NCBI RefSeq assembly: GCF_014651595.1
Contig: NZ_BMXE01000009.1
Coordinates: 1-64,000 of the forward strand
Length of the DNA: 64,000 nucleotides
Direction of reading: 5' to 3'
Origin: Pseudovibrio japonicus
GTDB taxonomy: Bacteria > Pseudomonadota > Alphaproteobacteria > Rhizobiales > Stappiaceae
Shown: positions 1 through 64,000 of the stretch, in pieces
Layout of the letters: every line of letters begins with the position of its first letter
How positions within the stretch are numbered: position 1 is the first letter of the stretch
The notes under the pieces: model-generated
What the model saw: the letters and a program-made list of their open reading frames with translations, nothing else
Told to the model about the DNA's origin: nothing
Database searches by the model: none
Program-made: the position numbers and the translations under genes

Positions 1-397
1 GTGCTTGGATCAGCTGGTCATGATGAGATCATTGGGGATGGCAAGGACAATGTGCTTGAAGGCGGCCTTGGCGATGACACGCTTCAAGGTGGCCTGGGCG
101 CAGATACACTTGATGGTGGAGATGGTATCGATACAGCCTCTTATGCAGACTTTACGGATGGAGCTGTCTCTTCTCGCATTAGTCTTGCAAACGCAGATGA
201 GAACACTGGCGTTGCAGAAGGCGATATCCTGACGAACATCGAAAATGTGCTTGGATCAGCTGGTCATGATGAGATCATCGGGGATGGCAAGGACAATGTG
301 CTTGAAGGCGGCCTTGGCGATGACACGCTTCAAGGTGGCCTGGGCGCAGATACGCTTGATGGTGGAGATGGTATCGATACAGCCTCTTATGCGGATT
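1..397 (+). repeat. Tandem 246-bp repeat inside the RTX gene
   Basis: The segment beginning GTGCTTGGATCAGC at 1 recurs at 247 with only a few silent-type differences over about 150 bp (1-151 against 247-397). The period is 246 bp, or 82 codons. A third, diverged unit follows from about 493. The array probably continues upstream of the window. Confidence 0.9.
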
Positions 398-2736
398 ATC
401 ATGATGCCACTTCAGTATCAATGATCCGCTTGGGTGCTACTTCCGGGAACACCGGTGTTGCGGCTGGAGATATCCTGTTGAATATTGAGAATGTAAATGG
501 ATCTGCTGGGCAAGACACGATTTACGGCTCCAGTGACAGTAATGTCATTGATGGCCGAAAGGGAGATGACCACCTTTATGGGGGGTGGGGAAATGATACA
601 TACGTTTACAACCTGGGACATGGTGACGACATTATCTATGAAGAGTTGAGGGGCGGTGATCACGATAAATTAGCGCTCGGTGTAGGAATTACACTCGAAG
701 ACGTTCATTTTCGGAGAGTGGGTGGAACGCAGAACTCCAACGGTATTACAATCAGTGATGATTTGGACCTACAAATTACGTTCAAAGATGGCTCAGTTCT
801 GTTGATTAAAGATCAATTTCCAGATCCGACGAAAACATTCGACGAGGCAGATTTGTCAACTGCTCGTGTCGAAGAAATTCACTTTGCTGACGGAACCGTT
901 TTGGACGCAATTGCGATGATCCACCTGGCGTCTCAAGGGGCGACTGAACAAGATGACAGACTGTATGCAAGTAATCAAGGTGCCGAAATTCACGGACTTG
1001 GAGGAAATGATAGAATAGCAGGTGGGTTTGGTAGCGACACTATTTTTGGTGGTAGCGGCAACGACAGCCTTCACGATGGGTATATGTGGGCAAGCCGATG
1101 GCGACATTTCGAAGTTGCTGATGATCATCTCTTCGGAGGCGCCGGCGATGATAGCTTACATGCCAACTGGGGAGACGACCACCTTGATGGTGGCACTGGC
1201 AACGACATGATTCATGGGGGGTGGGGGAATGACCTTCTAATCGGTGGTGCCGGGAATGATTACCTATACGGTGAAACTGGTGACGATGTATATCATTATA
1301 ACCTCGGGGATGGTGATGATAATATTGTCGAAACAAATGAAGAAGGCAGTATCAATAAGTTAATATTTGGTGCTGATATCAACCTGGATGATGTCAAATT
1401 CTCTAGAGTGAATGAATTGACTGTCACGGGTTGGGGAAGTAGCACAACCTATTATGGTGTCGACCTCAGACTAACCTTCAGCGATGGTTCAAACTTATTG
1501 ATCAAAGATCAGTACATGGGGGAGTACGCCAAATCGATTGACGAAATCCACTTTGCCGATGGAGTGATTCTAGATCTGCTAGCTATTGCTCAGCAAGTTC
1601 ACAATCATGCTACCGATGAGGCTGAGACCTTTTTTGGTACTGAACGCGATGATGAAATCTATGCACGAGGTGGTGACGACGTGGTACGCGGAGAGGCTGG
1701 TAATGACACAGTCTACGGTGGTGCGGGACAAGATTACGTAGATGGCGGGATTGGCAATGACATAATATTCGGCGGCGCTGATTGGGATCGGCTCTACGGA
1801 GACCAAGGCAATGATGTGTTGGAAGGTGGTCTTGGGGATGATAGCTTAAGCGGCGAGGAGGGAGACGATACGCTGATTGGTGGTATCGGAGATGATTACG
1901 TAAGCGGCGGATCCGGCAATGATACTTACCACTATGCCCTTGGTGACGGGAGTGACAGATACAGAGATTCACCGATAAGTAATGAAGTCAACAAAATTAT
2001 CTTTGGTGCAGGTATTAAGTCTGATGAGTTGAGACTTGTTCGGACGGGTAGTTACGTCAATTCAAGTGGCCGCGAAACAGAAGATCTTGATTTAGAGCTT
2101 ATATTGAATGACGGTTCAATCATAACAATCGTTGACCACTTCAGATATAAAGAATTGCCTGGAATTAATGAGGTTCACTTCTCAGATGGTACTGTCTGGG
2201 ATGCACAAGACATGGTGCGCTTCGCTTACCAGAATTCCAGTGATGAAGCTGATGAGCTATACGGTGGTGTCCTAGATGACCAGATCTTGGGCTTAGGTGG
2301 TAATGATAAGATCATAGGGGATCATGGTAACGATACAATCTACGGCGGTGCAGGCAATGATGCTATAGATGGAGATGACGGCAATGATACGCTTCTTGGA
2401 GGAGCCGACAATGATCGTATTGACGGTGGTCAAGGAGAAGACGTGCTTACTGGTGGCTTAGGTCGTGATGCTCTAACTGGTGGAACAGGGAACGATACAT
2501 TTGTCTTTAGTGGTGCAAGTTTTGGTAATGACTACATCAACGATTTTGTGGCCGGTGAAGGAACGGAGGACATTATTAAGCTCGACGCTGGTGTGTTTGC
2601 TAGCTTCGATGCGGTGCTTGCCGCAGCGACTGAAGATAGGTATTCGACCATTATTACGTTAGACGACGAAAACAGTCTTAAACTGTACTACGTGACCATT
2701 GCCGACCTTCATAGCGATGACTTTCAGTTTGTTTGA
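1..2736 (+). CDS. RTX calcium-binding repeat protein, 3' part
   Basis: The frame is open at base 1, so this is the C-terminal 911 residues or so of a longer gene. Nonapeptide repeats of the GGxGxDxLx type occur throughout (for example GGLGDDTLQGG, GGAGNDYLYGE), alternating with three modules ending in IxFxDG, which resemble the haemolysin-type calcium-binding-related domain (about residues 195-305, 430-540, 650-760). The C-terminus (GNDTFVFSGASFG ... DDFQFV) has the form of an uncleaved type I secretion signal. Such proteins are exported by an ABC/MFP/TolC channel and fold on calcium outside the cell; adhesin or toxin cannot be told apart here. No type I secretion genes are in the window. The first two 82-residue units are nearly identical at DNA level. 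Family assignment is firm, function open. Confidence 0.9.
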   Translation: MLGSAGHDEIIGDGKDNVLEGGLGDDTLQGGLGADTLDGGDGIDTASYADFTDGAVSSRISLANADENTGVAEGDILTNIENVLGSAGHDEIIGDGKDNVLEGGLGDDTLQGGLGADTLDGGDGIDTASYADYHDATSVSMIRLGATSGNTGVAAGDILLNIENVNGSAGQDTIYGSSDSNVIDGRKGDDHLYGGWGNDTYVYNLGHGDDIIYEELRGGDHDKLALGVGITLEDVHFRRVGGTQNSNGITISDDLDLQITFKDGSVLLIKDQFPDPTKTFDEADLSTARVEEIHFADGTVLDAIAMIHLASQGATEQDDRLYASNQGAEIHGLGGNDRIAGGFGSDTIFGGSGNDSLHDGYMWASRWRHFEVADDHLFGGAGDDSLHANWGDDHLDGGTGNDMIHGGWGNDLLIGGAGNDYLYGETGDDVYHYNLGDGDDNIVETNEEGSINKLIFGADINLDDVKFSRVNELTVTGWGSSTTYYGVDLRLTFSDGSNLLIKDQYMGEYAKSIDEIHFADGVILDLLAIAQQVHNHATDEAETFFGTERDDEIYARGGDDVVRGEAGNDTVYGGAGQDYVDGGIGNDIIFGGADWDRLYGDQGNDVLEGGLGDDSLSGEEGDDTLIGGIGDDYVSGGSGNDTYHYALGDGSDRYRDSPISNEVNKIIFGAGIKSDELRLVRTGSYVNSSGRETEDLDLELILNDGSIITIVDHFRYKELPGINEVHFSDGTVWDAQDMVRFAYQNSSDEADELYGGVLDDQILGLGGNDKIIGDHGNDTIYGGAGNDAIDGDDGNDTLLGGADNDRIDGGQGEDVLTGGLGRDALTGGTGNDTFVFSGASFGNDYINDFVAGEGTEDIIKLDAGVFASFDAVLAAATEDRYSTIITLDDENSLKLYYVTIADLHSDDFQFV

Positions 2737-2760
2737 TCGGACTTAGTAGCGAGTGATCCA

Positions 2761-2797
2761 GCTCTCAGCAGGTTTCTGCTGAGAGCATTTTATGTTT
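2761..2797 (+). terminator. Rho-independent terminator of the RTX gene
   Basis: A perfect 11-bp stem GCTCTCAGCAG / CTGCTGAGAGC with a 4-nt loop (2761-2786) is followed by a T-rich stretch. It lies 24 bp after the RTX stop codon. Confidence 0.93.
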
Positions 2798-3309
2798 CGA
2801 GGTTAGAACCAAAAACTAGTTCTGATGATAAGACTTCTGGCTCATCGCAAAGAAATCTACGCAATCAAATTACTTGATATACTAATGATTCTATACATAA
2901 GAACGAAAGCATTTGAGCTTGGTATCTTTTTGATTGATCAACTTAACACTGTAGAAGCCAGTTTGGCATCACTTGGGACGCAAAATTCAAATTCTTTTGA
3001 GCGCCGATGAGGTGAAATACTCTGCGTACGACTGTTCCTCGTTTCGTGCTCTAAAGTGCCTCTGTAGTGAGATTGCAATATCCGTAGATGATAGTGATGG
3101 TATGACGATGAATAAAAAGAGGTGAAGAAGCTATTGTTCACGAAATTGGAAGAAGTGCTCAAGGCTAATTGGTGAATTGTGGGCTCAGTCATAGTTTGCG
3201 ACGGAGCCTGTTAGGTGGGTCTGGATTGTTTGTCATCGACGCCTTCTGGAAAGATCGGTTTAATTGAATAAGAGAATGTTTTGGCCCAAGATCACGACGA
3301 GAGGAGTGA
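2798..3309. other. Gene-free stretch
   Basis: Only short unsupported reading frames on both strands; no recognisable protein, RNA or repeat was seen. Confidence 0.5.
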
Positions 3310-3612
3310 GACCTGGAGGCAAACCCTAAGACTGCCAGCGTTGCTGCAGAGCGCATGGTCAAGGATATCTGACACAAGACTCGCATTGCTCTTGCCGGAT
3401 TACGCGGCGAGGACAGCATTGCCGAGCTGTGTCGTCAGGAGGGCATCTCTTTGGGGCATTATTACATCGGGTCGAAAGAAATCCTGGAAGTTATCAAAAA
3501 GCGCCTTGCCAGGGACACAGCCCGTCAGGCCAACACCAGCGAATTCAAACAACTTGCTGAAACGATATTGTACGATATCTATAAGGAGAGTAAGTACAAG
3601 ATTGGTTCATGA
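3310..3612 (+). pseudogene. IS3-type transposase OrfA relic
   Basis: Reading in one frame gives KTASVAAERMVKDI, a stop at 3370-3372, then TRIALAGLRGEDSIAELCRQ and a further region ending near AETIL. GLRGEDSIAELCRxEGI is the helix-turn-helix core of the IS3/IS407-like OrfA protein. Residues normally lying between the DI(R) motif and the core are deleted and an internal stop is present. No orfB follows, so the copy is dead. Confidence 0.75.
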
Positions 3613-3751
3613 GCTGAATTTAACTTTAATTCCTTGCAGGAGTTCCGAATAAACGACGCTGACATTGACTTATTTAGATGTTAATCTTGTTCGCATGAGT
3701 TAATAAATTTAATGATATTATAAAATATTATTTTTGTGATCAATATTACTG

Positions 3752-3765
3752 TTGATGAGCTTCAA
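3752..3765 (+). promoter_or_regulatory. FNR/ANR-like box (candidate)
   Basis: TTGATGAGCTTCAA matches TTGAT-N4-ATCAA at nine of ten positions. It sits 20 bp before the ATG of the small secreted protein and about 590 bp before hcnA. Pseudomonas hcnABC is ANR-controlled, which makes the site suggestive, but its distance from hcnA makes a direct role uncertain. Confidence 0.25.
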
Positions 3766-3785
3766 ATGAGCTGATATTAACGCTT

Positions 3786-4130
3786 ATGAAGAGAATTTTT
3801 CTATTATTTATCATTGTGCTAATTTCAGCGATGCATAGTTTTGCTAGCGCTTCAGTGTATCACGACTTCGATAATAGTACCTATCACTCAGGCGTCTTTA
3901 CATCTAAAACAACGACTAATTATCTGGTCATAAAGAGTGTTCCAGACCTTTGTCTTGAAGATAGATGTGACTCTTCTCTTGCTTCTACCAATTGTCCCAA
4001 ATCGTGCGGTTTCATTAGCTATTTCTCGGAGCCTTTAGCACCGGTGCAGTCAAATATTGGCGAGTGCTCTTCTCCCCCTCAGCCTCCTAGTTTACTTCAA
4101 GCTACTCCACTACGCCCTCCCATTGTCTAA
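3786..4130 (+). CDS. Small putative secreted protein
   Basis: The frame codes for 114 residues. MKRIFLLFIIVLISAMHSFASAS is a good signal peptide with a likely cut after ASA. The mature part has six cysteines (CLEDRC, NCPKSC, ECSS and others) and a proline-rich end RPPIV. No strong ribosome binding site is visible and I do not recognise a family. It is followed by a 225-bp gap and then hcnA in the same direction. It may be a small periplasmic metal-related protein, but that is only a guess from the cysteines. Confidence 0.4.
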   Translation: MKRIFLLFIIVLISAMHSFASASVYHDFDNSTYHSGVFTSKTTTNYLVIKSVPDLCLEDRCDSSLASTNCPKSCGFISYFSEPLAPVQSNIGECSSPPQPPSLLQATPLRPPIV

Positions 4131-4273
4131 TCACTAAGAAACTACGCCTTGGAGCTGATCACACCTCCATCGCAACACTTAGTTCTCATCGTAGAAGATA
4201 GCTCCGTCCAAAATTGTCCCTGTCACGCTGCCTGAAAGGCGGCAGGATACTGGGGAGTTTGGGATTGTCGGTA

Positions 4274-4285
4274 GTGCTTAAGCAC
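4274..4285. promoter_or_regulatory. Perfect palindrome upstream of hcnA
   Basis: GTGCTTAAGCAC is a perfect 12-bp palindrome 70 bp upstream of the chosen hcnA start. It is a candidate operator; the regulator is unknown. Confidence 0.35.
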
Positions 4286-4355
4286 GCCCAATGCCGAAAT
4301 GCCTCTGCTTGCCTATTTGGGAGGAGTTTGGATCTGCCTCAAAAGGTATGAAGGT

Positions 4356-4760
4356 ATGACAAAGGAATTTCAAAAAACTCGCAATGCGATTCCCCTTCGC
4401 ACGGGTGAAACATTCAAGCACAACATCCCCGTCGCAATTCCGACGGTTAAGAGAGAACAAGACATTACGAAAACAGTTGATCGGCCTTTTACAATCAATG
4501 TTGATGGCGTACCGCTTCCCGCGCTTGAGGGCGAAAGCGTACTGAGCGCTTTGCTTGCCTCAGACATTCGCCAATTGATGAAGAGCGATTATGGCTCTCT
4601 ATCTGGGGCTTATTGCGGAATGGGAGTGTGTCACTGCTGTTTATTGCACATTGACGGCAAGCACAAACAGCGCGCCTGCCAAACAATCGTAAAACCGGGT
4701 ATGCGCATCCAGACCCAACGGAATATGGTTTTGGAACAGGAGGGAAAACATGACCGATAA
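4356..4760 (+). CDS. hcnA: Hydrogen cyanide synthase, [2Fe-2S] subunit HcnA
   Basis: The product is a small ferredoxin-like subunit. The motif GAYCGMGVCHCC followed by the IDGKHKQRACQT stretch is the plant-type [2Fe-2S] cluster site and closely matches Pseudomonas HcnA as I remember it. HcnABC oxidises glycine to HCN and CO2 at the membrane, passing four electrons to the respiratory chain. The ATG at 4356 is preferred because AAAAGG lies 9 nt upstream; a start at 4299 would add residues with no family support. The N-terminal extension of about 45 residues is longer than in Pseudomonas. The 3' end overlaps hcnB by 11 bp, indicating translational coupling. Confidence 0.9.
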   Translation: MTKEFQKTRNAIPLRTGETFKHNIPVAIPTVKREQDITKTVDRPFTINVDGVPLPALEGESVLSALLASDIRQLMKSDYGSLSGAYCGMGVCHCCLLHIDGKHKQRACQTIVKPGMRIQTQRNMVLEQEGKHDR

Positions 4761-6132
4761 TGTCGTAATTGTCGGAGCAGGCCCTGCTGGTTCCTCTGCC
4801 GCAGTTGAGCTGGCCAAACACGGCATCCAAACAACCGTAATAGATGAAGCACCCAAAGAAGGCGGGGTTATCTACCGGGGGCCTTGGCGAAAGACGCCCG
4901 ACATGCCGCACTTGGATGAAAAGCTCATTGCAACTATGGATATGCTCAAACAAGCATATCAAACCCACTCTTCTTTCATCGATCTTCAAACCCAAACACG
5001 TGTTTTGGGACCTTTGAGCACCAATAGCCTGCTGATCTCCAAAAACAATGAACTCTCCATTGTGGAATATGATCAACTCATTCTAGCAACGGGATGTCAG
5101 GAGCGCAGCGTTCCGTTTCCCGGCTGGCACCTTCCGGGTGTTATGCTGCTCGGCGGCATCCAGCTACAGCTGAAAAGTGGGCTCGTGAGACCGGGTCACA
5201 AGGTGGTCATAGCGGGCACTGGGCCGCTGCTCGTGCTCGTGGCGTGCCAGTTAAGTAAAGCCGGGTGTGACGTCCTCGGCGTTTATGAGGCGGCTAAATT
5301 CAGCGATATCGCGAAAGAGGCCCTGGCATTGCTAAACCGCCCGCAGCAAGCGCTGAACGGCCTATCAATGATGTGGTACCTGAAAAAGATGGATATCCCG
5401 ATTCATTATGGTTGGGGTTTGGTTGAAGCAACGGGCGATGGTCAAGTTAATGAGGTGACCGTAGCTCCCTATGATTATGAATGGACACCTGATCACTCAC
5501 AAGCTGTGACGCTTTCGACAGACACACTGGGTGTAGGATATGGATTTACGGCACGCTCTCAGTTAGCACAACTAATTGGTCTTGATGTTGAATACGACCA
5601 TATGAGCGGCACGATCCCAAAAGTAGATGAGTGGCAGCGCAGTAGCAACACCGGGGTCTTTTGTGCTGGTGACAGCGCCAAAATTGCTGGAGCTGATGCT
5701 GCAATGATTGAGGGAACAATCGCGGCTCTGGCAGTTACTTGCGATCGTGGCAAGTTAGACCATTCTGCTGCGGAGCGTAAGCTCATTCCATTACGGCGAA
5801 AACTGACGCGTCAGTATCGCTTCAGACAAGGCTTTGATAGCTCAGGCTATCGTAAGATGGGGCTGCTCACTCTGCCGAAGAACGACACAATCATTTGCCG
5901 TTGCGAAAAAGTGGAGAAGCAAGCAATTGATGCCGCGATTGCGCAGGGTACCCGCGATATCGTTACACTAAAAATGAGAACGCGCGTCACAATGGGGGAC
6001 TGTCAGGGCAAAATTTGTTCACCCTATTGTTATGACCGCCTGAAACACGAAGGTTTCAGCCAAGATCAAGGTCTCGTTCGCCCGAGGTTTCCGCTTGACC
6101 CAATTCCCTTTGCTGCGATGGAGGGCGAGTAA
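4750..6132 (+). CDS. hcnB: Hydrogen cyanide synthase, FAD subunit HcnB
   Basis: The protein has 460 residues. The N-terminal FAD-binding motif is VVIVGAGPAGSSAAVEL, a second nucleotide-binding GxGxxG-like region lies near residues 155-165, and an ATG-type motif (ILATGCQERSVPFPGWHLPG) follows the disulfide-reductase-like fold. The C-terminus carries a BFD-like cysteine cluster, ICRCEKV ... GDCQGKICSPYC, expected to hold a [2Fe-2S] centre. Length and order agree with HcnB. Related heteromeric opine and D-hydroxyproline dehydrogenases have the same architecture, but the HcnA and HcnC neighbours settle the call. The stop codon overlaps the hcnC start by one base (TAATG). Confidence 0.9.
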   Translation: MTDNVVIVGAGPAGSSAAVELAKHGIQTTVIDEAPKEGGVIYRGPWRKTPDMPHLDEKLIATMDMLKQAYQTHSSFIDLQTQTRVLGPLSTNSLLISKNNELSIVEYDQLILATGCQERSVPFPGWHLPGVMLLGGIQLQLKSGLVRPGHKVVIAGTGPLLVLVACQLSKAGCDVLGVYEAAKFSDIAKEALALLNRPQQALNGLSMMWYLKKMDIPIHYGWGLVEATGDGQVNEVTVAPYDYEWTPDHSQAVTLSTDTLGVGYGFTARSQLAQLIGLDVEYDHMSGTIPKVDEWQRSSNTGVFCAGDSAKIAGADAAMIEGTIAALAVTCDRGKLDHSAAERKLIPLRRKLTRQYRFRQGFDSSGYRKMGLLTLPKNDTIICRCEKVEKQAIDAAIAQGTRDIVTLKMRTRVTMGDCQGKICSPYCYDRLKHEGFSQDQGLVRPRFPLDPIPFAAMEGE

Positions 6133-7385
6133 TGAAAAAATATGATGTAGTTATCTGCGGCGGCGGTGTCATTGGCGCTGCAGTTGCATATTTTCTCAGT
6201 CGCAAGAAGGATCTGGATATTGCCCTTGTGGATTATAAACATCCGGGCAATGCTTCACGTGCGTCTGCGGGCGGCTTATGGCCAATGGGCGAGTCAACCG
6301 GTCTGGGCTGCGGGGTAATCCTTTTTAAAACGCTATCCAAGCAGATGCAGGAGACAGGTGATACAAACATCCCGCAAATGAAACCGCACATCATGCCAGA
6401 GAGTTTTTTCGAAATGGCAATGATGTCCAACGCGATGTACCCGACACTCCACGAAGAGCTATTGGAAAAGCATGGCGTTAATTTCAAATTCGAACGCACC
6501 GGTTTGAAGTTTGTGATGTTCGACAAATATGATCGCCTCTATGCGGAACAAATTGCTGCGGCAGTTCCAAATCGGAAAAATCATGTTAGCTGGTTAGATC
6601 AGGACGAGCTTCGTGCCAGCGAACCCCATGTGTCTCAGGAAGCGATTGGCGCAATGGAGTTTGATTGTGATCATCAAATCAATCCCTATCGCCTTAACGA
6701 AGGATATCTTGAGGCTGCGCGGCAAAATGGCGTAGAGCTTTACTTGAATACCAAAGTGATTGGTGTAGAGCGTCAAGGTAACCGCATAACTGCAGCAGAT
6801 ACTGAGAGCGGTAACTTGCCTTGCAAGGTAATGATCAATGCAGCTGGGGCATGGGCGGAAACGATCAGCAAATGGGCAACGGGCTATGCCTTACCAGTCT
6901 TCCCAGTCAAAGGACAGGTGATTGTCTCCGAAAAGCTGCCGAAACTGCTTAACGGCTGTTTGACCACGAGCGACTGTTACATCGCTCAGAAGGACAACGG
7001 CGAAATTCTGATCGGCTCCACAACAGAGGAACGAGGGTTCGATACCACAACCGATATCAAGTACCTCAAGCAGTTGGCTCAAGGAGCTATGAAGTCAATT
7101 CCCGCTCTGAAAGATATGAACATCAAGCGCTGCTGGGCGGGGCTGCGCCCCGGCTCACCCGATGAGTTACCAATACTTGGGCCAGTCCCCGGTGTTGAAG
7201 GGTACCTCAACGCGTGCGGTCACTTTCGCACAGGCATGTTGACCTCGGCAATAACCGGTCAGGTCTTGAACGAGCTGGTACGGGGGCTGCCAACTGCCGT
7301 TGATATTGAACCATTTGCATTTCAGCGATTTCTGAATGCTGAGGGTGAGATGGCTGGAAAGTACCAACTGGAAACCAGCCTGTAA
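6132..7385 (+). CDS. hcnC: Hydrogen cyanide synthase, glycine-oxidising FAD subunit HcnC
   Basis: The protein has 417 residues, the same length as Pseudomonas HcnC. It is a DAO-family flavoprotein with the dinucleotide motif VVICGGGVIGAAVAYFLSR. Diagnostic blocks shared with HcnC as recalled are SRASAGGLW, GLGCGVI, FKFERTGLK, NGCLTTSDCYIAQKDNGEIL, AGLRPGSPDELPILGPV and YLNACGHFRTG. It should act on glycine, feeding electrons through HcnB and HcnA to the quinone pool. It is the last gene of the operon, and a terminator begins 18 bp downstream. No cyanide-resistance gene (cio-type oxidase, rhodanese) adjoins it; a single-domain rhodanese lies 39 kb away. Confidence 0.95.
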   Translation: MKKYDVVICGGGVIGAAVAYFLSRKKDLDIALVDYKHPGNASRASAGGLWPMGESTGLGCGVILFKTLSKQMQETGDTNIPQMKPHIMPESFFEMAMMSNAMYPTLHEELLEKHGVNFKFERTGLKFVMFDKYDRLYAEQIAAAVPNRKNHVSWLDQDELRASEPHVSQEAIGAMEFDCDHQINPYRLNEGYLEAARQNGVELYLNTKVIGVERQGNRITAADTESGNLPCKVMINAAGAWAETISKWATGYALPVFPVKGQVIVSEKLPKLLNGCLTTSDCYIAQKDNGEILIGSTTEERGFDTTTDIKYLKQLAQGAMKSIPALKDMNIKRCWAGLRPGSPDELPILGPVPGVEGYLNACGHFRTGMLTSAITGQVLNELVRGLPTAVDIEPFAFQRFLNAEGEMAGKYQLETSL

Positions 7386-7402
7386 GAAGGAAAGAATGTC
7401 AG

Positions 7403-7440
7403 ATACCCTAGGGCACGGTAACTTCCCTAGGGTATTTCAT
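7403..7440 (+). terminator. Terminator of hcnABC
   Basis: An 11-bp stem ATACCCTAGGG / CCCTAGGGTAT (7403-7413 with 7425-7435) with an 11-nt loop and a short T stretch. It stands directly behind hcnC. Confidence 0.8.
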
Positions 7441-7917
7441 GGCTGTTGCTCAGCAATTGACGTCAACCAAAACGTTCTGGACTAGCTTGCGAAACGTGGA
7501 AACCCTCTGTCTCAATATCTTTGCGCTGTTTATCGAACGTGATTGGTGAATGATAGCCTCACGCTGAGCGCTGCCGAATTGAATTTCAAAAGCTTCCAAT
7601 GTATGGCCCAAGTGAACTTCTTCCGTCTCTCCCGATACTTTCCATGTTTCGCCTATGCCACCATTTGGCAACTCATTTCATTTCTTCGTATGCTTGCGAT
7701 CGGGTTCTGTAGTTTATTACTGAATGCCAATGTTGGCGATTAAAAAAAGACTTCGACGTACTCGAATGTTTTCGCCTTTGTCTACGCTCTGGGTTGCAAT
7801 TGAGTACGGTGAACAAGTTCCTTTTCAGGCTGACAAAGAAGGTGTGCTACCAGCGAATCCGACCTATCTAACTTGAACAGCTTCAGTTGCGCTGCTTTTG
7901 CAGCGTAACACTAGGGC
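7441..7917. other. Gene-free stretch before the IS66 relic
   Basis: Only short overlapping frames with no recognised similarity. One minus frame (7450-7671) is open for 73 codons, but I recognise no family in it. Confidence 0.4.
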
Positions 7918-8420
7918 ATGAGATCGCTGGTGTGATTGAGTTTCTGGTCGGCTGTTTGATCCAGCACCAAAGTGAGCCATGCTTGCGGGTTGACGTTGTT
8001 GAGCTTTACGTTTTGTATCAGGGTGTTGGCGGTCGTCGCAGTCTTTCTGCCCCCCCTTGTGATCCCTTGAAGAGATAATTCTTTCGTCCCAAAGCGACAG
8101 GTATCATTGCGCGTTCGGCTGAGTTGTTGTCCGGCATCCAGATGCCGGTTGTCGAGCTGACTATGTAGCCAGTCTTCTCGATCATCGAATGCGGGTTTGG
8201 CCTGCATCTGCCAGAGTTTCACCCGCTCCGGCGGTGGTTTGCTACAAACCTGTTTTTCGATCTCATTGAGCGTTGAAATTCGTTGAATGGCCACGTCTAC
8301 GATGCTTGAGCCTTGAGGTGCATGGATATCGATGAACTTGCAACTAATGTGCGCCGGACAGCCTATTTCAGTGACCTTATCTTCCCCGAGTGAGCCGTTG
8401 AACCCTGTATAAGCCCCCGG
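7918..8420 (-). pseudogene. IS66-family transposase (TnpC) C-terminal relic
   Basis: The minus-strand frame resembles the C-terminal half of IS66 TnpC: YTGFNGSLGEDKVTEIGCPA, then CKFIDIHAPQGS, AKPAFDDREDWLHSQL, RFGTKELSLQGITRGG (degenerate form of the conserved NYLFxGSxxGG region) and KLNNVNPQAWLTLVL. The N-terminal half is missing and a stretch between the DWLHSQL and RNDTCRF blocks is shortened, so it is inactive. No intact tnpA or tnpB was found around it. Confidence 0.8.
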
Positions 8421-8523
8421 CATGAATCCAGCCCTTGCAGCCCTTCAAGTGACCCTGGTGATGCTCCCTTTTGTGATCAACGGTGAACTGGTACCAGATC
8501 AGAGTTGGTGCTTCTTGTAGCAG

Positions 8524-8543
8524 AGTAATAAAGTGTCATTCTG
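8524..8543 (+). repeat. Inverted repeat, left copy
   Basis: AGTAATAAAGTGTCATTCTG matches the reverse complement of 17567-17586 at 19 of 20 positions. A related motif, AGTTTCATACTGG, follows 20 bp further in (8552-8564), so this end carries two tandem copies, as transposon ends often do. Confidence 0.55.
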
Positions 8544-8810
8544 GGGAATATAGTTTCATACTGGAAGGGGCATAATGCGGGACATCGCTGCCGTTCGTTG
8601 CAATGCGAAAGATGTGGTGTACGAGAGACAGCTCCAGGTGACAGGGCAAAGAAGCGGACTTTCGCTGTGATTTGGACGGAAGCCCGCTAATTAGGCCCTC
8701 AGAGATCTAAATTACTACGCGAATCCGCCAAGATCTGCACAATGGGTTGGCAGGAATTGATCTTAAATTGTAACCGCGCATCGGAATGTGTGGCGTGTGT
8801 TTCAGTTTAA

Positions 8811-9575
8811 TCAGAATGCAGCAGTCAATCGCAGACTACCCCCCATAGGTGTCGTAATCGTTGGCACCGATACCCTCATAATAGCCATCGAACTGAAGTG
8901 CGACCTTGTTGCCGATTATGGCATCAAAGCCAACGCTTATCCGGGCACAAATATTGCCGTTCTGACCGAAAGCATCAGCCAGAGCGGTGCCGTTTTTGAC
9001 TCCGAAATTCCATACGCCTTCAATGCCCAGACTTGGGGTGAGCACAGAACCATCCTCAAAGCGGATGTCGTAGGAGACGGTCGGACCGAAGCGGATTTCA
9101 TCGGCCGCGACTTGCTGGCTCGGGATCCGGCTCCCTAAGCTGTCGGTGTAGCTGTGCTGTTCCTCGCTGAAATAGAGGGCTTGCAGAGAGGGGGTTACCG
9201 TCCACTCAGCTAACTTTAGCGGGCCTTCCACCTTACCACTAACCAACCAGCGATCTGTGCGGAATCTGTCGGTATAGGTGCCAAGCGGCGAGACCTTGTT
9301 CTCCGACTGCCCCAGGCCGCACGAGCGTCGAAAAAGAGGCCTTGCCCAGGCACGCGGCCCACGAGATACGGCCCAATCATCCAGCCCCAACCATCAACGG
9401 CCGTGCCCGCAGCATCATTTGTTTCTTCGGCCCAATCCAATTGAGCTAGACCGCCGATCAGCAGGTTTCAAAATAGTGGGTACCGAGATAGCCGGTCCAG
9501 AAATCGATGTCGTTGTCATTAGAAAATGCCCGACTGCCATTCACTTGTATCCAGAGGCCATAGGAAAGAGGAGGT
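8811..9575 (-). pseudogene. Autotransporter beta-barrel pseudogene
   Basis: Pieces of one autotransporter translocator domain lie in successive frames on the minus strand: WIQVNGSRAFSNDNDIDFWT and GYLGTHYF; then LIGGLAQLDWAEE and GWMIGPYLVGRVPGQGLFFD ending near DARAAWG (about 9315); then, after a one-base shift, QSENKVSPLGTYTDRF through NDYDTYGG; then, after a second shift in a run of G at about 8841-8846, SLRLTAAF and a stop, a typical barrel end with terminal Phe. At least three frame breaks show it is dead. No passenger domain was found upstream. Confidence 0.8.
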
Positions 9576-9816
9576 TCGGTATGCGGTGCGAGATTTAGGG
9601 CTTGGTTTATTCCTTGCTGCGCCTTTTGTTTGGGAAGGGTTTGTTCCTTTTACATGGCCGGAGCGGGGGTAGCCTGGCGATTTTAGCCGGCAGCAATGCG
9701 GCTCAAGCTAGTAGTAAAAGCCAGATCCATGTTGTTGCTATCGGCTGAAAACTGCAGGTTACCAAGGGGTCCACCTCCTGAATTTTACCCGCAAGCTACA
9801 CAACCACCCGCGCCCT
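9576..9816. other. Gene-free stretch
   Basis: No supported coding frame, RNA or repeat seen. Confidence 0.4.
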
Positions 9817-10917
9817 CTAGATAGACACGAACATATCGTTAAATTCCCGGCTCAATGCTGCGATAACAGGATCAATCTCAATAGTTTGTTCGCTATGAGA
9901 AACGCCAGCCTCTTGGTTCAGGGTCAATACCTGACGTGTCATTTCAGCTGCAATGATAGCGGTCATTTTGGCTTCGTTACGGCCAATCACCCCAACTGTA
10001 ATCTCTTCCGCTCCGTTCTTAGCCCGCCCGCGGGCTCGTACAGCTACGCCGCAAACATCTGATCCAATGTGGACATTCATGAACAGCCAGACTGCGATCT
10101 TACGCCAGAACGGGCGTCGCAGTAAGCGACCGAGACCAGCTCGGGATGAAACTGCAAAGAGCCACGTTGTGAGGCGATTCTCGAATTGCACCCAGGTTGA
10201 TACCGAAGGAACCTCAAGGGTACGCCCAATCACGTGCTGATCGGAGAAGTTAAATCGGTAGGCGGAACGCTTTTCTCTGCTGTTAGGCAGACCAAGAGCA
10301 ATACTCTCTCCAAAACTACGTACTTGCCTGGCATTACCATTGTCCATCACGCTATAGGTGGTATCGAGGTTATTGAACATCCATTCTACAGCTGCCTGAC
10401 CATGATGATCGCCAAGTCCAAACTGCAAGAGAATATCAATACGGTCCAGTTGCTCCATTTGATCACGCGCCCGAGCAGAAAGCAGATTGGTAAGCCCCGG
10501 CGCAGTACCAACACTAAGCAGCGCTGTGGCTTCGTTACGCTTCGCTAAATCGTCAAGTGCTTCCACTTGAGAATGGAAGTCGTGCTCCGCGCTAATGTCC
10601 ACATAGTGAATGCCACGCGACAAACACAGCTCAACAAAACCTGTACTAGTCTGGTCTAGACAGACAAGAACAAGCTCAATATCATTAAGGGCGTCACCAA
10701 CATCCATCGCGAAGATATCAACAGCGCGGCCTTCCGTATCGTAGCCGACCTTCGCAGCTGCAGTTTTGGCCTTGTTGAGGCTTCGTCCGGCAAGAGCGAT
10801 ACGTCCCGGAAGCTCTGGGGCTAGTCTTTCGGCGATCATATATCCCACCTGACCATAGCCACCCACGATTAGTATTTTACCACATTTTTCCGGCACGCTT
10901 TGGTATTCTGATGACAT
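9817..10917 (-). CDS. Saccharopine dehydrogenase-like NAD(P)-binding protein
   Basis: The protein has 366 residues. The N-terminal Rossmann fold has the motif ILIVGGYGQVGYMIAERL, followed by LAGRSLNKA, a typical phosphate-recognising segment. SVGTAPGLTNLL is the conserved loop of the saccharopine dehydrogenase-like family. The substrate cannot be predicted; many family members act on small-molecule or lipid-linked substrates rather than in lysine metabolism. It lies 290 bp downstream of a tetR gene in the same direction and may be its target. It is intact while everything around it is IS debris, so it may be mobile cargo. Confidence 0.75.
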   Translation of the reverse strand: MSSEYQSVPEKCGKILIVGGYGQVGYMIAERLAPELPGRIALAGRSLNKAKTAAAKVGYDTEGRAVDIFAMDVGDALNDIELVLVCLDQTSTGFVELCLSRGIHYVDISAEHDFHSQVEALDDLAKRNEATALLSVGTAPGLTNLLSARARDQMEQLDRIDILLQFGLGDHHGQAAVEWMFNNLDTTYSVMDNGNARQVRSFGESIALGLPNSREKRSAYRFNFSDQHVIGRTLEVPSVSTWVQFENRLTTWLFAVSSRAGLGRLLRRPFWRKIAVWLFMNVHIGSDVCGVAVRARGRAKNGAEEITVGVIGRNEAKMTAIIAAEMTRQVLTLNQEAGVSHSEQTIEIDPVIAALSREFNDMFVSI

Positions 10918-11205
10918 TTCAATTTACCTTTCATACAACTAATATCGGGTCTTTAAAATTTGCTTGGTTATTGAGGTGGAAATAAACGCCCTTTTTATTC
11001 AGACACTTATTATGTCCCCTTATTACTTATAAGGTGCCGGATCCTTGGGTTACGGAAGTTAAGCGACCGCTCTTGGCAGGCCACTTAGTCAACAAGGAGG
11101 CTTATTAGGTGGCACTGCAATACACTGGTGGGATATTCACTTTCGGCCTCTCAACGCTGCTCATGCACTCTCTACCTCGGGCTTCACGTCTCTGGCAGCA
11201 TCGTG
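10918..11205. other. Upstream region of the saccharopine dehydrogenase-like gene
   Basis: It contains a short inverted repeat, CCTTAT-N5-ATAAGG (about 11019-11035), that could be an operator or a weak terminator. It shares no sequence with the 26-bp palindrome in front of tetR. Confidence 0.3.
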
Positions 11206-11829
11206 TCATGCAGCACCGAGACCTTCCCGATCTCCTAGCAAACCGTTCAACTCAATCTGAAGGAACTCGTGTGCCAGCGTATCAACCTCAGCCTCAGGGT
11301 TGACCACAACAGCGTAATGGATGGCCCGCTCGATAAGCCCCAAAATCCCCCATGCAGACGCATCAGTCACACTACCGCGGATTATCCCACGCTTTGCCAA
11401 CTCCTTCAGGTAAGTCCCGATAGAAGTAATAGTTTGAGCGAATCTTTCTTCAACGCGCGTTCGCGAGGCAAGCGAAACCGCATAGGACTCACGCAGAATA
11501 AGTGCAGTTAAAAATGGCTCGCATCGACAGTGGCCCAAGATTGAACGCCACATTTCTAGGAGTTGGGCGTTTAGCTCACCAGTGTTGGCGACCGCAGAGG
11601 CAGGAAACCGATCCAGTGTTTGATTCTGCAAACGGGTGAAGAAATCATCTACAAGATACAGGAAGATTGCTTCCTTATTATCAAAGTAAAGATAAAAGGT
11701 GCCGTGAGCCACACCAGCATGGCTTACAAGGTCAGATACCCTCGTCGCGTGATACCCGCGGGTGCCGAACACTTCGATTGCCGCACGAACAAGACGATCC
11801 CGAGAAGTGAGTTTATTGGAGCGAGACAT
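11206..11829 (-). CDS. TetR-family transcriptional regulator
   Basis: The product has about 207 residues. The N-terminal helix-turn-helix reads RLVRAAIEVFGTRGYHATRV ... GVAHGTFYLYFDNKEAIF, a standard TetR domain (about residues 10-56). The rest is an all-helical ligand domain. The ATG at 11829 is chosen because the frame upstream runs straight through a perfect palindromic operator; an in-frame ATG at 11841 is possible. The palindrome overlapping the start region indicates autorepression. The ligand is unknown. The nearest possible target is the co-oriented saccharopine dehydrogenase-like gene. Confidence 0.88.
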   Translation of the reverse strand: MSRSNKLTSRDRLVRAAIEVFGTRGYHATRVSDLVSHAGVAHGTFYLYFDNKEAIFLYLVDDFFTRLQNQTLDRFPASAVANTGELNAQLLEMWRSILGHCRCEPFLTALILRESYAVSLASRTRVEERFAQTITSIGTYLKELAKRGIIRGSVTDASAWGILGLIERAIHYAVVVNPEAEVDTLAHEFLQIELNGLLGDREGLGAA

Positions 11830-11839
11830 GAACTTACCC

Positions 11840-11865
11840 ATTATGACTGACATGTCAGTCATAAT
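11840..11865. promoter_or_regulatory. 26-bp perfect palindromic operator of tetR
   Basis: Half-site ATTATGACTGACA with its exact reverse complement and no spacer. It starts 11 bp upstream of the tetR ATG. A minus-strand TTGACA (11888-11883) stands 17 bp from ATTATG (11865-11860), so the operator would cover the -10 element. Such length and perfection are typical of TetR operators. Confidence 0.85.
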
Positions 11866-12012
11866 GGTATTCTTAATTCTCATGTCAAGAACTTGTTTGG
11901 TGGAATTATCTCAAACCTCGCCCTATGATCCCAATCGCATTCTCGTTCCGGTTCGACAAAAAGGGCATTGCCACAGATCGTTAGATGTAACTGATTGCAC
12001 TTATCCGACGCT

Positions 12013-12125
12013 CGAATTGCAAACATCCTGATTTTTCACTCGAATTAAATGCGACTCCCAGAGGGGCCAAACTCACATTACTTGCCTCGCGATTGCAAAC
12101 ATCCACCTCGGATCACATTATTTGC
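12013..12125. repeat. Cluster of short direct repeats
   Basis: CGAATTGCAAACATCC at 12013-12028 recurs as CGATTGCAAACATCC at about 12090-12104, and TCACATTACTTGC at 12073-12085 recurs as TCACATTATTTGC at 12113-12125. Closely spaced repeats of about 20 bp are typical of the ends of IS21-like and related elements. No transposase for it remains. Confidence 0.4.
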
Positions 12126-12755
12126 GAATAGCAGCAGAGCGGGACAAAGCAGTCCTTCGCTGCAGGGCAGAAATCTAGCTAAACATCAAGCCATTGCTGA
12201 CGTGGTGGACCATTAGCGGACATTCGAGTGGTTCTATCACGAGTCGACGCAGCTTTTAATAGATGATGCCGCGACCTCATTCTGGAGAACTCTTCTTGAA
12301 AACTGATTGCGTGAGTGCCGGACAATTGGAGGGTTCCTTAAACCTAAGACTGCCCTCACGGCCCGCCTTGTATGGTGAAAGCACTCTATCTCGCAATCAG
12401 CCCAGGCCTTTACGCCGACTTACGCTTTATCCAAACAGCAGCGGGGCCATTGCCTGCGACCGTGGCTGGCTGCTAGGAACTCAGCCATTTGCGAGTGAAA
12501 TAGTCGCCTTTGGCTAAGCTAATCTGCGCTTTGTTACCAAAGTGGGAAATAGTGACGTCATGGTGCTATCTGCCATTCCTGCGTTTCCACGCCTCGCAAC
12601 ATCGTAGGGTCCAGCGTGGCGGGTAGCTTGCTAGCATAGGATTGCTTTGATGTTCAGGCACACGTCGGGAATCTTGAAACAGACCGCCCGCAGCTACTCT
12701 GGAGCCTCATAGAGGTCTTCAGCCGCATTAGGTTGTGGAGGCAAGGGCTTCGGTC
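12126..12755. other. Gene-free relic region
   Basis: Several short open frames on the plus strand lack family features. It is probably decayed mobile-element DNA between the repeat cluster and the autotransporter. Confidence 0.35.
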
Positions 12756-15700
12756 TTAAAACAACACCGAGAACCCTGCGTTGATGCTGCCGAAGACGGC
12801 GTCGATGGAGTCGTAGGCACCTTCTACACCGAAGTCCAGTGTGGCCCGGTCGGTGACCTGATAGTCAACGTCTGCACCGATGAACGGACGGACACCACCA
12901 TCATTCAGGTTCTCGTGGTAGGGAACATCAAAGCCCATGACACGTGCGTCGATGTCGTCGCCCCAGTTTCCGTAGATATCCAGACCAGCACGTAGTGTGG
13001 TGTTCCAGTAGTTGGAATCCTGGTTAAGAGCGTTGAAACCGATACCTGCCAATTGCAGCCTGACGTTGATCTGCTGGTGGTTCCGGCTGTCCAGACGCAG
13101 GCCGTTGACCCCGCTTTCGCTGTAGCTGTCCTGATGGAACAGGGAGTAACGGACGCCGGCAGATGGCACGATGAGGTACTGCCTCCACGGCACCTCGTAA
13201 CCGATGGTCAGCTCTGGCGAAATCAGGAAGCCAACACCGTTGTCGTCTCCTTTGACAACGCCGCCGGGAGCGGTGTTATCAAGATACGTGCGAGAGACAT
13301 CATCCCAGTTGATACCACCCAGCAGGTTGATGCCGGTCAGGATACGGTTGAAGACGCGGTCGTAGTAGATACCCGCATAGGCTGTCTGCAGTGTGTTGTC
13401 CCAGTTGCGATTACCCGCATTAACGGCGCCGATGGAATAGCCGGCATAAATGCCGCCCAGTGCATTATCCTCAAACGCTCTGTCATACCCGATGGTGAAG
13501 GCGCCGAGGAAGTGGGAGTAGGCCCGTCCGGTCGTGCTGGCCTGACCAAAACCACTGGCATCAAACCAGAAGTCCTGAATGAGCCCGTTGTCCTGATAAA
13601 GGAACTGACGGTTCTTTAGCTCGCGGGTATAAATCTCCTGTTGCAGATAGCGGATCAGATCATCCGTCATGCGCACGCTTGAGGCTCTGAAGAAGCCGTC
13701 AGAATCCAAGGTCACAACCTTGACCTGATAGGGCGCAATCTGGTTGACCGCCAGTGGCTGCCCTTGACCCAGAACGGTCAGCTCATGCGGATCAGCGTCA
13801 ATTGTAAAGGCAGCATCAAAGCCGCTACCAATGGTCAGGGTATTGTCGGTTCCGAACGTGCCTACCCCATCGCCAAAGGTGATCTGGCCCTGAATGACGG
13901 GATAGGCGAGTAGGGATAAGCTGTTGTGATTGCCATTCATCATAATGGCGTGGCTGTCCGGTGCCAGATCGGCGAACACACTGCCGTAGTTCACAAAATT
14001 GTTGTGGTCGCCGTTCATGCGAACGCCAAAAGATGTAGGTGTTGCGCTGGTGGATCTCGCAATAATTCTGCCACTGCTGAGCAGTTCAGAATTATTACCA
14101 GTCACAAGAACACCCTGGGCTAGATTACCTGAAGCATAAACCTCAACGCCTCTTTCCAGAGTAAGGAACCCCGAGCCGTTTGATGCAAAACTAGAAATTC
14201 CGATTGCATTTGATCCGGCCATAACGCTGATACGACTATTGGCATGGATGGTTGCTCTATTATTTCCAGATGTAGCGGTTTGCTGGATGCCGATTCCAAG
14301 GATATCGTCCACAACAACATGAACTAGAGAGTTTTCGCCTAAGGCAAATGTGTTTTCAGCTGAAGCTTGAAGTACGCCCCGTGCTGTTGTCACTGCGGAG
14401 ATATTCATCATGGAGCCCGAGCCCACAGATAGGCTTGCAGATCCATTAGAAGCACCTTGGAAGATACCAGTCGCTGCGTCTAGTGAAGCAGTAGCGTTAA
14501 TTCGTGCGTTTTGCCCGATCGCAATTGTTACGTCACCACTCCCAAATGTGAATTGGCTTATTCCTGTAGCGAAAGAGGAAGCTTCGGCCGTTATTCGGTT
14601 ACCCGCTGCGATCACGATGCTACTGTTGCCGGTAGAGTCGAGCCCGTGAAATTGGTCTATTGCGGTAGCACTCCCCCCCTCCATTAGCCGTTATTTTCCC
14701 GTGTGAACCGAAATAGATAGTGTTATCGCCGGCAGTATTTATCTGATTTATGCCAGTGGCCGCTCCCCCCGCAGTAACAGAAATGTGCTCACCCGCTCCG
14801 ATCCAGATAGAGTTAGTTCCGAGATCAGTGAGCTGATCTATTCCGACGGCGTTTCCGCCCGCAGTAACGGATAAGGGATCATTGTCCCCGATCAGGAGCG
14901 TGTTATCGCCATTGACATTGTTCTGACGTATTCCAGTGGCCTCTTCTCCAGCGTCAACGATCAGGTTCCAATTTTCTCCGACCTCAATAGTGTTATCGCC
15001 GTTGATATTTTGTTGGTCCAGCCCAACGGCTGTCCCTCCCGCGATAACAGTTAAGTCCCCATCTGGTCCGATCAGGAGAGTATTATCGCCACTGCTAGTT
15101 CTCTGAGTTATTCCTGCGCCATCAAAATTCGCTGTAACGTCTAAAGTTCCATTTGATCCAATATCAATTGTGTTAGGTCCACTGTCGTTTGACTGACGAA
15201 TTCCAGTCGCAAGCCCCCCAGCGTTAATGATCAGTTCCTGACCTGCTCCGATCCAGAGAGAATTATCTCCGTCGAAAGTTCCCTGACTGATACCAATAGC
15301 GATTTCCGACGTAGTCACAGTCAAAGGATCATTGTCTGCAATCTCGATTGAGTTATTGCCGTTGTCACTTAGCTGTGAAAGCCCAAAGGCTGCGGCTCCC
15401 CCGGTTACGGTCAAGTCCCCATTGGCTCCAACCTTAAGCGTGTTATTGCCATTGATAGTTTGCTGATTGATTCCAGAAGCGTTCTCATCTGCGGTAACAC
15501 TCAAAACCCCGTTTGGTCCGATGTCGAGGGTGTTGTCGCCATTGACGCTGAATTGTGAGATTCCCTCGGCGTCCTCACCGGCATCAACTGTTACTTCCTG
15601 ATCCGCGCCGATCCAGATAGAATTTTCGCCGTCAAAACTACCCTGAGTTATGCCAGTGCCGTCTTCACCGGCACTTACGGTAATCGGATCATCTTCACCG

Positions 15701-16962
15701 ATTTCGATCGTGTTGCTGCCTGCATTTGTTGACTGCGATATGCCAGTGGCAAACGTTCCGGCGGTAACGGTCAGGTTTCCGTTTTCCCCGAGACGCAGAG
15801 TGTTGTCACCGGTAGAATTTCTCTGAAATAGTCCAAAGGCACCCAAATCTGCGGTAACACTCAAAATACCGTTTGGCCCGATCTCGAAGGTGTTATCGCC
15901 CTCAATAGTTTGCTGAATGGTTCCGTTGGCAAACCCACCGGCGTCAATTGACATTTCCTGATCCGCTCCGATCCAGATTGAGTTATCTCCGCCGGAGTTA
16001 TTCTGAACCATTCCAACGGCGTCCAAGTCAGCGGTAACGGTTAAGTCCCCATTTAGTCCGAGCAGGACCGTGTTATCGCCCTGGACAATTTGCTGAAGTA
16101 TACCAGTGGCGTCTCCCCCCGCATCAACAGTCAAGTTCCCATTAGATCCGATCTCAAAAGTGTTAGTACCGCCGTTATTTTGCTGAAATATCCCTCTGGC
16201 TTCATCCCCCGCGGTAATGGTTAAGGTCCAATTTTCTCCGATTAGGACAGTGCTATCGCCTACGGTGGCTAGTCGCTGCTCTATTCCTCTGGCCCTTCCC
16301 GCTGCGGTAGCGGTTACGGTGCCATCTGGTCCGATATCGACAGCGTTATCGCCTTCCTCATTTTCCTGAAAAACTCCAGTTGCGGACGCGGCAATATTCC
16401 CAATAGCGGATACGTGCCCATTAGAACCGAATTCCATAGTGTTATTGCCTGAGGAAGTGTCTTGCACTATTCCTCTGGCGAAGAAAGCATCGGACGTAGC
16501 AGAGATTTGAGCGTCTTCCAGAAAAATCGTATTGTCGCCTTCAGCCGCTCCATTGCTGAATTGTGCCACTCCCGTGTGAGTGACGAACCCACCACCACCA
16601 CTTGCAGAAACATCGCCCCCTTCGTGGACATTGAGTATATTGTAATCCTCTCCGCCCTGTAGGATGGCATCTACGTTACCGCCTAAGGGCGTGTCGTCTA
16701 CTGAAACGGGACCATTGAGGGTGATTTCACTGTTAACCCCATCGGCGTCGATAGCTGTTGGGTCACCATTAACATCAATGCTCCCTGTATCAGTGACAAG
16801 CACTGTTCCGTCCGCGCCCAGAATGACCGGCGTATTTTGTGGGGCGTTGATCACGATCTGAGCGTTGGCACTGCCCGAGAATGAGACTGCGATGATTGTG
16901 CTGGCGAGCAAGCCTGCGGTGAATGGAGCAATCCTGCGATAATTCGGTCTTTTGCGCATCAA
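12756..16962 (-). pseudogene. Large repetitive autotransporter split by one frameshift
   Basis: Two minus-strand frames, 16962-14620 (780 aa) and 14684-12756 (642 aa), together form one classical autotransporter of about 1,400 residues. The first starts with a Sec signal peptide (LLASTIIAVSFSGSANA). The passenger is an array of about 30-residue repeats of the form GDNT(I/L)xIGxNGxLTVTAGGxATGIxQ. The second frame continues the passenger (SATAIDQFHGLDSTGNSSIV), then a linker, then the C-terminal beta-barrel (FDASGFGQASTTGRAYSHFL onwards) ending FGSINAGFSVLF with terminal Phe. The frames break at a run of seven G (plus 14673-14679); removing one G restores GGGSATAID. It may be a switched-off phase-variable gene, a true pseudogene or a sequencing indel. 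Confidence 0.85.
14673..14679. repeat. Homopolymer G7 at the autotransporter frameshift
   Basis: Seven C on the plus strand (seven G in the coding strand). Six would keep the autotransporter in one frame, so this is a candidate slipped-strand switch or an indel error. Confidence 0.7.
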
Positions 16963-17168
16963 ACACCACCTAGATTCAATGTCTAAGAAAGCATTTCCAA
17001 TGATAGATTCTGTTTATCTCAGTCTCCGTTAGATCTATATCCATGAAATTGCGCTTGGATATTGGATCAAACATGAAGTACTATTGTAAGAACTACTGTG
17101 CTAGATAGGCGCATACTTGCCTGTTATTTCATTTCGGCTCACTGGTGCTTGACCCTTTGCTCCACAGC

Positions 17169-17292
17169 TCAGAACAAGACGGAGAACCCTGCGTTGATGC
17201 TGCCGAAGACTGCATCGATTGTGTCGTATGCACCTTCTACACCGAAGTCCAGTGTGGCCCGGTCGGTGACCTGATAGTCAACGTCTGCACCG
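17169..17292 (-). pseudogene. Duplicated tail of an autotransporter barrel
   Basis: The minus strand reads ADVDYQVTDRATLDFGVEGA, then YDTIDAVFGSINAGFSVLF and a stop. This is almost identical to the last 40 or so residues of the large autotransporter; DNA identity is roughly 90 per cent by eye against 12776-12880. The match ends abruptly at about 17292. It is the remnant of a second copy, or a partial duplication from recombination. Confidence 0.85.
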
Positions 17293-17689
17293 AATTCACC
17301 GAGCATTTACTATCGACATCCTCCGATACTATTTGCAACGGCAACGAACTACCGCTTTCCGCCAATGAGGCTTGCTTGAGTATATCGACCTGAAGTTGAA
17401 ACATCCCCCTTCAGAGGACTGCCCTGTGTCAGGGCGAATGGCAGCTCTGGTCATGCTGCCACATGCCGCATCTGCGAAGCTCTGAGAATAACTTTTCGCT
17501 GATGAACGTCAGCAAAGGGCTCAAACCCCAACCTCACCATCTAAATGGCTATCCGGCGACAAACCTCAGTATGACACTTTATTACTTTGAAACTAGCGAT
17601 TGAGTGCGGATTTGCTCATCTAAGTATGGAACACTATTTCTACCCACCGCTTTGGAAACCGAAGGTTGCCGCTAATATTGCACACTCTA
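17293..17689. other. Relic junction region
   Basis: No coding signal. It contains the right copy of the 20-bp inverted repeat (17567-17586), and the binding-protein fragment starts soon after. Confidence 0.4.
17567..17586 (-). repeat. Inverted repeat, right copy
   Basis: Reverse complement of 8524-8543 with one mismatch. The two copies face each other across about 9 kb holding the autotransporter, tetR and saccharopine dehydrogenase-like genes. Confidence 0.55.
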
Positions 17690-18238
17690 AGGATGAAACT
17701 TTATTCCTCTCCCACAGTTGGCGCGAAACCGAAGGTTTCCATGGATGACATGTACAATGACCTGCTGAACCTTGGCCGTATCTTTGGGGTTGAGGCACGG
17801 GCGGAAAAGCTGGTGCAGCACTACCGTGATGAGCTTGCCCAGTTCAAAGCTGGTTTGAAGGTTTCAGGCACCCCACCACGGATCTTTGTTTATGATAGCG
17901 GAGAGGATTCCCCATTCACTGCAGGGCGTTATGCCATGCCAACGGCGTTGATTGAGGCTGCTGGTGGCAGCAATGTGATGGATACCTTTGAGAAGAACTG
18001 GGCACGGGTGAACTGGGAGGCCGTTGTTGAGGAGAACCCGGAGATCATCGTGATTGTGAACTACGGCGAAGTAACTGCTCAGCAGAAGCGCGATTTCATG
18101 CTCAACAATCCCGCTTTCGCAGATATGGACGCCGTGAAGAATGACCGGTTCGTGACGCTGGAATATGCTGAAGCAACGCCAGGACCCCGCAACATTAAGG
18201 CGATCAAGAAGCTCGCAGCCGCGTTCTGGGAGAACTAA
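17690..18238 (+). pseudogene. Siderophore ABC transporter binding protein, 5'-truncated
   Basis: The frame from about 17690 encodes the C-terminal part of a class III (FepB/FhuD/BtuF-like) binding protein: SMDDMYNDLLNLGRIFGVEA, then the long helix, PRIFVYDSGEDSPFTAGRYA, LIEAAGGSNVM and a final NIKAIKKLAAAFW. The signal peptide and N-terminal lobe are missing. A 12-bp motif, AAACCGAAGGTT, is repeated at about 17655 and 17728 near the break, suggesting deletion or recombination there. Only 2 bp separate its stop from the permease gene, so it was the first gene of an uptake operon. Confidence 0.8.
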
Positions 18239-18240
18239 GC

Positions 18241-19323
18241 ATGAGCAAAGGAACCGGCGTCTTTGCGGCCCCCAAAGTGGTCCGTTCTCATCATTTGCTA
18301 CAGATCAGCTGCGCGGGCTTGGCTGCGCTGGTTCTTTCTGTTTTCCTTGCTGTCTCTGTGGGCGCGGTTTCCATTTCCATGGAGACGGTCTGGGGTGTTC
18401 TTGCAAACAAGCTGGTGCCGGGTCTGGTTGAACCGAGCTGGTCCGTGGGGCGCGAGAACATTTTGTGGCAGATCCGCCTGCCGCGCGCCCTGCTGGCGAT
18501 CATGGTGGGGGCAGGGCTGTCCATAGTGGGGGCCTGTCTTCAATCGGTCACCCGCAACCCCTTGGCAGATCCTCACCTGATCGGCATTTCAGCCGGTGGT
18601 GCGTTTGGGGCAGTTTTGGCGCTGCTGCATACGGGATTGTTTCTGGGCACGCTGACGGTGCCGTTACTGGCGTTCCTAGGCGCGCTTGGCGCGACCTTCC
18701 TTGTGATCGGTGTAGCGAGGTTTACGAGCGCGACCAGTGCGGACCGGTTAGTGCTGACTGGTGTGGCTGTGAGTTTTGTGCTTATGGCAGGCGCAAATAT
18801 TCTCATCTTTCTGGCAGACCCACGGGCGACACACAGTGTGGTCTATTGGATGCTCGGCGGGTTAGGTCTGGCACAGTGGGGGCATCTTATGTACCCGCTG
18901 GTCGTGCTGGTGCTGTGCGGGGGCTGGCTGTGGCTGAGGGCAGGGTACTTCAACGCCATGACGATTGGCGATGAGACGGCGACCACACTTGGCATATCCG
19001 TCTCCAGATTCCGGCTGGAAACCTTCGTGATTGGCGCGCTGATTACGGGTGTGATGGTCGCGTTTTCGGGGATGATCGGTTTTGTGGGGCTTATGGTGCC
19101 TCATATCGTGCGCTTGTTTGTGGGCGGCGACTATCAGCGCCTGATCCCGATCTCAGCATTATTTGGCGCAATCTTCCTCCTCCTCGCAGACGTGGCCGCA
19201 CGTACATTGATGAAGCCCGAGGACATGCCAATCGGCATCATCACCGGCCTCCTTGGCGGCATCTTTTTCATCTGGCTTCTGCGAGAGAAAAGGTGGCGGG
19301 CAGCAACTTGTCAGAGCGGGTGA
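18241..19323 (+). CDS. FecCD-family iron-siderophore ABC permease
   Basis: The protein has 360 residues and about ten hydrophobic segments. Signature blocks are IRLPRALLAIMVGAGLSIVG, RNPLADPHLIGISAGGAFGA and the cytoplasmic coupling region FVGLMVPHIVRLFVGGDYQR, all typical of FecCD/BtuC permeases that form a homo- or heterodimer with an ATPase. It starts two bases after the truncated binding-protein gene. No ATP-binding subunit follows, so the importer is probably non-functional unless served by an ATPase encoded elsewhere. Confidence 0.9.
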   Translation: MSKGTGVFAAPKVVRSHHLLQISCAGLAALVLSVFLAVSVGAVSISMETVWGVLANKLVPGLVEPSWSVGRENILWQIRLPRALLAIMVGAGLSIVGACLQSVTRNPLADPHLIGISAGGAFGAVLALLHTGLFLGTLTVPLLAFLGALGATFLVIGVARFTSATSADRLVLTGVAVSFVLMAGANILIFLADPRATHSVVYWMLGGLGLAQWGHLMYPLVVLVLCGGWLWLRAGYFNAMTIGDETATTLGISVSRFRLETFVIGALITGVMVAFSGMIGFVGLMVPHIVRLFVGGDYQRLIPISALFGAIFLLLADVAARTLMKPEDMPIGIITGLLGGIFFIWLLREKRWRAATCQSG

Positions 19324-19520
19324 ATACTCTGCGGCCCCGGAGACCTTAGGAAAGGTGAGTACGACCAAATTCATGTGCTGTTGGTTGCTCAGCATTCATC
19401 CTGAAACTTTACATCTAGTCTTTCTTAAGTATCAGTTTCGATTCAATATCAATAAGACTTTATTGTTTGTAAGTATTATAAGGGTAGTGTGATCAAGACA
19501 AGCGGTTGGGTGGATTAGTC
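19324..19520. other. Intergenic region before the copper promoter
   Basis: No coding signal. The expected FepC-type ATPase gene is absent. Confidence 0.4.
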
Positions 19521-19551
19521 TTGACCTTCTAGTTGCTGGAAGGATTACAAT
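19521..19551 (+). promoter_or_regulatory. CueR-type (MerR family) copper promoter
   Basis: -35 TTGACC (19521-19526) and -10 TACAAT (19546-19551) are separated by 19 bp, the overlong spacer typical of MerR-family promoters. Inside it is the dyad CCTTC-N9-GAAGG (19525-19543), with CTAGTTGCTGGAAGG closely resembling the CueR operator of E. coli copA. Transcription runs into cusBA (ATG at 19690). No cueR gene lies in the window, so the activator must act from elsewhere. Confidence 0.85.
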
Positions 19552-19689
19552 ACTTGGCTATGAGTTGCCTTGTGCCGGAAGAATAAGAAAAAGTAGTGCA
19601 CTGGCAGAACCTTGAGCAGCACGAGCATTCTTGAATACTGCTTCTCCGTTTCAGGTTGCACCAGTGCCTGGTAGATCAGGACAAGACCG

Positions 19690-21198
19690 ATGCGTAGCAA
19701 GTACGCGGTTGTAGCTGGGTTTGTGGTTGTTTCGAGTATCTCGGTTGGGCTTGGGCTCTTTCTTGGAAGGTCGATGGATTGGACATCTAGAGGGCCTGAC
19801 AGCAACGAGCAGGAGATCCTGTACTGGGTCGCGCCGATGGATCCCAATTTCAGACGCGATGAGCCCGGCAAGTCTCCCATGGGAATGGATCTCATCCCGG
19901 TTTATGCGGAGGAGGACGCCAAGCCAAAGGCGAGTACGGTGGCGCTTTCTCCAAGCGTCATCAACAATATTGGCGTGCGCACGGCTGTTGCCAGTGTTGA
20001 ACCGATCTCTCAGAAAATCGAAAGCGTTGGCTTTGTGGGCTACGATGAACATCGCTCCAGTCATGTTCACCTGCGCACGGAAGGCTGGATTCAAAAGCTC
20101 AATATTCGAGCGATCGGTGATCCGGTTAAGAAGGGCGATTTGCTTTTTACCGTATACGCGCCGGAAGTGATTGTTGCCAATGCGGACCTGATCAGAGCTG
20201 TACGCAGGAATGACAAAGCAGCGGAACAGAGTATCCGCATTCAGCTTCAGAACTACGGTATTGATAGTGCTCAGATCGACGAGATGGCACAAGCCAGCAA
20301 GCCTGGCGATGTCTTCAAAGTATTTGCCCCACAATCCGGCGTCGTGACCACACTGGAAGCTGCAGATGGCATGTATCTGCAGCCGGACTCAATGGCGCTT
20401 AGACTAGCTGATATGTCTTCTGTCTGGTTAATGGTTGATGTGTTTGAACAGGATATCGCACGCCTTAGCCCAAACAGCCAAGTACTTGCCAGCTTTGAAC
20501 ATTTGCCTGGCATGGTGCTGGAAGGGCGGATTGATTACATCTATCCGGAACTGGATGTGGTGACACGCACGCTGCCGGTGCGCCTGTATTTTGATAACTC
20601 TGAAGGCCTCTTGCGTCCCAATATGTTTGGCCGTGTAACCATCATCCCTGCTGAAACGCGCAGCGCTGTGACCATCCCGACCAGTGCGTTGATCCGGACA
20701 GGCATGTCTGAGCGGGTGATTTTGAAAGCAGGTGATGGCACCTTCGTGCCTCGTATTGTGACGCCTGGATTGACCGGCAGTTTCGGTGAAGGCAGTCGAA
20801 CGGAGATCTTGCAGGGCCTTCAGGCCGGCGAGGAAGTTGTGACCTCTGCCCAGTTCCTGATCGACAGTGAGAGCTCACTTTCTGCTGGAATGGGACGGAT
20901 GTCCCCTTCGCAAGGTGTTCCTATTTGGTCAAATGGGACGGTAACCAAAGTTGATCCTGAGACCAACTCCATCACCATTCGGCATACGGCAATAGATGAG
21001 CTTCATTGGCCAGAGATGGAGACCACATTCGCTGTTCGCGGCAATCTGACAGCTTATGAGCTGCGCCCGGATGAACACTTTGAGTTTGCGATTATGCGAG
21101 GATCTGACAAACGTTTCAGCCTTGTTGATCTGCGGCAAATGGGAAGTAAACATCACAAATCAGGACATCTGGCACCAGCGGGGGCCGCTGAGAGATGA
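19690..21198 (+). CDS. cusB: Cu(I)/Ag(I) efflux adaptor CusB with C-terminal CusF-like domain
   Basis: The protein has 502 residues. A membrane-anchor/signal segment (residues 5-25) is followed by a heavy-metal-binding motif, YWVAPMDPNFRRDEPGKSPM with GMDLIPVY, typical of CusB/SilB. The middle has the periplasmic adaptor parts: barrel-sandwich hybrid, alpha-hairpin and beta-barrel (VWLMVDVFEQDIARL, LPVRLYFDN). The last 75 residues or so (GTVTKVDPETNSITIRH ... LHWPEMETTFAV) look like a fused CusF copper chaperone, including the WPxM signature. The adaptor links the inner-membrane pump to an outer-membrane channel. No CusC/TolC gene is adjacent. The stop overlaps cusA (ATGA). Confidence 0.9.
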   Translation: MRSKYAVVAGFVVVSSISVGLGLFLGRSMDWTSRGPDSNEQEILYWVAPMDPNFRRDEPGKSPMGMDLIPVYAEEDAKPKASTVALSPSVINNIGVRTAVASVEPISQKIESVGFVGYDEHRSSHVHLRTEGWIQKLNIRAIGDPVKKGDLLFTVYAPEVIVANADLIRAVRRNDKAAEQSIRIQLQNYGIDSAQIDEMAQASKPGDVFKVFAPQSGVVTTLEAADGMYLQPDSMALRLADMSSVWLMVDVFEQDIARLSPNSQVLASFEHLPGMVLEGRIDYIYPELDVVTRTLPVRLYFDNSEGLLRPNMFGRVTIIPAETRSAVTIPTSALIRTGMSERVILKAGDGTFVPRIVTPGLTGSFGEGSRTEILQGLQAGEEVVTSAQFLIDSESSLSAGMGRMSPSQGVPIWSNGTVTKVDPETNSITIRHTAIDELHWPEMETTFAVRGNLTAYELRPDEHFEFAIMRGSDKRFSLVDLRQMGSKHHKSGHLAPAGAAER

Positions 21199-24100
21199 TC
21201 GCCTCAATCATTCGCGCCTCCATTAAGAACCGCGTGATCGTTCTGCTAGCTGCGTTGATGCTGGCACTCGGCGGCATCTGGGCGTTGAAGGAAACCCCTG
21301 TCGACGCAATTCCTGATCTTTCCGATGTTCAGGTGATCATCAAGACGTCTTACGACGGTCAGGCACCACAGGTCATAGAAGACCAGGTTACCTACCCGAT
21401 CGCCACAGCCATGCTGTCTGTGCCAAATGTGACCGATGTGCGCGGATTCTCGTTCTATGGCGACTCCTACGTCTATGTGGTTTTCAAGGACAATACGGAC
21501 CTTTACTGGGCAAGAAGCCGCGTGCTGGAGTATCTCGCGCAAGCGGGCGCACGTTTGCCTGACGGGGTGACACCAGAGCTTGGGCCGGATGCAACCGGCG
21601 TTGGCTGGATCTATCAGTATTCGTTGATTGACCGGACCGGCACCTATGACATGGCACAGTTGAGGTCCTTGCAGGATTGGTGGCTGAAGTTTGAGCTTCA
21701 AACCGTCAGCGGTGTATCTGAGGTGGCGACCATTGGTGGCATGGTCAAGCAGTATCAAGTTGTTGCTGACCCCAACAAACTACGTGCTTACGGCGTGGCA
21801 CTGCCTGATCTGATGAGCATCATCGAAAATGCAAACCGCGAAACCAGTGGCAGTGTTATCGAGATGGCTGAAGCCGAGTACATGGTCCGCGCCACGGGCT
21901 ATATCCAGTCCATCGACGACCTAAAGCACATTCCGATCAAAGTGAACGAACGCGGCGCTGCGCTCACACTGGAAGATGTCGCTGAGATCCGGCTTGGCCC
22001 GCAAATGCGTCGAGGGGTCGCTGATCTGAACGGTGAAGGCGATGCGGTTGGTGCAGTTGTGATTATGCGCTGGGGTGAAAACCCGCTGCGCACAATTGAA
22101 GGCGTCAAAGCCAAACTGAATGAGCTGAAGTCAAACCTGCCTGACGGTGTGGAGATCATAACCACTTATGATCGCTCTGGTGTCATCGAAAGGTCCATCG
22201 CAAATCTGATCACGAAGCTTACTGAGGAGTTTATCATGGTGGTTCTGGTGTGCGCGATCTTCCTGCTGCACCTCAGATCCTCATTGGTGATCCTAATCTC
22301 GTTGCCGCTCGGCATTTTAACAGCGCTTCTGGTCATGCGTCTGCAAGGGGTGAATGCAAATATCATGTCTCTTGGCGGGATCGCAATTGCAATCGGCGCT
22401 ATGGTGGATGCGACCATCGTGATGATTGAGGCGATGCATCGCAGACTTGAAGCGGAACCAGACCCAGGTAAGAACCGCTGGAAAGTGGTTGCTGAGTCTT
22501 GCTCAGAGGTCGGGCCAGCACTGTTCTACTCTCTCGCGATTATCACCATCAGCTTTCTACCCGTATTTGTGTTGGAGGCGCAGGAAGGGCGTTTGTTCAA
22601 ACCGCTCGCCTTCACCAAGACCTATGCAATGGCAGCGGCGACCATCTTGAGCATTACCCTGGTCCCCGTGCTCATGGGATATTTTGTGCGGGGACGGATT
22701 CATCCAGAGGCCAGGAACCTGGTCAACCGTTTTTGCATCACACTGTATCGCCCGGCGCTTTCGCTGGTTCTCGCTTGGCCAAAGACGACGATCGTCCTTG
22801 CTCTGGTTCTTGTGGCTTCCATCCTTGTGCCGGCGCATCGGGTCGGGACTGAGTTCATGCCGGAGTTGAAGGAAGGCGACTTCCTCTACATGCCATCACT
22901 TTATACCGGTGTCTCGATCGGGAAGGCACGGGAGGTACTTCAGCAAACTGACCGCATGATCATGCAGGTGCCGGAGGTTCAAACTGTGCACGGCAAGCTG
23001 GGACGTGCGGACACGGCAACGGACCCTGCGCCTTTGACCATGTTTGAAACCACCATCCAGCTGAAACCGCAGGACCAGTGGCGCGATGGCATGACGCTTG
23101 AGAAGATACGGGAGGAACTGGACAAGTCCGTACAGGTGCCTGGCCTGACCAATGTCTGGATCCAGCCGATCAAGAACCGTATCGACATGCTCGCGACTGG
23201 TATGAAAACCCCTGTGGGTGTGAAGGTCTCCGGGCCTGATCTGCAAGTTATTCAGGATATCTCGGTTGAGATCGAAGGTCTTGTCAAAGGCGTTGAAGGC
23301 ACTTTGTCAGTCTACGCAGAGCGACCCGAAGGCGCGCGCTTTATCGAGATTGACATCAACCGAAACGCCGCCACTCGCTATATGATGAACATCAAGGATG
23401 TTCAGGACGTGGTGCAAACTGCTATCGGCGGCATGAACATTTCTGAGAGCGTGGAAGGTCTGGAGCGTTACCCTATTAACCTGCGCTACCCGCAGGATTG
23501 GCGTAGCACGCCGGAACAGCTGGAGAAGCTGCCTGTAGTTACTCCCTCTGGTGCTCACATTCCGCTCGGCGCTGTGTCTGACGTGAAAATCGTCGACGGT
23601 CCCGGCATGATCCGCTCCGAGAATGCACGGCCAACAGGCTTCGTATTCATTGACATTGAAGACCGGGATCTAGGTGGCTATGTGAGCGAGGCACAGCAAT
23701 TAGTCGCCTCCAAAGTCAAGATTCCTGCTGGCTACTCGATCACTTGGTCAGGGCAGTACGAGTATATCGCGAGGGTTCAGGAGCGCTTGCTGCTTGTTGC
23801 CCCTGTTACCCTGCTGGTCATTACACTGATGCTGTTCCTTGCCTTCAACCGGATAGGTGAAGTGGCGATCATCCTGACATCCCTACCAATAGCCCTGACC
23901 GGCGGTATCTGGTTTGTCTACGTTTTGGGTTTCGACCTGTCTGTTGCGGTACTGGTTGGCTTTATTGCGCTTGCAGGTGTGGCTGTCGAAACGGCTATTG
24001 TAATGCTGCTTTATCTCAACCTCTCCTGGGACAAGCGTATCGAGACCGCTCGGTTATCGCATCAAGCTTTGACATCAAAAGATGTTCTGGACGCAGTTGT

Positions 24101-24377
24101 CGAAGGAGCCCTTCTGCGCCTGCGGCCAAAGATAATGACGGTTGCAGCTATCTTTGCCGGGTTGATCCCCATCATGCTTGGCAGTGCGACAGGTTCGGAG
24201 ATCATGAAGCGCATCGCGGCCCCCATGGTGGGAGGTATGATCACCGCCACGCTGCTCACACTCTTCGTCATTCCCGCAATCTACGTACTTTGGAAGAAGG
24301 CCCGTTTGCGCGCATTGAACAAGAATATCGAGGAGACGCTTGTCTCTGACGAAGCGGCGAAAACAACAGGCAAGTGA
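21195..24377 (+). CDS. cusA: Cu(I)/Ag(I) efflux RND pump CusA
   Basis: The protein has 1,060 residues, normal for heavy-metal RND pumps. The N-terminal block ALKETPVDAIPDLSDVQVII and the TM4 sequence IAIAIGAMVDATIVMIEAMH are signatures of the monovalent-cation HME group. The large periplasmic loops contain methionines compatible with copper relay (for example MLATGMKTPVG). It is expected to move Cu(I) or Ag(I) from periplasm and cytoplasm through CusB, powered by protons. It is translationally coupled to cusB and read from the CueR-type promoter. It lies directly beside the Tn7-like module and may be its cargo, but the transposon's left end is not located. Confidence 0.92.
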   Translation: MIASIIRASIKNRVIVLLAALMLALGGIWALKETPVDAIPDLSDVQVIIKTSYDGQAPQVIEDQVTYPIATAMLSVPNVTDVRGFSFYGDSYVYVVFKDNTDLYWARSRVLEYLAQAGARLPDGVTPELGPDATGVGWIYQYSLIDRTGTYDMAQLRSLQDWWLKFELQTVSGVSEVATIGGMVKQYQVVADPNKLRAYGVALPDLMSIIENANRETSGSVIEMAEAEYMVRATGYIQSIDDLKHIPIKVNERGAALTLEDVAEIRLGPQMRRGVADLNGEGDAVGAVVIMRWGENPLRTIEGVKAKLNELKSNLPDGVEIITTYDRSGVIERSIANLITKLTEEFIMVVLVCAIFLLHLRSSLVILISLPLGILTALLVMRLQGVNANIMSLGGIAIAIGAMVDATIVMIEAMHRRLEAEPDPGKNRWKVVAESCSEVGPALFYSLAIITISFLPVFVLEAQEGRLFKPLAFTKTYAMAAATILSITLVPVLMGYFVRGRIHPEARNLVNRFCITLYRPALSLVLAWPKTTIVLALVLVASILVPAHRVGTEFMPELKEGDFLYMPSLYTGVSIGKAREVLQQTDRMIMQVPEVQTVHGKLGRADTATDPAPLTMFETTIQLKPQDQWRDGMTLEKIREELDKSVQVPGLTNVWIQPIKNRIDMLATGMKTPVGVKVSGPDLQVIQDISVEIEGLVKGVEGTLSVYAERPEGARFIEIDINRNAATRYMMNIKDVQDVVQTAIGGMNISESVEGLERYPINLRYPQDWRSTPEQLEKLPVVTPSGAHIPLGAVSDVKIVDGPGMIRSENARPTGFVFIDIEDRDLGGYVSEAQQLVASKVKIPAGYSITWSGQYEYIARVQERLLLVAPVTLLVITLMLFLAFNRIGEVAIILTSLPIALTGGIWFVYVLGFDLSVAVLVGFIALAGVAVETAIVMLLYLNLSWDKRIETARLSHQALTSKDVLDAVVEGALLRLRPKIMTVAAIFAGLIPIMLGSATGSEIMKRIAAPMVGGMITATLLTLFVIPAIYVLWKKARLRALNKNIEETLVSDEAAKTTGK

Positions 24378-24561
24378 ACGTGGACTGGCTCAGGAAAAGT
24401 GGCAGGAACTCTGATGAAGCGAAGTGAGGAGTTCATGAGGCGACTAATTTATACAGAAGAGTAGAAATGGGAAAAGCGAGATCTAAGCAGCTGATTGCTC
24501 AGCTAAATTCAGTACTTGCCGTCGATCTTCTTAGTACGTGTCGTCTTTCTCTCTAATCTTT

Positions 24562-25638
24562 TCATTTCTTCAATATTGACGATGCTGGGATCAAAGTAGG
24601 ATCACACTCGATCATAGGAGAAAATGTCGTCCTATGATCCATACTATTGTGATGAATTCTTTTGCTTGTCAGATTTACTGTACAGGACCTTCCATAGAGT
24701 ATAGCAGTCATGGGGGAGAATTTATTAGGCAGTCCTAGTGTTTTGCTTGGACAAGCGTGACATGGGTGATTTTGAGGCATGATCCAATCATACACGATTG
24801 CTTTCTTGTCAAAGTAACCGAGATAGCTGCGTGCAAGCTCTAAGTATCCTAGTTCAATAAGTGGTAAGATTCGTACTTTGTTTTCTGAAGGGAACACAAA
24901 TGTTCTATCGACGCTAAGATCTAAGTACCCCTTGAGTGCGATAGTTCTAGGCGGTGAGGTGGTGTGATTATTTGTCGTTTCATCAGTCATATACTCATTT
25001 CGCATTTGATAAATTAACGCTTGAGAGCAGGGACTAAGGCGTGCATGGACCCCGCACAGCGCTTCCGCGACTTCATCGATCTTGTTATAACGTTCATGGA
25101 GGTTAGGTTCGTTTGCGTTCTTGCCACTCGGAGGTGGCATGTTGAATGCGTATTCCTTTCCCGATAATATCGTTTCTAGGGCTTGTAGGGCTTCTTTTCT
25201 GTTGTTGCAAACTGCTTTCGCAATGGGCTGGTCATGTTCTGAACAATGATTGTCGGCATGCCACTTCGCTAGTAACCATCCACAACCAGCTTGTTTGATC
25301 TGCTTCTCAATGCACGCTCTACAGTAGGAAATCATCTGAGAAAGCTGGTATGGTTCGTAAACTTGTTTTCGCCTGTCAATTGGCTCAATCAAATTCTTAA
25401 GCCTAGTTACAAGTTCGTCTGGAAAATAATGTTCTTTATGAATGTTGCTTACAAATCCATTACAGCCAAGCAATGTCAGCATAAGCTTGTCGCCGTAGCT
25501 TGCAAGCTCGCTCACGCTGTGTGGGTGGGCAAATGGATTCTTTGACCAGCATCCATTCTTGCTGATGATATTTGAAAAATCTGAAATTCCTGCTTTTTTT
25601 TGAAGGCGGTATAGAAGTGAATGAACGAGTTCGACCAA
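24562..25638 (-). CDS. Second TniQ-like transposition protein
   Basis: The protein has about 358 residues from a TTG at 25638. Residues 100-145 carry a TniQ-type zinc motif (YCRACIEKQIKQAGCGWLL, then KWHADNHCSEHDQP), the C-x2-C ... WH ... C-x2-H arrangement of TniQ/TnsD. A further C-x2-C (PCHACPSK) occurs near residue 302. The frame stays open upstream to about 25700, reading YLPELLLSPLN, like the LPxxxxP opening of TniQ proteins, so the true start is unclear (no ATG or ribosome site) and the N-terminus may be damaged. It diverges from tnsD. Some Tn7-like elements use two TniQ-family selectors for different targets; that role is inferred. It could correspond to TniE of Tn6022-like elements. 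Confidence 0.65.
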   Translation of the reverse strand: MVELVHSLLYRLQKKAGISDFSNIISKNGCWSKNPFAHPHSVSELASYGDKLMLTLLGCNGFVSNIHKEHYFPDELVTRLKNLIEPIDRRKQVYEPYQLSQMISYCRACIEKQIKQAGCGWLLAKWHADNHCSEHDQPIAKAVCNNRKEALQALETILSGKEYAFNMPPPSGKNANEPNLHERYNKIDEVAEALCGVHARLSPCSQALIYQMRNEYMTDETTNNHTTSPPRTIALKGYLDLSVDRTFVFPSENKVRILPLIELGYLELARSYLGYFDKKAIVYDWIMPQNHPCHACPSKTLGLPNKFSPMTAILYGRSCTVNLTSKRIHHNSMDHRTTFSPMIECDPTLIPASSILKK

Positions 25639-25934
25639 TGTTGCTTTGCGGTGACTAGTTGTTGCGTTTAAGGGTGATAGCAGCAGCTCAGGTAAGTATT
25701 ATTGAAATAGGTAACAGGGTTGCTGATGTGCGCTTATCCTCTGAAGACACCGGGGATGCAACCAACCAGAAGTGTAAGTTTTAGTAAATTCAAAGCAAAA
25801 TCCCATCTTGATTGAGGGTACATGCAAAAGTAAGTTTGTATCATCGATCGTTGGATGCATTGAGGGCAACAAGAATTTAAAGAAAAGCTCGCTATTCTTC
25901 TAGCTGCATTGCAGAAACTACTAGAGTAGACAAG
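25639..25934. other. Divergent promoter region between tniQ-like gene and tnsD
   Basis: AT-rich intergenic DNA between the two divergent target-selection genes. No clear operator or end repeat was seen. Confidence 0.4.
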
Positions 25935-27518
25935 GTGCAACTACCAAAAGTATTGCCTGATGAACTCCTCTTCAGTCGGGTAGTTCGGTGCTTCGAGATT
26001 AGTGGGCTAGTACGATCAGATTTTCTCGAGGAGGTGGCTGGCTCAAAGCGTGCTTCAATTCACCCATTGCTTCCAAACGGGATTGAGCGTTTCAGCCGAT
26101 TTACCTCTGAAAGTTCAAGACAATTGCTGTGGGAGCAAACAATGGCTCCTCTCTTTTTAGCCTGCCTTGCCGATCGGGCCGAGGTAATCCAAGATGCAAT
26201 GTTGGGGGAGAGAGCGGGAACGCCTGGAAGGAGTTGCCAGCTACCTTGCTTTAAGTACCATCCAAAGCTGGTGCTTAAATTCTGTCCTGAATGCACGAAA
26301 GAGGATATCAAAAGATTTGGCGTCTCATATTGGCACCGCGCCCATCAAGTTTTTGGTGTAAATGTGTGCTCAACTCACCATAAGGAACTGCTTGAAACCA
26401 AACTCCATGGTCGTTCACGATTGTTACGTGGATTGCTGCCGCCTACCAATTGCATTAGTGCTACTACAACGCTTGAGAACGCCCAGTTTGCAGAGTTTGC
26501 TTGCAGCAAGCTTATTAACTTCAGTTCAGGAAGAAAAAGCAACACAGCTGCATATCGCCGAATGCTTAAGCGTTTTGGATACCTGACAACATCGGGCCGG
26601 GTTCGCAGGCAATTGCTAAGCGCTGAGCTTTACGATCTGCTATCGACTCTGACTGCAGTTGATATCCAATTTAAGCCGACCAGTAGAAAAGACTTTAGGT
26701 ACGTATCGGGATTACTTGACAAAAACAATGTCAAACACCCAGCGATACACTTGTTGTTTAGCTACTGGATTTCAAGAACGAGAAAAGCTCCCCTCCCACT
26801 CAAGAGACCAAAAATAAGGGAAAGCCGGCCTTGTTTAGGGAAAGAGAAAGACGCTGAATGTTTGGCATTGCTTGCGGAAGGCTTTTCGTTAACAGAGATT
26901 ATGCTGAGAACTGGGAGGAGCCGTTGTTATCTCAAGAGGCTGGCTGCTCTTAATTGCATCGAAACAAAAAAACAGCCGACGAAGTTGACTTCTGACCGAA
27001 GCGTAATCCTTCTTCAGTTGGCCAGAAAAGGTTTTCATCGTCAAATAATAGCAGAGCGTTTGGGTATTTCCGTAGGAACCGTTGAGATGGCGATCTCGCA
27101 GGCGGAAGGGTTGGTTGGCCACCGCAAGCGATGCAAATATCAGAGTTATCGACGTCGTTATAAAGCGCAAATTTTACGCTATCGTCAGAGGAATCCTGGA
27201 GCGCTACGTAAACATATCAAGAAAGCATGTAGTGCAGCATTCTTCTGGCTTTACTTGAATGAGCGTTACTGGTTGGAGGAGGCTTTGCCTACGCCAACAA
27301 AAGCGCAGGCCAAACCCCGTGTTGACTGGGAGTTGCGGGACAAAGAGTTAGCCATGAAAGTTGGTGATGTTTTAAGCGGATGCGAGGGAAGGATTTCAAG
27401 GTCACGTCTTGATCGGTTGCTGGGCGGTCATGGGTGGCTGACCAAGTATCGGGCGCGTTTGCCACGGACCATGAACGTTTTCCGGGCTCATATTGGGTCG
27501 TGTAAAGGGCAATCGTGA
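25935..27518 (+). CDS. tnsD: Tn7-like target-selection protein TnsD (TniQ family)
   Basis: The protein has 527 residues from a GTG start. The N-terminal TniQ domain has the zinc motif FCPECTKEDIKRFGVSYWHR followed by AHQVFGVNVCSTHH (about residues 116-150). Two helix-turn-helix-like blocks follow (LLAEGFSLTEIMLRTGRSRC near 310 and LARKGFHRQIIAERLGISVG near 355). The C-terminus RVDWELRDKELAMKVGDVL ... RLPRTMNVFRAHI is the typical TnsD ending. TnsD binds a conserved chromosomal site and recruits TnsC; here that site is inferred to be the 3' end of yhiN. It converges on tnsC with only 2 bp between the two stop codons. Confidence 0.88.
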   Translation: MQLPKVLPDELLFSRVVRCFEISGLVRSDFLEEVAGSKRASIHPLLPNGIERFSRFTSESSRQLLWEQTMAPLFLACLADRAEVIQDAMLGERAGTPGRSCQLPCFKYHPKLVLKFCPECTKEDIKRFGVSYWHRAHQVFGVNVCSTHHKELLETKLHGRSRLLRGLLPPTNCISATTTLENAQFAEFACSKLINFSSGRKSNTAAYRRMLKRFGYLTTSGRVRRQLLSAELYDLLSTLTAVDIQFKPTSRKDFRYVSGLLDKNNVKHPAIHLLFSYWISRTRKAPLPLKRPKIRESRPCLGKEKDAECLALLAEGFSLTEIMLRTGRSRCYLKRLAALNCIETKKQPTKLTSDRSVILLQLARKGFHRQIIAERLGISVGTVEMAISQAEGLVGHRKRCKYQSYRRRYKAQILRYRQRNPGALRKHIKKACSAAFFWLYLNERYWLEEALPTPTKAQAKPRVDWELRDKELAMKVGDVLSGCEGRISRSRLDRLLGGHGWLTKYRARLPRTMNVFRAHIGSCKGQS

Positions 27519-27520
27519 GC

Positions 27521-28939
27521 CTACGTCCCGAGCTGCAGTAATGGGTCATCGCAAAGGATGTCTTTGTTTTTTAACTCATTAATAGGGTCTGCCTGTTCAG
27601 CTGCCTGTTGGATTGCATTAGGATCTTCAACCAGGCGCGTAAGGTCAATTTCGTCTTTAAGAAACTGCAACTGCTCCGCAAACTCAGGATGCTGAGCGCG
27701 CGTTAAGTCTCCCGGAATTTTATGAAAAGCTGGAGGGGGGGAGATGGTGCCTTGAGAAACAGCTGCTTCTTTGCGTGGTCGTTTTAAGATCGCAGTGTGC
27801 GAGTGGCGCATTTCGTTTAGCGTTCTGGCTGTTGCTTGGGAGGCCACCGCGGTAGCCTGATCCAATACTTGCTCGTTCAAGTGTTCCGCTCCAGAACCAA
27901 TTACTATGCGTTGCGCCTCTCTAAAAATACGAACCGCCATATCGACATTCCCGGCAGATAGATGATGTAGGTGATCACTTATCGCTTTTGAACTCGGTGT
28001 TACCTGGGCTGTCCATTGTAACTTCCAAAGTTCTTCAAAAAAGATCTCCCATAGCTCATCATTCTGCAGCAGTTCCATTCGAAGATAAAACTCAGATTCA
28101 GCCCGGCGAGCTGTTTTAAAATCCTTGCTCAACAGCTCATCGAAAGGAGGGTTACCGCAAAACAACAATGGGATCCCCAAGTTGTTCACCAGATTATGTA
28201 GGAACTTAAGAAGGCTGTCGCTCCCTTTCGTTTTTCGCGCTGTCAGGTGCTGCATTTCATCGATCACCAACAGGCCAAGGAAACTGGATTTAACCCTAGC
28301 CTCAATTTGTAACAGCAGATCGGGTATTGTATGCCCCAGTTTGGTTTCGCTGAAGCCTTGCAATTCATCCAGTTGGCGCAGGATATTATTACATAGTTGC
28401 CTCACACTTGAGTCATGTGGGCAATCGACCTTCGCCCAAACAACCTGTCTTAAGTGGAGCGGCTCTGTGTAATAGTCCGAATGATCGATAATCTGCGGAA
28501 ACGGTGCCAGAACCTGTTCCAGCATCGTTGTTTTGCCCGCGCCACTTTCACCAATAACGGTAATTACACAGCCTTTGGGCCTAAAGTAGCCGGTGATAGG
28601 TTCAATCTTGGTAGGTGTATCGAGGGGGTAATGAAGATAGTTCTGTGTGGTCGGCGAGAGAGGGTTTTTTGCAGAGTAGCCTTTGCGAATGGTCCTATCA
28701 ACGGCACGGTAAAGGTGAAGGTACTCAGGGAGAGGTTGAATGAAATGATCTAAGCGGGAAAGGTAGTCAAGTCTGTCAAAGGGATCCAACATGCGCTCTG
28801 CGGTGGTTGGAGTTGGGTAATTTTCAAGGATTTCAATTAATTGCTCGTCAGAGCAGCGGCGTGGCAAGGCTTCAATAAGCGGGTTACCTTGATAGTCTGG
28901 GAAAGCTGTTTCTATATACTGAGCCTTAACAGGAGCCAT
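27521..28939 (-). CDS. tnsC: Tn7-like transposition AAA+ ATPase TnsC
   Basis: The protein has 472 residues. Walker A GESGAGKTTM (about residue 133), Walker B LLVIDEMQHL (about residue 225) and sensor segment LLFCGNPPF mark the AAA+ core of the TnsC/TniB group. TnsC forms ATP-dependent filaments linking the TniQ-bound target to TnsAB. The C-terminal 100 residues or so are charged, as in TnsC parts that touch TnsA. The start overlaps the 3' end of tnsB by 14 bp, so the genes are co-translated. Confidence 0.9.
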   Translation of the reverse strand: MAPVKAQYIETAFPDYQGNPLIEALPRRCSDEQLIEILENYPTPTTAERMLDPFDRLDYLSRLDHFIQPLPEYLHLYRAVDRTIRKGYSAKNPLSPTTQNYLHYPLDTPTKIEPITGYFRPKGCVITVIGESGAGKTTMLEQVLAPFPQIIDHSDYYTEPLHLRQVVWAKVDCPHDSSVRQLCNNILRQLDELQGFSETKLGHTIPDLLLQIEARVKSSFLGLLVIDEMQHLTARKTKGSDSLLKFLHNLVNNLGIPLLFCGNPPFDELLSKDFKTARRAESEFYLRMELLQNDELWEIFFEELWKLQWTAQVTPSSKAISDHLHHLSAGNVDMAVRIFREAQRIVIGSGAEHLNEQVLDQATAVASQATARTLNEMRHSHTAILKRPRKEAAVSQGTISPPPAFHKIPGDLTRAQHPEFAEQLQFLKDEIDLTRLVEDPNAIQQAAEQADPINELKNKDILCDDPLLQLGT

Positions 28940-31091
28940 TGCGGTTTTTCTTTCTTTTAAGCAATGAAATTGTACTTTTCAGGTTGTGTGGGTCGGAAGC
29001 ATGCATGCTTTCGTTCGGAGCTCGGGTCGCTTCTGGCTGATTTGGCTTTCTACGTTCAAACTCTAGTGCTTGTTGCCGGGTCTCCCGCATCCCTTTCGTT
29101 TTGTCTGCCTTGCGTGTCCCAACTGACGCTTCTTTTGTTGCAGCTTGAGCCTTGGTTTGTGTTTGTTTGCGCAGCCTTAGGCTCTCAATTTTTTTCGATG
29201 AGACCGTCCCAAAGCGTTTGTTGGCTTTTTGATAGTCCAAAAAGAATGAGATGTCCGCACTGTGCATATTTGCAAAGATTGCTGATTTGGACGACAGGGT
29301 GCATAAAAGAAATGGCCCATTGGGCTGCAACCTGACATACAAAAGAGAAGCATTTTCAGGATCTTGGCGGCCTTCAAGTTTAATCCGTCCTTGCGTACGG
29401 GCTTTTGCTTTCAAAGCATCAAAATCGGGATGGTCGTAGGTATAGTATATACTGTCATGAAGCCGAATTCCTCGCCCGGTCATGGATACTTCTACTGGGT
29501 GCAAGAGCTCAGCAGTCAGCCTGTCAGGATCGGTGACCATAAAAGCCGTGCGGTTGGTCTGTCGGTGGATGTTCCAGTAGTTAAGTGGGGTCGGTGCTAA
29601 ACCATTCTGGATGAGCAACGGGCTTTGGGAAGCAAGTGCCTCGCAAACACTTTGATTTTGCTGCAGAACTTCATCTATTAGGAGTGCGGTAAACTCGTGA
29701 ATGGTTAGCTGGGACTGAAGGCGAGCGTCTGGTTCCCCCCGCGTACGTGCACGGCCTTTGGTGGATCCGGGGAGCTCGTGCAGCAACTCGGAGTTAAACT
29801 TCCCAAAGCAGCGCTCAACAATCGCTTTCATGTCTGGTCGATAAGGCGGAGTAATGCTTAACTGGGTCACAGGTACCAGAAGTTGTTCTGGTACTAGTCC
29901 CGCTAGCTCACCCCGATCGCACAAAAGGCTCTCAGGCAGATGATGGCAGGGCCAAGCTTCCTCTGTAATTGTGATACCATACCGCAAACAATAAGGAGGC
30001 TTCGGCGAAAATGCGTTCAACAATGCTTGTTTTGCGGCTCGCCAGGAGGCGTGTTCTAAGGAAACGTGGATGCCAACAATCATTCGGCTTGCGACATCGA
30101 CAACTGAATAAATAGTGGGACGACCCAAAACCTTACTACGGTCAAAGTGGGCGACGAGATGTACATCAGCGACCGTCGCGTCGATCTCGAAACAGCTACC
30201 CGGCACCTTCGCGTGATCAGTTGCTGCCCCGTGGAGCCCACGTTTATTGCGAAGGTAGTCGCCAGTATTTGTTCGTCCACGAATGAGTTTATCTTCGTCG
30301 ATTAGGACTTTGACCCAATAACAAAATTGCCGGTAATTGGGAACATTAGGAAAGCGCTCTTCTTGTTCTGCCGCCAAGACTTCCTTGGAGTAGTAGTGGG
30401 CAATCGTTTTCTCCCATGCGCTCTTGTAGGAGCGATGCTCACCAATAAGTAGGAACTTTTTTGCCCCTTTCAAAATTAGTTTCTTATCGTGAGGTGTGAT
30501 GTTGATCCCCGGATTCATATTGATCAGACCGGTGCGGGAGGTAACAGGTTTGCCGCGCTTTTTCTCTCCTGATTGTCTTTGTTTGCCTGGTGCTCCTTGT
30601 TTCGCAAATCTAGGAAGCAGGGCGTTAGCGGTCTGCCCATAGCGCCAATAAGTGTTTAAGAGGCGATAGAGGGTTCGAACGTCGATCCCGATCTCCTTGG
30701 CTCTGTCACTAACGTGTGTCGAGCGTAGCGACAAAGCGAAGTCTTGCAAGAAACTTCTGTTCTTTATCAGGGGCTGAATGTGGAGCAGACGTTCGTCGCG
30801 CATTTGCCGACGGTGTTGCGGAAGGCTTTCTTCATCGACAAGTAGATACGGAGGTGTTTCAAAGGCTTCAGCCTGAATTGCGTTACTATCGACAGCGGCT
30901 GTAAAGTCGCTGAGCAAGGCACCGATCGGGCGGTGAAGTTTGGTGCTGCTCTCGTGCTCCAATTTGAAAAGAACGACTAAATCGGTTTCTGGTTGGATTG
31001 CCAAGACCCGATAGTGTCCGGCTTCGATACCGTCCAGATCGTAAATCTTCCAAGTACTGTTGGTCTCAATCTGCAATCTGCTAGGTCCCAA
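28926..31091 (-). CDS. tnsB: Tn7-like DDE transposase TnsB
   Basis: The protein has 721 residues from a TTG start overlapping the tnsA stop by about 11 bp. The Mu/TnsB-type catalytic domain shows CFEIDATVADVHLV (first Asp), LLCDRGEL (second Asp) and RPDMKAIVERCFG (Glu). N-terminal helix-turn-helix segments (VSDRAKEIGIDVRTLYRLLN) would bind the end repeats. The C-terminal tail is lysine- and arginine-rich, as expected for the part contacting TnsC. TnsB cuts and joins the 3' ends of the element. Confidence 0.92.
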   Translation of the reverse strand: MGPSRLQIETNSTWKIYDLDGIEAGHYRVLAIQPETDLVVLFKLEHESSTKLHRPIGALLSDFTAAVDSNAIQAEAFETPPYLLVDEESLPQHRRQMRDERLLHIQPLIKNRSFLQDFALSLRSTHVSDRAKEIGIDVRTLYRLLNTYWRYGQTANALLPRFAKQGAPGKQRQSGEKKRGKPVTSRTGLINMNPGINITPHDKKLILKGAKKFLLIGEHRSYKSAWEKTIAHYYSKEVLAAEQEERFPNVPNYRQFCYWVKVLIDEDKLIRGRTNTGDYLRNKRGLHGAATDHAKVPGSCFEIDATVADVHLVAHFDRSKVLGRPTIYSVVDVASRMIVGIHVSLEHASWRAAKQALLNAFSPKPPYCLRYGITITEEAWPCHHLPESLLCDRGELAGLVPEQLLVPVTQLSITPPYRPDMKAIVERCFGKFNSELLHELPGSTKGRARTRGEPDARLQSQLTIHEFTALLIDEVLQQNQSVCEALASQSPLLIQNGLAPTPLNYWNIHRQTNRTAFMVTDPDRLTAELLHPVEVSMTGRGIRLHDSIYYTYDHPDFDALKAKARTQGRIKLEGRQDPENASLLYVRLQPNGPFLLCTLSSKSAIFANMHSADISFFLDYQKANKRFGTVSSKKIESLRLRKQTQTKAQAATKEASVGTRKADKTKGMRETRQQALEFERRKPNQPEATRAPNESMHASDPHNLKSTISLLKRKKNRNGSC

Positions 31092-31886
31092 CGCCCAGTG
31101 TTTGTGTTGCTAGTATTTCGAACGCATCGGCTTCCTGCCAATCTTGTCTACTATCCAGATGGACCCTCTTTGAACCAATTAGCGCACGCATTACGTTGAT
31201 TGCATCGTCCAGTTGAACATCAAGGTGGTCGACAAACCTTGAGCACAGGTTAGTACGCAGCTGCGGGCCTAATTCCACGAGCTGTACAGCTCTATCTAGA
31301 AATTCATTGTCATAGTGTCCGTGCCGCAGCGGCCACGTTGCCCATTTGATGTTTGCGGCTTGCATTTTAAGTCGTTTGGTCAGCACAAAAATGCGAAACC
31401 GAACGCCGAGTAACTCCCAGAAGACGCGCTCGATATCGATTTTTTCTGCTGTTCGTTGATTAGTAAGTTCTTCGGCCGGTTTGACGCAAACCGCTTCATA
31501 GCTGAGTTGGCCATCCCTTTGGCAAGTTAGTAAAAAATCAGTTGTCATAACGTTCGGGTGCTTAGTCGAGACAACCAGTGGATGTTTGAGATCAAGACAA
31601 CTTGCAATCCGAAGTGTCTGGTCTAGGGGAAGAAGCGGAAATTGCTCACGAATATCAATAACGCGCTCATTGTGCTCGCAGAGATAGAAAACGCACTTTC
31701 ATTGTTTGAAAGCAAATGATGTTCGCGTTGTGTTTTCATTCCCCAAATCTTGGAACATGTTCCATGAGAGGGAATGTCCTGCACTCGTATCCAGGGCTTG
31801 TAAGAAGCTCCTTCTCCGAGACCATATTTGTTGCGAAGTGAACGCTGAAAATCTTTGATTTCATTCAGCTTTCGTCCTCTTGCCAT
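31081..31886 (-). pseudogene. tnsA: tnsA endonuclease gene with a 1-nt frameshift
   Basis: Two minus frames join into one TnsA of about 268 residues, close to Tn7 TnsA (273). The first (from 31886) reads RKLNEIKDFQRSLRNKYGLG and ends correctly at HHLLSNNESAF. Adding one T in the T4 run at 31692-31689 gives FYLCEHNERVIDIREQFPLL and runs on into TTDFLLTCQRDG and SYEAVCVKPAEEL. The restriction-like catalytic residues are Glu (NNESAF), Asp (TTDF) and Lys (CVKP); the Glu is on one side of the break, Asp and Lys on the other. TnsA cuts the 5' ends, so its loss would change cut-and-paste to copy-type joining. No canonical slippery heptamer is present. Confidence 0.85.
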
Positions 31887-31927
31887 GTTGTTTCTCTTTG
31901 TTCGGCTAAAGGGTGGAAAGATTTTAG

Positions 31928-31998
31928 TGTGCAGGAATTATTATTCCGTTAGGCGCTTGTGTGCAAAAATTATTAGCTATGTGCAGAAATTATTATAC
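31928..31998. repeat. Three TnsB-like end repeats (transposon right end)
   Basis: TGTGCAGGAATTATTATTCC (31928-31947), TGTGCAAAAATTATTAGCTA (31960-31979) and TGTGCAGAAATTATTATACC (31980-31999) share TGTGCARRAATTATTA. The last two abut. Tandem sites of about 20 bp just inside the end are typical of Tn7-type right ends. No copies in the opposite orientation were found in the window. Confidence 0.85.
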
Positions 31999-32000
31999 CT

Positions 32001-32017
32001 ACACAAACTCTCATACA
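32001..32017. other. Probable transposon-chromosome junction at the yhiN 3' end
   Basis: The element should end in ACA on this strand. ACACA at 32001-32005 places the end 7-8 bp from the outermost repeat, with AACTC (32006-32010) as possible 5-bp target duplication just outside the yhiN stop (32011-32013). An alternative end is ACA at 32015-32017, which would make the last yhiN codons transposon-derived. Confidence 0.55.
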
Positions 32018-33189
32018 AACTGCCCCGCCGCATGACCGGACGCCCACGCCCATTGGAAGTTGAATCCTCCCAGATGCCCGGTAACATCGACGACTTCGCC
32101 GATGAAGAAGAGGCCGGGAACCTTGCTTGCTTCCATGGTTTTGGAGGAAATGGCCTTCGTGTTCACGCCGCCTAAGGTGACTTCAGCGGTACGGTAGCCT
32201 TCTGTTCCAACCGGCTTGATGGTCCAGTCATTTATCGCAAGCGCCGCCTTGCGCAGCACCTTGTCGGAGGTATCCGCTAACCGTCCGCCCAACTTGTGCT
32301 CCTCGGCAATATGAGCGGCCAGCTTTTTGGGCAGTAATCCTGCAAGGGTGGTCTTGATGTCCTGCTTGGGCTGGTTCTGCTTGGCGGACTTCAGGGCGTC
32401 AAACGCATCCGTGTCGGGCAATAGGTTGACGCGAATATCTTTGCCTTCTTCCCAATAGGAAGAGATCTGCAGGATGGATGGCCCGGAAAGGCCGCGGTGG
32501 GTGAAAAGCAAGCCTTCGCGGAAGCTGGTCTTCTTGAAAGACACCACAGCATCTACTGAGACACCCGCCAGATGTTTGGTCCGCTCGCGCATGGCATCAT
32601 CAAAGACAAACGGCACCAGTGCGGCGCGAGGTGACACGATCGGTAGATCAAACCGCTTGGCAACCTCATAGCCAAACCCTGACGCCCCCATCTTCGGAAT
32701 GGACGGTCCGCCACACGCCACGACGACGGACTGAGCACGTATGGTATCGCGCGATGTGCCGATGGTGAAGCGGTCATCCGGCTTGGTCAGTGAAGTAATG
32801 CTGGTTTGCAGCTCAATGCGCACGCCAGCTTGCTGGCAAAGCCCAAGCAGCATGTCGATGATCTGCTGTGCGCTGTCATCGCAAAACAGCTGGCCCAGTG
32901 TCTTTTCGTGCCAGCTGATGCCGTGCTTGTCGACCAGTGCGATAAAGTCATGCTGGGTAAAGCGCTTCAGGGCAGAAACTGCAAAACGTGGGTTCTGGGA
33001 AAGGTAATTTGCAGGGGAGGCGTGCAGATTGGTGAAGTTGCAGCGCCCACCACCGGAGATGCGGATTTTGTCTGCCGCCCGTTTGGCATGGTCAATCACC
33101 AGCACAGAGCGTCCGCGTTTTCCAGCCTCAATGGCACACATTAGGCCGGCAGCACCTGCACCTATTATAAGAACATCAATGTTTTGCAT
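32011..33189 (-). CDS. yhiN: YhiN/HI0933-family flavoprotein
   Basis: The protein has 392 residues. The N-terminal FAD motif is VLIIGAGAAGLMCAIEAGKR; RISGGGRCNFTN is the signature of the HI0933/YhiN family, and the C-terminal block FIGEVVDVTGHLGGFNFQWA is the second FAD-contacting part. The exact reaction is unknown. The gene appears complete, ending HAAGQFV; its stop codon touches the Tn7-like right end. Its conserved 3' region (GGFNFQWAWASG) is probably what TnsD recognises. Confidence 0.9.
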   Translation of the reverse strand: MQNIDVLIIGAGAAGLMCAIEAGKRGRSVLVIDHAKRAADKIRISGGGRCNFTNLHASPANYLSQNPRFAVSALKRFTQHDFIALVDKHGISWHEKTLGQLFCDDSAQQIIDMLLGLCQQAGVRIELQTSITSLTKPDDRFTIGTSRDTIRAQSVVVACGGPSIPKMGASGFGYEVAKRFDLPIVSPRAALVPFVFDDAMRERTKHLAGVSVDAVVSFKKTSFREGLLFTHRGLSGPSILQISSYWEEGKDIRVNLLPDTDAFDALKSAKQNQPKQDIKTTLAGLLPKKLAAHIAEEHKLGGRLADTSDKVLRKAALAINDWTIKPVGTEGYRTAEVTLGGVNTKAISSKTMEASKVPGLFFIGEVVDVTGHLGGFNFQWAWASGHAAGQFV

Positions 33190-33511
33190 GGCGCTCTTAT
33201 ATGAGCTTTCAAGCTAAGGTCAACTCATCTGCAATGAACACCGAGAGTAACTGTCATTGAACAAAACCGGGAAACTCTGAATTCTGAGCATGATGCAACG
33301 CCCTAAAGGACGATGTTTCCTAATGGAGTACCTGTGGATTGCGAGTGGTGATATATTGATCGAATAAAAGATATATATAAAATGTATCTTTATAAGGTAA
33401 CGGCAGTGAATTACCGTTTCGACCCAAACCAGCTCGGTACCGGTGCAAGATGTGATCCGCTGTCTAAAGATAAAAAACGACCATCACCTCCTGCAAAAGG
33501 CCCCTCTGGTT

Positions 33512-34159
33512 ATGAAACCATCCCTCTTAACTCGTTTATCACTGTCATTTTTCCTTTCAATCGCGGCGTTTTCCCCACTAGCCGCAGACGAAGGAAAGGC
33601 TCCGCCTCCACAACATCTTAAACCAGCAACAAAAGAGTTGATCGAGCAATTAAAGACAGGCGGGCATGTGCTTATCGTGCGCCATGAACGCACGAATGCA
33701 TTTATTCCTGACACCAAAGAGGTGGACCTGAATAACTGTGCAACACAGCGTAATCTTTCGATTGCCGGGCATGCAAATGCAGTAGAAAATTATCGTGCAC
33801 TTAGTTTCCTGCAGATTCCGATTGGGCAGGTTTACGCAAGTCCCACCTGTCGCACATTGGAAACAGCCAGACTCATGTTTGGAAGTGTCGAAGCACACAA
33901 CGCACTTTATCGGTATGGCCAAGATTCAGAGCAACTTAGTGCTGACTTAAAAGAACTGATCCGCTCGAATACGAAGAACGCAGAAAATGCAGTACTGGTC
34001 ACACACTTGGGAACGTACGCACCCGTATTTGGTGGGCACCTTGCGGAAGGCGACGCTGCTGTGTTCTCATTGGTAAATGATCGACCTCAACTGCAGGGCG
34101 TTATTCCAGCAAATGGGTGGAATGATGCGATCATTGATGCAGTGCTAGCCGCTCAATAG
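33512..34159 (+). CDS. Secreted histidine phosphatase family protein
   Basis: The product has 215 residues from the ATG at 33512, which gives a clean signal peptide (LTRLSLSFFLSIAAFSPLAA) with AxA cleavage; starts further upstream would place residues before it. LIVRHERTN carries the catalytic RH motif of the phosphoglycerate-mutase-like superfamily and VLVTHLG the second active-site histidine. The canonical RHGxT is changed to RHERT, as in several periplasmic members. The substrate is unknown. Confidence 0.8.
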   Translation: MKPSLLTRLSLSFFLSIAAFSPLAADEGKAPPPQHLKPATKELIEQLKTGGHVLIVRHERTNAFIPDTKEVDLNNCATQRNLSIAGHANAVENYRALSFLQIPIGQVYASPTCRTLETARLMFGSVEAHNALYRYGQDSEQLSADLKELIRSNTKNAENAVLVTHLGTYAPVFGGHLAEGDAAVFSLVNDRPQLQGVIPANGWNDAIIDAVLAAQ

Positions 34160-34218
34160 CCTAGCGATCAATCTCACAGCGAAGTATCTGAGCAGGTTCG
34201 TCGTTGGTACCGGGAAAA

Positions 34219-34238
34219 CGGAGGGCCTCCGCCCTCCG
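34219..34238 (-). terminator. Terminator of the chemotaxis receptor gene
   Basis: A perfect 8-bp stem CGGAGGGC / GCCCTCCG with a 4-nt loop, followed on the minus strand by TTTT. It lies 27 bp past the receptor stop codon. Confidence 0.75.
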
Positions 34239-34264
34239 CATATCATGTCCGCACGGCTTAAGAT

Positions 34265-36310
34265 CTAAGCAGCCACAACATCCTTCAGGAAGCTGGAGAT
34301 GGTCTGGCGCAGCTCTGTGGCCTGTTTGGACACCAAGGAAGAAGCCTCAAGCACGTTATTGGCAGAACTGTTGGTCTCTTCCACAGAGCTGGTCACAACG
34401 GTCATACTGTCCGCCACATCCTGCGTGCCCTGAGCAGCCTGCTGAATATTCTGGCTGATGGAAGAGGTCGCAGCGTTCTGCTGGGCAATCGCAGTGGCAA
34501 TGGAGCTGGTGTACTCATTCACCTGCTGCATGGTGTCGGCAATCTGCTCAATGGCTGTCACAGCTTCCTTGGTGGAACCCTGAATACCTGAGATCTGCGA
34601 GGAAATCTCCTCCGTCGCCTTGGAGGTCTGGGTAGCCAGCTCCTTCACTTCAGAAGCCACGACTGCAAAGCCCTTGCCCATCTCACCGGCACGGGCCGCT
34701 TCAATGGTTGCGTTCAGCGCCAGAAGGTTGGTTTGCTCGGCAATGTCGCGAATAAGGTTGACCACTTCGCCAATCTTCTGCGCAGCATCATCCAGATCTG
34801 TCACATGATCGTTGGTTGCCGTGGCAACAACGGTTGCATCATCAACGGTCTGCTTAGTCTGGGAGATCTGGCGGCCAATTTCTTCGATAGAGGCGGAAAG
34901 CTCCTCCGCAGCAGAAGCCACAGTCTGCACGTTGTGTGAAGCCTGTTCAGAAGAACCTGCAGCATGACTGGCACGATCAGAGGTGGTTGTTGCAATGTGG
35001 GTGAGCGAGTCAGCAGTCTGCTGCATCTTGCCGGTGTTGTCATCGACGCGATCAAGCACGCTGGAGACCTGATCATTAAAGGCGCTGATCAGTTGATCTA
35101 CACGCAACTGGCGCTCGCGTTCCTGCTCATGCTCCTGCTCGGAAAGGCTTTGCAGGCGCTTCTGTTCAGCAACCGTATCGCGGAAGGACATCACCGCAGT
35201 GGCCACCTGACCCACCTCATCAACGCCAATAGCGCGAGAGAAAGTCACCGAGGTGTCGCCATTGGCCAGTTTACGGGCATCGGAAAGTAGCGCTGCCACA
35301 GGAACGGACACACTGCGGATAATGCCGTATGCCGTGCTTATACCCAGCAAAGTAACCGCACCGGCAATGATCAGCGCCAGCACGAAGGCCCACTGAGCAT
35401 CGGCTGTCAACTTCTTTGCATGCATCACCAGCTCACCGGCAAGGTAGTCCTCAAACTCCTTCAGCGCGTCAATGCGTTTGGTCGCCATATCAAACCACTC
35501 GGGACCGGAGATGGAGGAGATGTCTCCACCAAAGGCAGCCGCATACCCCAACTCGCGGGCGCCTTCCACTTGAGCCATGATCGCGCGGCTGAAGATCTTG
35601 TCCAGAAACTCTGCCTGAGGCTTGGTCATCAAAGAACGGGCCGTCTCAAAATGTGTATCCTGACTGGCACCAAGGCGAACGAACTGGTGATAGATCGAGG
35701 CGTTGAATGCTTGCGCACTAAAGCCGTTTGCGCCAATAGCCCGCTCAATGCCAGCGTTCTCTTTCCCAAGCAGCATCTCTTCGTACATGCTCAGCTTGCG
35801 AACAAGACTTGGATCGCGGCTCACTGCAATGGTGCTCGGCAGAAACTTGAAGGCCTCATTAATGGTGCCGCTGTAATAAGCCACAGTCTCGTCAACGGTC
35901 GCCTTCAGACTTTTCACATCGCTACGGATACGGTCGATGTTTGCAAGGCGCCTGTTCACCATGTCCACCTGCGCAGCAAGTCCGGTATCAATGGATTTCA
36001 GATCAATCTCGGTCAGCGCATTTTTATAGATGCGGATTTTGCTGTCGGTCAGCTTGTGCTGATCAGCAAGGCTTTCAACAAATGCCTTGCCCTGCGCACC
36101 AAGGTATCCTGCAGAACGACCACGCTCTTTCTGCAGCTCATGAACAACAGCACTTAAGACGGGAACAAACTCAGCAACTTGCCCAATGGAGGAAGCCTCC
36201 ACCTTCTTGGTGTAGGTGGCGGTTATTTGTGAGCCAGCGAAGTAAAGCATGGGGACAAACGCAAGCAGAAAGATCGCAATGATGCGGTACTTTAGAAGAA
36301 TACGGCGCAT
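34265..36310 (-). CDS. Methyl-accepting chemotaxis protein with NIT-type sensor domain
   Basis: The protein has 681 residues. An N-terminal membrane helix (residues 8-27) leads to a large periplasmic domain with [15 protein letters not shown], the signature of the NIT (nitrate/nitrite-sensing) fold. A second membrane helix (about 305-327) is followed by HAMP and a long signalling coiled coil with the tip [20 protein letters not shown]. It should signal to CheA/CheW. The ligand is inferred from the fold only. No C-terminal CheR pentapeptide is evident. No che genes are nearby. Confidence 0.9.
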
Positions 36311-36617
36311 GGAATTACCTGAAGGGGAATGTGAGTTTTAAATTTGAACCGGCACAAACCGTCCGTTTTGATTGTCTTGGGTTACAATCACTAATTGAGT
36401 TAGTAATTCTTTATAGAGCGTTTATTTAAAAGTGAGATTTGCTTTATTAGCATAATTATTTGTAACTAAGTAAAGTTACTAAGTATGGTGATTAGATAAA
36501 GTAAATTTGCTGGTCACCAATGCCTAATTTCCAAATTATACTATATTTTTCAGGGTCTAATGGAAATTCGCGTCTTTTGGTTGTGCGTTCTGGCGGCGTC
36601 TTACAAAGGGTTGAGGA

Positions 36618-36642
36618 GAGCGGGGAGACAAATTCCCCGCTC
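36618..36642. terminator. Hairpin behind the TRAP binding-protein gene
   Basis: GAGCGGGGA / TCCCCGCTC, 9 bp with a 7-nt loop, begins 19 bp after the dctP stop. The T-run lies on the plus-strand side (ATTGTTTTTTG), so it fits better as a plus-strand terminator or a bidirectional one; the minus-strand side lacks a T tract. Confidence 0.55.
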
Positions 36643-36661
36643 ATTGTTTTTTGCGTTGTCC

Positions 36662-37750
36662 TTATGCAGACCACACCTGCGCACGGTCCTGATAAAGCTG
36701 ACCTTCCATGCGTGAGCCGTACAGGGAACAAGCTTTGACATATGCCATGTAGGAACTATGGATCTTCTCACACATCGCATCACCGTTCGGATAGTCCGCG
36801 ATTACTTCGCGGGCTGCTCCGCCGATTGCGTCAATTACTTCTGGTGGGAAGGAGGAAAGAACCGCACCGCGCTCCACTAGTGTGGAAAGGGCAATGGTGT
36901 TGTGGTAGCGGAACTCGGCAGTTGTCTCTTCAGCCTGAGCGGTTGCCGCCTGCGCAAATACCTCTTTCAGCCAAGGGCTAAGGTTCTCATAGGTGTTCTG
37001 GTTCACGATCATTTCCAGACCCGGACCTGGCTCGTGGAACGCTGGCATGTGGTAGTAAGGTGCAATCTTGTAAAGGCCCAGAGCAAGGTCGTTCCATGGG
37101 CCAACAAACTCAGCCGCATCAACCACACCGGATTGCAGGGCAGAGTAGATCTCTGGTGGAGGCGTCACAACGGTGGTTGCACCCACCTTGCGCAGAATAT
37201 CCCCGCCAAGGCCTGCGATACGCATCTTCAGGCCCACCAGATCATCCAGCGACTGGATTGGCTTCTTGAACCAGCCACCCGCTTGAGCACCGGAGCTGCC
37301 CACATAAAACGGCTTCACACTATGCGGTGCATATGCTTCGTCCCAGAACTCCTGACCGCCGCCATGACGCAGCCAGCCAGAAAGCTCTACTGCATCAAGC
37401 CCGAATGGCAGGGCGGTAAAGTACATGGTCGAACGGATTTTGCCAACCTGATAGTAAGGCGCGTTGTGGCCGATATCAGCCGTTCCGGAAGAAACTGCGG
37501 AAAATGTCTCAAATGGAGGAACCAGCTCGCCGCCGCCGTAATACTTGATCGAGATCTTGCCATCAGACAGCGCCTCGATGCGCTTACCCAGCCGCTCAGC
37601 AGAGGTACCCACGCCCGGGAAGCCTTTTGGGAAGGCTCCAACCAGCTTCAGGTTCAAGGTGGCATTTGCGATCGCAGGGGCAGCAAGGACAGAGGCCCCA
37701 CCTGCTGTACCCGTTACCATCGCGGTTTTCAGAAAGTCACGGCGTTTCAT
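36662..37750 (-). CDS. TRAP transporter solute-binding protein (DctP family), Tat-exported
   Basis: The product has 362 residues from the ATG at 37750, chosen because MKRRDFLKTA is a twin-arginine signal ending at PAIANA. The mature part has the DctP order: GGGELVPPFETFSAVSSGTA, then the long central region with LVGLKMRIAGLGGDILRKVG and PPPEIYSALQSGVVDAAEFV. The arginine in KMRI should salt-bridge the carboxylate of the ligand. It looks like the mannitol/keto-acid-type subgroup, but the ligand is unclear. No DctQ/DctM membrane genes are adjacent, so it is an orphan subunit. Confidence 0.88.
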   Translation of the reverse strand: MKRRDFLKTAMVTGTAGGASVLAAPAIANATLNLKLVGAFPKGFPGVGTSAERLGKRIEALSDGKISIKYYGGGELVPPFETFSAVSSGTADIGHNAPYYQVGKIRSTMYFTALPFGLDAVELSGWLRHGGGQEFWDEAYAPHSVKPFYVGSSGAQAGGWFKKPIQSLDDLVGLKMRIAGLGGDILRKVGATTVVTPPPEIYSALQSGVVDAAEFVGPWNDLALGLYKIAPYYHMPAFHEPGPGLEMIVNQNTYENLSPWLKEVFAQAATAQAEETTAEFRYHNTIALSTLVERGAVLSSFPPEVIDAIGGAAREVIADYPNGDAMCEKIHSSYMAYVKACSLYGSRMEGQLYQDRAQVWSA

Positions 37751-37862
37751 CTGCCCGTCTCCGCTTACGAAAATTACATAGGTATTACTTCTAGCAGAGG
37801 AGGGGCAGGTCTGCGACATATTTCAGCAGCAAAACTGGGAAGAACTGAGGTCCATATGCACC

Positions 37863-38414
37863 TTATTTGAGGATTTCGGACATCCTGTCCAGTTGCTCGT
37901 CTACATCTAGCAGCTGCTCATCCAGCACCTGAAAAATGCCGTTGCAGTGAATGCCCTCTACCGCCAGATAGACGAGGGTTGCGAGCTCCGGATCTTCAGA
38001 TTCCTTTTGGAGGCGCTCGTACACTTCCTTGTGGAAGGCACGTACCGGGTCGAGCAGGCTGTGGTCGTCTGCAATTGCAGCAAGCATACCGGACCCTGTT
38101 TTGCCCTCTTCCTGCATTCTTTTGCAGTGGCCCTTCAAGAAAGCACGCATCAATTTATGGCGATACGGATCATCGGCAAGCTTTCGCTCTTCTTCTGCAA
38201 TGTGGGCACGGGTTTCGTCCACGTGGTATTGCACCATGGCGCGAATGAGTGCTTGCTTACTAGGAAAATTGTAGAGCAGTCCGCCTTTGGAAACGCCCGC
38301 ATGCTTGGCCACTGCGTCCAGTGAAAACTGGCCGCCAGCTTGTGCCTGCACAAGATCAATTGCTGCCTCAAGAATGCGATGCTGTGTTCTGCTGGCTTTG
38401 GTTGTGCCCTTCAC
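37863..38414 (-). CDS. TetR-family transcriptional regulator
   Basis: The product has about 183 residues from a GTG at 38414, preferred because AAAGGA lies 7 nt upstream; an ATG at 38492 would add 26 residues without domain support. The helix-turn-helix reads TQHRILEAAIDLVQAQAGGQ ... VSKGGLLYNFPSKQALI. The C-terminal half is a helical ligand domain of the type seen in regulators of drug efflux. It lies 112 bp upstream of the TRAP binding-protein gene on the same strand, which could be a target. Ligand unknown. Confidence 0.85.
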   Translation of the reverse strand: MKGTTKASRTQHRILEAAIDLVQAQAGGQFSLDAVAKHAGVSKGGLLYNFPSKQALIRAMVQYHVDETRAHIAEEERKLADDPYRHKLMRAFLKGHCKRMQEEGKTGSGMLAAIADDHSLLDPVRAFHKEVYERLQKESEDPELATLVYLAVEGIHCNGIFQVLDEQLLDVDEQLDRMSEILK

Positions 38415-38492
38415 AATGAGTCCTTTGCCACGTCTGCGATAGCCGCAGAGAATAGAGTTCTGTCCAAACCATAGGTCTGCGACACCTGTCAC

Positions 38493-38807
38493 TATAGGCT
38501 ATCGGCTACAACTTTGCGAGGCCAACGAGCCCGTGTAACCATGAAATTTATGGTGTTAAAACAACGATGTCCATGGCTCAAACCAAAATAACGTTTTTTT
38601 GCGGTCAGTTTACGGGCCAGTCACATAGGTGACAGCGCATCTGTAGGAATAGGCAATCCTTGAAGAGGCGCGAAGAGATGGCTGTATAGGAACAAACCAC
38701 TTTGCTGCCGCCTGTGGACCAGGCATATCCTCAAAGCGGAGCGCATAATCGGCCTCTGGCAACGCAGTTTTTGTGCGCAGGAGAGCCACCGCTTCGGAAA
38801 AATAAAA
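38493..38807. other. Gene-free stretch between tetR and csp terminator
   Basis: Short frames only; no recognised product. It probably contains the tetR promoter. Confidence 0.4.
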
Positions 38808-38847
38808 GGCCTGACGGTGCCCGGCAAATGCCGGCACTCATCAGGCC
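38808..38847 (-). terminator. Terminator of the cold-shock gene
   Basis: A nested hairpin: outer arm GGCCTGA (38808-38814) with TCAGGCC (38841-38847), inner arm GTGCCCGGC (38817-38825) with GCCGGCAC (38830-38837, one bulge). On the minus strand it is followed by TTTTATTTTT. It lies 62 bp past the csp stop. Confidence 0.9.
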
Positions 38848-38909
38848 AATTATAAGTTGTGCCAGAACTGCTTCAGCCTATGCAGAAGCAATCCTCAAAA
38901 TCTCGCAAA

Positions 38910-39122
38910 TTAAGCAAGCTCAATCTGAGAAGCCTGCAAACCGCGGCCCCGACGATCTTCTTCAGCAACAAAAGTAATAGCAGCGCCTTCAGCAGGAACT
39001 GCAATGCCAGAGCGTTCGAAAGCCGTGATGTGAACAAAGATGTCTTTGGAACCGTCAGCTGGAGTAACGAAGCCGTAGCCTTTGTCGTGGTTGAAGAATT
39101 TGAGGGTACCGTCTTGTCGCAT
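38910..39122 (-). CDS. Cold-shock protein, CspA family
   Basis: The product is 70 residues from the ATG at 39122, with AAAGGAC 6 nt upstream; longer frames add unrelated residues. RNP1 is KGYGFVTP and RNP2 is DIFVHITAF, both RNA-binding motifs of the cold-shock OB fold. These proteins act as RNA chaperones. A leader of more than 100 nt probably precedes it, as is usual for csp genes. Confidence 0.93.
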   Translation of the reverse strand: MRQDGTLKFFNHDKGYGFVTPADGSKDIFVHITAFERSGIAVPAEGAAITFVAEEDRRGRGLQASQIELA

Positions 39123-39459
39123 GGAAACGTCCTTTAAGCCAAAATAGTCAACTCGCCTGGTTAGAGCGAGCCAGTCTTGACGAGCAATGTAATCAAAGGC
39201 CGTAAAGGACATTGTTCCGATGCGTACACCGCAACACTGCCAACCGTGTCTCTAATAACAGCCCGCAGTCAAAAGATCTGAGCTCCCGTTTCTATCTGGA
39301 AAACTCAGTCCTAATGGTTCATATAGCGAGGCGGGGTATATGTCGCCCCTCTAATACTACGGGATAAGCAAATCTCTTAGCTCGCTCGTCCCTACCGATG
39401 TAGTTGCTCCTTAATAAATCCACAAGGTACATTTTCAAAAAAAGAGATGATTTGAGGCA
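39123..39459. other. csp leader and intergenic region
   Basis: Contains the csp leader and promoter on the minus strand and the 3' flank of livM. No hairpin terminator was seen behind livM. Confidence 0.4.
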
Positions 39460-40515
39460 TTATGTTCCCCTCAGTCGGCCGGTGATGCCCTTAGGGAACC
39501 AATAAATACTGCAAATAAACAAAATCCCCAGCCAAAGCAGCCAGCGTTCCGGTGAAACCACCTCGGAAATTATAGGCAGATTACCCAGTGATTCTTGAAG
39601 GAAACCCAAGAGATTTTGCAGGTACGACTGGGTGAGCAAGAACAACACAGCTCCGATCACAGCGCCGTACATGCTGCCCATTCCGCCAATCACAACCATC
39701 AACAAAATGTCGACCATAATATCCATGGAGAGCGTCGTGGCCGGCCCCGTATAGCGCAGCCATATTGCCATCAGCGATCCGGCTAGCGCAGCCATCACAG
39801 CCGACAAAATGGTCGCCACACTGCGATACCGAACCACCTTGTAGCCAATAGCTTCCGCACGGAATGCATTTTCCCGGATCGCCTGTAGAACACGGCCAAA
39901 TGGTGAGTTCACCATGCGCAGCAGAATGAGGAACAGACAAAGGCTACTGAAGAACACCGCATAGTAGGTGATCAGCTTGCCATTGATCCGAACCCCCAGC
40001 ACTTTTTCGTTGACCAGCTTGAACGCAGGTGTCATCTCGCGCGGAATGCGATAGGTCAGCCCGTCCTCGCCGCCGGTAAAGCCAGAAAGCTGCGAGATCA
40101 ACACCAGAAAGGCACTCGCCACTGCCAGCGTCATCATGGCAAAGAAGATCGCCTTCACACGCAGAGAAAACAGCGCAATCACAAAGGCAAAAGCACCAGC
40201 CACCAGCGCACCGCACACAGTCCCAAGCGCAATCGCACTATAAGAGGGACCCATGTTCACCAGAGCCAGTGCTGTCCCGTAAGCTCCAATGCCAAAGAAC
40301 ATGGTATGGGCAAACGAAACCACACCGGTATACCCCAGCAGCAAATCATAACTCGCCACCAGCACAATGAAGATGCAGATGCGCGCAGCAGTATCTAACG
40401 GGCGCGTACCGGGAAACAGGAAAGGTGCAAACAGCAAACCAAATAGAATGAGCAGCAACACAGCACTCAACATTTTACTGCGCGGGGTGTCACCGGAAAG
40501 GAGCTTCACAATCAT
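39460..40515 (-). CDS. livM: Branched-chain-type ABC importer permease (LivM)
   Basis: The protein has 351 residues and about ten membrane segments. SYDLLLGYTGVVSFAHTMFF and IRENAFRAEAIGYKVVRYR are the conserved blocks of LivM, the latter being the loop that contacts the ATPases. It pairs with LivH. It is the last gene of the operon, 12 bp after livH. The substrate of the complex is unknown. Confidence 0.9.
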   Translation of the reverse strand: MIVKLLSGDTPRSKMLSAVLLLILFGLLFAPFLFPGTRPLDTAARICIFIVLVASYDLLLGYTGVVSFAHTMFFGIGAYGTALALVNMGPSYSAIALGTVCGALVAGAFAFVIALFSLRVKAIFFAMMTLAVASAFLVLISQLSGFTGGEDGLTYRIPREMTPAFKLVNEKVLGVRINGKLITYYAVFFSSLCLFLILLRMVNSPFGRVLQAIRENAFRAEAIGYKVVRYRSVATILSAVMAALAGSLMAIWLRYTGPATTLSMDIMVDILLMVVIGGMGSMYGAVIGAVLFLLTQSYLQNLLGFLQESLGNLPIISEVVSPERWLLWLGILFICSIYWFPKGITGRLRGT

Positions 40516-40527
40516 CCTACCAACTCC

Positions 40528-41556
40528 TCAATGCGCTTTGACAACGGGGTAAAGCCCCTGAGGCCGCCACATAAGAACAGCGCCCATTAGAAGGATCGTC
40601 GAAACCAACGCCAGTTTGGGGATCAGAAAGCCGGTGTAGTTCGTCAGCAGTCCCACCAGCATAGCCCCGATAAAGCACCCCTCAATGGACCCAAGCCCAC
40701 CGATGATCACCACGATAAACACTGAGATCATCACCTCCGCGCCCATATGCGCGGTGATGGTTTCCTGATAGAGCCCCCACATCACGCCGCCGAGCCCCGC
40801 CAATGCGCAACCTGCCATGAAAACCGCCAGAAACAGTTTCTGGATCGGATACCCCAGCGCCTCGACCATCTCACCATTTTGAACACCGGCTCGCACCAGT
40901 AGCCCGATGCGGGTCCGGTTGAGCACCAGCCGCATGGCCACAAACAAGGCCAGCCCGATCACAATGGCAAGCACACGGTACTTTTCAATGGCCGCACCCA
41001 ACACAACAAACGAACCCTGAAACGCAGCGGGCCGCGCCAGCACAATCTCGTCCGGCCCCCAGATCACATAGATCAGCTGCTGGGTCACAACCAACCCGCC
41101 CATGGTCACGAGGATCTGCTTTAGGTGCTGTCCGTATACCGGCTTCACAATCAACCGCTCAAAGCCATAACCCGCAAGTCCCGTCACCAGCATGGCAAAG
41201 ACAACCGCCAGCAACACTGCACCCAGATTCATCGCAATGCTGGGGCTCGCGATCCAGCCGCCCAGCAGGCCCAAAATGGTGAAGCCTGCAAAGGCTCCAA
41301 GCGAGATAAACGCACCATGGCCAAAGTTGATCACATCCATCAGCCCAAAGATTACCGTAAGGCCGGAGGCCATGATGAAAATCATCATACCCATCGCCAA
41401 GCCCGCAGCCGTCAGCGTTAGCCATGTGGAACCAGACCCGATTGCGAACAGGCCAATCAGCATCAACACCGGCACCAGAAACAACGGCGCCTTCGCCTCT
41501 ATGACCTGTGATAGAGGAGGGCGCTCGATGCGTGGTTTAATCAGACTGTCGCTCAT
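40528..41556 (-). CDS. livH: Branched-chain-type ABC importer permease (LivH)
   Basis: The protein has 342 residues. SGLTVIFGLMDVINFGHGAF is the LivH signature, and GGLGSIEGCFIGAMLVGLL lies near the C-terminus. The ATG overlaps the livF stop (ATGA), so it is translationally coupled. An N-terminal stretch of about 30 residues before the first helix is longer than usual. Confidence 0.9.
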   Translation of the reverse strand: MSDSLIKPRIERPPLSQVIEAKAPLFLVPVLMLIGLFAIGSGSTWLTLTAAGLAMGMMIFIMASGLTVIFGLMDVINFGHGAFISLGAFAGFTILGLLGGWIASPSIAMNLGAVLLAVVFAMLVTGLAGYGFERLIVKPVYGQHLKQILVTMGGLVVTQQLIYVIWGPDEIVLARPAAFQGSFVVLGAAIEKYRVLAIVIGLALFVAMRLVLNRTRIGLLVRAGVQNGEMVEALGYPIQKLFLAVFMAGCALAGLGGVMWGLYQETITAHMGAEVMISVFIVVIIGGLGSIEGCFIGAMLVGLLTNYTGFLIPKLALVSTILLMGAVLMWRPQGLYPVVKAH

Positions 41557-42278
41557 TGGTGCGCCTCCAGTGAAAGTCCCATCAATCGCTCCTGCAAGTC
41601 AGCATCGGCAGCCAGCTCCGCCATCTTGCCGGAATAAACAATCCGCCCGTCATCCATAACCGCCACCGTATCGCCCACCGCCCGCGCCATGGAAAAGTTC
41701 TGTTCCACCAGCAGGATCGTCGTCTGCATCTCTTTCAGCTCCTTCAGGGCAGCAATCACGGAGTTGATGATGGCAGGCGCCAGCCCCTTGGTGGGTTCGT
41801 CGATCAGCAGCAATTTACGGGGTTCAATAATCGCCCGAGCCACCGCCAACATCTGCTTCTGCCCGCCTGAAAGGTTGCCCGCAGCACTCTGCCAGAAGGT
41901 TTGAAGGGGAGGGAACAGGCCAAAGAGCCACTCAAGCCGTTCCTCATCAATGGCACCACTACGCGCTGCTAGCAGCATGTTCTCGTGCACCGTCAGATCG
42001 GTGAAGATGCCCATGTCCTCTGGCACAAAGGCAATCTCACGCTGGGCAATCGCAGGCGTGGCCTCTTTCTGGATTTCCGCCCCATCAAACAGGATCGCCC
42101 CTTGCGAGGCTTGCCACAGACCTATGATGGTCCGCAGTGTCGTCGTCTTGCCAGCACCATTGCGGCCAAGCAGCACCGTTACTCCGCCGCGTGGAACCTC
42201 CAGATCAACACCCTGCAAAATGTGATAGGGCCCTATATGCGTGTGCACGCCGTCAAGCGTGAGAAGAGCATCAGACAT
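41553..42278 (-). CDS. livF: Branched-chain-type ABC importer ATPase (LivF)
   Basis: The product has 241 residues from the ATG at 42278, which overlaps the livG stop by 8 bp (ATGTCTGA). Walker A GRNGAGKTTT, ABC signature NLSGGQKQML and Walker B LLLIDEPTKG are present. It is one of the two ATPases driving the importer. Confidence 0.9.
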   Translation of the reverse strand: MSDALLTLDGVHTHIGPYHILQGVDLEVPRGGVTVLLGRNGAGKTTTLRTIIGLWQASQGAILFDGAEIQKEATPAIAQREIAFVPEDMGIFTDLTVHENMLLAARSGAIDEERLEWLFGLFPPLQTFWQSAAGNLSGGQKQMLAVARAIIEPRKLLLIDEPTKGLAPAIINSVIAALKELKEMQTTILLVEQNFSMARAVGDTVAVMDDGRIVYSGKMAELAADADLQERLMGLSLEAHQ

Positions 42279-43071
42279 GAGCACCCTCCGGTTCTGCTTC
42301 GGGTGCAACGCCCAGATAAGCCTGCTGCACCACAGGGGAGGCGATCACCTCCGCAGGCTCCCCATCCGCCACCAGCTCCCCGTTGTGCAGAACAATGATG
42401 CGGTCTGCCAGCGAGCGGATCACATCCATCTTGTGCTCCACCAGTAAGATTGTGCGGTCCTTGTCCTGTTTTAGCTCGGCGATCAGATCCAGCACGATTG
42501 GCACCTCATCAACGCTCATGCCCGCTGTTGGTTCGTCAAACATGAGCACTTGCGGACCAATGGCAATCATCAGCGCCACCTCCAGCTTGCGCTGGTCCCC
42601 GTGAGACAGCTCGCTGGTGATCTGGTTCGCCTTATCCAGCAGATGCACCTCTGCCAAAATATGCTCGGCCCGCTGGATCAACTCCACATGACTGTCCGCC
42701 ATGGAAAACAGGTCCATCCCCATGCGCTGATGCGCCTGAACCGCCAGCCGTGCATTTTCGCGAACAGATAGACCGGGAAACAGATTGGTCAGCTGAAACG
42801 CCCGCCCGATCCCCCGCAAGGTACGCTCTGCCACCGACAGGCGGGTGATGTCCTCGCCGTTAAACCAGACTTGACCGGAGCTGGCAGAAAGCTGGCCGGA
42901 AATCAGGTTGAAGTACGTTGTCTTGCCAGCGCCGTTCGGCCCCACAATGGCTGTCAGCGTCCCACGAAGAAAATCGCAGGACACAGCATCCACGGCCACA
43001 TGACCACCAAAGCGGATGGTCAGATCCCGCGTGCTCAAAACTGGCGCTTCAAGTGTCTGTTGCATACTCAA
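42271..43071 (-). CDS. livG: Branched-chain-type ABC importer ATPase (LivG)
   Basis: The protein has 266 residues. Walker A GPNGAGKTTYF, a variant ABC signature ELSHGDQRKLE (H in place of the usual second glycine, seen in many LivG proteins) and Walker B VLMFDEPTAGM are visible. It lies 11 bp downstream of the symporter-family gene and is coupled to livF. Confidence 0.9.
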   Translation of the reverse strand: MSMQQTLEAPVLSTRDLTIRFGGHVAVDAVSCDFLRGTLTAIVGPNGAGKTTYFNLISGQLSASSGQVWFNGEDITRLSVAERTLRGIGRAFQLTNLFPGLSVRENARLAVQAHQRMGMDLFSMADSHVELIQRAEHILAEVHLLDKANQITSELSHGDQRKLEVALMIAIGPQVLMFDEPTAGMSVDEVPIVLDLIAELKQDKDRTILLVEHKMDVIRSLADRIIVLHNGELVADGEPAEVIASPVVQQAYLGVAPEAEPEGAHV

Positions 43072-43082
43072 AGACCTGCTTC

Positions 43083-43982
43083 TTAAGAGGCTTCACTTTG
43101 CGGGCGTAGCTCCGGATTTTTCCGGGCTCTCCAGCGCAGCCAGCCGATAAAGAGAAACGCACAGGCATACATGGTGATGCCGTAAACGCCGGAGGCCAGA
43201 CTATAGGGCGGCAAGGCTTCGCTGCTCATGGCAATCAGAGCACCTACCGTGATCCCCAGCGTGGCATTCTGCACGCCCACCTCCATGGCAATGGCAACGC
43301 TATCAGGATGGGAAAGCTTCATCATCTTCGCCCCGCCATACCCAATCGTCAGCATCACCACATTCAGCAAAACAAGCACTGGCCCCAGCTCCAGAATATT
43401 CTCCATCAGCACCGACCAGTTGGTCACAAGCGCCCCGAGCACGATCACCACAAACAGCACAGAGGCGACGATCTCCACCACCTTGGAGATCGTCGAGGCG
43501 AAAGTGGGAGCCAGATGATTGACAGCCAAACCCGTGGCAACCGGCACAGCCGTGATCAGTGCCATGGAAATTCCAATGGAGGTCACATCGATCTTGGGCA
43601 TCGCCGCACCGAGGAAATGGCTCGCCGCCGCTGCCGCAAATACCGGCACCGTCAAAACGCACAGCACACTGGTTATCGCCGTTATGGAAACAGCTAGTGC
43701 AACCGACCCACCACCAAACCGCGTCAGCATGTTGGAGGTCACCCCGCCCGGAGCAAAGGCGAGCAACATCACGCCAAACGCCATGGCCGGCTCCAGCTCC
43801 ACCACCTGTAAGATGAGAAAGGCAGACGCTGGCAGCAGCACCAACTGCCCGAGCATACCAATGCTAAACGCTCGCGGTATCTGCACCACGCGTTTAAAGT
43901 CCTGCAATGTCAGAGTGATCCCGAGGGAGAACATGATGAACGCCAGCGAAAGCGGCAAAAACAGTTTGATGATAATATCCAT
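43083..43982 (-). CDS. Bile acid:sodium symporter (BASS) family transporter
   Basis: The protein has 299 residues and nine to ten hydrophobic segments. FAPGGVTSNMLTRFGGGSVA is the conserved crossover region of BASS proteins, and MEVGVQNATLGITVGALI the second. Members import organic anions such as keto acids, pantoate or bile acids with sodium. It sits inside the liv operon, 11 bp before livG, which suggests related substrates for both systems. Confidence 0.85.
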   Translation of the reverse strand: MDIIIKLFLPLSLAFIMFSLGITLTLQDFKRVVQIPRAFSIGMLGQLVLLPASAFLILQVVELEPAMAFGVMLLAFAPGGVTSNMLTRFGGGSVALAVSITAITSVLCVLTVPVFAAAAASHFLGAAMPKIDVTSIGISMALITAVPVATGLAVNHLAPTFASTISKVVEIVASVLFVVIVLGALVTNWSVLMENILELGPVLVLLNVVMLTIGYGGAKMMKLSHPDSVAIAMEVGVQNATLGITVGALIAMSSEALPPYSLASGVYGITMYACAFLFIGWLRWRARKNPELRPQSEAS

Positions 43983-44158
43983 GGCCTGTACTTCGCTCTT
44001 CGGCGCTCTGACAGACCGGCGAGGTTGCTAAACTGCTGCCGCGGATGAGGTCGGCGATTGTGCAGAAAAACCCCACAGGTTCAGAGCGTTATATTTTGAG
44101 ATTTGAGAGAGGAAGCGAAGGATTCCGCTCCCCCCTGAAGCGATGCAAAACTTGGCAG

Positions 44159-45361
44159 CTATTGGTTCTGCACTGGAATATCCATGTCCTCGATGGTCAA
44201 CTCCCGCACCAATTCAGGAATGCCCCATTCCACCTCAGGGTCCACGCGGATCTTGAAGTGATACATGGACTGCAAGGCCTGATGATCCTCGGCGCGAAAC
44301 TTCATCAGTCCCTTCGGCCCCTCAAACTCCATACCTTCCATCGCCGCAATCAGCTCTTCCGTATCTGTTGAACCTGCCTTGCGGATCGCCTCCACAGCCG
44401 CAATGCCTGCCGCCATACCGCCAGCGGTAAAGAAGTCAGGTGGGCCGTCGTAACGCGCCTCATGCTCCTTCACTAGCCAGTCGTTCACCGGATTTTTCGG
44501 GATCTCGTAGTAATAGTAGGTCGCCCCTTCCATACCCGGCATGGCCTTGTAGGCCTTCAGCGCTGCCAGAATATTTCCGCCTGTCGCAATCTCGATGCCG
44601 TAACGCTCCGGGTTCATCGCATTGATCTTTGCCAGCGGATTGCCGCCACCAGCCCAGATCACAAACAGAAACTTCCGTCCCGGCTGGTCTTTAAGCGCCT
44701 CGAAAATGCGCTGGGCACTGGCGGTAAAGTCCTTGGTGTCCGTCGGTGCATACTCTTCAAACACCAGCTTGGCATTGGTTTTGGCAATGGCTGTGCGGAA
44801 CGCGGAAACCCCATCCCGCCCAAATGCATAATCCTGAGCCAGGGTTGCGATGGAAGCACCGTCCTGACCAAGTGCCACAGCATTTGCAATCGCATCCTGA
44901 GAGGAGTTGCGTGAGGTACGGAAGATATAGCGGTTGAAGTTTGCGCCGGTGATGCTGTCAGCAACAGCTGGCTCCACAATCAGCAGCTTCTCGTATTCCT
45001 CCGCAACCGGCAGCATGGCCAGCGCGACGCCGGAAGAAACCGGCCCCACGGCCAGATCAACCTCATCATCGCCATAGGCCTCGGCAAGCATGGCCCGCCC
45101 GATATCCGGCTTGAGCTGACTGTCCTTCTCGATTACCTCAATCTTACGGCCATCAATCTCCATGGTGCCGCCTGTGGCGTATTCCAGCCCCATCATCAGA
45201 CCCACATGGGACTGCTTGGCATAGGCCTCAAAAGGTCCTGTTTTGCCATAGACATGGGCGATCTTGATTGGCTCTTCCGCTGAAGAAATACTGGATGAAA
45301 ATGAAAGTGCAAATACGCTGGCCGCCAGACTAAGCGCCGTGGCCCGAACTAATTTATACAT
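44159..45361 (-). CDS. ABC importer substrate-binding protein (LivK-like)
   Basis: The product has 400 residues from the ATG at 45361, with GGGAGGGG 7 nt upstream. A Sec signal peptide (ALSLAASVFALSFSSSISSA) is followed by a type I periplasmic fold: IAHVYGKTGPFEAYAKQSHV, KPDIGRAMLAEAYGDDEVDL, TGANFNRYIFRTSRNSSQDA. It begins the operon with the symporter, ATPases and permeases. The closest groups bind amino acids, amides or aromatic acids; the ligand cannot be read from the sequence. Confidence 0.9.
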   Translation of the reverse strand: MYKLVRATALSLAASVFALSFSSSISSAEEPIKIAHVYGKTGPFEAYAKQSHVGLMMGLEYATGGTMEIDGRKIEVIEKDSQLKPDIGRAMLAEAYGDDEVDLAVGPVSSGVALAMLPVAEEYEKLLIVEPAVADSITGANFNRYIFRTSRNSSQDAIANAVALGQDGASIATLAQDYAFGRDGVSAFRTAIAKTNAKLVFEEYAPTDTKDFTASAQRIFEALKDQPGRKFLFVIWAGGGNPLAKINAMNPERYGIEIATGGNILAALKAYKAMPGMEGATYYYYEIPKNPVNDWLVKEHEARYDGPPDFFTAGGMAAGIAAVEAIRKAGSTDTEELIAAMEGMEFEGPKGLMKFRAEDHQALQSMYHFKIRVDPEVEWGIPELVRELTIEDMDIPVQNQ

Positions 45362-45894
45362 AATGAAACCCCTCCCGCGCTGTCCCGGGGCCTCCTGCAA
45401 TGCAAGTGTCCTTTTTTAAAGACGTCGGAAGCCAAACCTTAAACAACGTAAAGATAGTTGACGCATGTATTCAGGAAGGAGTCAATGATTCCGGACTATG
45501 CCAAATCATTAAGATCTGATTCCAGTATTTGTATTTGCCGTTGCTTCGACGGACTTCGGATTATCCGGTTCAAACATCAAGTAAAACACTATTTGGAAGG
45601 TGGCGGGCGCCAAATAGTTGCGATAACTTTTTTTCTACAAGAAAGAATGCTGAGCGGACGCCATCCCACGCAGGTCTTTGAAAACACGTTGCTTTCGACT
45701 GCGACAAGCTGACGATTCTGCGCCACCAAAACGCCACATTTTGCCCTGCTAACACCTTAATTAGCCTTTAGGTCGCGAGTCTTCAACGGCGGTCAGCTAA
45801 GTGTTTGTTCACCATATCTGGCAACCGGATGATAACAAGATACTGGTACCTTCAGGAACAATAAAAATAATATTCTATTAGGTGTCGTTAAGTA
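45362..45894. other. Gene-free stretch
   Basis: Contains the operon promoter region on the minus strand; the open frames here show no family features. Confidence 0.4.
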
Positions 45895-45922
45895 TTGGCT
45901 GCTTTGCAGTCAGCGCTATAAA
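45895..45922 (+). promoter_or_regulatory. Candidate promoter of the small RNA
   Basis: TTGGCT (45895-45900), a 16-bp spacer and TATAAA (45917-45922). It would start transcription near 45930, ahead of the three-hairpin RNA. Confidence 0.45.
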
Positions 45923-45929
45923 AACAATA

Positions 45930-46131
45930 ATAAGTCCTGATCTAGGATTATTCGCATTTCACTGTGTGAACAACTTAAGGATGGCTTGCTTCCATTGCTT
46001 GGTAGGCCATCCTTTCTCAAAACGGGTTGTCTTGCCCCGACGATTTGAAAGGCCGCATCTCCTCCCCCCAAGCGGTCTTTGAGACCTGTTTTGTTTAGCA
46101 CCGAGGTCACCTCCCACCTCGGTGCTTTTTT
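45930..46131 (+). ncRNA. Candidate trans-acting small RNA with anti-Shine-Dalgarno loops
   Basis: Three hairpins lie in a row in a gene-free stretch: AAGGATGGC/GCCATCCTT (45977-46014); GGCCGC/GCGGTC (46051-46077) with loop ATCTCCTCCCCCCAA; and GCACCGAGGT/ACCTCGGTGC (46098-46125) with loop CACCTCCC, followed by six T. Exposed CCUCC-type loops are the known feature of alphaproteobacterial small RNAs such as the alpha-r14/CuckooR group, which block ribosome binding sites. It overlaps no supported gene and has a promoter-like sequence upstream. Length and 5' end are estimates. Confidence 0.65.
46098..46131 (+). terminator. Terminator of the small RNA
   Basis: A perfect 10-bp stem with an 8-nt loop followed by TTTTTT. 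Confidence 0.92.
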
Positions 46132-46172
46132 ATGTCTGCATGCAATCGCGCGCGGTCTGCGAGGATTGACAG

Positions 46173-46589
46173 CTACGCCACCGCTTCTGCGTTCTGCAAA
46201 GAAGCCAGCTCAAAGCCTTCATCAATCCAGCCTGTCACACCACCGAGCATCAGCTTCACAGGGCGCCCCAGCTGCGAGAGCCTATAGGCCGCCTTGTCCG
46301 CAGCGTTACAGTGTGGTCCGGCACAATAGACCACAAACACGGTGTCCATCGGCCACTTGGCAAGGCTCTCTTCTGTCATATTGCGGTAAGGAAAAGAGAT
46401 CGCACCATCCACGTGGCCTCTGGCAAAAGCGTTAGGACCGCGAACATCAAGTAAGACAAAACCTGCGGTGCCATCCACCAGATCAGCCTGCACATCAGTG
46501 CAATCTGTTTCGACCTGAATCTTTGCACCAAAGTGTGCAAGGGCGAACGTCGGGTCGGCAGCGGAATATTCAAGTGCGCGTGAGGACAT
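46173..46589 (-). CDS. Rhodanese-domain protein
   Basis: The product has 138 residues from the ATG at 46589, with GGAGAG 4 nt upstream. It is a single rhodanese domain: VLLDVRGPNAFARGHVDGAI, then the active-site loop VVYCAGPHCN with catalytic cysteine, and LGGVTGWIDEGF. It would carry sulfane sulfur. It is divergent from the ftrA-like regulator, an arrangement often seen in alphaproteobacteria, and is probably regulated by it. Confidence 0.88.
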   Translation of the reverse strand: MSSRALEYSAADPTFALAHFGAKIQVETDCTDVQADLVDGTAGFVLLDVRGPNAFARGHVDGAISFPYRNMTEESLAKWPMDTVFVVYCAGPHCNAADKAAYRLSQLGRPVKLMLGGVTGWIDEGFELASLQNAEAVA

Positions 46590-46813
46590 AAATCTCTCCA
46601 AAAAACGTCATGGTGCCCCGATAAGGGGGACGGGGCACCAAAAGGGTTGTCTTTAAAGCAGCTTACGCGATGGGTGCACCGCTCTGCCGCATTCAGTGAT
46701 GACAGGAATTTCGCCTGCCCCTGTAATCTGAAGAATTTCCCGCTTGCAGAAAACTGGCTTGAATGACTATATTCGTAAAAATTACGCCAAATTCATTTCC
46801 GCAGGATTTTTTG

Positions 46814-47803
46814 ATGGTTTCCATGTCCTCTCACAAGCCCGAAGGCCCACTGGTTGCAACGCTCATTTATGACGGCCTGTGCACCTTCGAGTTCGGCCAG
46901 ACCTACGAGCTGTTCGGCTTGCCCAGACCGGAGTTTGGCAGCAACTGGTACAGATACGAGACGGTTGCTATTGAGGACGGCCCACTACGCGCAGCAGGCG
47001 GATTGGAGATCAAAGCCGAAAAGCAGCTGGAAGCACTGGAACGAGCAGACATCATTATCATCCCCGGCTGGCGTGGCATTGAAACGCCCGTTCCGGAAGA
47101 CCTGATCGTCGCCCTTTGCAAAGCCCACCAGCGCGGCGCACGTCTTGCCTCCATCTGCTCCGGAGCGTTTGTGTTGGCACAGGCAGGCCTGCTCAATGGC
47201 CGCACAGCCACCACCCACTGGCGTTACGCTCAGGCGCTGCAATCAGAGTTCCCCGCGATCAACGTGGAGGAGGACCGGCTCTACTCTGAAACCGACCGCG
47301 TATTCACCTCCGCTGGTAGCGCAGCAGGTATGGATCTGGCGCTCCATATCATCCGACAGGACTATGGCGCACAGATCGCCAACAGTGTCGCCAAACGACT
47401 AGTGGCACCGCCATTCAGAGAAGGAACACAAACCCAGTTTGCCGAGCAACCCGTGCCGGACCAAAGAGAAAGCAAACGCTTTGCATCACTGTTCGAAGAG
47501 TTGGAGAAAAAGCGTGCCTACACCATGTCGGTGCCGGAAATGGCCGAGTTGATGGGCATGAGCCAGCGCACCTTCATCCGCAAGTTCTCGAAGGTCACCG
47601 GGCAGGCGCCAGCTGAATGGCGACGCGCCAAGCAGCTGGAAACGGCAAAGCATCTGCTGGAGGCGGAAGAGACTATAGACATGGAAAAGCTCTCCCACCT
47701 CAGCGGCTTTGGATCAGCTGCTACCTTGCGTCACCATTTCAGAAGCAAGTACGGCACAACGCCGACAGCGTACAGACGCCAGTTCCAGACCCGTCAGTCT
47801 TGA
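46814..47803 (+). CDS. ftrA: GlxA/FtrA-type AraC transcriptional regulator
   Basis: The product has 329 residues from the ATG at 46814, with AGGA 7 nt upstream; an in-frame ATG at 46763 adds 17 residues. The N-terminal half is a DJ-1/PfpI-like domain with LASICSGAFVLAQAG (nucleophile-elbow cysteine). The C-terminal AraC domain has the two helix-turn-helix units MSVPEMAELMGMSQRTFIRK and DMEKLSHLSGFGSAATLRHH. The divergent rhodanese gene is a likely target. Confidence 0.85.
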   Translation: MVSMSSHKPEGPLVATLIYDGLCTFEFGQTYELFGLPRPEFGSNWYRYETVAIEDGPLRAAGGLEIKAEKQLEALERADIIIIPGWRGIETPVPEDLIVALCKAHQRGARLASICSGAFVLAQAGLLNGRTATTHWRYAQALQSEFPAINVEEDRLYSETDRVFTSAGSAAGMDLALHIIRQDYGAQIANSVAKRLVAPPFREGTQTQFAEQPVPDQRESKRFASLFEELEKKRAYTMSVPEMAELMGMSQRTFIRKFSKVTGQAPAEWRRAKQLETAKHLLEAEETIDMEKLSHLSGFGSAATLRHHFRSKYGTTPTAYRRQFQTRQS

Positions 47804-49011
47804 AGATAGGATGCGATGCCAAGAGCAGCAGAACGACCTGTTGCAAAAACAGCTTGCAGCAGATAGCCGCCCGTCGGTGCCTCCCAATCCAGCATCTCGC
47901 CCGCCACGAATACACCGGGTAACTTGGTAAGCATGTAATGCTCGTTGATCTCATCAAACGAAATACCGCCCGCGCTGGAGATGGCGCGGTCGATAGGCCG
48001 CGGCGCGGTCACCTGCAACGGCAAGGCCTTAATGAGCGCCGCCAACGCCTCTGGCTCTGCAGGTAGCGGACCAGCCTCGCGCATCAAAGCAATGGCAGCG
48101 GCTGGCAGACCCGTTGCTTTGCGCAAAAAGTTGCTCATGGATTGTTTGCCACGCGGACGCGCCAGCTTGGCAGTAAGCTTGTTAGCAGAAACATCCGGCT
48201 TCAGGTCAATCTCAATCTGCGTCGTGCCATTCGCAAGCACCGCATCGCGCAATTCAGCAGAAAGCGCATAGACAACACCGCCCTCAATGCCAGTGGCATC
48301 CAGCATGGCATCACCAACAACACGATTGCCTGCGTGTGAAACGGCAATCTTTTTCAGCGGCGTGCCCTTGAAGCGTTCTTTGAAGTGCTCGGAAAAAGAA
48401 ATCTCGAACCCGCAATTGGCAGGCAGCAGCTCCTTCACCCCAATCTGATGTTCACGCAAAATAGAAACCCACGACCCATCAGACCCAAGTTTCGCCCAGG
48501 ACCCACCGCCAAGTGCCAGCAGCACTGCATCAAACGCTTGGGACTGGATCGGCCCTTCACCTTCCTGAAGAAGCAGCGCGCCGTCCTCATCAAACCCATG
48601 CCAACGGGTGTTGGAGTGCAGCGTCACACCGTGCTGATCGAGCAGCCTCAACCATCTGCGCAAAAGAGGGGAGGCCTTAAAGCTCTTGGGGAACACCTTG
48701 CCACTCGATCCGGCAAAGGTCGGCTCATCCAATCCTGCGCTCCAGTCCTGCAGCGCTGCAGGCGGAAAGTCACGCACGGACTGCAGCAACTGCGCATGAG
48801 CAGGGCGGTAACGGCCAAGAAACGCCTCCAACGGCTCGCTGTGCGTCAGATTAAGACCACCAAGACCGGCCATCAAAAACTTGCGCGCAGGTGAAGGACG
48901 TTGATCAAACAAGCTCACAGACAATCCCGCTTCCGCCAGATGTTGAGCGGCAAATAGTCCAGCCGGACCTGCTCCGATGATTGCAACGCGCTTTGTCAAA
49001 GACCCATCCAT
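47794..49011 (-). CDS. HI0933-family (TIGR03862-like) flavoprotein
   Basis: The product has 405 residues from the ATG at 49011. FAD motif VAIIGAGPAGLFAAQHL, KFLMAGLGGLNLTHSE (the equivalent of the GGGRCNxTN signature in this branch), LGGGSWAKLGSDGSW, and FVAGEMLDWEAPTGGYLLQA at the C-terminus. It is a distant paralogue of the yhiN product in the same window. Function unknown. Its end overlaps the ftrA 3' end by 10 bp in convergent orientation. Confidence 0.88.
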   Translation of the reverse strand: MDGSLTKRVAIIGAGPAGLFAAQHLAEAGLSVSLFDQRPSPARKFLMAGLGGLNLTHSEPLEAFLGRYRPAHAQLLQSVRDFPPAALQDWSAGLDEPTFAGSSGKVFPKSFKASPLLRRWLRLLDQHGVTLHSNTRWHGFDEDGALLLQEGEGPIQSQAFDAVLLALGGGSWAKLGSDGSWVSILREHQIGVKELLPANCGFEISFSEHFKERFKGTPLKKIAVSHAGNRVVGDAMLDATGIEGGVVYALSAELRDAVLANGTTQIEIDLKPDVSANKLTAKLARPRGKQSMSNFLRKATGLPAAAIALMREAGPLPAEPEALAALIKALPLQVTAPRPIDRAISSAGGISFDEINEHYMLTKLPGVFVAGEMLDWEAPTGGYLLQAVFATGRSAALGIASYLQD

Positions 49012-49211
49012 TCTGCTCAAGACCGCTGAGGCTCCTATCAGCCACAACCGCAGCTCTAATGCATTTGTTTTTCGCCAAATACAAGCGTCAAGCGCGACCT
49101 CTCACACAGATGTAGGAAAGCAAGATCACTCGGAGAATACCTCCTTAAAGAAACGCCCCCAAATTTGGCAGGAAGACTTTTAAGGAATGTACAGCCCCCG
49201 CACTTCCAGCT

Positions 49212-50372
49212 TTGCTGGATGCAAACACTATACTGGGGGCCGCTTTGAGAACTGCAATTGTAATGCCGCGTAACATGCACTTTTGCCAGTCTCGGGCCAC
49301 ATCAATCGACCTGTGCGCTCACGAGCTGGCCCTGCACAGCCAGAACAAAAGAAACCTGCGCATCTTTGCTGGCGGTGAGGAGGATCTGTTTGATGATGTT
49401 GATGTTCTTCCTGTAACTGCACCGGGCGGAAAACCGAGCCCCGCCAAATTCTACGATCCTTTGTCAGAGTTCGGACCGCACCTGATCGTGGTGCACCAGC
49501 ATCTTGAAACCGCATTTCAGATCATCAACGACTTTCCCGGCACACCCGTTGTCCTGCATCGCCACGGCAGGTTTGAGCGCAACAGCGCCTACAAGCGTTG
49601 GAAGTACACCCGCAAAATGAATCGCCTCGCTGGCATCATCTGGGTCGGCGAAGATGCCCGCAATAACTTCTGTGAGAACTTCACCGGCGTAAGGGCGCGC
49701 AGCGTGGTTGTCCCGAACGGAATTGATTGCGAGATGTGGGCGCCAGCCCCCAAGGAGAACGCGGTAATCTACGTGGGCAGAGCCCGCGAAGACAAAGGCG
49801 TCTTTGACCTGGCCCAGGCCTGGCTCGCGTGTGCCGACCGACTGGAGCGTGCAGGCTGGAAATTGAACCTTGTCCTGGCCGTTACAGACGAAGGCGAACG
49901 CTCAACGGAAAACGCACTTCGCCAAATGCTTTCAAGCCGTGCGGACAGCGTGTCCATTGAATCCAATCTCAGCGCGCCTGATGTTCAGGAAAGGGTCGCC
50001 AGATCATCCATTGCCGTGGTGCCCTCCATTGTGGCCGAAGGATTTGGCCGCACCGCCATTGAAGCCATGAGCTGCGGCGCCGCTGTCATCACCACACACT
50101 CCGGCGGCCTATGGGAGGCGGTAGGGGAAACCGGCAAGGTGATCAATCCAAGAGCCCCCAAAGAGATCGCAACAGCGCTCCTCGATCTCGCAGACAATCT
50201 ACCGCTACGTCAGGATATGGCAAAGGCCGGGCGCGAAAGGGTGCTCCGCCTCTTTAACATCCAGCAGATCGCAGAAAACTACGATGATGCGCTCATGAGC
50301 CTCTGGGATGACTTCGTCAGCGGCTCTCACAAAATACAGGGAATGATCGACCACATGCTGGTCTCTGAGTGA
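49212..50372 (+). CDS. Glycosyltransferase family 4 protein
   Basis: The product is 386 residues or slightly fewer if an internal ATG (49263) is used. The GT-B fold shows VVPNGIDCEMW, VIYVGRAREDKGV, and the C-terminal donor-site block SIVAEGFGRTAIEAMSCGAAVIT with EGFGRTAIEA as the E-x7-E motif. It probably transfers a sugar onto lipopolysaccharide or another surface glycan; two GT2 genes nearby support a surface-glycan locus. Confidence 0.88.
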   Translation: MLDANTILGAALRTAIVMPRNMHFCQSRATSIDLCAHELALHSQNKRNLRIFAGGEEDLFDDVDVLPVTAPGGKPSPAKFYDPLSEFGPHLIVVHQHLETAFQIINDFPGTPVVLHRHGRFERNSAYKRWKYTRKMNRLAGIIWVGEDARNNFCENFTGVRARSVVVPNGIDCEMWAPAPKENAVIYVGRAREDKGVFDLAQAWLACADRLERAGWKLNLVLAVTDEGERSTENALRQMLSSRADSVSIESNLSAPDVQERVARSSIAVVPSIVAEGFGRTAIEAMSCGAAVITTHSGGLWEAVGETGKVINPRAPKEIATALLDLADNLPLRQDMAKAGRERVLRLFNIQQIAENYDDALMSLWDDFVSGSHKIQGMIDHMLVSE

Positions 50373-50488
50373 GGCCCGAGCGGAGCAAAGATCTGCACCG
50401 CCGGTTAGCCTGCTGGAGACAGTGCCCCAGCTCAAATGAGGCCACTCAGACAAGACAGGTAAGATGGATAACTTAGGAGAAGAAGGAA

Positions 50489-50926
50489 ATGCATCCCGAC
50501 CACATGACAGTAGTTGTCCGTGACTTGAATGAGGCCCGTTCCTTCTTCTCCCTCCTCAATTTTGAGGTCGCAAAGGCGCTGGTGATTTCCGGCCCCGTCC
50601 TCTCCAACTACATGAATATTCCAGATCTGGAGGCCGATCACATCACGCTGGTTTTGAAAGGGCACACCCCACGCTTCGAGATCCAGCTGCTGCACTATCG
50701 CAACCCGCAGCCCCATGTCGAACCACACCCCGAAAACCTATGCAGGACGGGCTACAACCACCTGTGTTTTGCAGTCAAAGATCTCGACCAGATACTGGCC
50801 AAACTTCAGGCCGCCGGATTTAAAGCCCGCTCGGATGTGATGGAGTTCAATGACAGAAAGCTGGTGTTCATATCCGGTCCCGAACAAATCACCATTGAGC
50901 TGGCTCAGTGGACCAAGCCAACCTAA
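50489..50926 (+). CDS. VOC (glyoxalase/bleomycin-resistance) family protein
   Basis: The protein has 145 residues with GGAG-rich leader GGAGAAGAAGGAA before the ATG. Two beta-alpha-beta-beta-beta repeats: HMTVVVRDLNEARSFFSLLN and HLCFAVKDLDQILAKLQAAG, with candidate metal ligands His5, Glu (FEIQLLH) and His in NHLCF and Glu in TIELAQW. Substrate unknown. Confidence 0.85.
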   Translation: MHPDHMTVVVRDLNEARSFFSLLNFEVAKALVISGPVLSNYMNIPDLEADHITLVLKGHTPRFEIQLLHYRNPQPHVEPHPENLCRTGYNHLCFAVKDLDQILAKLQAAGFKARSDVMEFNDRKLVFISGPEQITIELAQWTKPT

Positions 50927-51094
50927 AGCGCAAGTCTGAAGAGGCGCATCCCTCGGACAGGATGCTCCGCTGGACCACGCAAGTTGTCGAAGTATTGTGA
51001 TAGCAGCCTCGCACCAGTAGGGTCTGGGCTGCAACAGAAATTGGATTTGCAAAATGTAACCTTACGTAGTTACAATTAAAGACAAGGGGGAGTC

Positions 51095-52363
51095 ATGCTT
51101 CACAAGAAATTGCTATTCTTTTTGTCTCTGTTTGCTTTGCTTTTCTTATTGTCTGTTTTCGCTTTTATTGGCTGGGACAAGGTGGCAGGTTCGCAAACTC
51201 TTGAAGAATGCCGACATGATCCTGTGGGGAAAAATAAAGAGAACCTATCCTCCTGCATCGAATTAGCGAATGCAACTGGTGATAGTCGTCTTCACTTTCG
51301 TCTAGGTGTGGCATTTGCCAATGGCGAAGGCGTAGAGCAGGATTATGTGAAGGCACTTGAATGGTATCGCAAACCAGCAGCACAGGGCTCTTCTGGCGCA
51401 CAGTACAATATTGGTGTTATGCATCACAACGGCCAAGGGGTGCAACAGGATTACGCCAAAGCGCTTGAGTGGTTTACCCAAGCAGCCACGCAAGGACATC
51501 CTAAAGCGCAATATCACATAGGTTTTATGCATTACAATGGCCAGGGGATGCCTCAGGACTACGCCAAAGCCTACGAATGGTTTAGCCAGGCAGCCGCGAA
51601 TGACTTGGGGCGTGCTCAAAATTATTTGGGTACTATGTATTCTTATGGCCAAGGAGTCCCGCAGGATTACGCCAAAGCGCACGAATGGTATCGTAAAGCG
51701 GCACTCAATCATAATCCGAAAGCGCAAAATAGTTTAGGTCTAATGTATCTAAACGGTGTTGGAGTGCAAAAGGATTATGCAGAAGCATTTGAGTGGTTTA
51801 GCAGGGGCGCCGAACTTGGTGATAGTGAAGCCCAGAGCAACTTAGGCGCCATGTACGAAAAGGGCAATGGGGTGCGCCAAGACTACGCCAAAGCGTTCGA
51901 ATGGTACCAGAAGGCTGCGCTAAACGGGGTACATATGGCACAGCATAATCTGGGATTACTTTACGTAAAGGGTGAAGGAGTAGCGCAAGACTACACCAAA
52001 GCGTTTGAGTGGTTTGGGAAAGCTGTACGAAATGGTTCCTATGTGGCGCAGAACAGCTTGGGTTTGATGTATGTAAACGGTGCTGGAGTGCAAAAGGATA
52101 CTGCGGAAGCGTTTGAGTGGTTTAGCAGGGGTGCCGAACTTGGTGATAGTGATGCTCAGAATAATTTAGCCGTAATGTATCTATTGGGTGATGGGATACC
52201 GAAAGATTTTGTGAGAGCCTACATGTGGCATAGCCTTGCTGCAAACCAAGGTAATCAACTGGCGCTAAGAAATCGCACCGAAATCATGAAGCGTCTCACC
52301 CCCGAACAAATCACTGAAGGGCAACGAATGGCGCGTGAGTGGATCGAAGCCCACAGTGATTAG
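51095..52363 (+). CDS. Sel1-repeat protein, membrane-anchored
   Basis: The protein has 422 residues. A hydrophobic N-terminal segment (LLFFLSLFALLFLLSVFAFI) anchors or exports it. About nine Sel1-like repeats of 36 residues follow (pattern AQYNIGVMHHNGQGVQQDYA ... KALEWF). Such solenoids mediate protein contacts. Two repeats (LNGVGVQKDYAEAFEWFSRG and VNGAGVQKDTAEAFEWFSRG regions) are almost identical at DNA level, pointing to internal duplication. No partner is evident. Confidence 0.88.
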   Translation: MLHKKLLFFLSLFALLFLLSVFAFIGWDKVAGSQTLEECRHDPVGKNKENLSSCIELANATGDSRLHFRLGVAFANGEGVEQDYVKALEWYRKPAAQGSSGAQYNIGVMHHNGQGVQQDYAKALEWFTQAATQGHPKAQYHIGFMHYNGQGMPQDYAKAYEWFSQAAANDLGRAQNYLGTMYSYGQGVPQDYAKAHEWYRKAALNHNPKAQNSLGLMYLNGVGVQKDYAEAFEWFSRGAELGDSEAQSNLGAMYEKGNGVRQDYAKAFEWYQKAALNGVHMAQHNLGLLYVKGEGVAQDYTKAFEWFGKAVRNGSYVAQNSLGLMYVNGAGVQKDTAEAFEWFSRGAELGDSDAQNNLAVMYLLGDGIPKDFVRAYMWHSLAANQGNQLALRNRTEIMKRLTPEQITEGQRMAREWIEAHSD

Positions 52364-52423
52364 AAACTAAGTCGCCTAAAGGTCATACAAGTACAACCCA
52401 CTCAGGCACAGTGAGCACAGCCT

Positions 52424-53386
52424 TCACACCAGCAGTGCCTTGGCCGCTTCCTTGTAGTTGCGCGCCTTTGCGTTTTGAGCGAAGAGCAAGCCCTTTAGGC
52501 GCTCCATCCCCGCATTGCTTTTTTTGATCCGGTGAGCCACATGCCGCGCCACTTTGGGAGAGAGAAACGTAAACCCGCGCTGCTTGATTTCCGCGCGCAA
52601 AGCATGTCCCAAGTCGGTCGCCAGCGTCTCCTTTGTGAACGCGGGCTCCTCCTCACCATGAAAGCGAGCGATAGCCGCGAGCAGTGCCATATCAGCAACC
52701 AGCCGGTAAGGACGCCCGATGCTGGCCGTCACTTGGCCGGGATGCAGCCGATACCGCACAAGCCGCTCATTGAGAGCGCCAATCTTCCCAACCTCCAGCA
52801 AACGCAGATAAAGGTCATAGTCTTCGGCACCATCAAATTGCGATCGATACCCGCCGACCGCCGTCACTATATCACGGCGAAACATAATGGTCGGATGGTG
52901 CAGGCAGCATTTCTCATAAAGACGTTTACGGATCTCCACCGAACTCTTCGGGCACTCCATCTGGTCAATGACCTGCCCGTCCGCATCAATCACCGAAACC
53001 TCTGTCCCGCACAGAAGCCAATCAGGATTGCGGTCCATAATCCGCAACTGCCGCTCCAACCGCAGCGGCTCTGAAAGATCATCCGCATCAAGGCGCGCCA
53101 CCAACGGGCTTTGAATGGCAGCAAGACCCAGATTAAGCGCAGCAGAAATTCCTTTCCCCGGACCCTGCAGAATCTGGAAGCGGCCTTTAGGAAAGTACTC
53201 CACAAAATGCTCGCCGATCGCCCGCGTATCATCGCTGGACGCATCATCCACCAGCACAACGGCAAAGTCTTTGAAGCTCTGCGCTCGCAGACTGCTCAGC
53301 GTCTCCCAAAGAGTGTTTGCGGCGTTACGCGCGGGGATCAACACGCTTACAAGCGGGGGAGGGTCCTGCATCTGCTGTCCAGCCAT
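52424..53386 (-). CDS. Glycosyltransferase family 2 protein
   Basis: The protein has 320 residues. GT-A fold with SVLIPARNAANTLWETLSSL, VVLVDDASSDDT and VARLDADDLSEPLRLERQL (DxD metal motif DADD), then HPTIMFRRDIVTAVGGYRSQ and DGAEDYDLYLRL. It probably extends a surface polysaccharide. The neighbouring GT2 gene reads the same way. Confidence 0.88.
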   Translation of the reverse strand: MAGQQMQDPPPLVSVLIPARNAANTLWETLSSLRAQSFKDFAVVLVDDASSDDTRAIGEHFVEYFPKGRFQILQGPGKGISAALNLGLAAIQSPLVARLDADDLSEPLRLERQLRIMDRNPDWLLCGTEVSVIDADGQVIDQMECPKSSVEIRKRLYEKCCLHHPTIMFRRDIVTAVGGYRSQFDGAEDYDLYLRLLEVGKIGALNERLVRYRLHPGQVTASIGRPYRLVADMALLAAIARFHGEEEPAFTKETLATDLGHALRAEIKQRGFTFLSPKVARHVAHRIKKSNAGMERLKGLLFAQNAKARNYKEAAKALLV

Positions 53387-53504
53387 CTAACCAGTCACCT
53401 GTCTGCCAACACTAGTCACCATCAAAGTAGGATGGCAATCCGCGCTAAGCCTCTGTCTATCCCGTATTTACTGCGAATACGGCATCACCGGACGCACCGT
53501 GGCC

Positions 53505-54419
53505 TCACCCATTATCCCGGCGCATAGCAGCTGGATCCTCCTTGGACTTGCCAGCTTTTGCCATCAGATCCGCCTCAATGGATTTCGCCACCCGCAAATA
53601 CCGGCCCACCGCATAGTTGGTGGAGGCAATCAAGCCCCACCAGCCATAACGGCAGTAGCCTCGCATCACATATCCCTTCAGGAAGGCAAGGGGGAACTCA
53701 TAGAGCAGCCGGGACCGTGAAAGCCTGCGGCCCCGCCCATGCATCTCTCGCACCTGCATGGAGGAATAACGGTTCATCTTCTCAAAGTGGAACGTAATGC
53801 TGGGAATGCTGCGGTGGTCCATATGCCCCTTCAGCATGCCCACGCGGGCATCACTGGGAGGGCGAACCGTATCGTGCACCGCGTTGGCAGCAAACCGCCC
53901 AACGCTCCTGCGATAAAGCCGGATTTGTTTATGCGAATAAGCGTGCTTTGCCGCAGTGCTCTCATGCGGCCACACATCACAAATATCGACTTCCCAAAAA
54001 TCGTTCTGCATCAAAACAGAGGTCTGGAATAATCCAAGAATCTCGTCGCGCAGCGCAGGGGTCACCACCTCGTCCGCATCAATGTTCAGGATCCAGTCAT
54101 TCCGGCATTGGTCTTCCCCAAACCGCTTTTGCAGGCCGTATCCGTTCCAGTCATGATGCAGCACACGCGCACCCATGCGCTGGGCAAGCGTAACAGTCCG
54201 GTCCGTGGACCCGCTATCAATCACAATGACTTCATCAGCCCAATGAATGCAGCTGGCAATTGTCCGTCCGATCCGGTCTTCCTCATCCTTTGCAATGATG
54301 AAAACCGAGAGCGGGATGCGGGGTTTCTCGGAGCGGCCATCAGCAGCGAGCGCCCCCTGTCGGGCACGCTTTTCTGCAATGTCGATGATTTTGCTCTGGG
54401 TGGAGATATCGGGCCTCAA
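53505..54419 (-). CDS. Glycosyltransferase family 2 protein (WaaE/KdtX-like)
   Basis: The protein has 304 residues. LSVFIIAKDEEDRIGRTIAS, VIVIDSGSTDRTVTLAQ, QKRFGEDQCRNDWILNIDAD (DxD) and a C-terminal amphipathic part match the WaaE/KdtX lipopolysaccharide core beta-glucosyltransferase group. A charged N-terminal extension of about 40 residues precedes the catalytic domain. Likely lipopolysaccharide core synthesis; acceptor unknown. Confidence 0.88.
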   Translation of the reverse strand: MRPDISTQSKIIDIAEKRARQGALAADGRSEKPRIPLSVFIIAKDEEDRIGRTIASCIHWADEVIVIDSGSTDRTVTLAQRMGARVLHHDWNGYGLQKRFGEDQCRNDWILNIDADEVVTPALRDEILGLFQTSVLMQNDFWEVDICDVWPHESTAAKHAYSHKQIRLYRRSVGRFAANAVHDTVRPPSDARVGMLKGHMDHRSIPSITFHFEKMNRYSSMQVREMHGRGRRLSRSRLLYEFPLAFLKGYVMRGYCRYGWWGLIASTNYAVGRYLRVAKSIEADLMAKAGKSKEDPAAMRRDNG

Positions 54420-54779
54420 ACTCTTGGATTACGCTAAGTAATCTACAGTTTACTCCCCAAGGCACATTCCGATATTCGCTCAATATGAAGGACTGTTTTT
54501 GCCTAATTGAAACCAGTCAGTATCAATTAAGGGATCGAGCAGCGGGCAGGGCACAATGGCCCTGAACAGCTGGTAAAACCCATCAGCTACTCGTCTGCTT
54601 AAGCAAGAAATCACGCGCACCGCCACGAAACCTAGCACAAAGTCCTTCGGATAGCTCCGCTCACTACAACTTCCGTATGATTGCATCCGGCGCCGAGGGG
54701 TGAAACGATCTGCGCAAATTTGAGAGCCGGGTTTGAGGCGAGACTTACGGCACCACATCAAGTCCTTTGGGAGAAGAAC

Positions 54780-55943
54780 ATGGCCGCAATTATTGGTTGG
54801 GCACACACACCATTTGGAAAACTGGCAGATGAGACCGTCGAGACTCTCGTAACAAAAGTTGCCAAGCAAGCGATTGAGGATGCAGGTCTCGCCGCAGAAG
54901 ATATCGACGAGATTGTGCTGGGTCACTTCAACGCCGGTTTCTCCAAGCAGGACTTCACCGCAAGCCTCGTGCTGCAGGCCGACGATAAGCTGCGCTTCAA
55001 GCCAACCACCCGCGTTGAAAATGCATGTGCAACAGGCTCGGCAGCGGTTCATCAGGGCGTAAAATCCATCAAGGCAGGTGACGCCAAGTTCGTGCTTGTT
55101 GTTGGCGTAGAGCAGATGACCACCACACCAGGTCCGGAAATCGGCGCCAACCTGCTCAAAGCTTCCTACCTGCCTGAAGATGGCGACACACCTGCTGGTT
55201 TCGCTGGCGTCTTCGGCAAAATCGCAGGCATGTACTTCCAGAAGCATGGCGACCAGAGTGAAGCGCTGGCCCACATCGCGGCGAAGAACCACAAGAACGG
55301 CGTCGACAACCCATACGCACAGATGCGCAAGGACCTCGGTGTGGAGTTTTGTCTCAATGAGAGCGATAAGAACCCGTTCGTGGCTGGCCCGCTTAAGCGC
55401 ACCGACTGCTCGCTCGTGTCTGATGGCGCAGCAGCGATTGTCCTCACCGACACCACAACAGCGCTTTCCGCGAAAAAGGCCGTTGCCTTCCGCGGCATGG
55501 GACATGCGCAGGACTTCCTGCCAATGTCCAAACGCGACATCCTCAAGTTCGAAGGCTGCACTGAAGCGTGGAAGCGCGCACTCTCCATGGCCAACATCAG
55601 CATTGAAGACCTGTCCTTCGTAGAAACCCACGACTGCTTCACCATCGCAGAGCTGATCGAGTACGAAGCCATGGGTCTTGTACCAGAAGGGCAGGGCGCA
55701 AAAGCTATTCTGGAAGGCTGGACCCAGAAGGACGGCAAGCTGCCGGTCAACCCGTCCGGCGGCCTGAAAGCCAAAGGCCACCCAATCGGCGCAACCGGTG
55801 TTTCCATGCACGTCCTCACATCCATGCAGCTGGTGGGCGAAGCGGGCGGCATTCAGGTAGAAGGCGCAGAACTCGGCGGCATCTTCAACATGGGCGGCGC
55901 CGCCGTCGCCAACTACGTCTCCGTCATGCAGCGCTTGAAGTAA
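54780..55943 (+). CDS. Thiolase (acetyl-CoA acetyltransferase family, SCP2-type)
   Basis: The product has 387 residues from the ATG at 54780, preceded by GGGAGAAG; a start at 54681 adds 33 unrelated residues. VENACATGSAAVHQGV holds the nucleophilic cysteine, FVETHDCFTIAELIEYEAMG the HDCF block typical of SCP2-type thiolases, and NPSGGLKAKGHPIGATG the His motif. The classic second cysteine motif (CxG) is replaced (GGAAVANYV), as in the SCP2/unclassified thiolases. It is expected to cleave or form acyl-CoA; pathway unknown. Confidence 0.9.
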   Translation: MAAIIGWAHTPFGKLADETVETLVTKVAKQAIEDAGLAAEDIDEIVLGHFNAGFSKQDFTASLVLQADDKLRFKPTTRVENACATGSAAVHQGVKSIKAGDAKFVLVVGVEQMTTTPGPEIGANLLKASYLPEDGDTPAGFAGVFGKIAGMYFQKHGDQSEALAHIAAKNHKNGVDNPYAQMRKDLGVEFCLNESDKNPFVAGPLKRTDCSLVSDGAAAIVLTDTTTALSAKKAVAFRGMGHAQDFLPMSKRDILKFEGCTEAWKRALSMANISIEDLSFVETHDCFTIAELIEYEAMGLVPEGQGAKAILEGWTQKDGKLPVNPSGGLKAKGHPIGATGVSMHVLTSMQLVGEAGGIQVEGAELGGIFNMGGAAVANYVSVMQRLK

Positions 55944-55972
55944 GCGCCGCTAGAGATATCGATAAACGCATG

Positions 55973-55999
55973 AAAGCCCCGTTTGCTCGGGGCTTTTGT
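55973..55999 (+). terminator. Terminator of the thiolase gene
   Basis: A 9-bp stem AAAGCCCCG / CGGGGCTTT with a 6-nt loop (55973-55996), followed by TTGTGTTTT. Confidence 0.92.
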
Positions 56000-56314
56000 G
56001 TTTTATGGAAAGCAACATGGAAATGTGGGAGAGCAACAAACTGTTTTACCGAAAGCCCTGAGCTGACCATTCATCCGCGCATAGGCATTTGCGGGTGATG
56101 CATGGCGATTAGTGACCATACCGGACAGTCAACCCTGACAGGCAAATTCTCGGTCAGGGCGAGGGCTCGACTTTAGATCGGTCCTCTACAATGCTGACAA
56201 AATTGGTGTGCGCAACAGGTTTACTGCACCTTGCGCTCGCCGGGACATGATCACGACCACTCTTTGCAACGGGCCACTCAGCGGGAACAAATCCAGCTTG
56301 GTGACATTCTTGAG
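56000..56314. other. Gene-free stretch
   Basis: No supported gene between thiolase and lactate permease; no hairpin was seen behind the permease gene. Confidence 0.4.
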
Positions 56315-58009
56315 TTAAATAGAGGCCGGATTTAATGGTCCCAAAAAGAAGACGACGAATAGACCTAAAAGGCCAGCGACCAAAAGATAGTAAAATGTCG
56401 GCAATATTGTCTTTCTAAGCAGAGCTCCTTCCTTGCCAAGCAGCCCGACAGTTGCAGACGCGGCTACAACATTATGTATTGCAATCATGTTTCCAGCGGC
56501 GGCTCCAACAGACTGTAACGCCAAAATGGTAACTGTCGATATCTCGAGTTTTTCTGCAACTCCAAACTGGAAGGCAGAAAACATAAGATTGCTAACTGTA
56601 TTTGAACCAGCAATAAAAGCCCCTAAGGCACCGATGATTGGCGCGAAAAACGGCCAGGCCAAACCTACCGTATTTGATACCCAGTCTGCCATTGCTAACG
56701 GCATACTTTCGAGACCAAGTCCATTGGCACCTGAATTGACGTAAATCCGAACCATAGGAATGGTAAATATCAACACAAAGCCAGCTCCCAAAATTATTCG
56801 TGAGCTTTCATTGATGGATGCAAAGATGTCGGATGGTTTCATCCTTTGAAGGAAATATGTAATGGCTATAACAAGAATAAACACGGAAAACGGCAGATAG
56901 AGAGGGGCACTTCCGGCAGAAATGTCGGTCCCAAGTATATTCTGGAATTCAATCCTCTGAGATTGGAGCCATGTGCCGATTGGCAATTCAGTCAGACGAG
57001 TGATTACAAGGAAAACGGGAATTAAAAGATAAGGAGCCCAAGCACGCCACAATGACATTGCAGGCATTTTGCTGGTCTTATCGACTATCTTCTCCAATTC
57101 CCCTGACCAGCCTGCTGGCCATTGTGTACGCGGAGCGAAGTCCCAATGATCTTTAGGAACGCAGAACCCCACACGGGCAGCTGTATATAATATTCCAAGC
57201 GCGACCAAACCACCAATAAGACTAGGAAATTCAGGGCCTAAAACAAACCCTGTAATGATATAGGGAATTGTGAACGCGAGGCCACCTAGTATTGCGAATG
57301 GAAATATGGATAACCCTTCAAGCCAGGATTGGTTTTTCCCAAAAAAACGCGTGAGCATCATAATCATGATAATGGGCATAAACGTACCAGCGATGCCGTG
57401 AAATATTACAATATCATTGGTAACGAGCTGTAGGTAATCGCTCATTGTTAAACCGGATGAGCTCAGTAGAGCATCAATTTCTGGCCCTTGTACACCACCG
57501 CTTACTCCAACAATAATAGGCGTTCCAACAGCACCAAAAGATACTGGCGTAGACTGAACCATCAATCCAAGCATTACCGCCGCCATAGCGGGAAACCCCA
57601 ATGCGACCATTAGTGGAGCAACGACTGCGGCTGGTGTCCCAAAACCAGAAGCACCCTCAATAAATGTACCAAAAGCCCAAGCAATAATAATGACCTGAAT
57701 TCGTCTGTCGGGACTTACGTGAGATAAGCTGTCCTTTATAATCTTGGTCGCTCCCGAATGCTTCAGCGTGTTAAGAAGCAGGATGGCCCCAAAAACTATA
57801 AGAAGTATTTCTGCCGTTAGAACAAGACCTTGCAGGGTAGACGCAACAACTAGATCAACCGGCATTTGCCAAATGACAATTGCTATGGCTGCAATAACTA
57901 TGTAGACAATCGGCATAGCTACCCGTGCTGGTAGCCTAAAGCCCAACAACATTATGGCAGCCAATAATATAGGCACTGCGGCAAGTAATGCTTGTATACC
58001 AAGAGTCAT
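56315..58009 (-). CDS. L-lactate permease family transporter (LctP/LldP)
   Basis: The protein has 564 residues and about thirteen membrane segments. [20 protein letters not shown] and [20 protein letters not shown] are the conserved blocks of the LctP family, and [20 protein letters not shown] and [20 protein letters not shown] sit near the C-terminus. It imports lactate, and in related proteins glycolate, with protons. No lactate dehydrogenase gene or regulator adjoins it. Codon and base use look more AT-rich than in the flanking genes. Confidence 0.92.
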
Positions 58010-58556
58010 TTCGAATTTCTCCAGTTATATCTTTATACAGGCAGTACATCAAAGGCGATGCTATCGGGATTAGGGTCAAACGGACTTCAATTGCCCTAGG
58101 GGAAGAAGAGGCAATAGGTCGCACTAGTGGGCGAAATGGTCGTATTTATGACTCTGTCACAATGACCTGACTATGAAACGGTAATCCCCCCGCTAATTGA
58201 TCGAGTTTAAAAGTAGAGATGTCGTTGCCTCATATTGAGGACTCATTATTAAAGAAATCTCATTTCAGAGATTGCGCACTACTTTACCCGAGCTGTACTC
58301 AGCCCTTGATGGAAACATCCGAATATCCGCCCATGGCCCAACCGGGTCAGTAATGGCTAGATGGTTGACTTGGATCTCTGCACTGTAGCGAATGACCGGC
58401 ATGGCTGAAACTTCGATTAATCATTGGTCTCTTTGACGCTCGTTTCAATCGGGTGAACAACTCCAATTATGTATAATAGTCACCAGCGCTATGTCTCTGA
58501 TATCAGATCTACACAGTAGTCTTCGTCCCGCATGACAGAAACGACAGGAGAATAGC
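58010..58556. other. Gene-free stretch
   Basis: About 550 bp with short frames and no recognised feature. It probably contains the promoters of lctP (minus) and of the MazG-like gene (plus). Confidence 0.4.
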
Positions 58557-58847
58557 TTGCAGGATACTAATAAACTGCCAGAGGGGCTGGAACGCGAGCT
58601 CCTGATTGTTCTGATGGAAGAATGCGCTGAAGTGCAACAGCAAGTCAGCAAGATCTTGCGCTTTGGCGCGCTTGTAACCGGACCGGATAACCAACGCACC
58701 AATGCAGAGCTCTTAGCAGCGGAGGTTGGTGACCTCTCCCACATGATCCAAAGATGTATAGAAATAGGCCTCTTCACAGCCGAGGACATCGCGACCGCAG
58801 CAGAAGCAAAACGGACCAAGCTCAATCGATATCTGAGACATAAATGA
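58557..58847 (+). CDS. Small MazG-like (all-alpha NTP pyrophosphohydrolase) protein
   Basis: The protein has 96 residues from a TTG at 58557 with AGGAG 6 nt upstream. LLIVLMEECAEVQQQVSKIL contains the EExxE-type metal-binding helix, and LLAAEVGDLSHMIQRCIEIG the second EVxD element. The fold should hydrolyse a nucleotide triphosphate or be phage-derived. Substrate unknown. Confidence 0.7.
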   Translation: MQDTNKLPEGLERELLIVLMEECAEVQQQVSKILRFGALVTGPDNQRTNAELLAAEVGDLSHMIQRCIEIGLFTAEDIATAAEAKRTKLNRYLRHK

Positions 58848-58994
58848 AGATTGGCCGAGCAAAGAGCGATCTCTGAAAATTAACCTGCTCTTTGCAGTCG
58901 GCGCGTCCGGCGTGGCACAGCTTGCTCCGCCAATTTGGGATGACTTGGGAGAAGACAAGGGGTGATAAGAACCATATGACAACCTTATCCTTGC

Positions 58995-59186
58995 TCACCT
59001 GATAGATGATCTTGACTCTAAATCCACCCCGATATCCCTTTGTAAATGTGGTGGCAGGTCATGCGCATCCAAACGTTCACTCACGCGTTCTCCTGATTGG
59101 AGTAAGTTTCCAAGTGCTTTAATTAGGCCGTTGAAAATATTGGGTTTATTTTCGATTTTTCGAACTTCGGCGGTAAAGTCTACCAT
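58995..59186 (-). CDS. Small DUF1127-like protein
   Basis: The product has 63 residues from the ATG at 59186, with GGAG 9 nt upstream. The end PPHLQRDIGVDLESR resembles the L-x-D-I-G tail of DUF1127 proteins, small alphaproteobacterial proteins involved in phosphate and RNA metabolism. It is divergent from the lysR gene 98 bp away and may be its target. Confidence 0.6.
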   Translation of the reverse strand: MVDFTAEVRKIENKPNIFNGLIKALGNLLQSGERVSERLDAHDLPPHLQRDIGVDLESRSSIR

Positions 59187-59284
59187 GATTTTTCTCCGTT
59201 TGTTGTTGGGGTGATTAATGCCGGAGCTTGCATTTACAGTCCAATCGAATATAGGGATGAGTACATAAGGAGAATTTATTATAA

Positions 59285-60190
59285 ATGCCGAACAGCCTGC
59301 CTCCACTCAACGCTCTGCGCGCCTTTGAAGCTGCTGCGAGACATTCCAATTTCACCCGCGCTGCGGAGGAGCTGGGGATGACGCAAGCCGCTGTGAGCTA
59401 CCAGATAAAAGTGCTGGAAGATCGCACGGGCAAACCCTTGTTCAACCGGGTGGGACGACAGGTTGTCTTAACGGATGCGGGCGCTCAACTTGCGGCAGTA
59501 GCAGGTGAGGCTTTCCAGTCCATTCGTACTGGCTTTTCGGCAGTACAGGGAACCGAGGACGGGACACTCAAGTTAAGTGTGGTTCCCACGTTTGCCATGA
59601 ATTGGCTCTCGTTGCGTATTGGAGCGTTCCAGATGGCAAACCCCAAGTTGGCCGTTCAGTTGGAAACTTCTGGCGCTATTGTCGACTTTGCATCCTCTGA
59701 TATCGACATGGGGATCAGGAATGGTGCTAGAGATGTGCCGGGGTTATGCTCACACAAACTGGCGGAAGTTACTTATACCCCCATGTTAAGTCCAAGGCTT
59801 GCCGAGAGCATTGGCGGCGTGAACAAACCGGAAGACCTGCTGAAGCTTCCCCTCATTGATATGGGGGATCCTTGGTGGAGAAATTGGTTTGAAGCAGCTG
59901 GCGTGAAAGACCCCGATTTCTCAAAGCAACCTGTTTCCCAAATGGGGACGCAAGCTGTTGATGGAAATATCGCGATTGCAGGACATGGTGTAGCTATTCT
60001 GACGCCGTTGTTTCATTCCAGCGCGTTGCGTGACGGCCTTCTTATTCAACCCTTTGAATTAAAGTGCACGGCTGAAAATCCGCTTTGGCTTGTTTATCGT
60101 GAAACGCAGAAAAACAACCGGAAAATAAAGCTGTTCCGAGACTGGATACTGAGCGAAATGGCAAAAGACAAAGCTTGCTGTGCTGCCTAA
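59285..60190 (+). CDS. LysR-family transcriptional regulator (GcvA-like)
   Basis: The protein has 301 residues. The helix-turn-helix region LNALRAFEAAARHSNFTRAA ... MTQAAVSYQIKVLEDRTGK is the GcvA-type LysR domain; the C-terminal effector domain follows from residue 90. LysR proteins usually control a divergent gene, here the small DUF1127-like gene. Effector unknown. Confidence 0.88.
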   Translation: MPNSLPPLNALRAFEAAARHSNFTRAAEELGMTQAAVSYQIKVLEDRTGKPLFNRVGRQVVLTDAGAQLAAVAGEAFQSIRTGFSAVQGTEDGTLKLSVVPTFAMNWLSLRIGAFQMANPKLAVQLETSGAIVDFASSDIDMGIRNGARDVPGLCSHKLAEVTYTPMLSPRLAESIGGVNKPEDLLKLPLIDMGDPWWRNWFEAAGVKDPDFSKQPVSQMGTQAVDGNIAIAGHGVAILTPLFHSSALRDGLLIQPFELKCTAENPLWLVYRETQKNNRKIKLFRDWILSEMAKDKACCAA

Positions 60191-60654
60191 TCCTTTTTGG
60201 AAGTTTTATTAAAGTAAGCTAGGGTGGTTTTGCTTGCCTGCGCACTCCAGATACAGTTCATAGAAACAGCAGGGTAGACACGAAGAACCAGATTCCTCAA
60301 ATGGCGAGTTCATCGAAACCAGCAGGTTTCCAGCACTGGTATCTGGTGATCCCAGTGGGACACAATGCGCATAGATTTTTTTTCTCATTCTGTAGGTCAG
60401 GCAGCAAAGTCGAGCGCTTGGGCGATCTCTATTTGCCGTAAATGTAGAATGGTGTTTCACATGCGCTGATATTTCGGTCTGGGCGCCGTTTCCCAGTTTG
60501 CGTGCTAGGAAAAAATCTTTTCTAACCCGCCACTCAGCTTTGGAATGCCATACCGAGCTTCGGATAGTTCCCCTCTGTACACTCACCGGCAATGAAGCGT
60601 TTTCCCTAAGGATGCGCTCCATGACAAATGATCCCTAAACGACCGGAGAGCGCA
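60191..60654. other. Upstream region of cysG
   Basis: About 460 bp without a supported gene. It should contain the promoter of the cys operon. No riboswitch was recognised. Confidence 0.4.
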
Positions 60655-62124
60655 ATGGCTTTGGTAGAGAGCTTCAACACACAGCAGGACGAGAACAATA
60701 AACTCGCTGTCTTTCCAACCTTCCACAAGGTTGAAGGCAAAATGGTTGTTGTTGTTGGCTGCGGTGATGAAGCTGCTGCGAAAGTAAGGCTACTGGCGCA
60801 AACCAAAGCGCACATCCGTGTCGTTAGCCAGGAGCGCCCAAGTGCAGCTTTGGCAGAAGCGGTCGCCGATGCAGACGGCGTCTTCATGCTCAACGCATTC
60901 AACCCGGCTTATCTGGATGGCGCAGTCCTTGTGTTTGCAGCCAATGACGAAGAAGAGCTGGACCGCCAGGTCGTGGAAGCAGCCCGCGAAAAAGGCATTC
61001 CGGTAAACGCAGTGGACCGTCCTGAGCTTTGTGATTTTTACACCGGTGCGATGGTCAATCGCGCACCTGTTGCCGTTGCAATCACCTCAACAGGCGTAGG
61101 CCCTGTTTATGCTCGCCACATCCGAGCGCAGGTCGAAGCTTTGTTGCCACGCGAAGCTGGTCAGCTGGCAAGGCTGGCAGAAGGCTTCCGTGCGACAGTT
61201 GGCAAGCTGATGCCTTCGGGAAGTGCACGTCGTCGCTTTTGGGCTGAATTCTTTTCAGGTTCTGTCGCTGCGAACACTTTTGCTGGTGAGACACAAAAGG
61301 CCCTGACCGAAGCGCATCGCTTGCTGAACAGTGAGCAGGACCAGCGCGGATACGTCTGGCTCGTGGGCGCTGGCCCCGGAGCCGAGGACCTGCTGACCTT
61401 GCGCGCGCAGCGTGTTCTGCAGGAAGCTGATGTGATCTTCTACGACGCGTTGGTGCCAGATGCTGTGGTCAACATGGGTCGTCGCGATGCAACGCGTATC
61501 AGCGTTGGAAAACGCAAAGGAACGCACAGTTCAACGCAAACCCAAATCAACCAGTTATTGGTCGCCGCCGCCAAGTCCGGCAAACGGGTTGTTCGCCTCA
61601 AAGCAGGGGACCCGATGGTGTTTGGACGGGCTGGCGAGGAGATCGCTGCGCTACGTGAACATGATGTCGACTTTGACATTGTGCCCGGTGTCACCGCAGC
61701 CTTCGCTGCTGCTGCCAGTGCACAAATACCGCTGACATTACGGGGTGTTTCCTCGTCACTGGTCTTTGCCACAGGACACAACCAGCACGGAGATGTTCTC
61801 CCCGATTGGGCGGATCTCGCCCTGAATGGATCAACAACCGCCGTTTACATGGGCCGCACGGTGGCGGGGAAAGTTGCTAACCTGCTTGTCAAAGCGGGGA
61901 TGGACTTATCCACGCCGGTCATGGCCATTGAGAACGCAGCCCAGACAAAAGAACGCAATTTTGCAGGCAACCTGCAAGATCTTTGCGACTTCGAGCAGCA
62001 TGACAGCGTCACCGGACCCACACTTATCGTCATCGGTAAGGCAGTGGCCCACGCAGACCAGTCGCGCTCGCTCCCACTAAGTCCATACAAATACGAACGT
62101 TTACCGGCTGTTGTCGCAGCCTAG
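60655..62124 (+). CDS. cysG: Siroheme synthase CysG
   Basis: The product has 489 residues from the ATG at 60655, with GGAGAG upstream. The N-terminal precorrin-2 dehydrogenase/ferrochelatase part carries VVVVGCGDEAAAKVRLLAQT and TSTGVGPVYARHIRAQVEAL. The C-terminal uroporphyrinogen-III methyltransferase part carries VWLVGAGPGAEDLLTLRAQR, RLKAGDPMVFGRAGEE and VYMGRTVAGKVANLL. It makes siroheme for the sulfite reductase encoded two genes downstream. It stands 11 bp before the DUF2849 gene. Confidence 0.93.
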   Translation: MALVESFNTQQDENNKLAVFPTFHKVEGKMVVVVGCGDEAAAKVRLLAQTKAHIRVVSQERPSAALAEAVADADGVFMLNAFNPAYLDGAVLVFAANDEEELDRQVVEAAREKGIPVNAVDRPELCDFYTGAMVNRAPVAVAITSTGVGPVYARHIRAQVEALLPREAGQLARLAEGFRATVGKLMPSGSARRRFWAEFFSGSVAANTFAGETQKALTEAHRLLNSEQDQRGYVWLVGAGPGAEDLLTLRAQRVLQEADVIFYDALVPDAVVNMGRRDATRISVGKRKGTHSSTQTQINQLLVAAAKSGKRVVRLKAGDPMVFGRAGEEIAALREHDVDFDIVPGVTAAFAAAASAQIPLTLRGVSSSLVFATGHNQHGDVLPDWADLALNGSTTAVYMGRTVAGKVANLLVKAGMDLSTPVMAIENAAQTKERNFAGNLQDLCDFEQHDSVTGPTLIVIGKAVAHADQSRSLPLSPYKYERLPAVVAA

Positions 62125-62135
62125 GGAGACCCCGG

Positions 62136-62441
62136 ATGAAAACTATTACCGCCAACAGACTGGTCGATGGGGATGTCGTCTGGCTCGGCCACAACGGAGA
62201 TTGGGTCGAGTTTGTCGAGGCCGCATGGATCCTCAACTCTGATGAAGACATGGCCAAAGCTCTGGAATTCGCAAAATCCGGTGAAGACAAGCAATACGTT
62301 CTTGGCACCTACGCGATTGATCTGGAACTAAAAGACGGCCACTTGCAACCTAAGAGCCTGAAAGAACGCATTCGTGCGCAAGGCCCCACCACGCGCCTTG
62401 ATCTCGGCAAGCAGGCTGAACAGCACCTGCGCTCGGCGTAA
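62136..62441 (+). CDS. DUF2849 protein of the sulfate-assimilation operon
   Basis: The protein has 101 residues (MKTITANRLVDGDVVWLGHN ... YVLGTYAIDLEL). DUF2849 genes regularly stand between cysG and cysI in alphaproteobacteria. Its role is unknown; an accessory function for sulfite reductase is inferred from position. Confidence 0.85.
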   Translation: MKTITANRLVDGDVVWLGHNGDWVEFVEAAWILNSDEDMAKALEFAKSGEDKQYVLGTYAIDLELKDGHLQPKSLKERIRAQGPTTRLDLGKQAEQHLRSA

Positions 62442-62467
62442 GTCCTTTTAAATTCTGGAGTATTTTA

Positions 62468-64000
62468 ATGTATCGCTACGACGAATTTGATCGTGACTTT
62501 GTCAATCAGCGCGTGACCCAGTTCGAGGATCAGGTGCGCCGCCGCATGTCTGGCGAGCTGACCGAAGACGAATTCAAGCCGCTCCGCCTGATGAATGGCC
62601 TTTACCTGCAGCTACACGCCTACATGTTACGCGTTGCCATTCCATACGGCACGCTCAATGGCACCCAGATGCGTAAACTTGCTCATATTGCAAGGACTTA
62701 CGACAGAGGCTACGGCCACTTCACAACCCGTCAGAACATCCAGTTCAACTGGCCAAAGCTCTCTGACACCCCAAAGATCCTGCGCGAACTCGCCGACGTA
62801 GAGATGCACGCCATCCAGACGTCCGGCAACTGTATCCGCAACGTAACCTCCGACCAGTTTGCCGGCGCAGCCGCTGACGAATTCGCAGACCCACGCGTTT
62901 ACGCCGAGATTCTGCGTCAATGGTCCTCCCTGCATCCTGAGTTCCTGTTCCTGCCGCGCAAATTCAAGATCGCGATCACCGGCGCTGATGAAGACCGCGC
63001 TGCCGTGCAGGTGCACGACATCGGTCTGCAGCTGACCCGCAATGAAAACGGGGAAGTCGGCTTTGTGGTCTACGTGGGTGGTGGCTTAGGTCGCACGCCT
63101 ATGGTTGGCCGTAAGGTACGGGATTTTCTACCGGAAAATGATTTGCTGGCTTACAGCGAAGCGATCTTACGCGTCTATAACCGCTATGGCCGCCGCGATA
63201 ACAAGTACAAGGCGCGTATCAAGATTCTGGTGCATGAAACCGGTCTCGAAGAGCTGAAGCAGGACATCGAAAAAGAGTTCGAGGCTACCAAAGACGGTAT
63301 CCTCAACCTGCCGCATGAAGAAGTCGTTCGTATCAACGAATACTTTGCGCCACCATCTTTCGAAGCCCTGCCAAAGATCAGCATGGAGCTTGAAGCCGCC
63401 AAGCGCGAAAACCGTGATCTGGCGCTGTTTACAAGCCGCAACCTGAATGCCCACAAGGCAGAAGGCTACACATCTGTCACAATCTCGCTGAAACCGATCG
63501 GTGGAGCACCAGGGGATGCAACGGCGGACCAGATGGACGTTATTGCTGATTTGGCAGAACGGTTTGGCTATGATGAGCTGCGTGTTACACATGAGCAGAA
63601 CCTCGTTCTACCACACGTAAAGCTGCAGGATGTCCCCACCGTCTTCAAGATCCTGAAGGCCAATGGTCTGGCAGAGGCAAATGCCGGTCTGATCACCGAC
63701 ATGATCGCATGTCCTGGGCTGGATTACTGTGCGCTGGCGAACGCCCGCTCGATCCCGGTCGCGCAGGAAATATCCAAGCGGTTTGAAGAGGTTAAGCGCC
63801 AGAATGAGATCGGCGATCTGAAGCTGAAAATCTCTGGCTGCATCAACGCCTGTGGTCACCACCATGTCGGTCACATCGGCATTCTGGGTGTAGACCGCAA
63901 AGGCGAAGAGCTCTATCAAATTACATTGGGTGGTTCTGCGGATCAGAACACATCCATCGGCAAAATCATTGGTCGCGGCTTCCCGGAAGCAGAGATCACC
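62468..64000 (+). CDS. cysI: Sulfite reductase hemoprotein subunit CysI, 3' end beyond window
   Basis: An open frame from the ATG at 62468 to the window end (at least 511 residues). It reads MYRYDEFDRDFVNQRVTQFE, then YGHFTTRQNIQFNWPKL and TSGNCIRNVTSDQFAG (siroheme-binding). The cluster cysteines are visible as CPGLDYC and CINACGHHH (C-x5-C and C-x3-C), which hold the [4Fe-4S]-siroheme centre. It reduces sulfite to sulfide. It is the third gene of the cysG-DUF2849-cysI operon; cysH probably follows outside the window. Confidence 0.93.
   Translation, partial: MYRYDEFDRDFVNQRVTQFEDQVRRRMSGELTEDEFKPLRLMNGLYLQLHAYMLRVAIPYGTLNGTQMRKLAHIARTYDRGYGHFTTRQNIQFNWPKLSDTPKILRELADVEMHAIQTSGNCIRNVTSDQFAGAAADEFADPRVYAEILRQWSSLHPEFLFLPRKFKIAITGADEDRAAVQVHDIGLQLTRNENGEVGFVVYVGGGLGRTPMVGRKVRDFLPENDLLAYSEAILRVYNRYGRRDNKYKARIKILVHETGLEELKQDIEKEFEATKDGILNLPHEEVVRINEYFAPPSFEALPKISMELEAAKRENRDLALFTSRNLNAHKAEGYTSVTISLKPIGGAPGDATADQMDVIADLAERFGYDELRVTHEQNLVLPHVKLQDVPTVFKILKANGLAEANAGLITDMIACPGLDYCALANARSIPVAQEISKRFEEVKRQNEIGDLKLKISGCINACGHHHVGHIGILGVDRKGEELYQITLGGSADQNTSIGKIIGRGFPEAEIT

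What the first reader, a model, noticed from the sequence alone, without database searches (positions are those of the whole stretch)
24562..33189. Tn7-like transposon sitting at the 3' end of a yhiN gene
A tnsABC set, a TnsD with the classical C-terminus and three TnsB-like repeats end a few bases from the stop codon of an intact yhiN (HI0933 family). As in Tn7, tnsA is nearest to the end that abuts the target gene. The conserved 3' end of yhiN is therefore the likely attachment site. I recall that a Tn7-like family (Tn6230) uses yhiN, so the targeting may be known, but the alphaproteobacterial host and gene layout may be new.
Basis: partly seen in the sequence, partly recalled or inferred. 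Interest (0 to 1): 0.8.

Follow-up and report, generated by a model that had tools for sequence, protein, structure and literature searches.

The report
yhiN-targeting Tn7-like transposon, diverged branch
This is a large Tn7-like transposon parked against the end of a conserved gene (yhiN), a distant relative of the Tn6230 family of gut and marine bacteria, and comparing it with its relatives points to a second target-selector gene, mostly annotated as hypothetical, that the family appears to share.

Summary
A Tn7-like module (tnsB, tnsC, tnsD, and a tnsA broken by a frameshift) ends with three TnsB-type repeats at window 32005, five bases past the yhiN stop codon. The left end is not in the window; it lies on contig C16 (position 1887), linked through a repetitive RTX gene, so the element is probably at least 42 kb. 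TnsB, TnsC and TnsD are closest (45, 52, 40%) to Tn6230-type elements of Gammaproteobacteria. In those, yhiN lies directly upstream of tnsA in 6 of 6 chromosomal copies holding that sequence. The three end repeats have the same spacing (0, 20, 52) in all nine relatives measured, and in 11 of 13 occupied sites the element end is 51-57 bp from one yhiN core (AACTTCCARTGG). So the targeting is known in outline; the diverged end motif was seen only in this genus, and no close relative in another alphaproteobacterium was found. Extras: (1) A- or B-type ends lie at the yhiN end in 7 of 12 genus genomes examined, and here the element is in tandem with a unit that has Tn6230-type ends; (2) ORF 24562-25638 is a strongly diverged second TniQ, with homologs in 11 of 12 family elements, a candidate second selector. 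The 5-bp duplication stays ambiguous.

The parts
24562..25638 (-). Diverged second TniQ-like protein (358 aa, TTG start), candidate second target selector
   Evidence: No Pfam hit at 0.01 and no NCBIfam hit itself; homologs in related elements, whose best Pfam match is TniQ in the nine; family profile matches TnsD
25935..27518 (+). tnsD: attachment-site selector, TniQ plus TnsD domains; convergent with tnsC
   Evidence: Pfam PF15978 2e-28, PF06527 9e-13; about 40% to TnsD of Tn6230-type elements
27521..28939 (-). tnsC AAA+ regulator
   Evidence: Pfam AAA_22 5e-22, TniB 4e-12; 47-53% to TnsC of the family
28926..31091 (-). tnsB DDE transposase
   Evidence: Tn7 TnsB 7pik 5e-71; 45% to TnsB of the pNDM-KN/E. 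coli element; tree
31081..31886 (-). tnsA endonuclease gene, broken by a frameshift near 31690-31700 (halves 31623-31886 and 31081-31548)
   Evidence: the two halves lie in one frame in all 11 other loci compared
31928..32005 (-). Right end: three TnsB-type repeats, terminal TGTGTAGGTATAATAATTTCTGCACA
   Evidence: same 0/20/52 spacing in nine relatives
32006..32014 (+). Junction: AACTC (32006-32010) or CTCAT (32010-32014) as possible 5-bp duplication
   Evidence: Compared with C16:1880-1886; ambiguous
32050..32061 (-). Conserved core inside yhiN (AACTTCCAATGG), proposed part of the attachment site
   Evidence: 51-57 bp from the element end in 11 of 13 occupied sites compared; binding by TnsD is inferred
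32011..33189 (-). yhiN target gene, open
1..24561 (.). Inferred rest of the element (cargo) in the window: RTX C-terminal part 1-2736, oxidoreductases 4299-7385, autotransporter frames 12756-16962, periplasmic-binding/FecCD pair 17666-19323, CusB/CzcA-type efflux pair 19690-24377
   Evidence: that it all belongs to one element rests on the left end lying on C16:1887

Best explanation
The window holds the right part of a Tn7-like transposon of the Tn6230 (yhiN-targeting) family, a deep branch in a probable alphaproteobacterial host. TnsD recognises conserved 3' coding DNA of yhiN (core AACTTCCARTGG), recruits TnsC, and TnsB with TnsA inserts the element about 51-57 bp further on, at the very end of the gene, in one orientation with the tnsA end next to yhiN. 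Shown: gene content, right end, a matching left end on another contig, fixed site and orientation across relatives. Inferred: that TnsD reads that core, that the two ends belong to one element, and that the element was mobile; its tnsA is now broken, so today it would move only replicatively, with help, or not at all. The yhiN end has been hit repeatedly; here the element lies in tandem with a unit bounded by Tn6230-type ends. The ORF at 24562 is a second, diverged TniQ that most likely serves a second route of target choice (inferred).
For: Pfam and PDB matches of TnsA/B/C/D. Nine TnsD relatives in the 84,980-species collection, eight at 38-42%; among family members yhiN is directly upstream of tnsA in 6 of 6 chromosomal elements holding that sequence, 3 more are cut by the contig start. 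Same repeat spacing 0/20/52 in nine relatives. Core-to-end distance 51-57 bp in 11 of 13 sites. E. coli copy: identical inverted ends, ATTGC on both sides, insertion in the last codons of yhiN. Left end on C16, C16 sharing RTX repeat DNA with the window start; C8 is colinear with DNA downstream of yhiN in five congeners. Ends at yhiN in 7 of 12 genus genomes examined, 0 of 17 parsed loci of other genera; background 9 A and 23 B matches in 1.76 Mb of both-strand sequence. TnsB tree: window inside the yhiN clade, 100/100. A Tn7-like pco/sil element moved from a plasmid to between yhiN and yhiM (PMC8417528, passages; not compared by sequence here).
Against: No clean 5-bp duplication: AACTC needs 2 extra bases at the left terminus, CTCAT 4 extra at the right. 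tnsA is frameshifted. The two ends are on different contigs and the join runs through tandem repeats that match in more than one register. TnsD was not found at E 1e-20 in the other 396 genomes of an order sample (three congeners among those listed); in a phylum sample 15 of the other 397 match at E 1e-6, all at 30% or less. The 26% relative in Neomegalonema shows no yhiN in its fetched 20.7 kb. Window is a long branch in the tree, and its place as first branch has only 85/85.
Confidence: 0.9

Rival explanations
1. A dead, domesticated island: the tns genes are a decaying relic and the cargo is kept as a fixed genomic island; what is seen is history, not a working element. (Compatible with the origin given above.)
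For: tnsA frameshift; G014 keeps only the right end and a tnsA fragment, and other congeners only ends, at the same site; TniQ and TnsB were found in 1 of 15 congeners, G013, on another contig; tandem remnants.
Against: tnsB, tnsC, tnsD and the second TniQ are full-length and open, and the right end is identical over 285 bp to the relic in G014.
Confidence: 0.45
2. The second TniQ is not a separate selector but works together with TnsD at yhiN, as a partner in the same target complex.
For: It travels with TnsD in 11 of 12 family elements; in four (L118, L123, L125, L128) it follows tnsD within 1.3 kb.
Against: In E. coli, V. tetraodonis and an Enterobacter plasmid copy it lies far from tnsD, near the left end; one element with the same target (Shewanella L129) shows none in its genome at E 0.001.
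Confidence: 0.35
3. The A-type left end on C16 belongs to a different element than the window's right end, and recombination between tandem copies produced the present mosaic.
For: The duplication does not match cleanly; a third A-type end remnant lies on C8 with Tn6230-type ends between.
Against: C16 end and window start share RTX repeat DNA at 97.7% and the orientation of both ends is as expected for one element.
Confidence: 0.25
4. Chance neighbour: repeats and tns genes beside yhiN by accident.
For: The loose repeat count by itself is not significant.
Against: Same site and spacing in independent genomes.
Confidence: 0.01

Closest known systems
Tn6230 and yhiN-targeting Tn7-like elements of Gammaproteobacteria
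   Same: Target site and orientation, tnsA next to yhiN, right-end repeat spacing 0/20/52, TnsB about 40-45%, TnsC 47-53%, TnsD 38-42%, second TniQ
   Different: Probable alphaproteobacterial host; end repeat AATAATTTCTGCACA instead of AATAAAGTTTGTACA (or AATAAAGTTTGCC-like in V. tetraodonis and one Enterobacter plasmid); tnsD inverted relative to tnsABC; tnsA frameshifted; cargo of RTX/HlyC-type and metal-efflux genes
Tn7 (glmS)
   Same: TnsA, TnsB, TnsC, TnsD; insertion at the 3' end of a conserved gene (recalled for Tn7, also in PMC11406308, passages)
   Different: Target yhiN, not glmS; a second TniQ is present; TnsE was not searched for specifically
Dual TniQ-TnsD loci (Faure et al. 2023, PMC10293859, sections 8 and 11 read)
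   Same: One large TnsD and one smaller TniQ in one element
   Different: The small TniQ here is so diverged that, of the homologs scanned, only one passes the Pfam cut-off; no Cas or TnsF partner identified
V. cidicii VC01 Tn7-like transposon (PMC12671221, passages)
   Same: Next to yhiN; the paper lists tnsABCD and in addition a tniQ/tnsD selector, so a second TniQ in a yhiN-adjacent element may already be in print
   Different: Not compared by sequence here
B-type (Tn6230-type) ends at yhiN in this genus
   Same: Same site, repeat AATAAAGTTTGTA
   Different: No TniQ and no TnsB at E 0.001 in the genomes of G015, G021, G022, G023, G024

Membership tests
Tn6230 / yhiN-targeting Tn7-like family | Insertion at the 3' end of yhiN with fixed spacing and orientation | tested here: met
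   Core-to-end 56 bp in the window, 51-57 bp in 11 of 13 sites; tnsA end nearest yhiN
Tn6230 / yhiN-targeting Tn7-like family | TnsABC and TnsD proteins related to those of the family | tested here: met
   About 40-45/47-53/38-42% identity for TnsB/C/D, both tnsA halves align; TnsB clade 100/100. tnsA itself is frameshifted
Tn6230 / yhiN-targeting Tn7-like family | TGTG...CACA ends with arrays of TnsB sites on both sides | tested here: met
   Right end in window, left end with two repeats on C16:1887; motif differs from the Tn6230-type one at 4 of 15 positions. That both belong to one element is inferred
Tn6230 / yhiN-targeting Tn7-like family | 5-bp target duplication | tested here: inconclusive
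   AACTC or CTCAT, each needing extra bases at one end; the E. coli member shows ATTGC on both sides
Tn6230 / yhiN-targeting Tn7-like family | Transposition directed to yhiN by TnsD | not testable with these tools
   Needs a bench assay
CRISPR-associated transposon | cas effector genes or guide array in the element | tested here: not met
   No Rfam match in window, L018, L019; only the end repeats among direct repeats of 18+ in 24300-32030; no Cas domain among the ORFs scanned with Pfam. Not every ORF was scanned and the assembly gap was not seen
Tn7 sensu stricto | glmS attachment site | tested here: not met
   Element abuts yhiN
Tn7 sensu stricto | TnsE | not tested
   No dedicated TnsE search was made

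The most novel reading that the evidence does not exclude
The diverged TniQ (24562-25638 and its relatives) is the second-pathway selector of the whole yhiN family, sending the element to conjugative plasmids (or another mobile target) without TnsE and without CRISPR; this would fill the blank in how Tn6230-type elements, including those found on IncC plasmids, leave the chromosome.
Probability: 0.3. Interest if true: 0.7.

Novelty: new member of a known kind. Interest (0 to 1): 0.5.

Why it matters
yhiN targeting was known but described as having unknown molecular details (PMC11406308, passages). The comparison here gives a concrete attachment-site core and spacing shared by gammaproteobacterial elements and this diverged one, shows two end types at one hotspot within a genus, and points to a conserved second TniQ, mostly annotated as hypothetical, that makes the second target pathway of this family directly testable.

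Tried and rejected
Rejected: CRISPR-guided element (nothing found in what was scanned). Rejected: left end near 24400-24562 (no repeat found in the window). Phage origin of ORF 24562: no hit in the phage collection. Rejected: a frameshifted tnsA as the family norm; in 11 other loci the two halves lie in one frame. The relic in G014 does not share the window's break but has a frame change of its own further on. Not resolved: left boundary of the whole island on C8 near 237.5 kb, where no A- or B-type end was found with up to 2 mismatches; left partners of the B-type ends in G015, G022 (whose stretch holds 7,500 N) and G023; in G021 and G024 the contig ends within 270 bp of yhiN. Host name: 16S was not found in the assembly. 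The alphaproteobacterial placing rests on yhiN being closest, in the plasmid collection, to Sinorhizobium at 59% and on the efflux genes resembling those on Rhodobacteraceae plasmids; Pseudovibrio is only my recalled guess. Papers: the listings and the passages or sections opened showed no analysis of a second TniQ in Tn6230 and no alphaproteobacterial yhiN element; PMC12671221 does name a tniQ/tnsD besides tnsABCD in a Vibrio cidicii element next to yhiN (passages). Benler et al. (PMC8649781) does not contain the word yhiN in its held main text. Supplements were not readable; Petassi 2020 is not held.
Full report
WHAT IS THERE. The window is the first 64 kb of contig C9 (182,531 bp) of a 4.96-Mb genome in 24 contigs. 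yhiN (HI0933 family, 1e-92) is open at 32011-33189 on the minus strand. Past its stop codon, read in the yhiN direction, come GAGTT and then an outward Tn7-like end, TGTGTAGGTATAATAATTTCTGCACA, with two more repeats of the same kind. Then come tnsA (31886 down to 31081), tnsB and tnsC, all on the minus strand, and tnsD on the plus strand, convergent with tnsC. TnsD carries TniQ and TnsD Pfam domains and TnsC an AAA/TniB domain; TnsB has no Pfam match but matches Tn7 TnsB (7pik) at 5e-71. tnsA is not one open frame: its halves (31623-31886 and 31081-31548) are in different frames and the break lies near 31690-31700. In 11 other loci (10 family elements and the Neomegalonema outgroup) the two halves lie in one frame; the relic in congener G014 does not share the window's break but has a change of its own further on.

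WHERE THE OTHER END IS. No left-end repeat was found in the window. A scan of the own genome found exact repeats only at the window's right end, at C16:1898-1944 and at C8:256545, plus three one-mismatch places on C3 and C4 that I did not follow. C16 (12,213 bp) shows TGTGAATGTATAATAATTTCTGCACA facing inward from position 1887 with a second repeat. Its far end runs into an RTX gene whose repeats match the start of the window (C16:11602-11996 to window 1-395, 97.7%, and in another register C16:11848-12213 to 1-366, 97.8%), and the window begins inside the C-terminal part of such a gene. I read the element as C16:1887-12213, an assembly gap of unknown size in tandem repeats, and C9:1-32005: at least 42.3 kb. 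Cargo seen: a HlyC-type acyltransferase (PF02794, 5e-37), Hint-domain and RTX proteins on C16, and in the window oxidoreductases, an autotransporter, a periplasmic-binding/FecCD pair and a CusB/CzcA efflux pair.

THE LOCUS IN RELATIVES. Contig C8 (167,661-237,344) is colinear, with gaps, with the DNA downstream of yhiN in G013, and parts of C8 match G014, G015, G017 and G022 in the same way. That ties C8 to the yhiN neighbourhood; C16 is placed between C8 and C9 by its ends and its RTX repeats, which is inference. In G013 a segment shared with G015 and G017 ends about 85 bp from yhiN, close to an empty site; in G017 and G015 the same segment is 18 and 86 kb away from yhiN. In the 200 bp after the yhiN stop, 7 of the 12 genus genomes examined (of 16 in the genus) carry a transposon end, and 0 of 17 parsed loci from other genera of the family do (one more could not be parsed); background over the fetched regions is 9 A- and 23 B-type matches in 1.76 Mb of both-strand sequence. 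Two (G000, G014) have the window's A-type repeats. Four (G015, G021, G023, G024) have a B-type repeat, AATAAAGTTTGTA, exactly; G022 has a one-mismatch version. G014 keeps only the right end (identical over 285 bp) and a tnsA fragment. Of 15 congeners only G013 has a TnsB match (31%) and a TniQ, both on contig C42 and not the yhiN contig. On C8 and C16 B-type ends bound a unit of at least 8.3 kb with RTX/Hint genes, lying between a remnant A-type right end and the left end of the element. The site has thus been used several times, and no transposase is found with the other occupants.

COMPARISON WITH KNOWN ELEMENTS. In the plasmid collection the best-listed TnsD and TnsB relatives (about 40 and 45%) are on enterobacterial plasmids, IncC in the two examined, and on Alteromonas plasmids. 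An E. coli chromosomal copy of the pNDM-KN element sits between yhiN and yhiM with order yhiN-tnsA-B-C-D. Its two termini share the inverted TGTGCAGCGACAATAAAGTTTGTACA, flanked by ATTGC on both sides, and the insertion lies inside the last codons of yhiN, the element supplying the stop codon (an empty E. coli site was not compared). A search of one genome per species found 9 TnsD relatives: 8 at 38-42%, one of them in a MAG labelled Dehalococcoidia, and one at 26% from Neomegalonema, an alphaproteobacterium. Among the family (38% and more), yhiN is directly upstream of tnsA in all six chromosomal elements that hold that sequence (E. coli, Vibrio tetraodonis, Alteromonas a30, Alcanivoracaceae with only the yhiN end, Zobellella, Shewanella); three others are cut by the contig start; the three plasmid copies are not at yhiN; Neomegalonema shows no yhiN. 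Right-end repeats lie at 0, 20 and 52 in all nine relatives measured, as in the window (the Alteromonas plasmid has a fourth copy); seven have AATAAAGTTTGTA, two AATAAAGTTTGCC-like repeats, the window AATAATTTCTGCA. From the yhiN core AACTTCCARTGG, the element end is 51-57 bp away in 11 of 13 sites, the window at 56. The outliers, G014 (46 as scored; 52 if the TGTG next to its repeat is taken) and G022 (64), have altered termini, and Alteromonas a30, whose terminus lacks TGTG, was scored with a pattern of its own. A TnsB tree of 13 rows puts the window inside the 11-row yhiN clade at 100/100, as first branch at 85/85 with a long-branch warning. This is the Tn6230 family: a review table lists Tn6230 as targeting yhiN with molecular details unknown (PMC11406308, passages), an E. 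coli survey places Tn6230 between yhiN and yhiM (PMC10121019, passages), a Vibrio cidicii element lies next to yhiN (PMC12671221, passages), and a Tn7-like pco/sil element, which that paper writes as tnsABCDE, was seen to move from a plasmid to that place (PMC8417528, passages; I did not compare its sequence).

THE DUPLICATION. The E. coli member has ATTGC on both sides. Here the bases beyond the right end are AACTCTCAT and those before the left end are ACTCAT, preceded by CACA of the neighbouring B-type end. AACTC fits if the left terminus carries two extra bases, CTCAT if the right terminus carries four. Short matches at free offsets are weak evidence, so I leave this open.

THE SECOND TniQ. 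ORF 24562-25638 has no Pfam (E 0.01) or NCBIfam match. tblastn finds it in 22 plasmid records, all 15 listed at 22% and 2e-6, among them pNDM-KN. Homologs occur in 11 of the 12 distinct family elements examined. The window protein itself finds those of pNDM-KN/E. coli, Alteromonas a30, Vibrio E2, UBA1152 and Vibrio injensis; the Alteromonas plasmid one is matched pairwise (2e-7) and by Pfam TniQ; a profile from these seven then finds those of the Enterobacter plasmid, Vibrio tetraodonis, Alcanivoracaceae and Zobellella, each on the contig or record that holds tnsD. None was found at E 0.001 in the Shewanella genome, nor in the outgroup Neomegalonema. An IncHI plasmid element with a 34% TnsD also has one. 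The best Pfam match is TniQ in all nine homologs (5e-6 to 0.025) and in the Alteromonas plasmid one (1e-5), but the shorter annotated form of the pNDM-KN one had none at E 1, and only Alteromonas a30 passes Pfam's cut-off. The family profile in turn finds the window's TnsD at 3e-6, and profile comparison with TnsD gives 85% probability. Invariant residues include E, S and R near the N terminus and CxxC...CxxH. It lies near the left end in E. coli, Vibrio tetraodonis and the Enterobacter plasmid and within 1.3 kb after tnsD in both Alteromonas elements, UBA1152 and Vibrio injensis. [quoted passage not shown] That it sends the element to plasmids is inference: copies reside on conjugative plasmids, and no TnsE is named in the annotated copies read, though I did not search for it.

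VERDICT. It is a new, deep-branching member of the Tn6230 family; the predicted duplication remains open, and tnsA is broken. The interest lies in the hotspot with two end types and in the conserved second TniQ.

Noticed in passing
window 47824-48990 (-): A second, distant HI0933-like flavoprotein gene (24% to yhiN); many genomes of the family list such a second match, often on the same contig as yhiN. No A- or B-type end was found beside it here.
   Followed up: partly
window 12756-17393: Autotransporter region looks split: two overlapping frames (12756-14684 and 14620-16962), and 40 residues of its C-terminal part recur at 97.5% at 17172-17291.
   Followed up: no
L019:10546-10593 (C8:256545-256592): Remnant A-type right end directly abutting a B-type left end with no base between; how this arose is unexplained.
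   Followed up: partly
L037 / G022 after the yhiN stop: A 10-bp unit TTTGTGTGAG is repeated between yhiN and a degenerate B-type end.
   Followed up: no
L100, L135 (G013:C42:5933-9808): A different Tn7-like element (TnsB 31%, TniQ 5e-22) in a congener, not on the yhiN contig.
   Followed up: no
L078:480-3245 and 6555-8525 (G023): RTX-repeat proteins also lie beside yhiN behind a B-type end in this congener; the stretches of G014, G015, G017, G022 and G027 scanned show no such motif.
   Followed up: partly
window about 3403-3479: 77-bp stretch 82% identical to an annotated IS3-family transposase gene on a Sphingopyxis plasmid.
   Followed up: no
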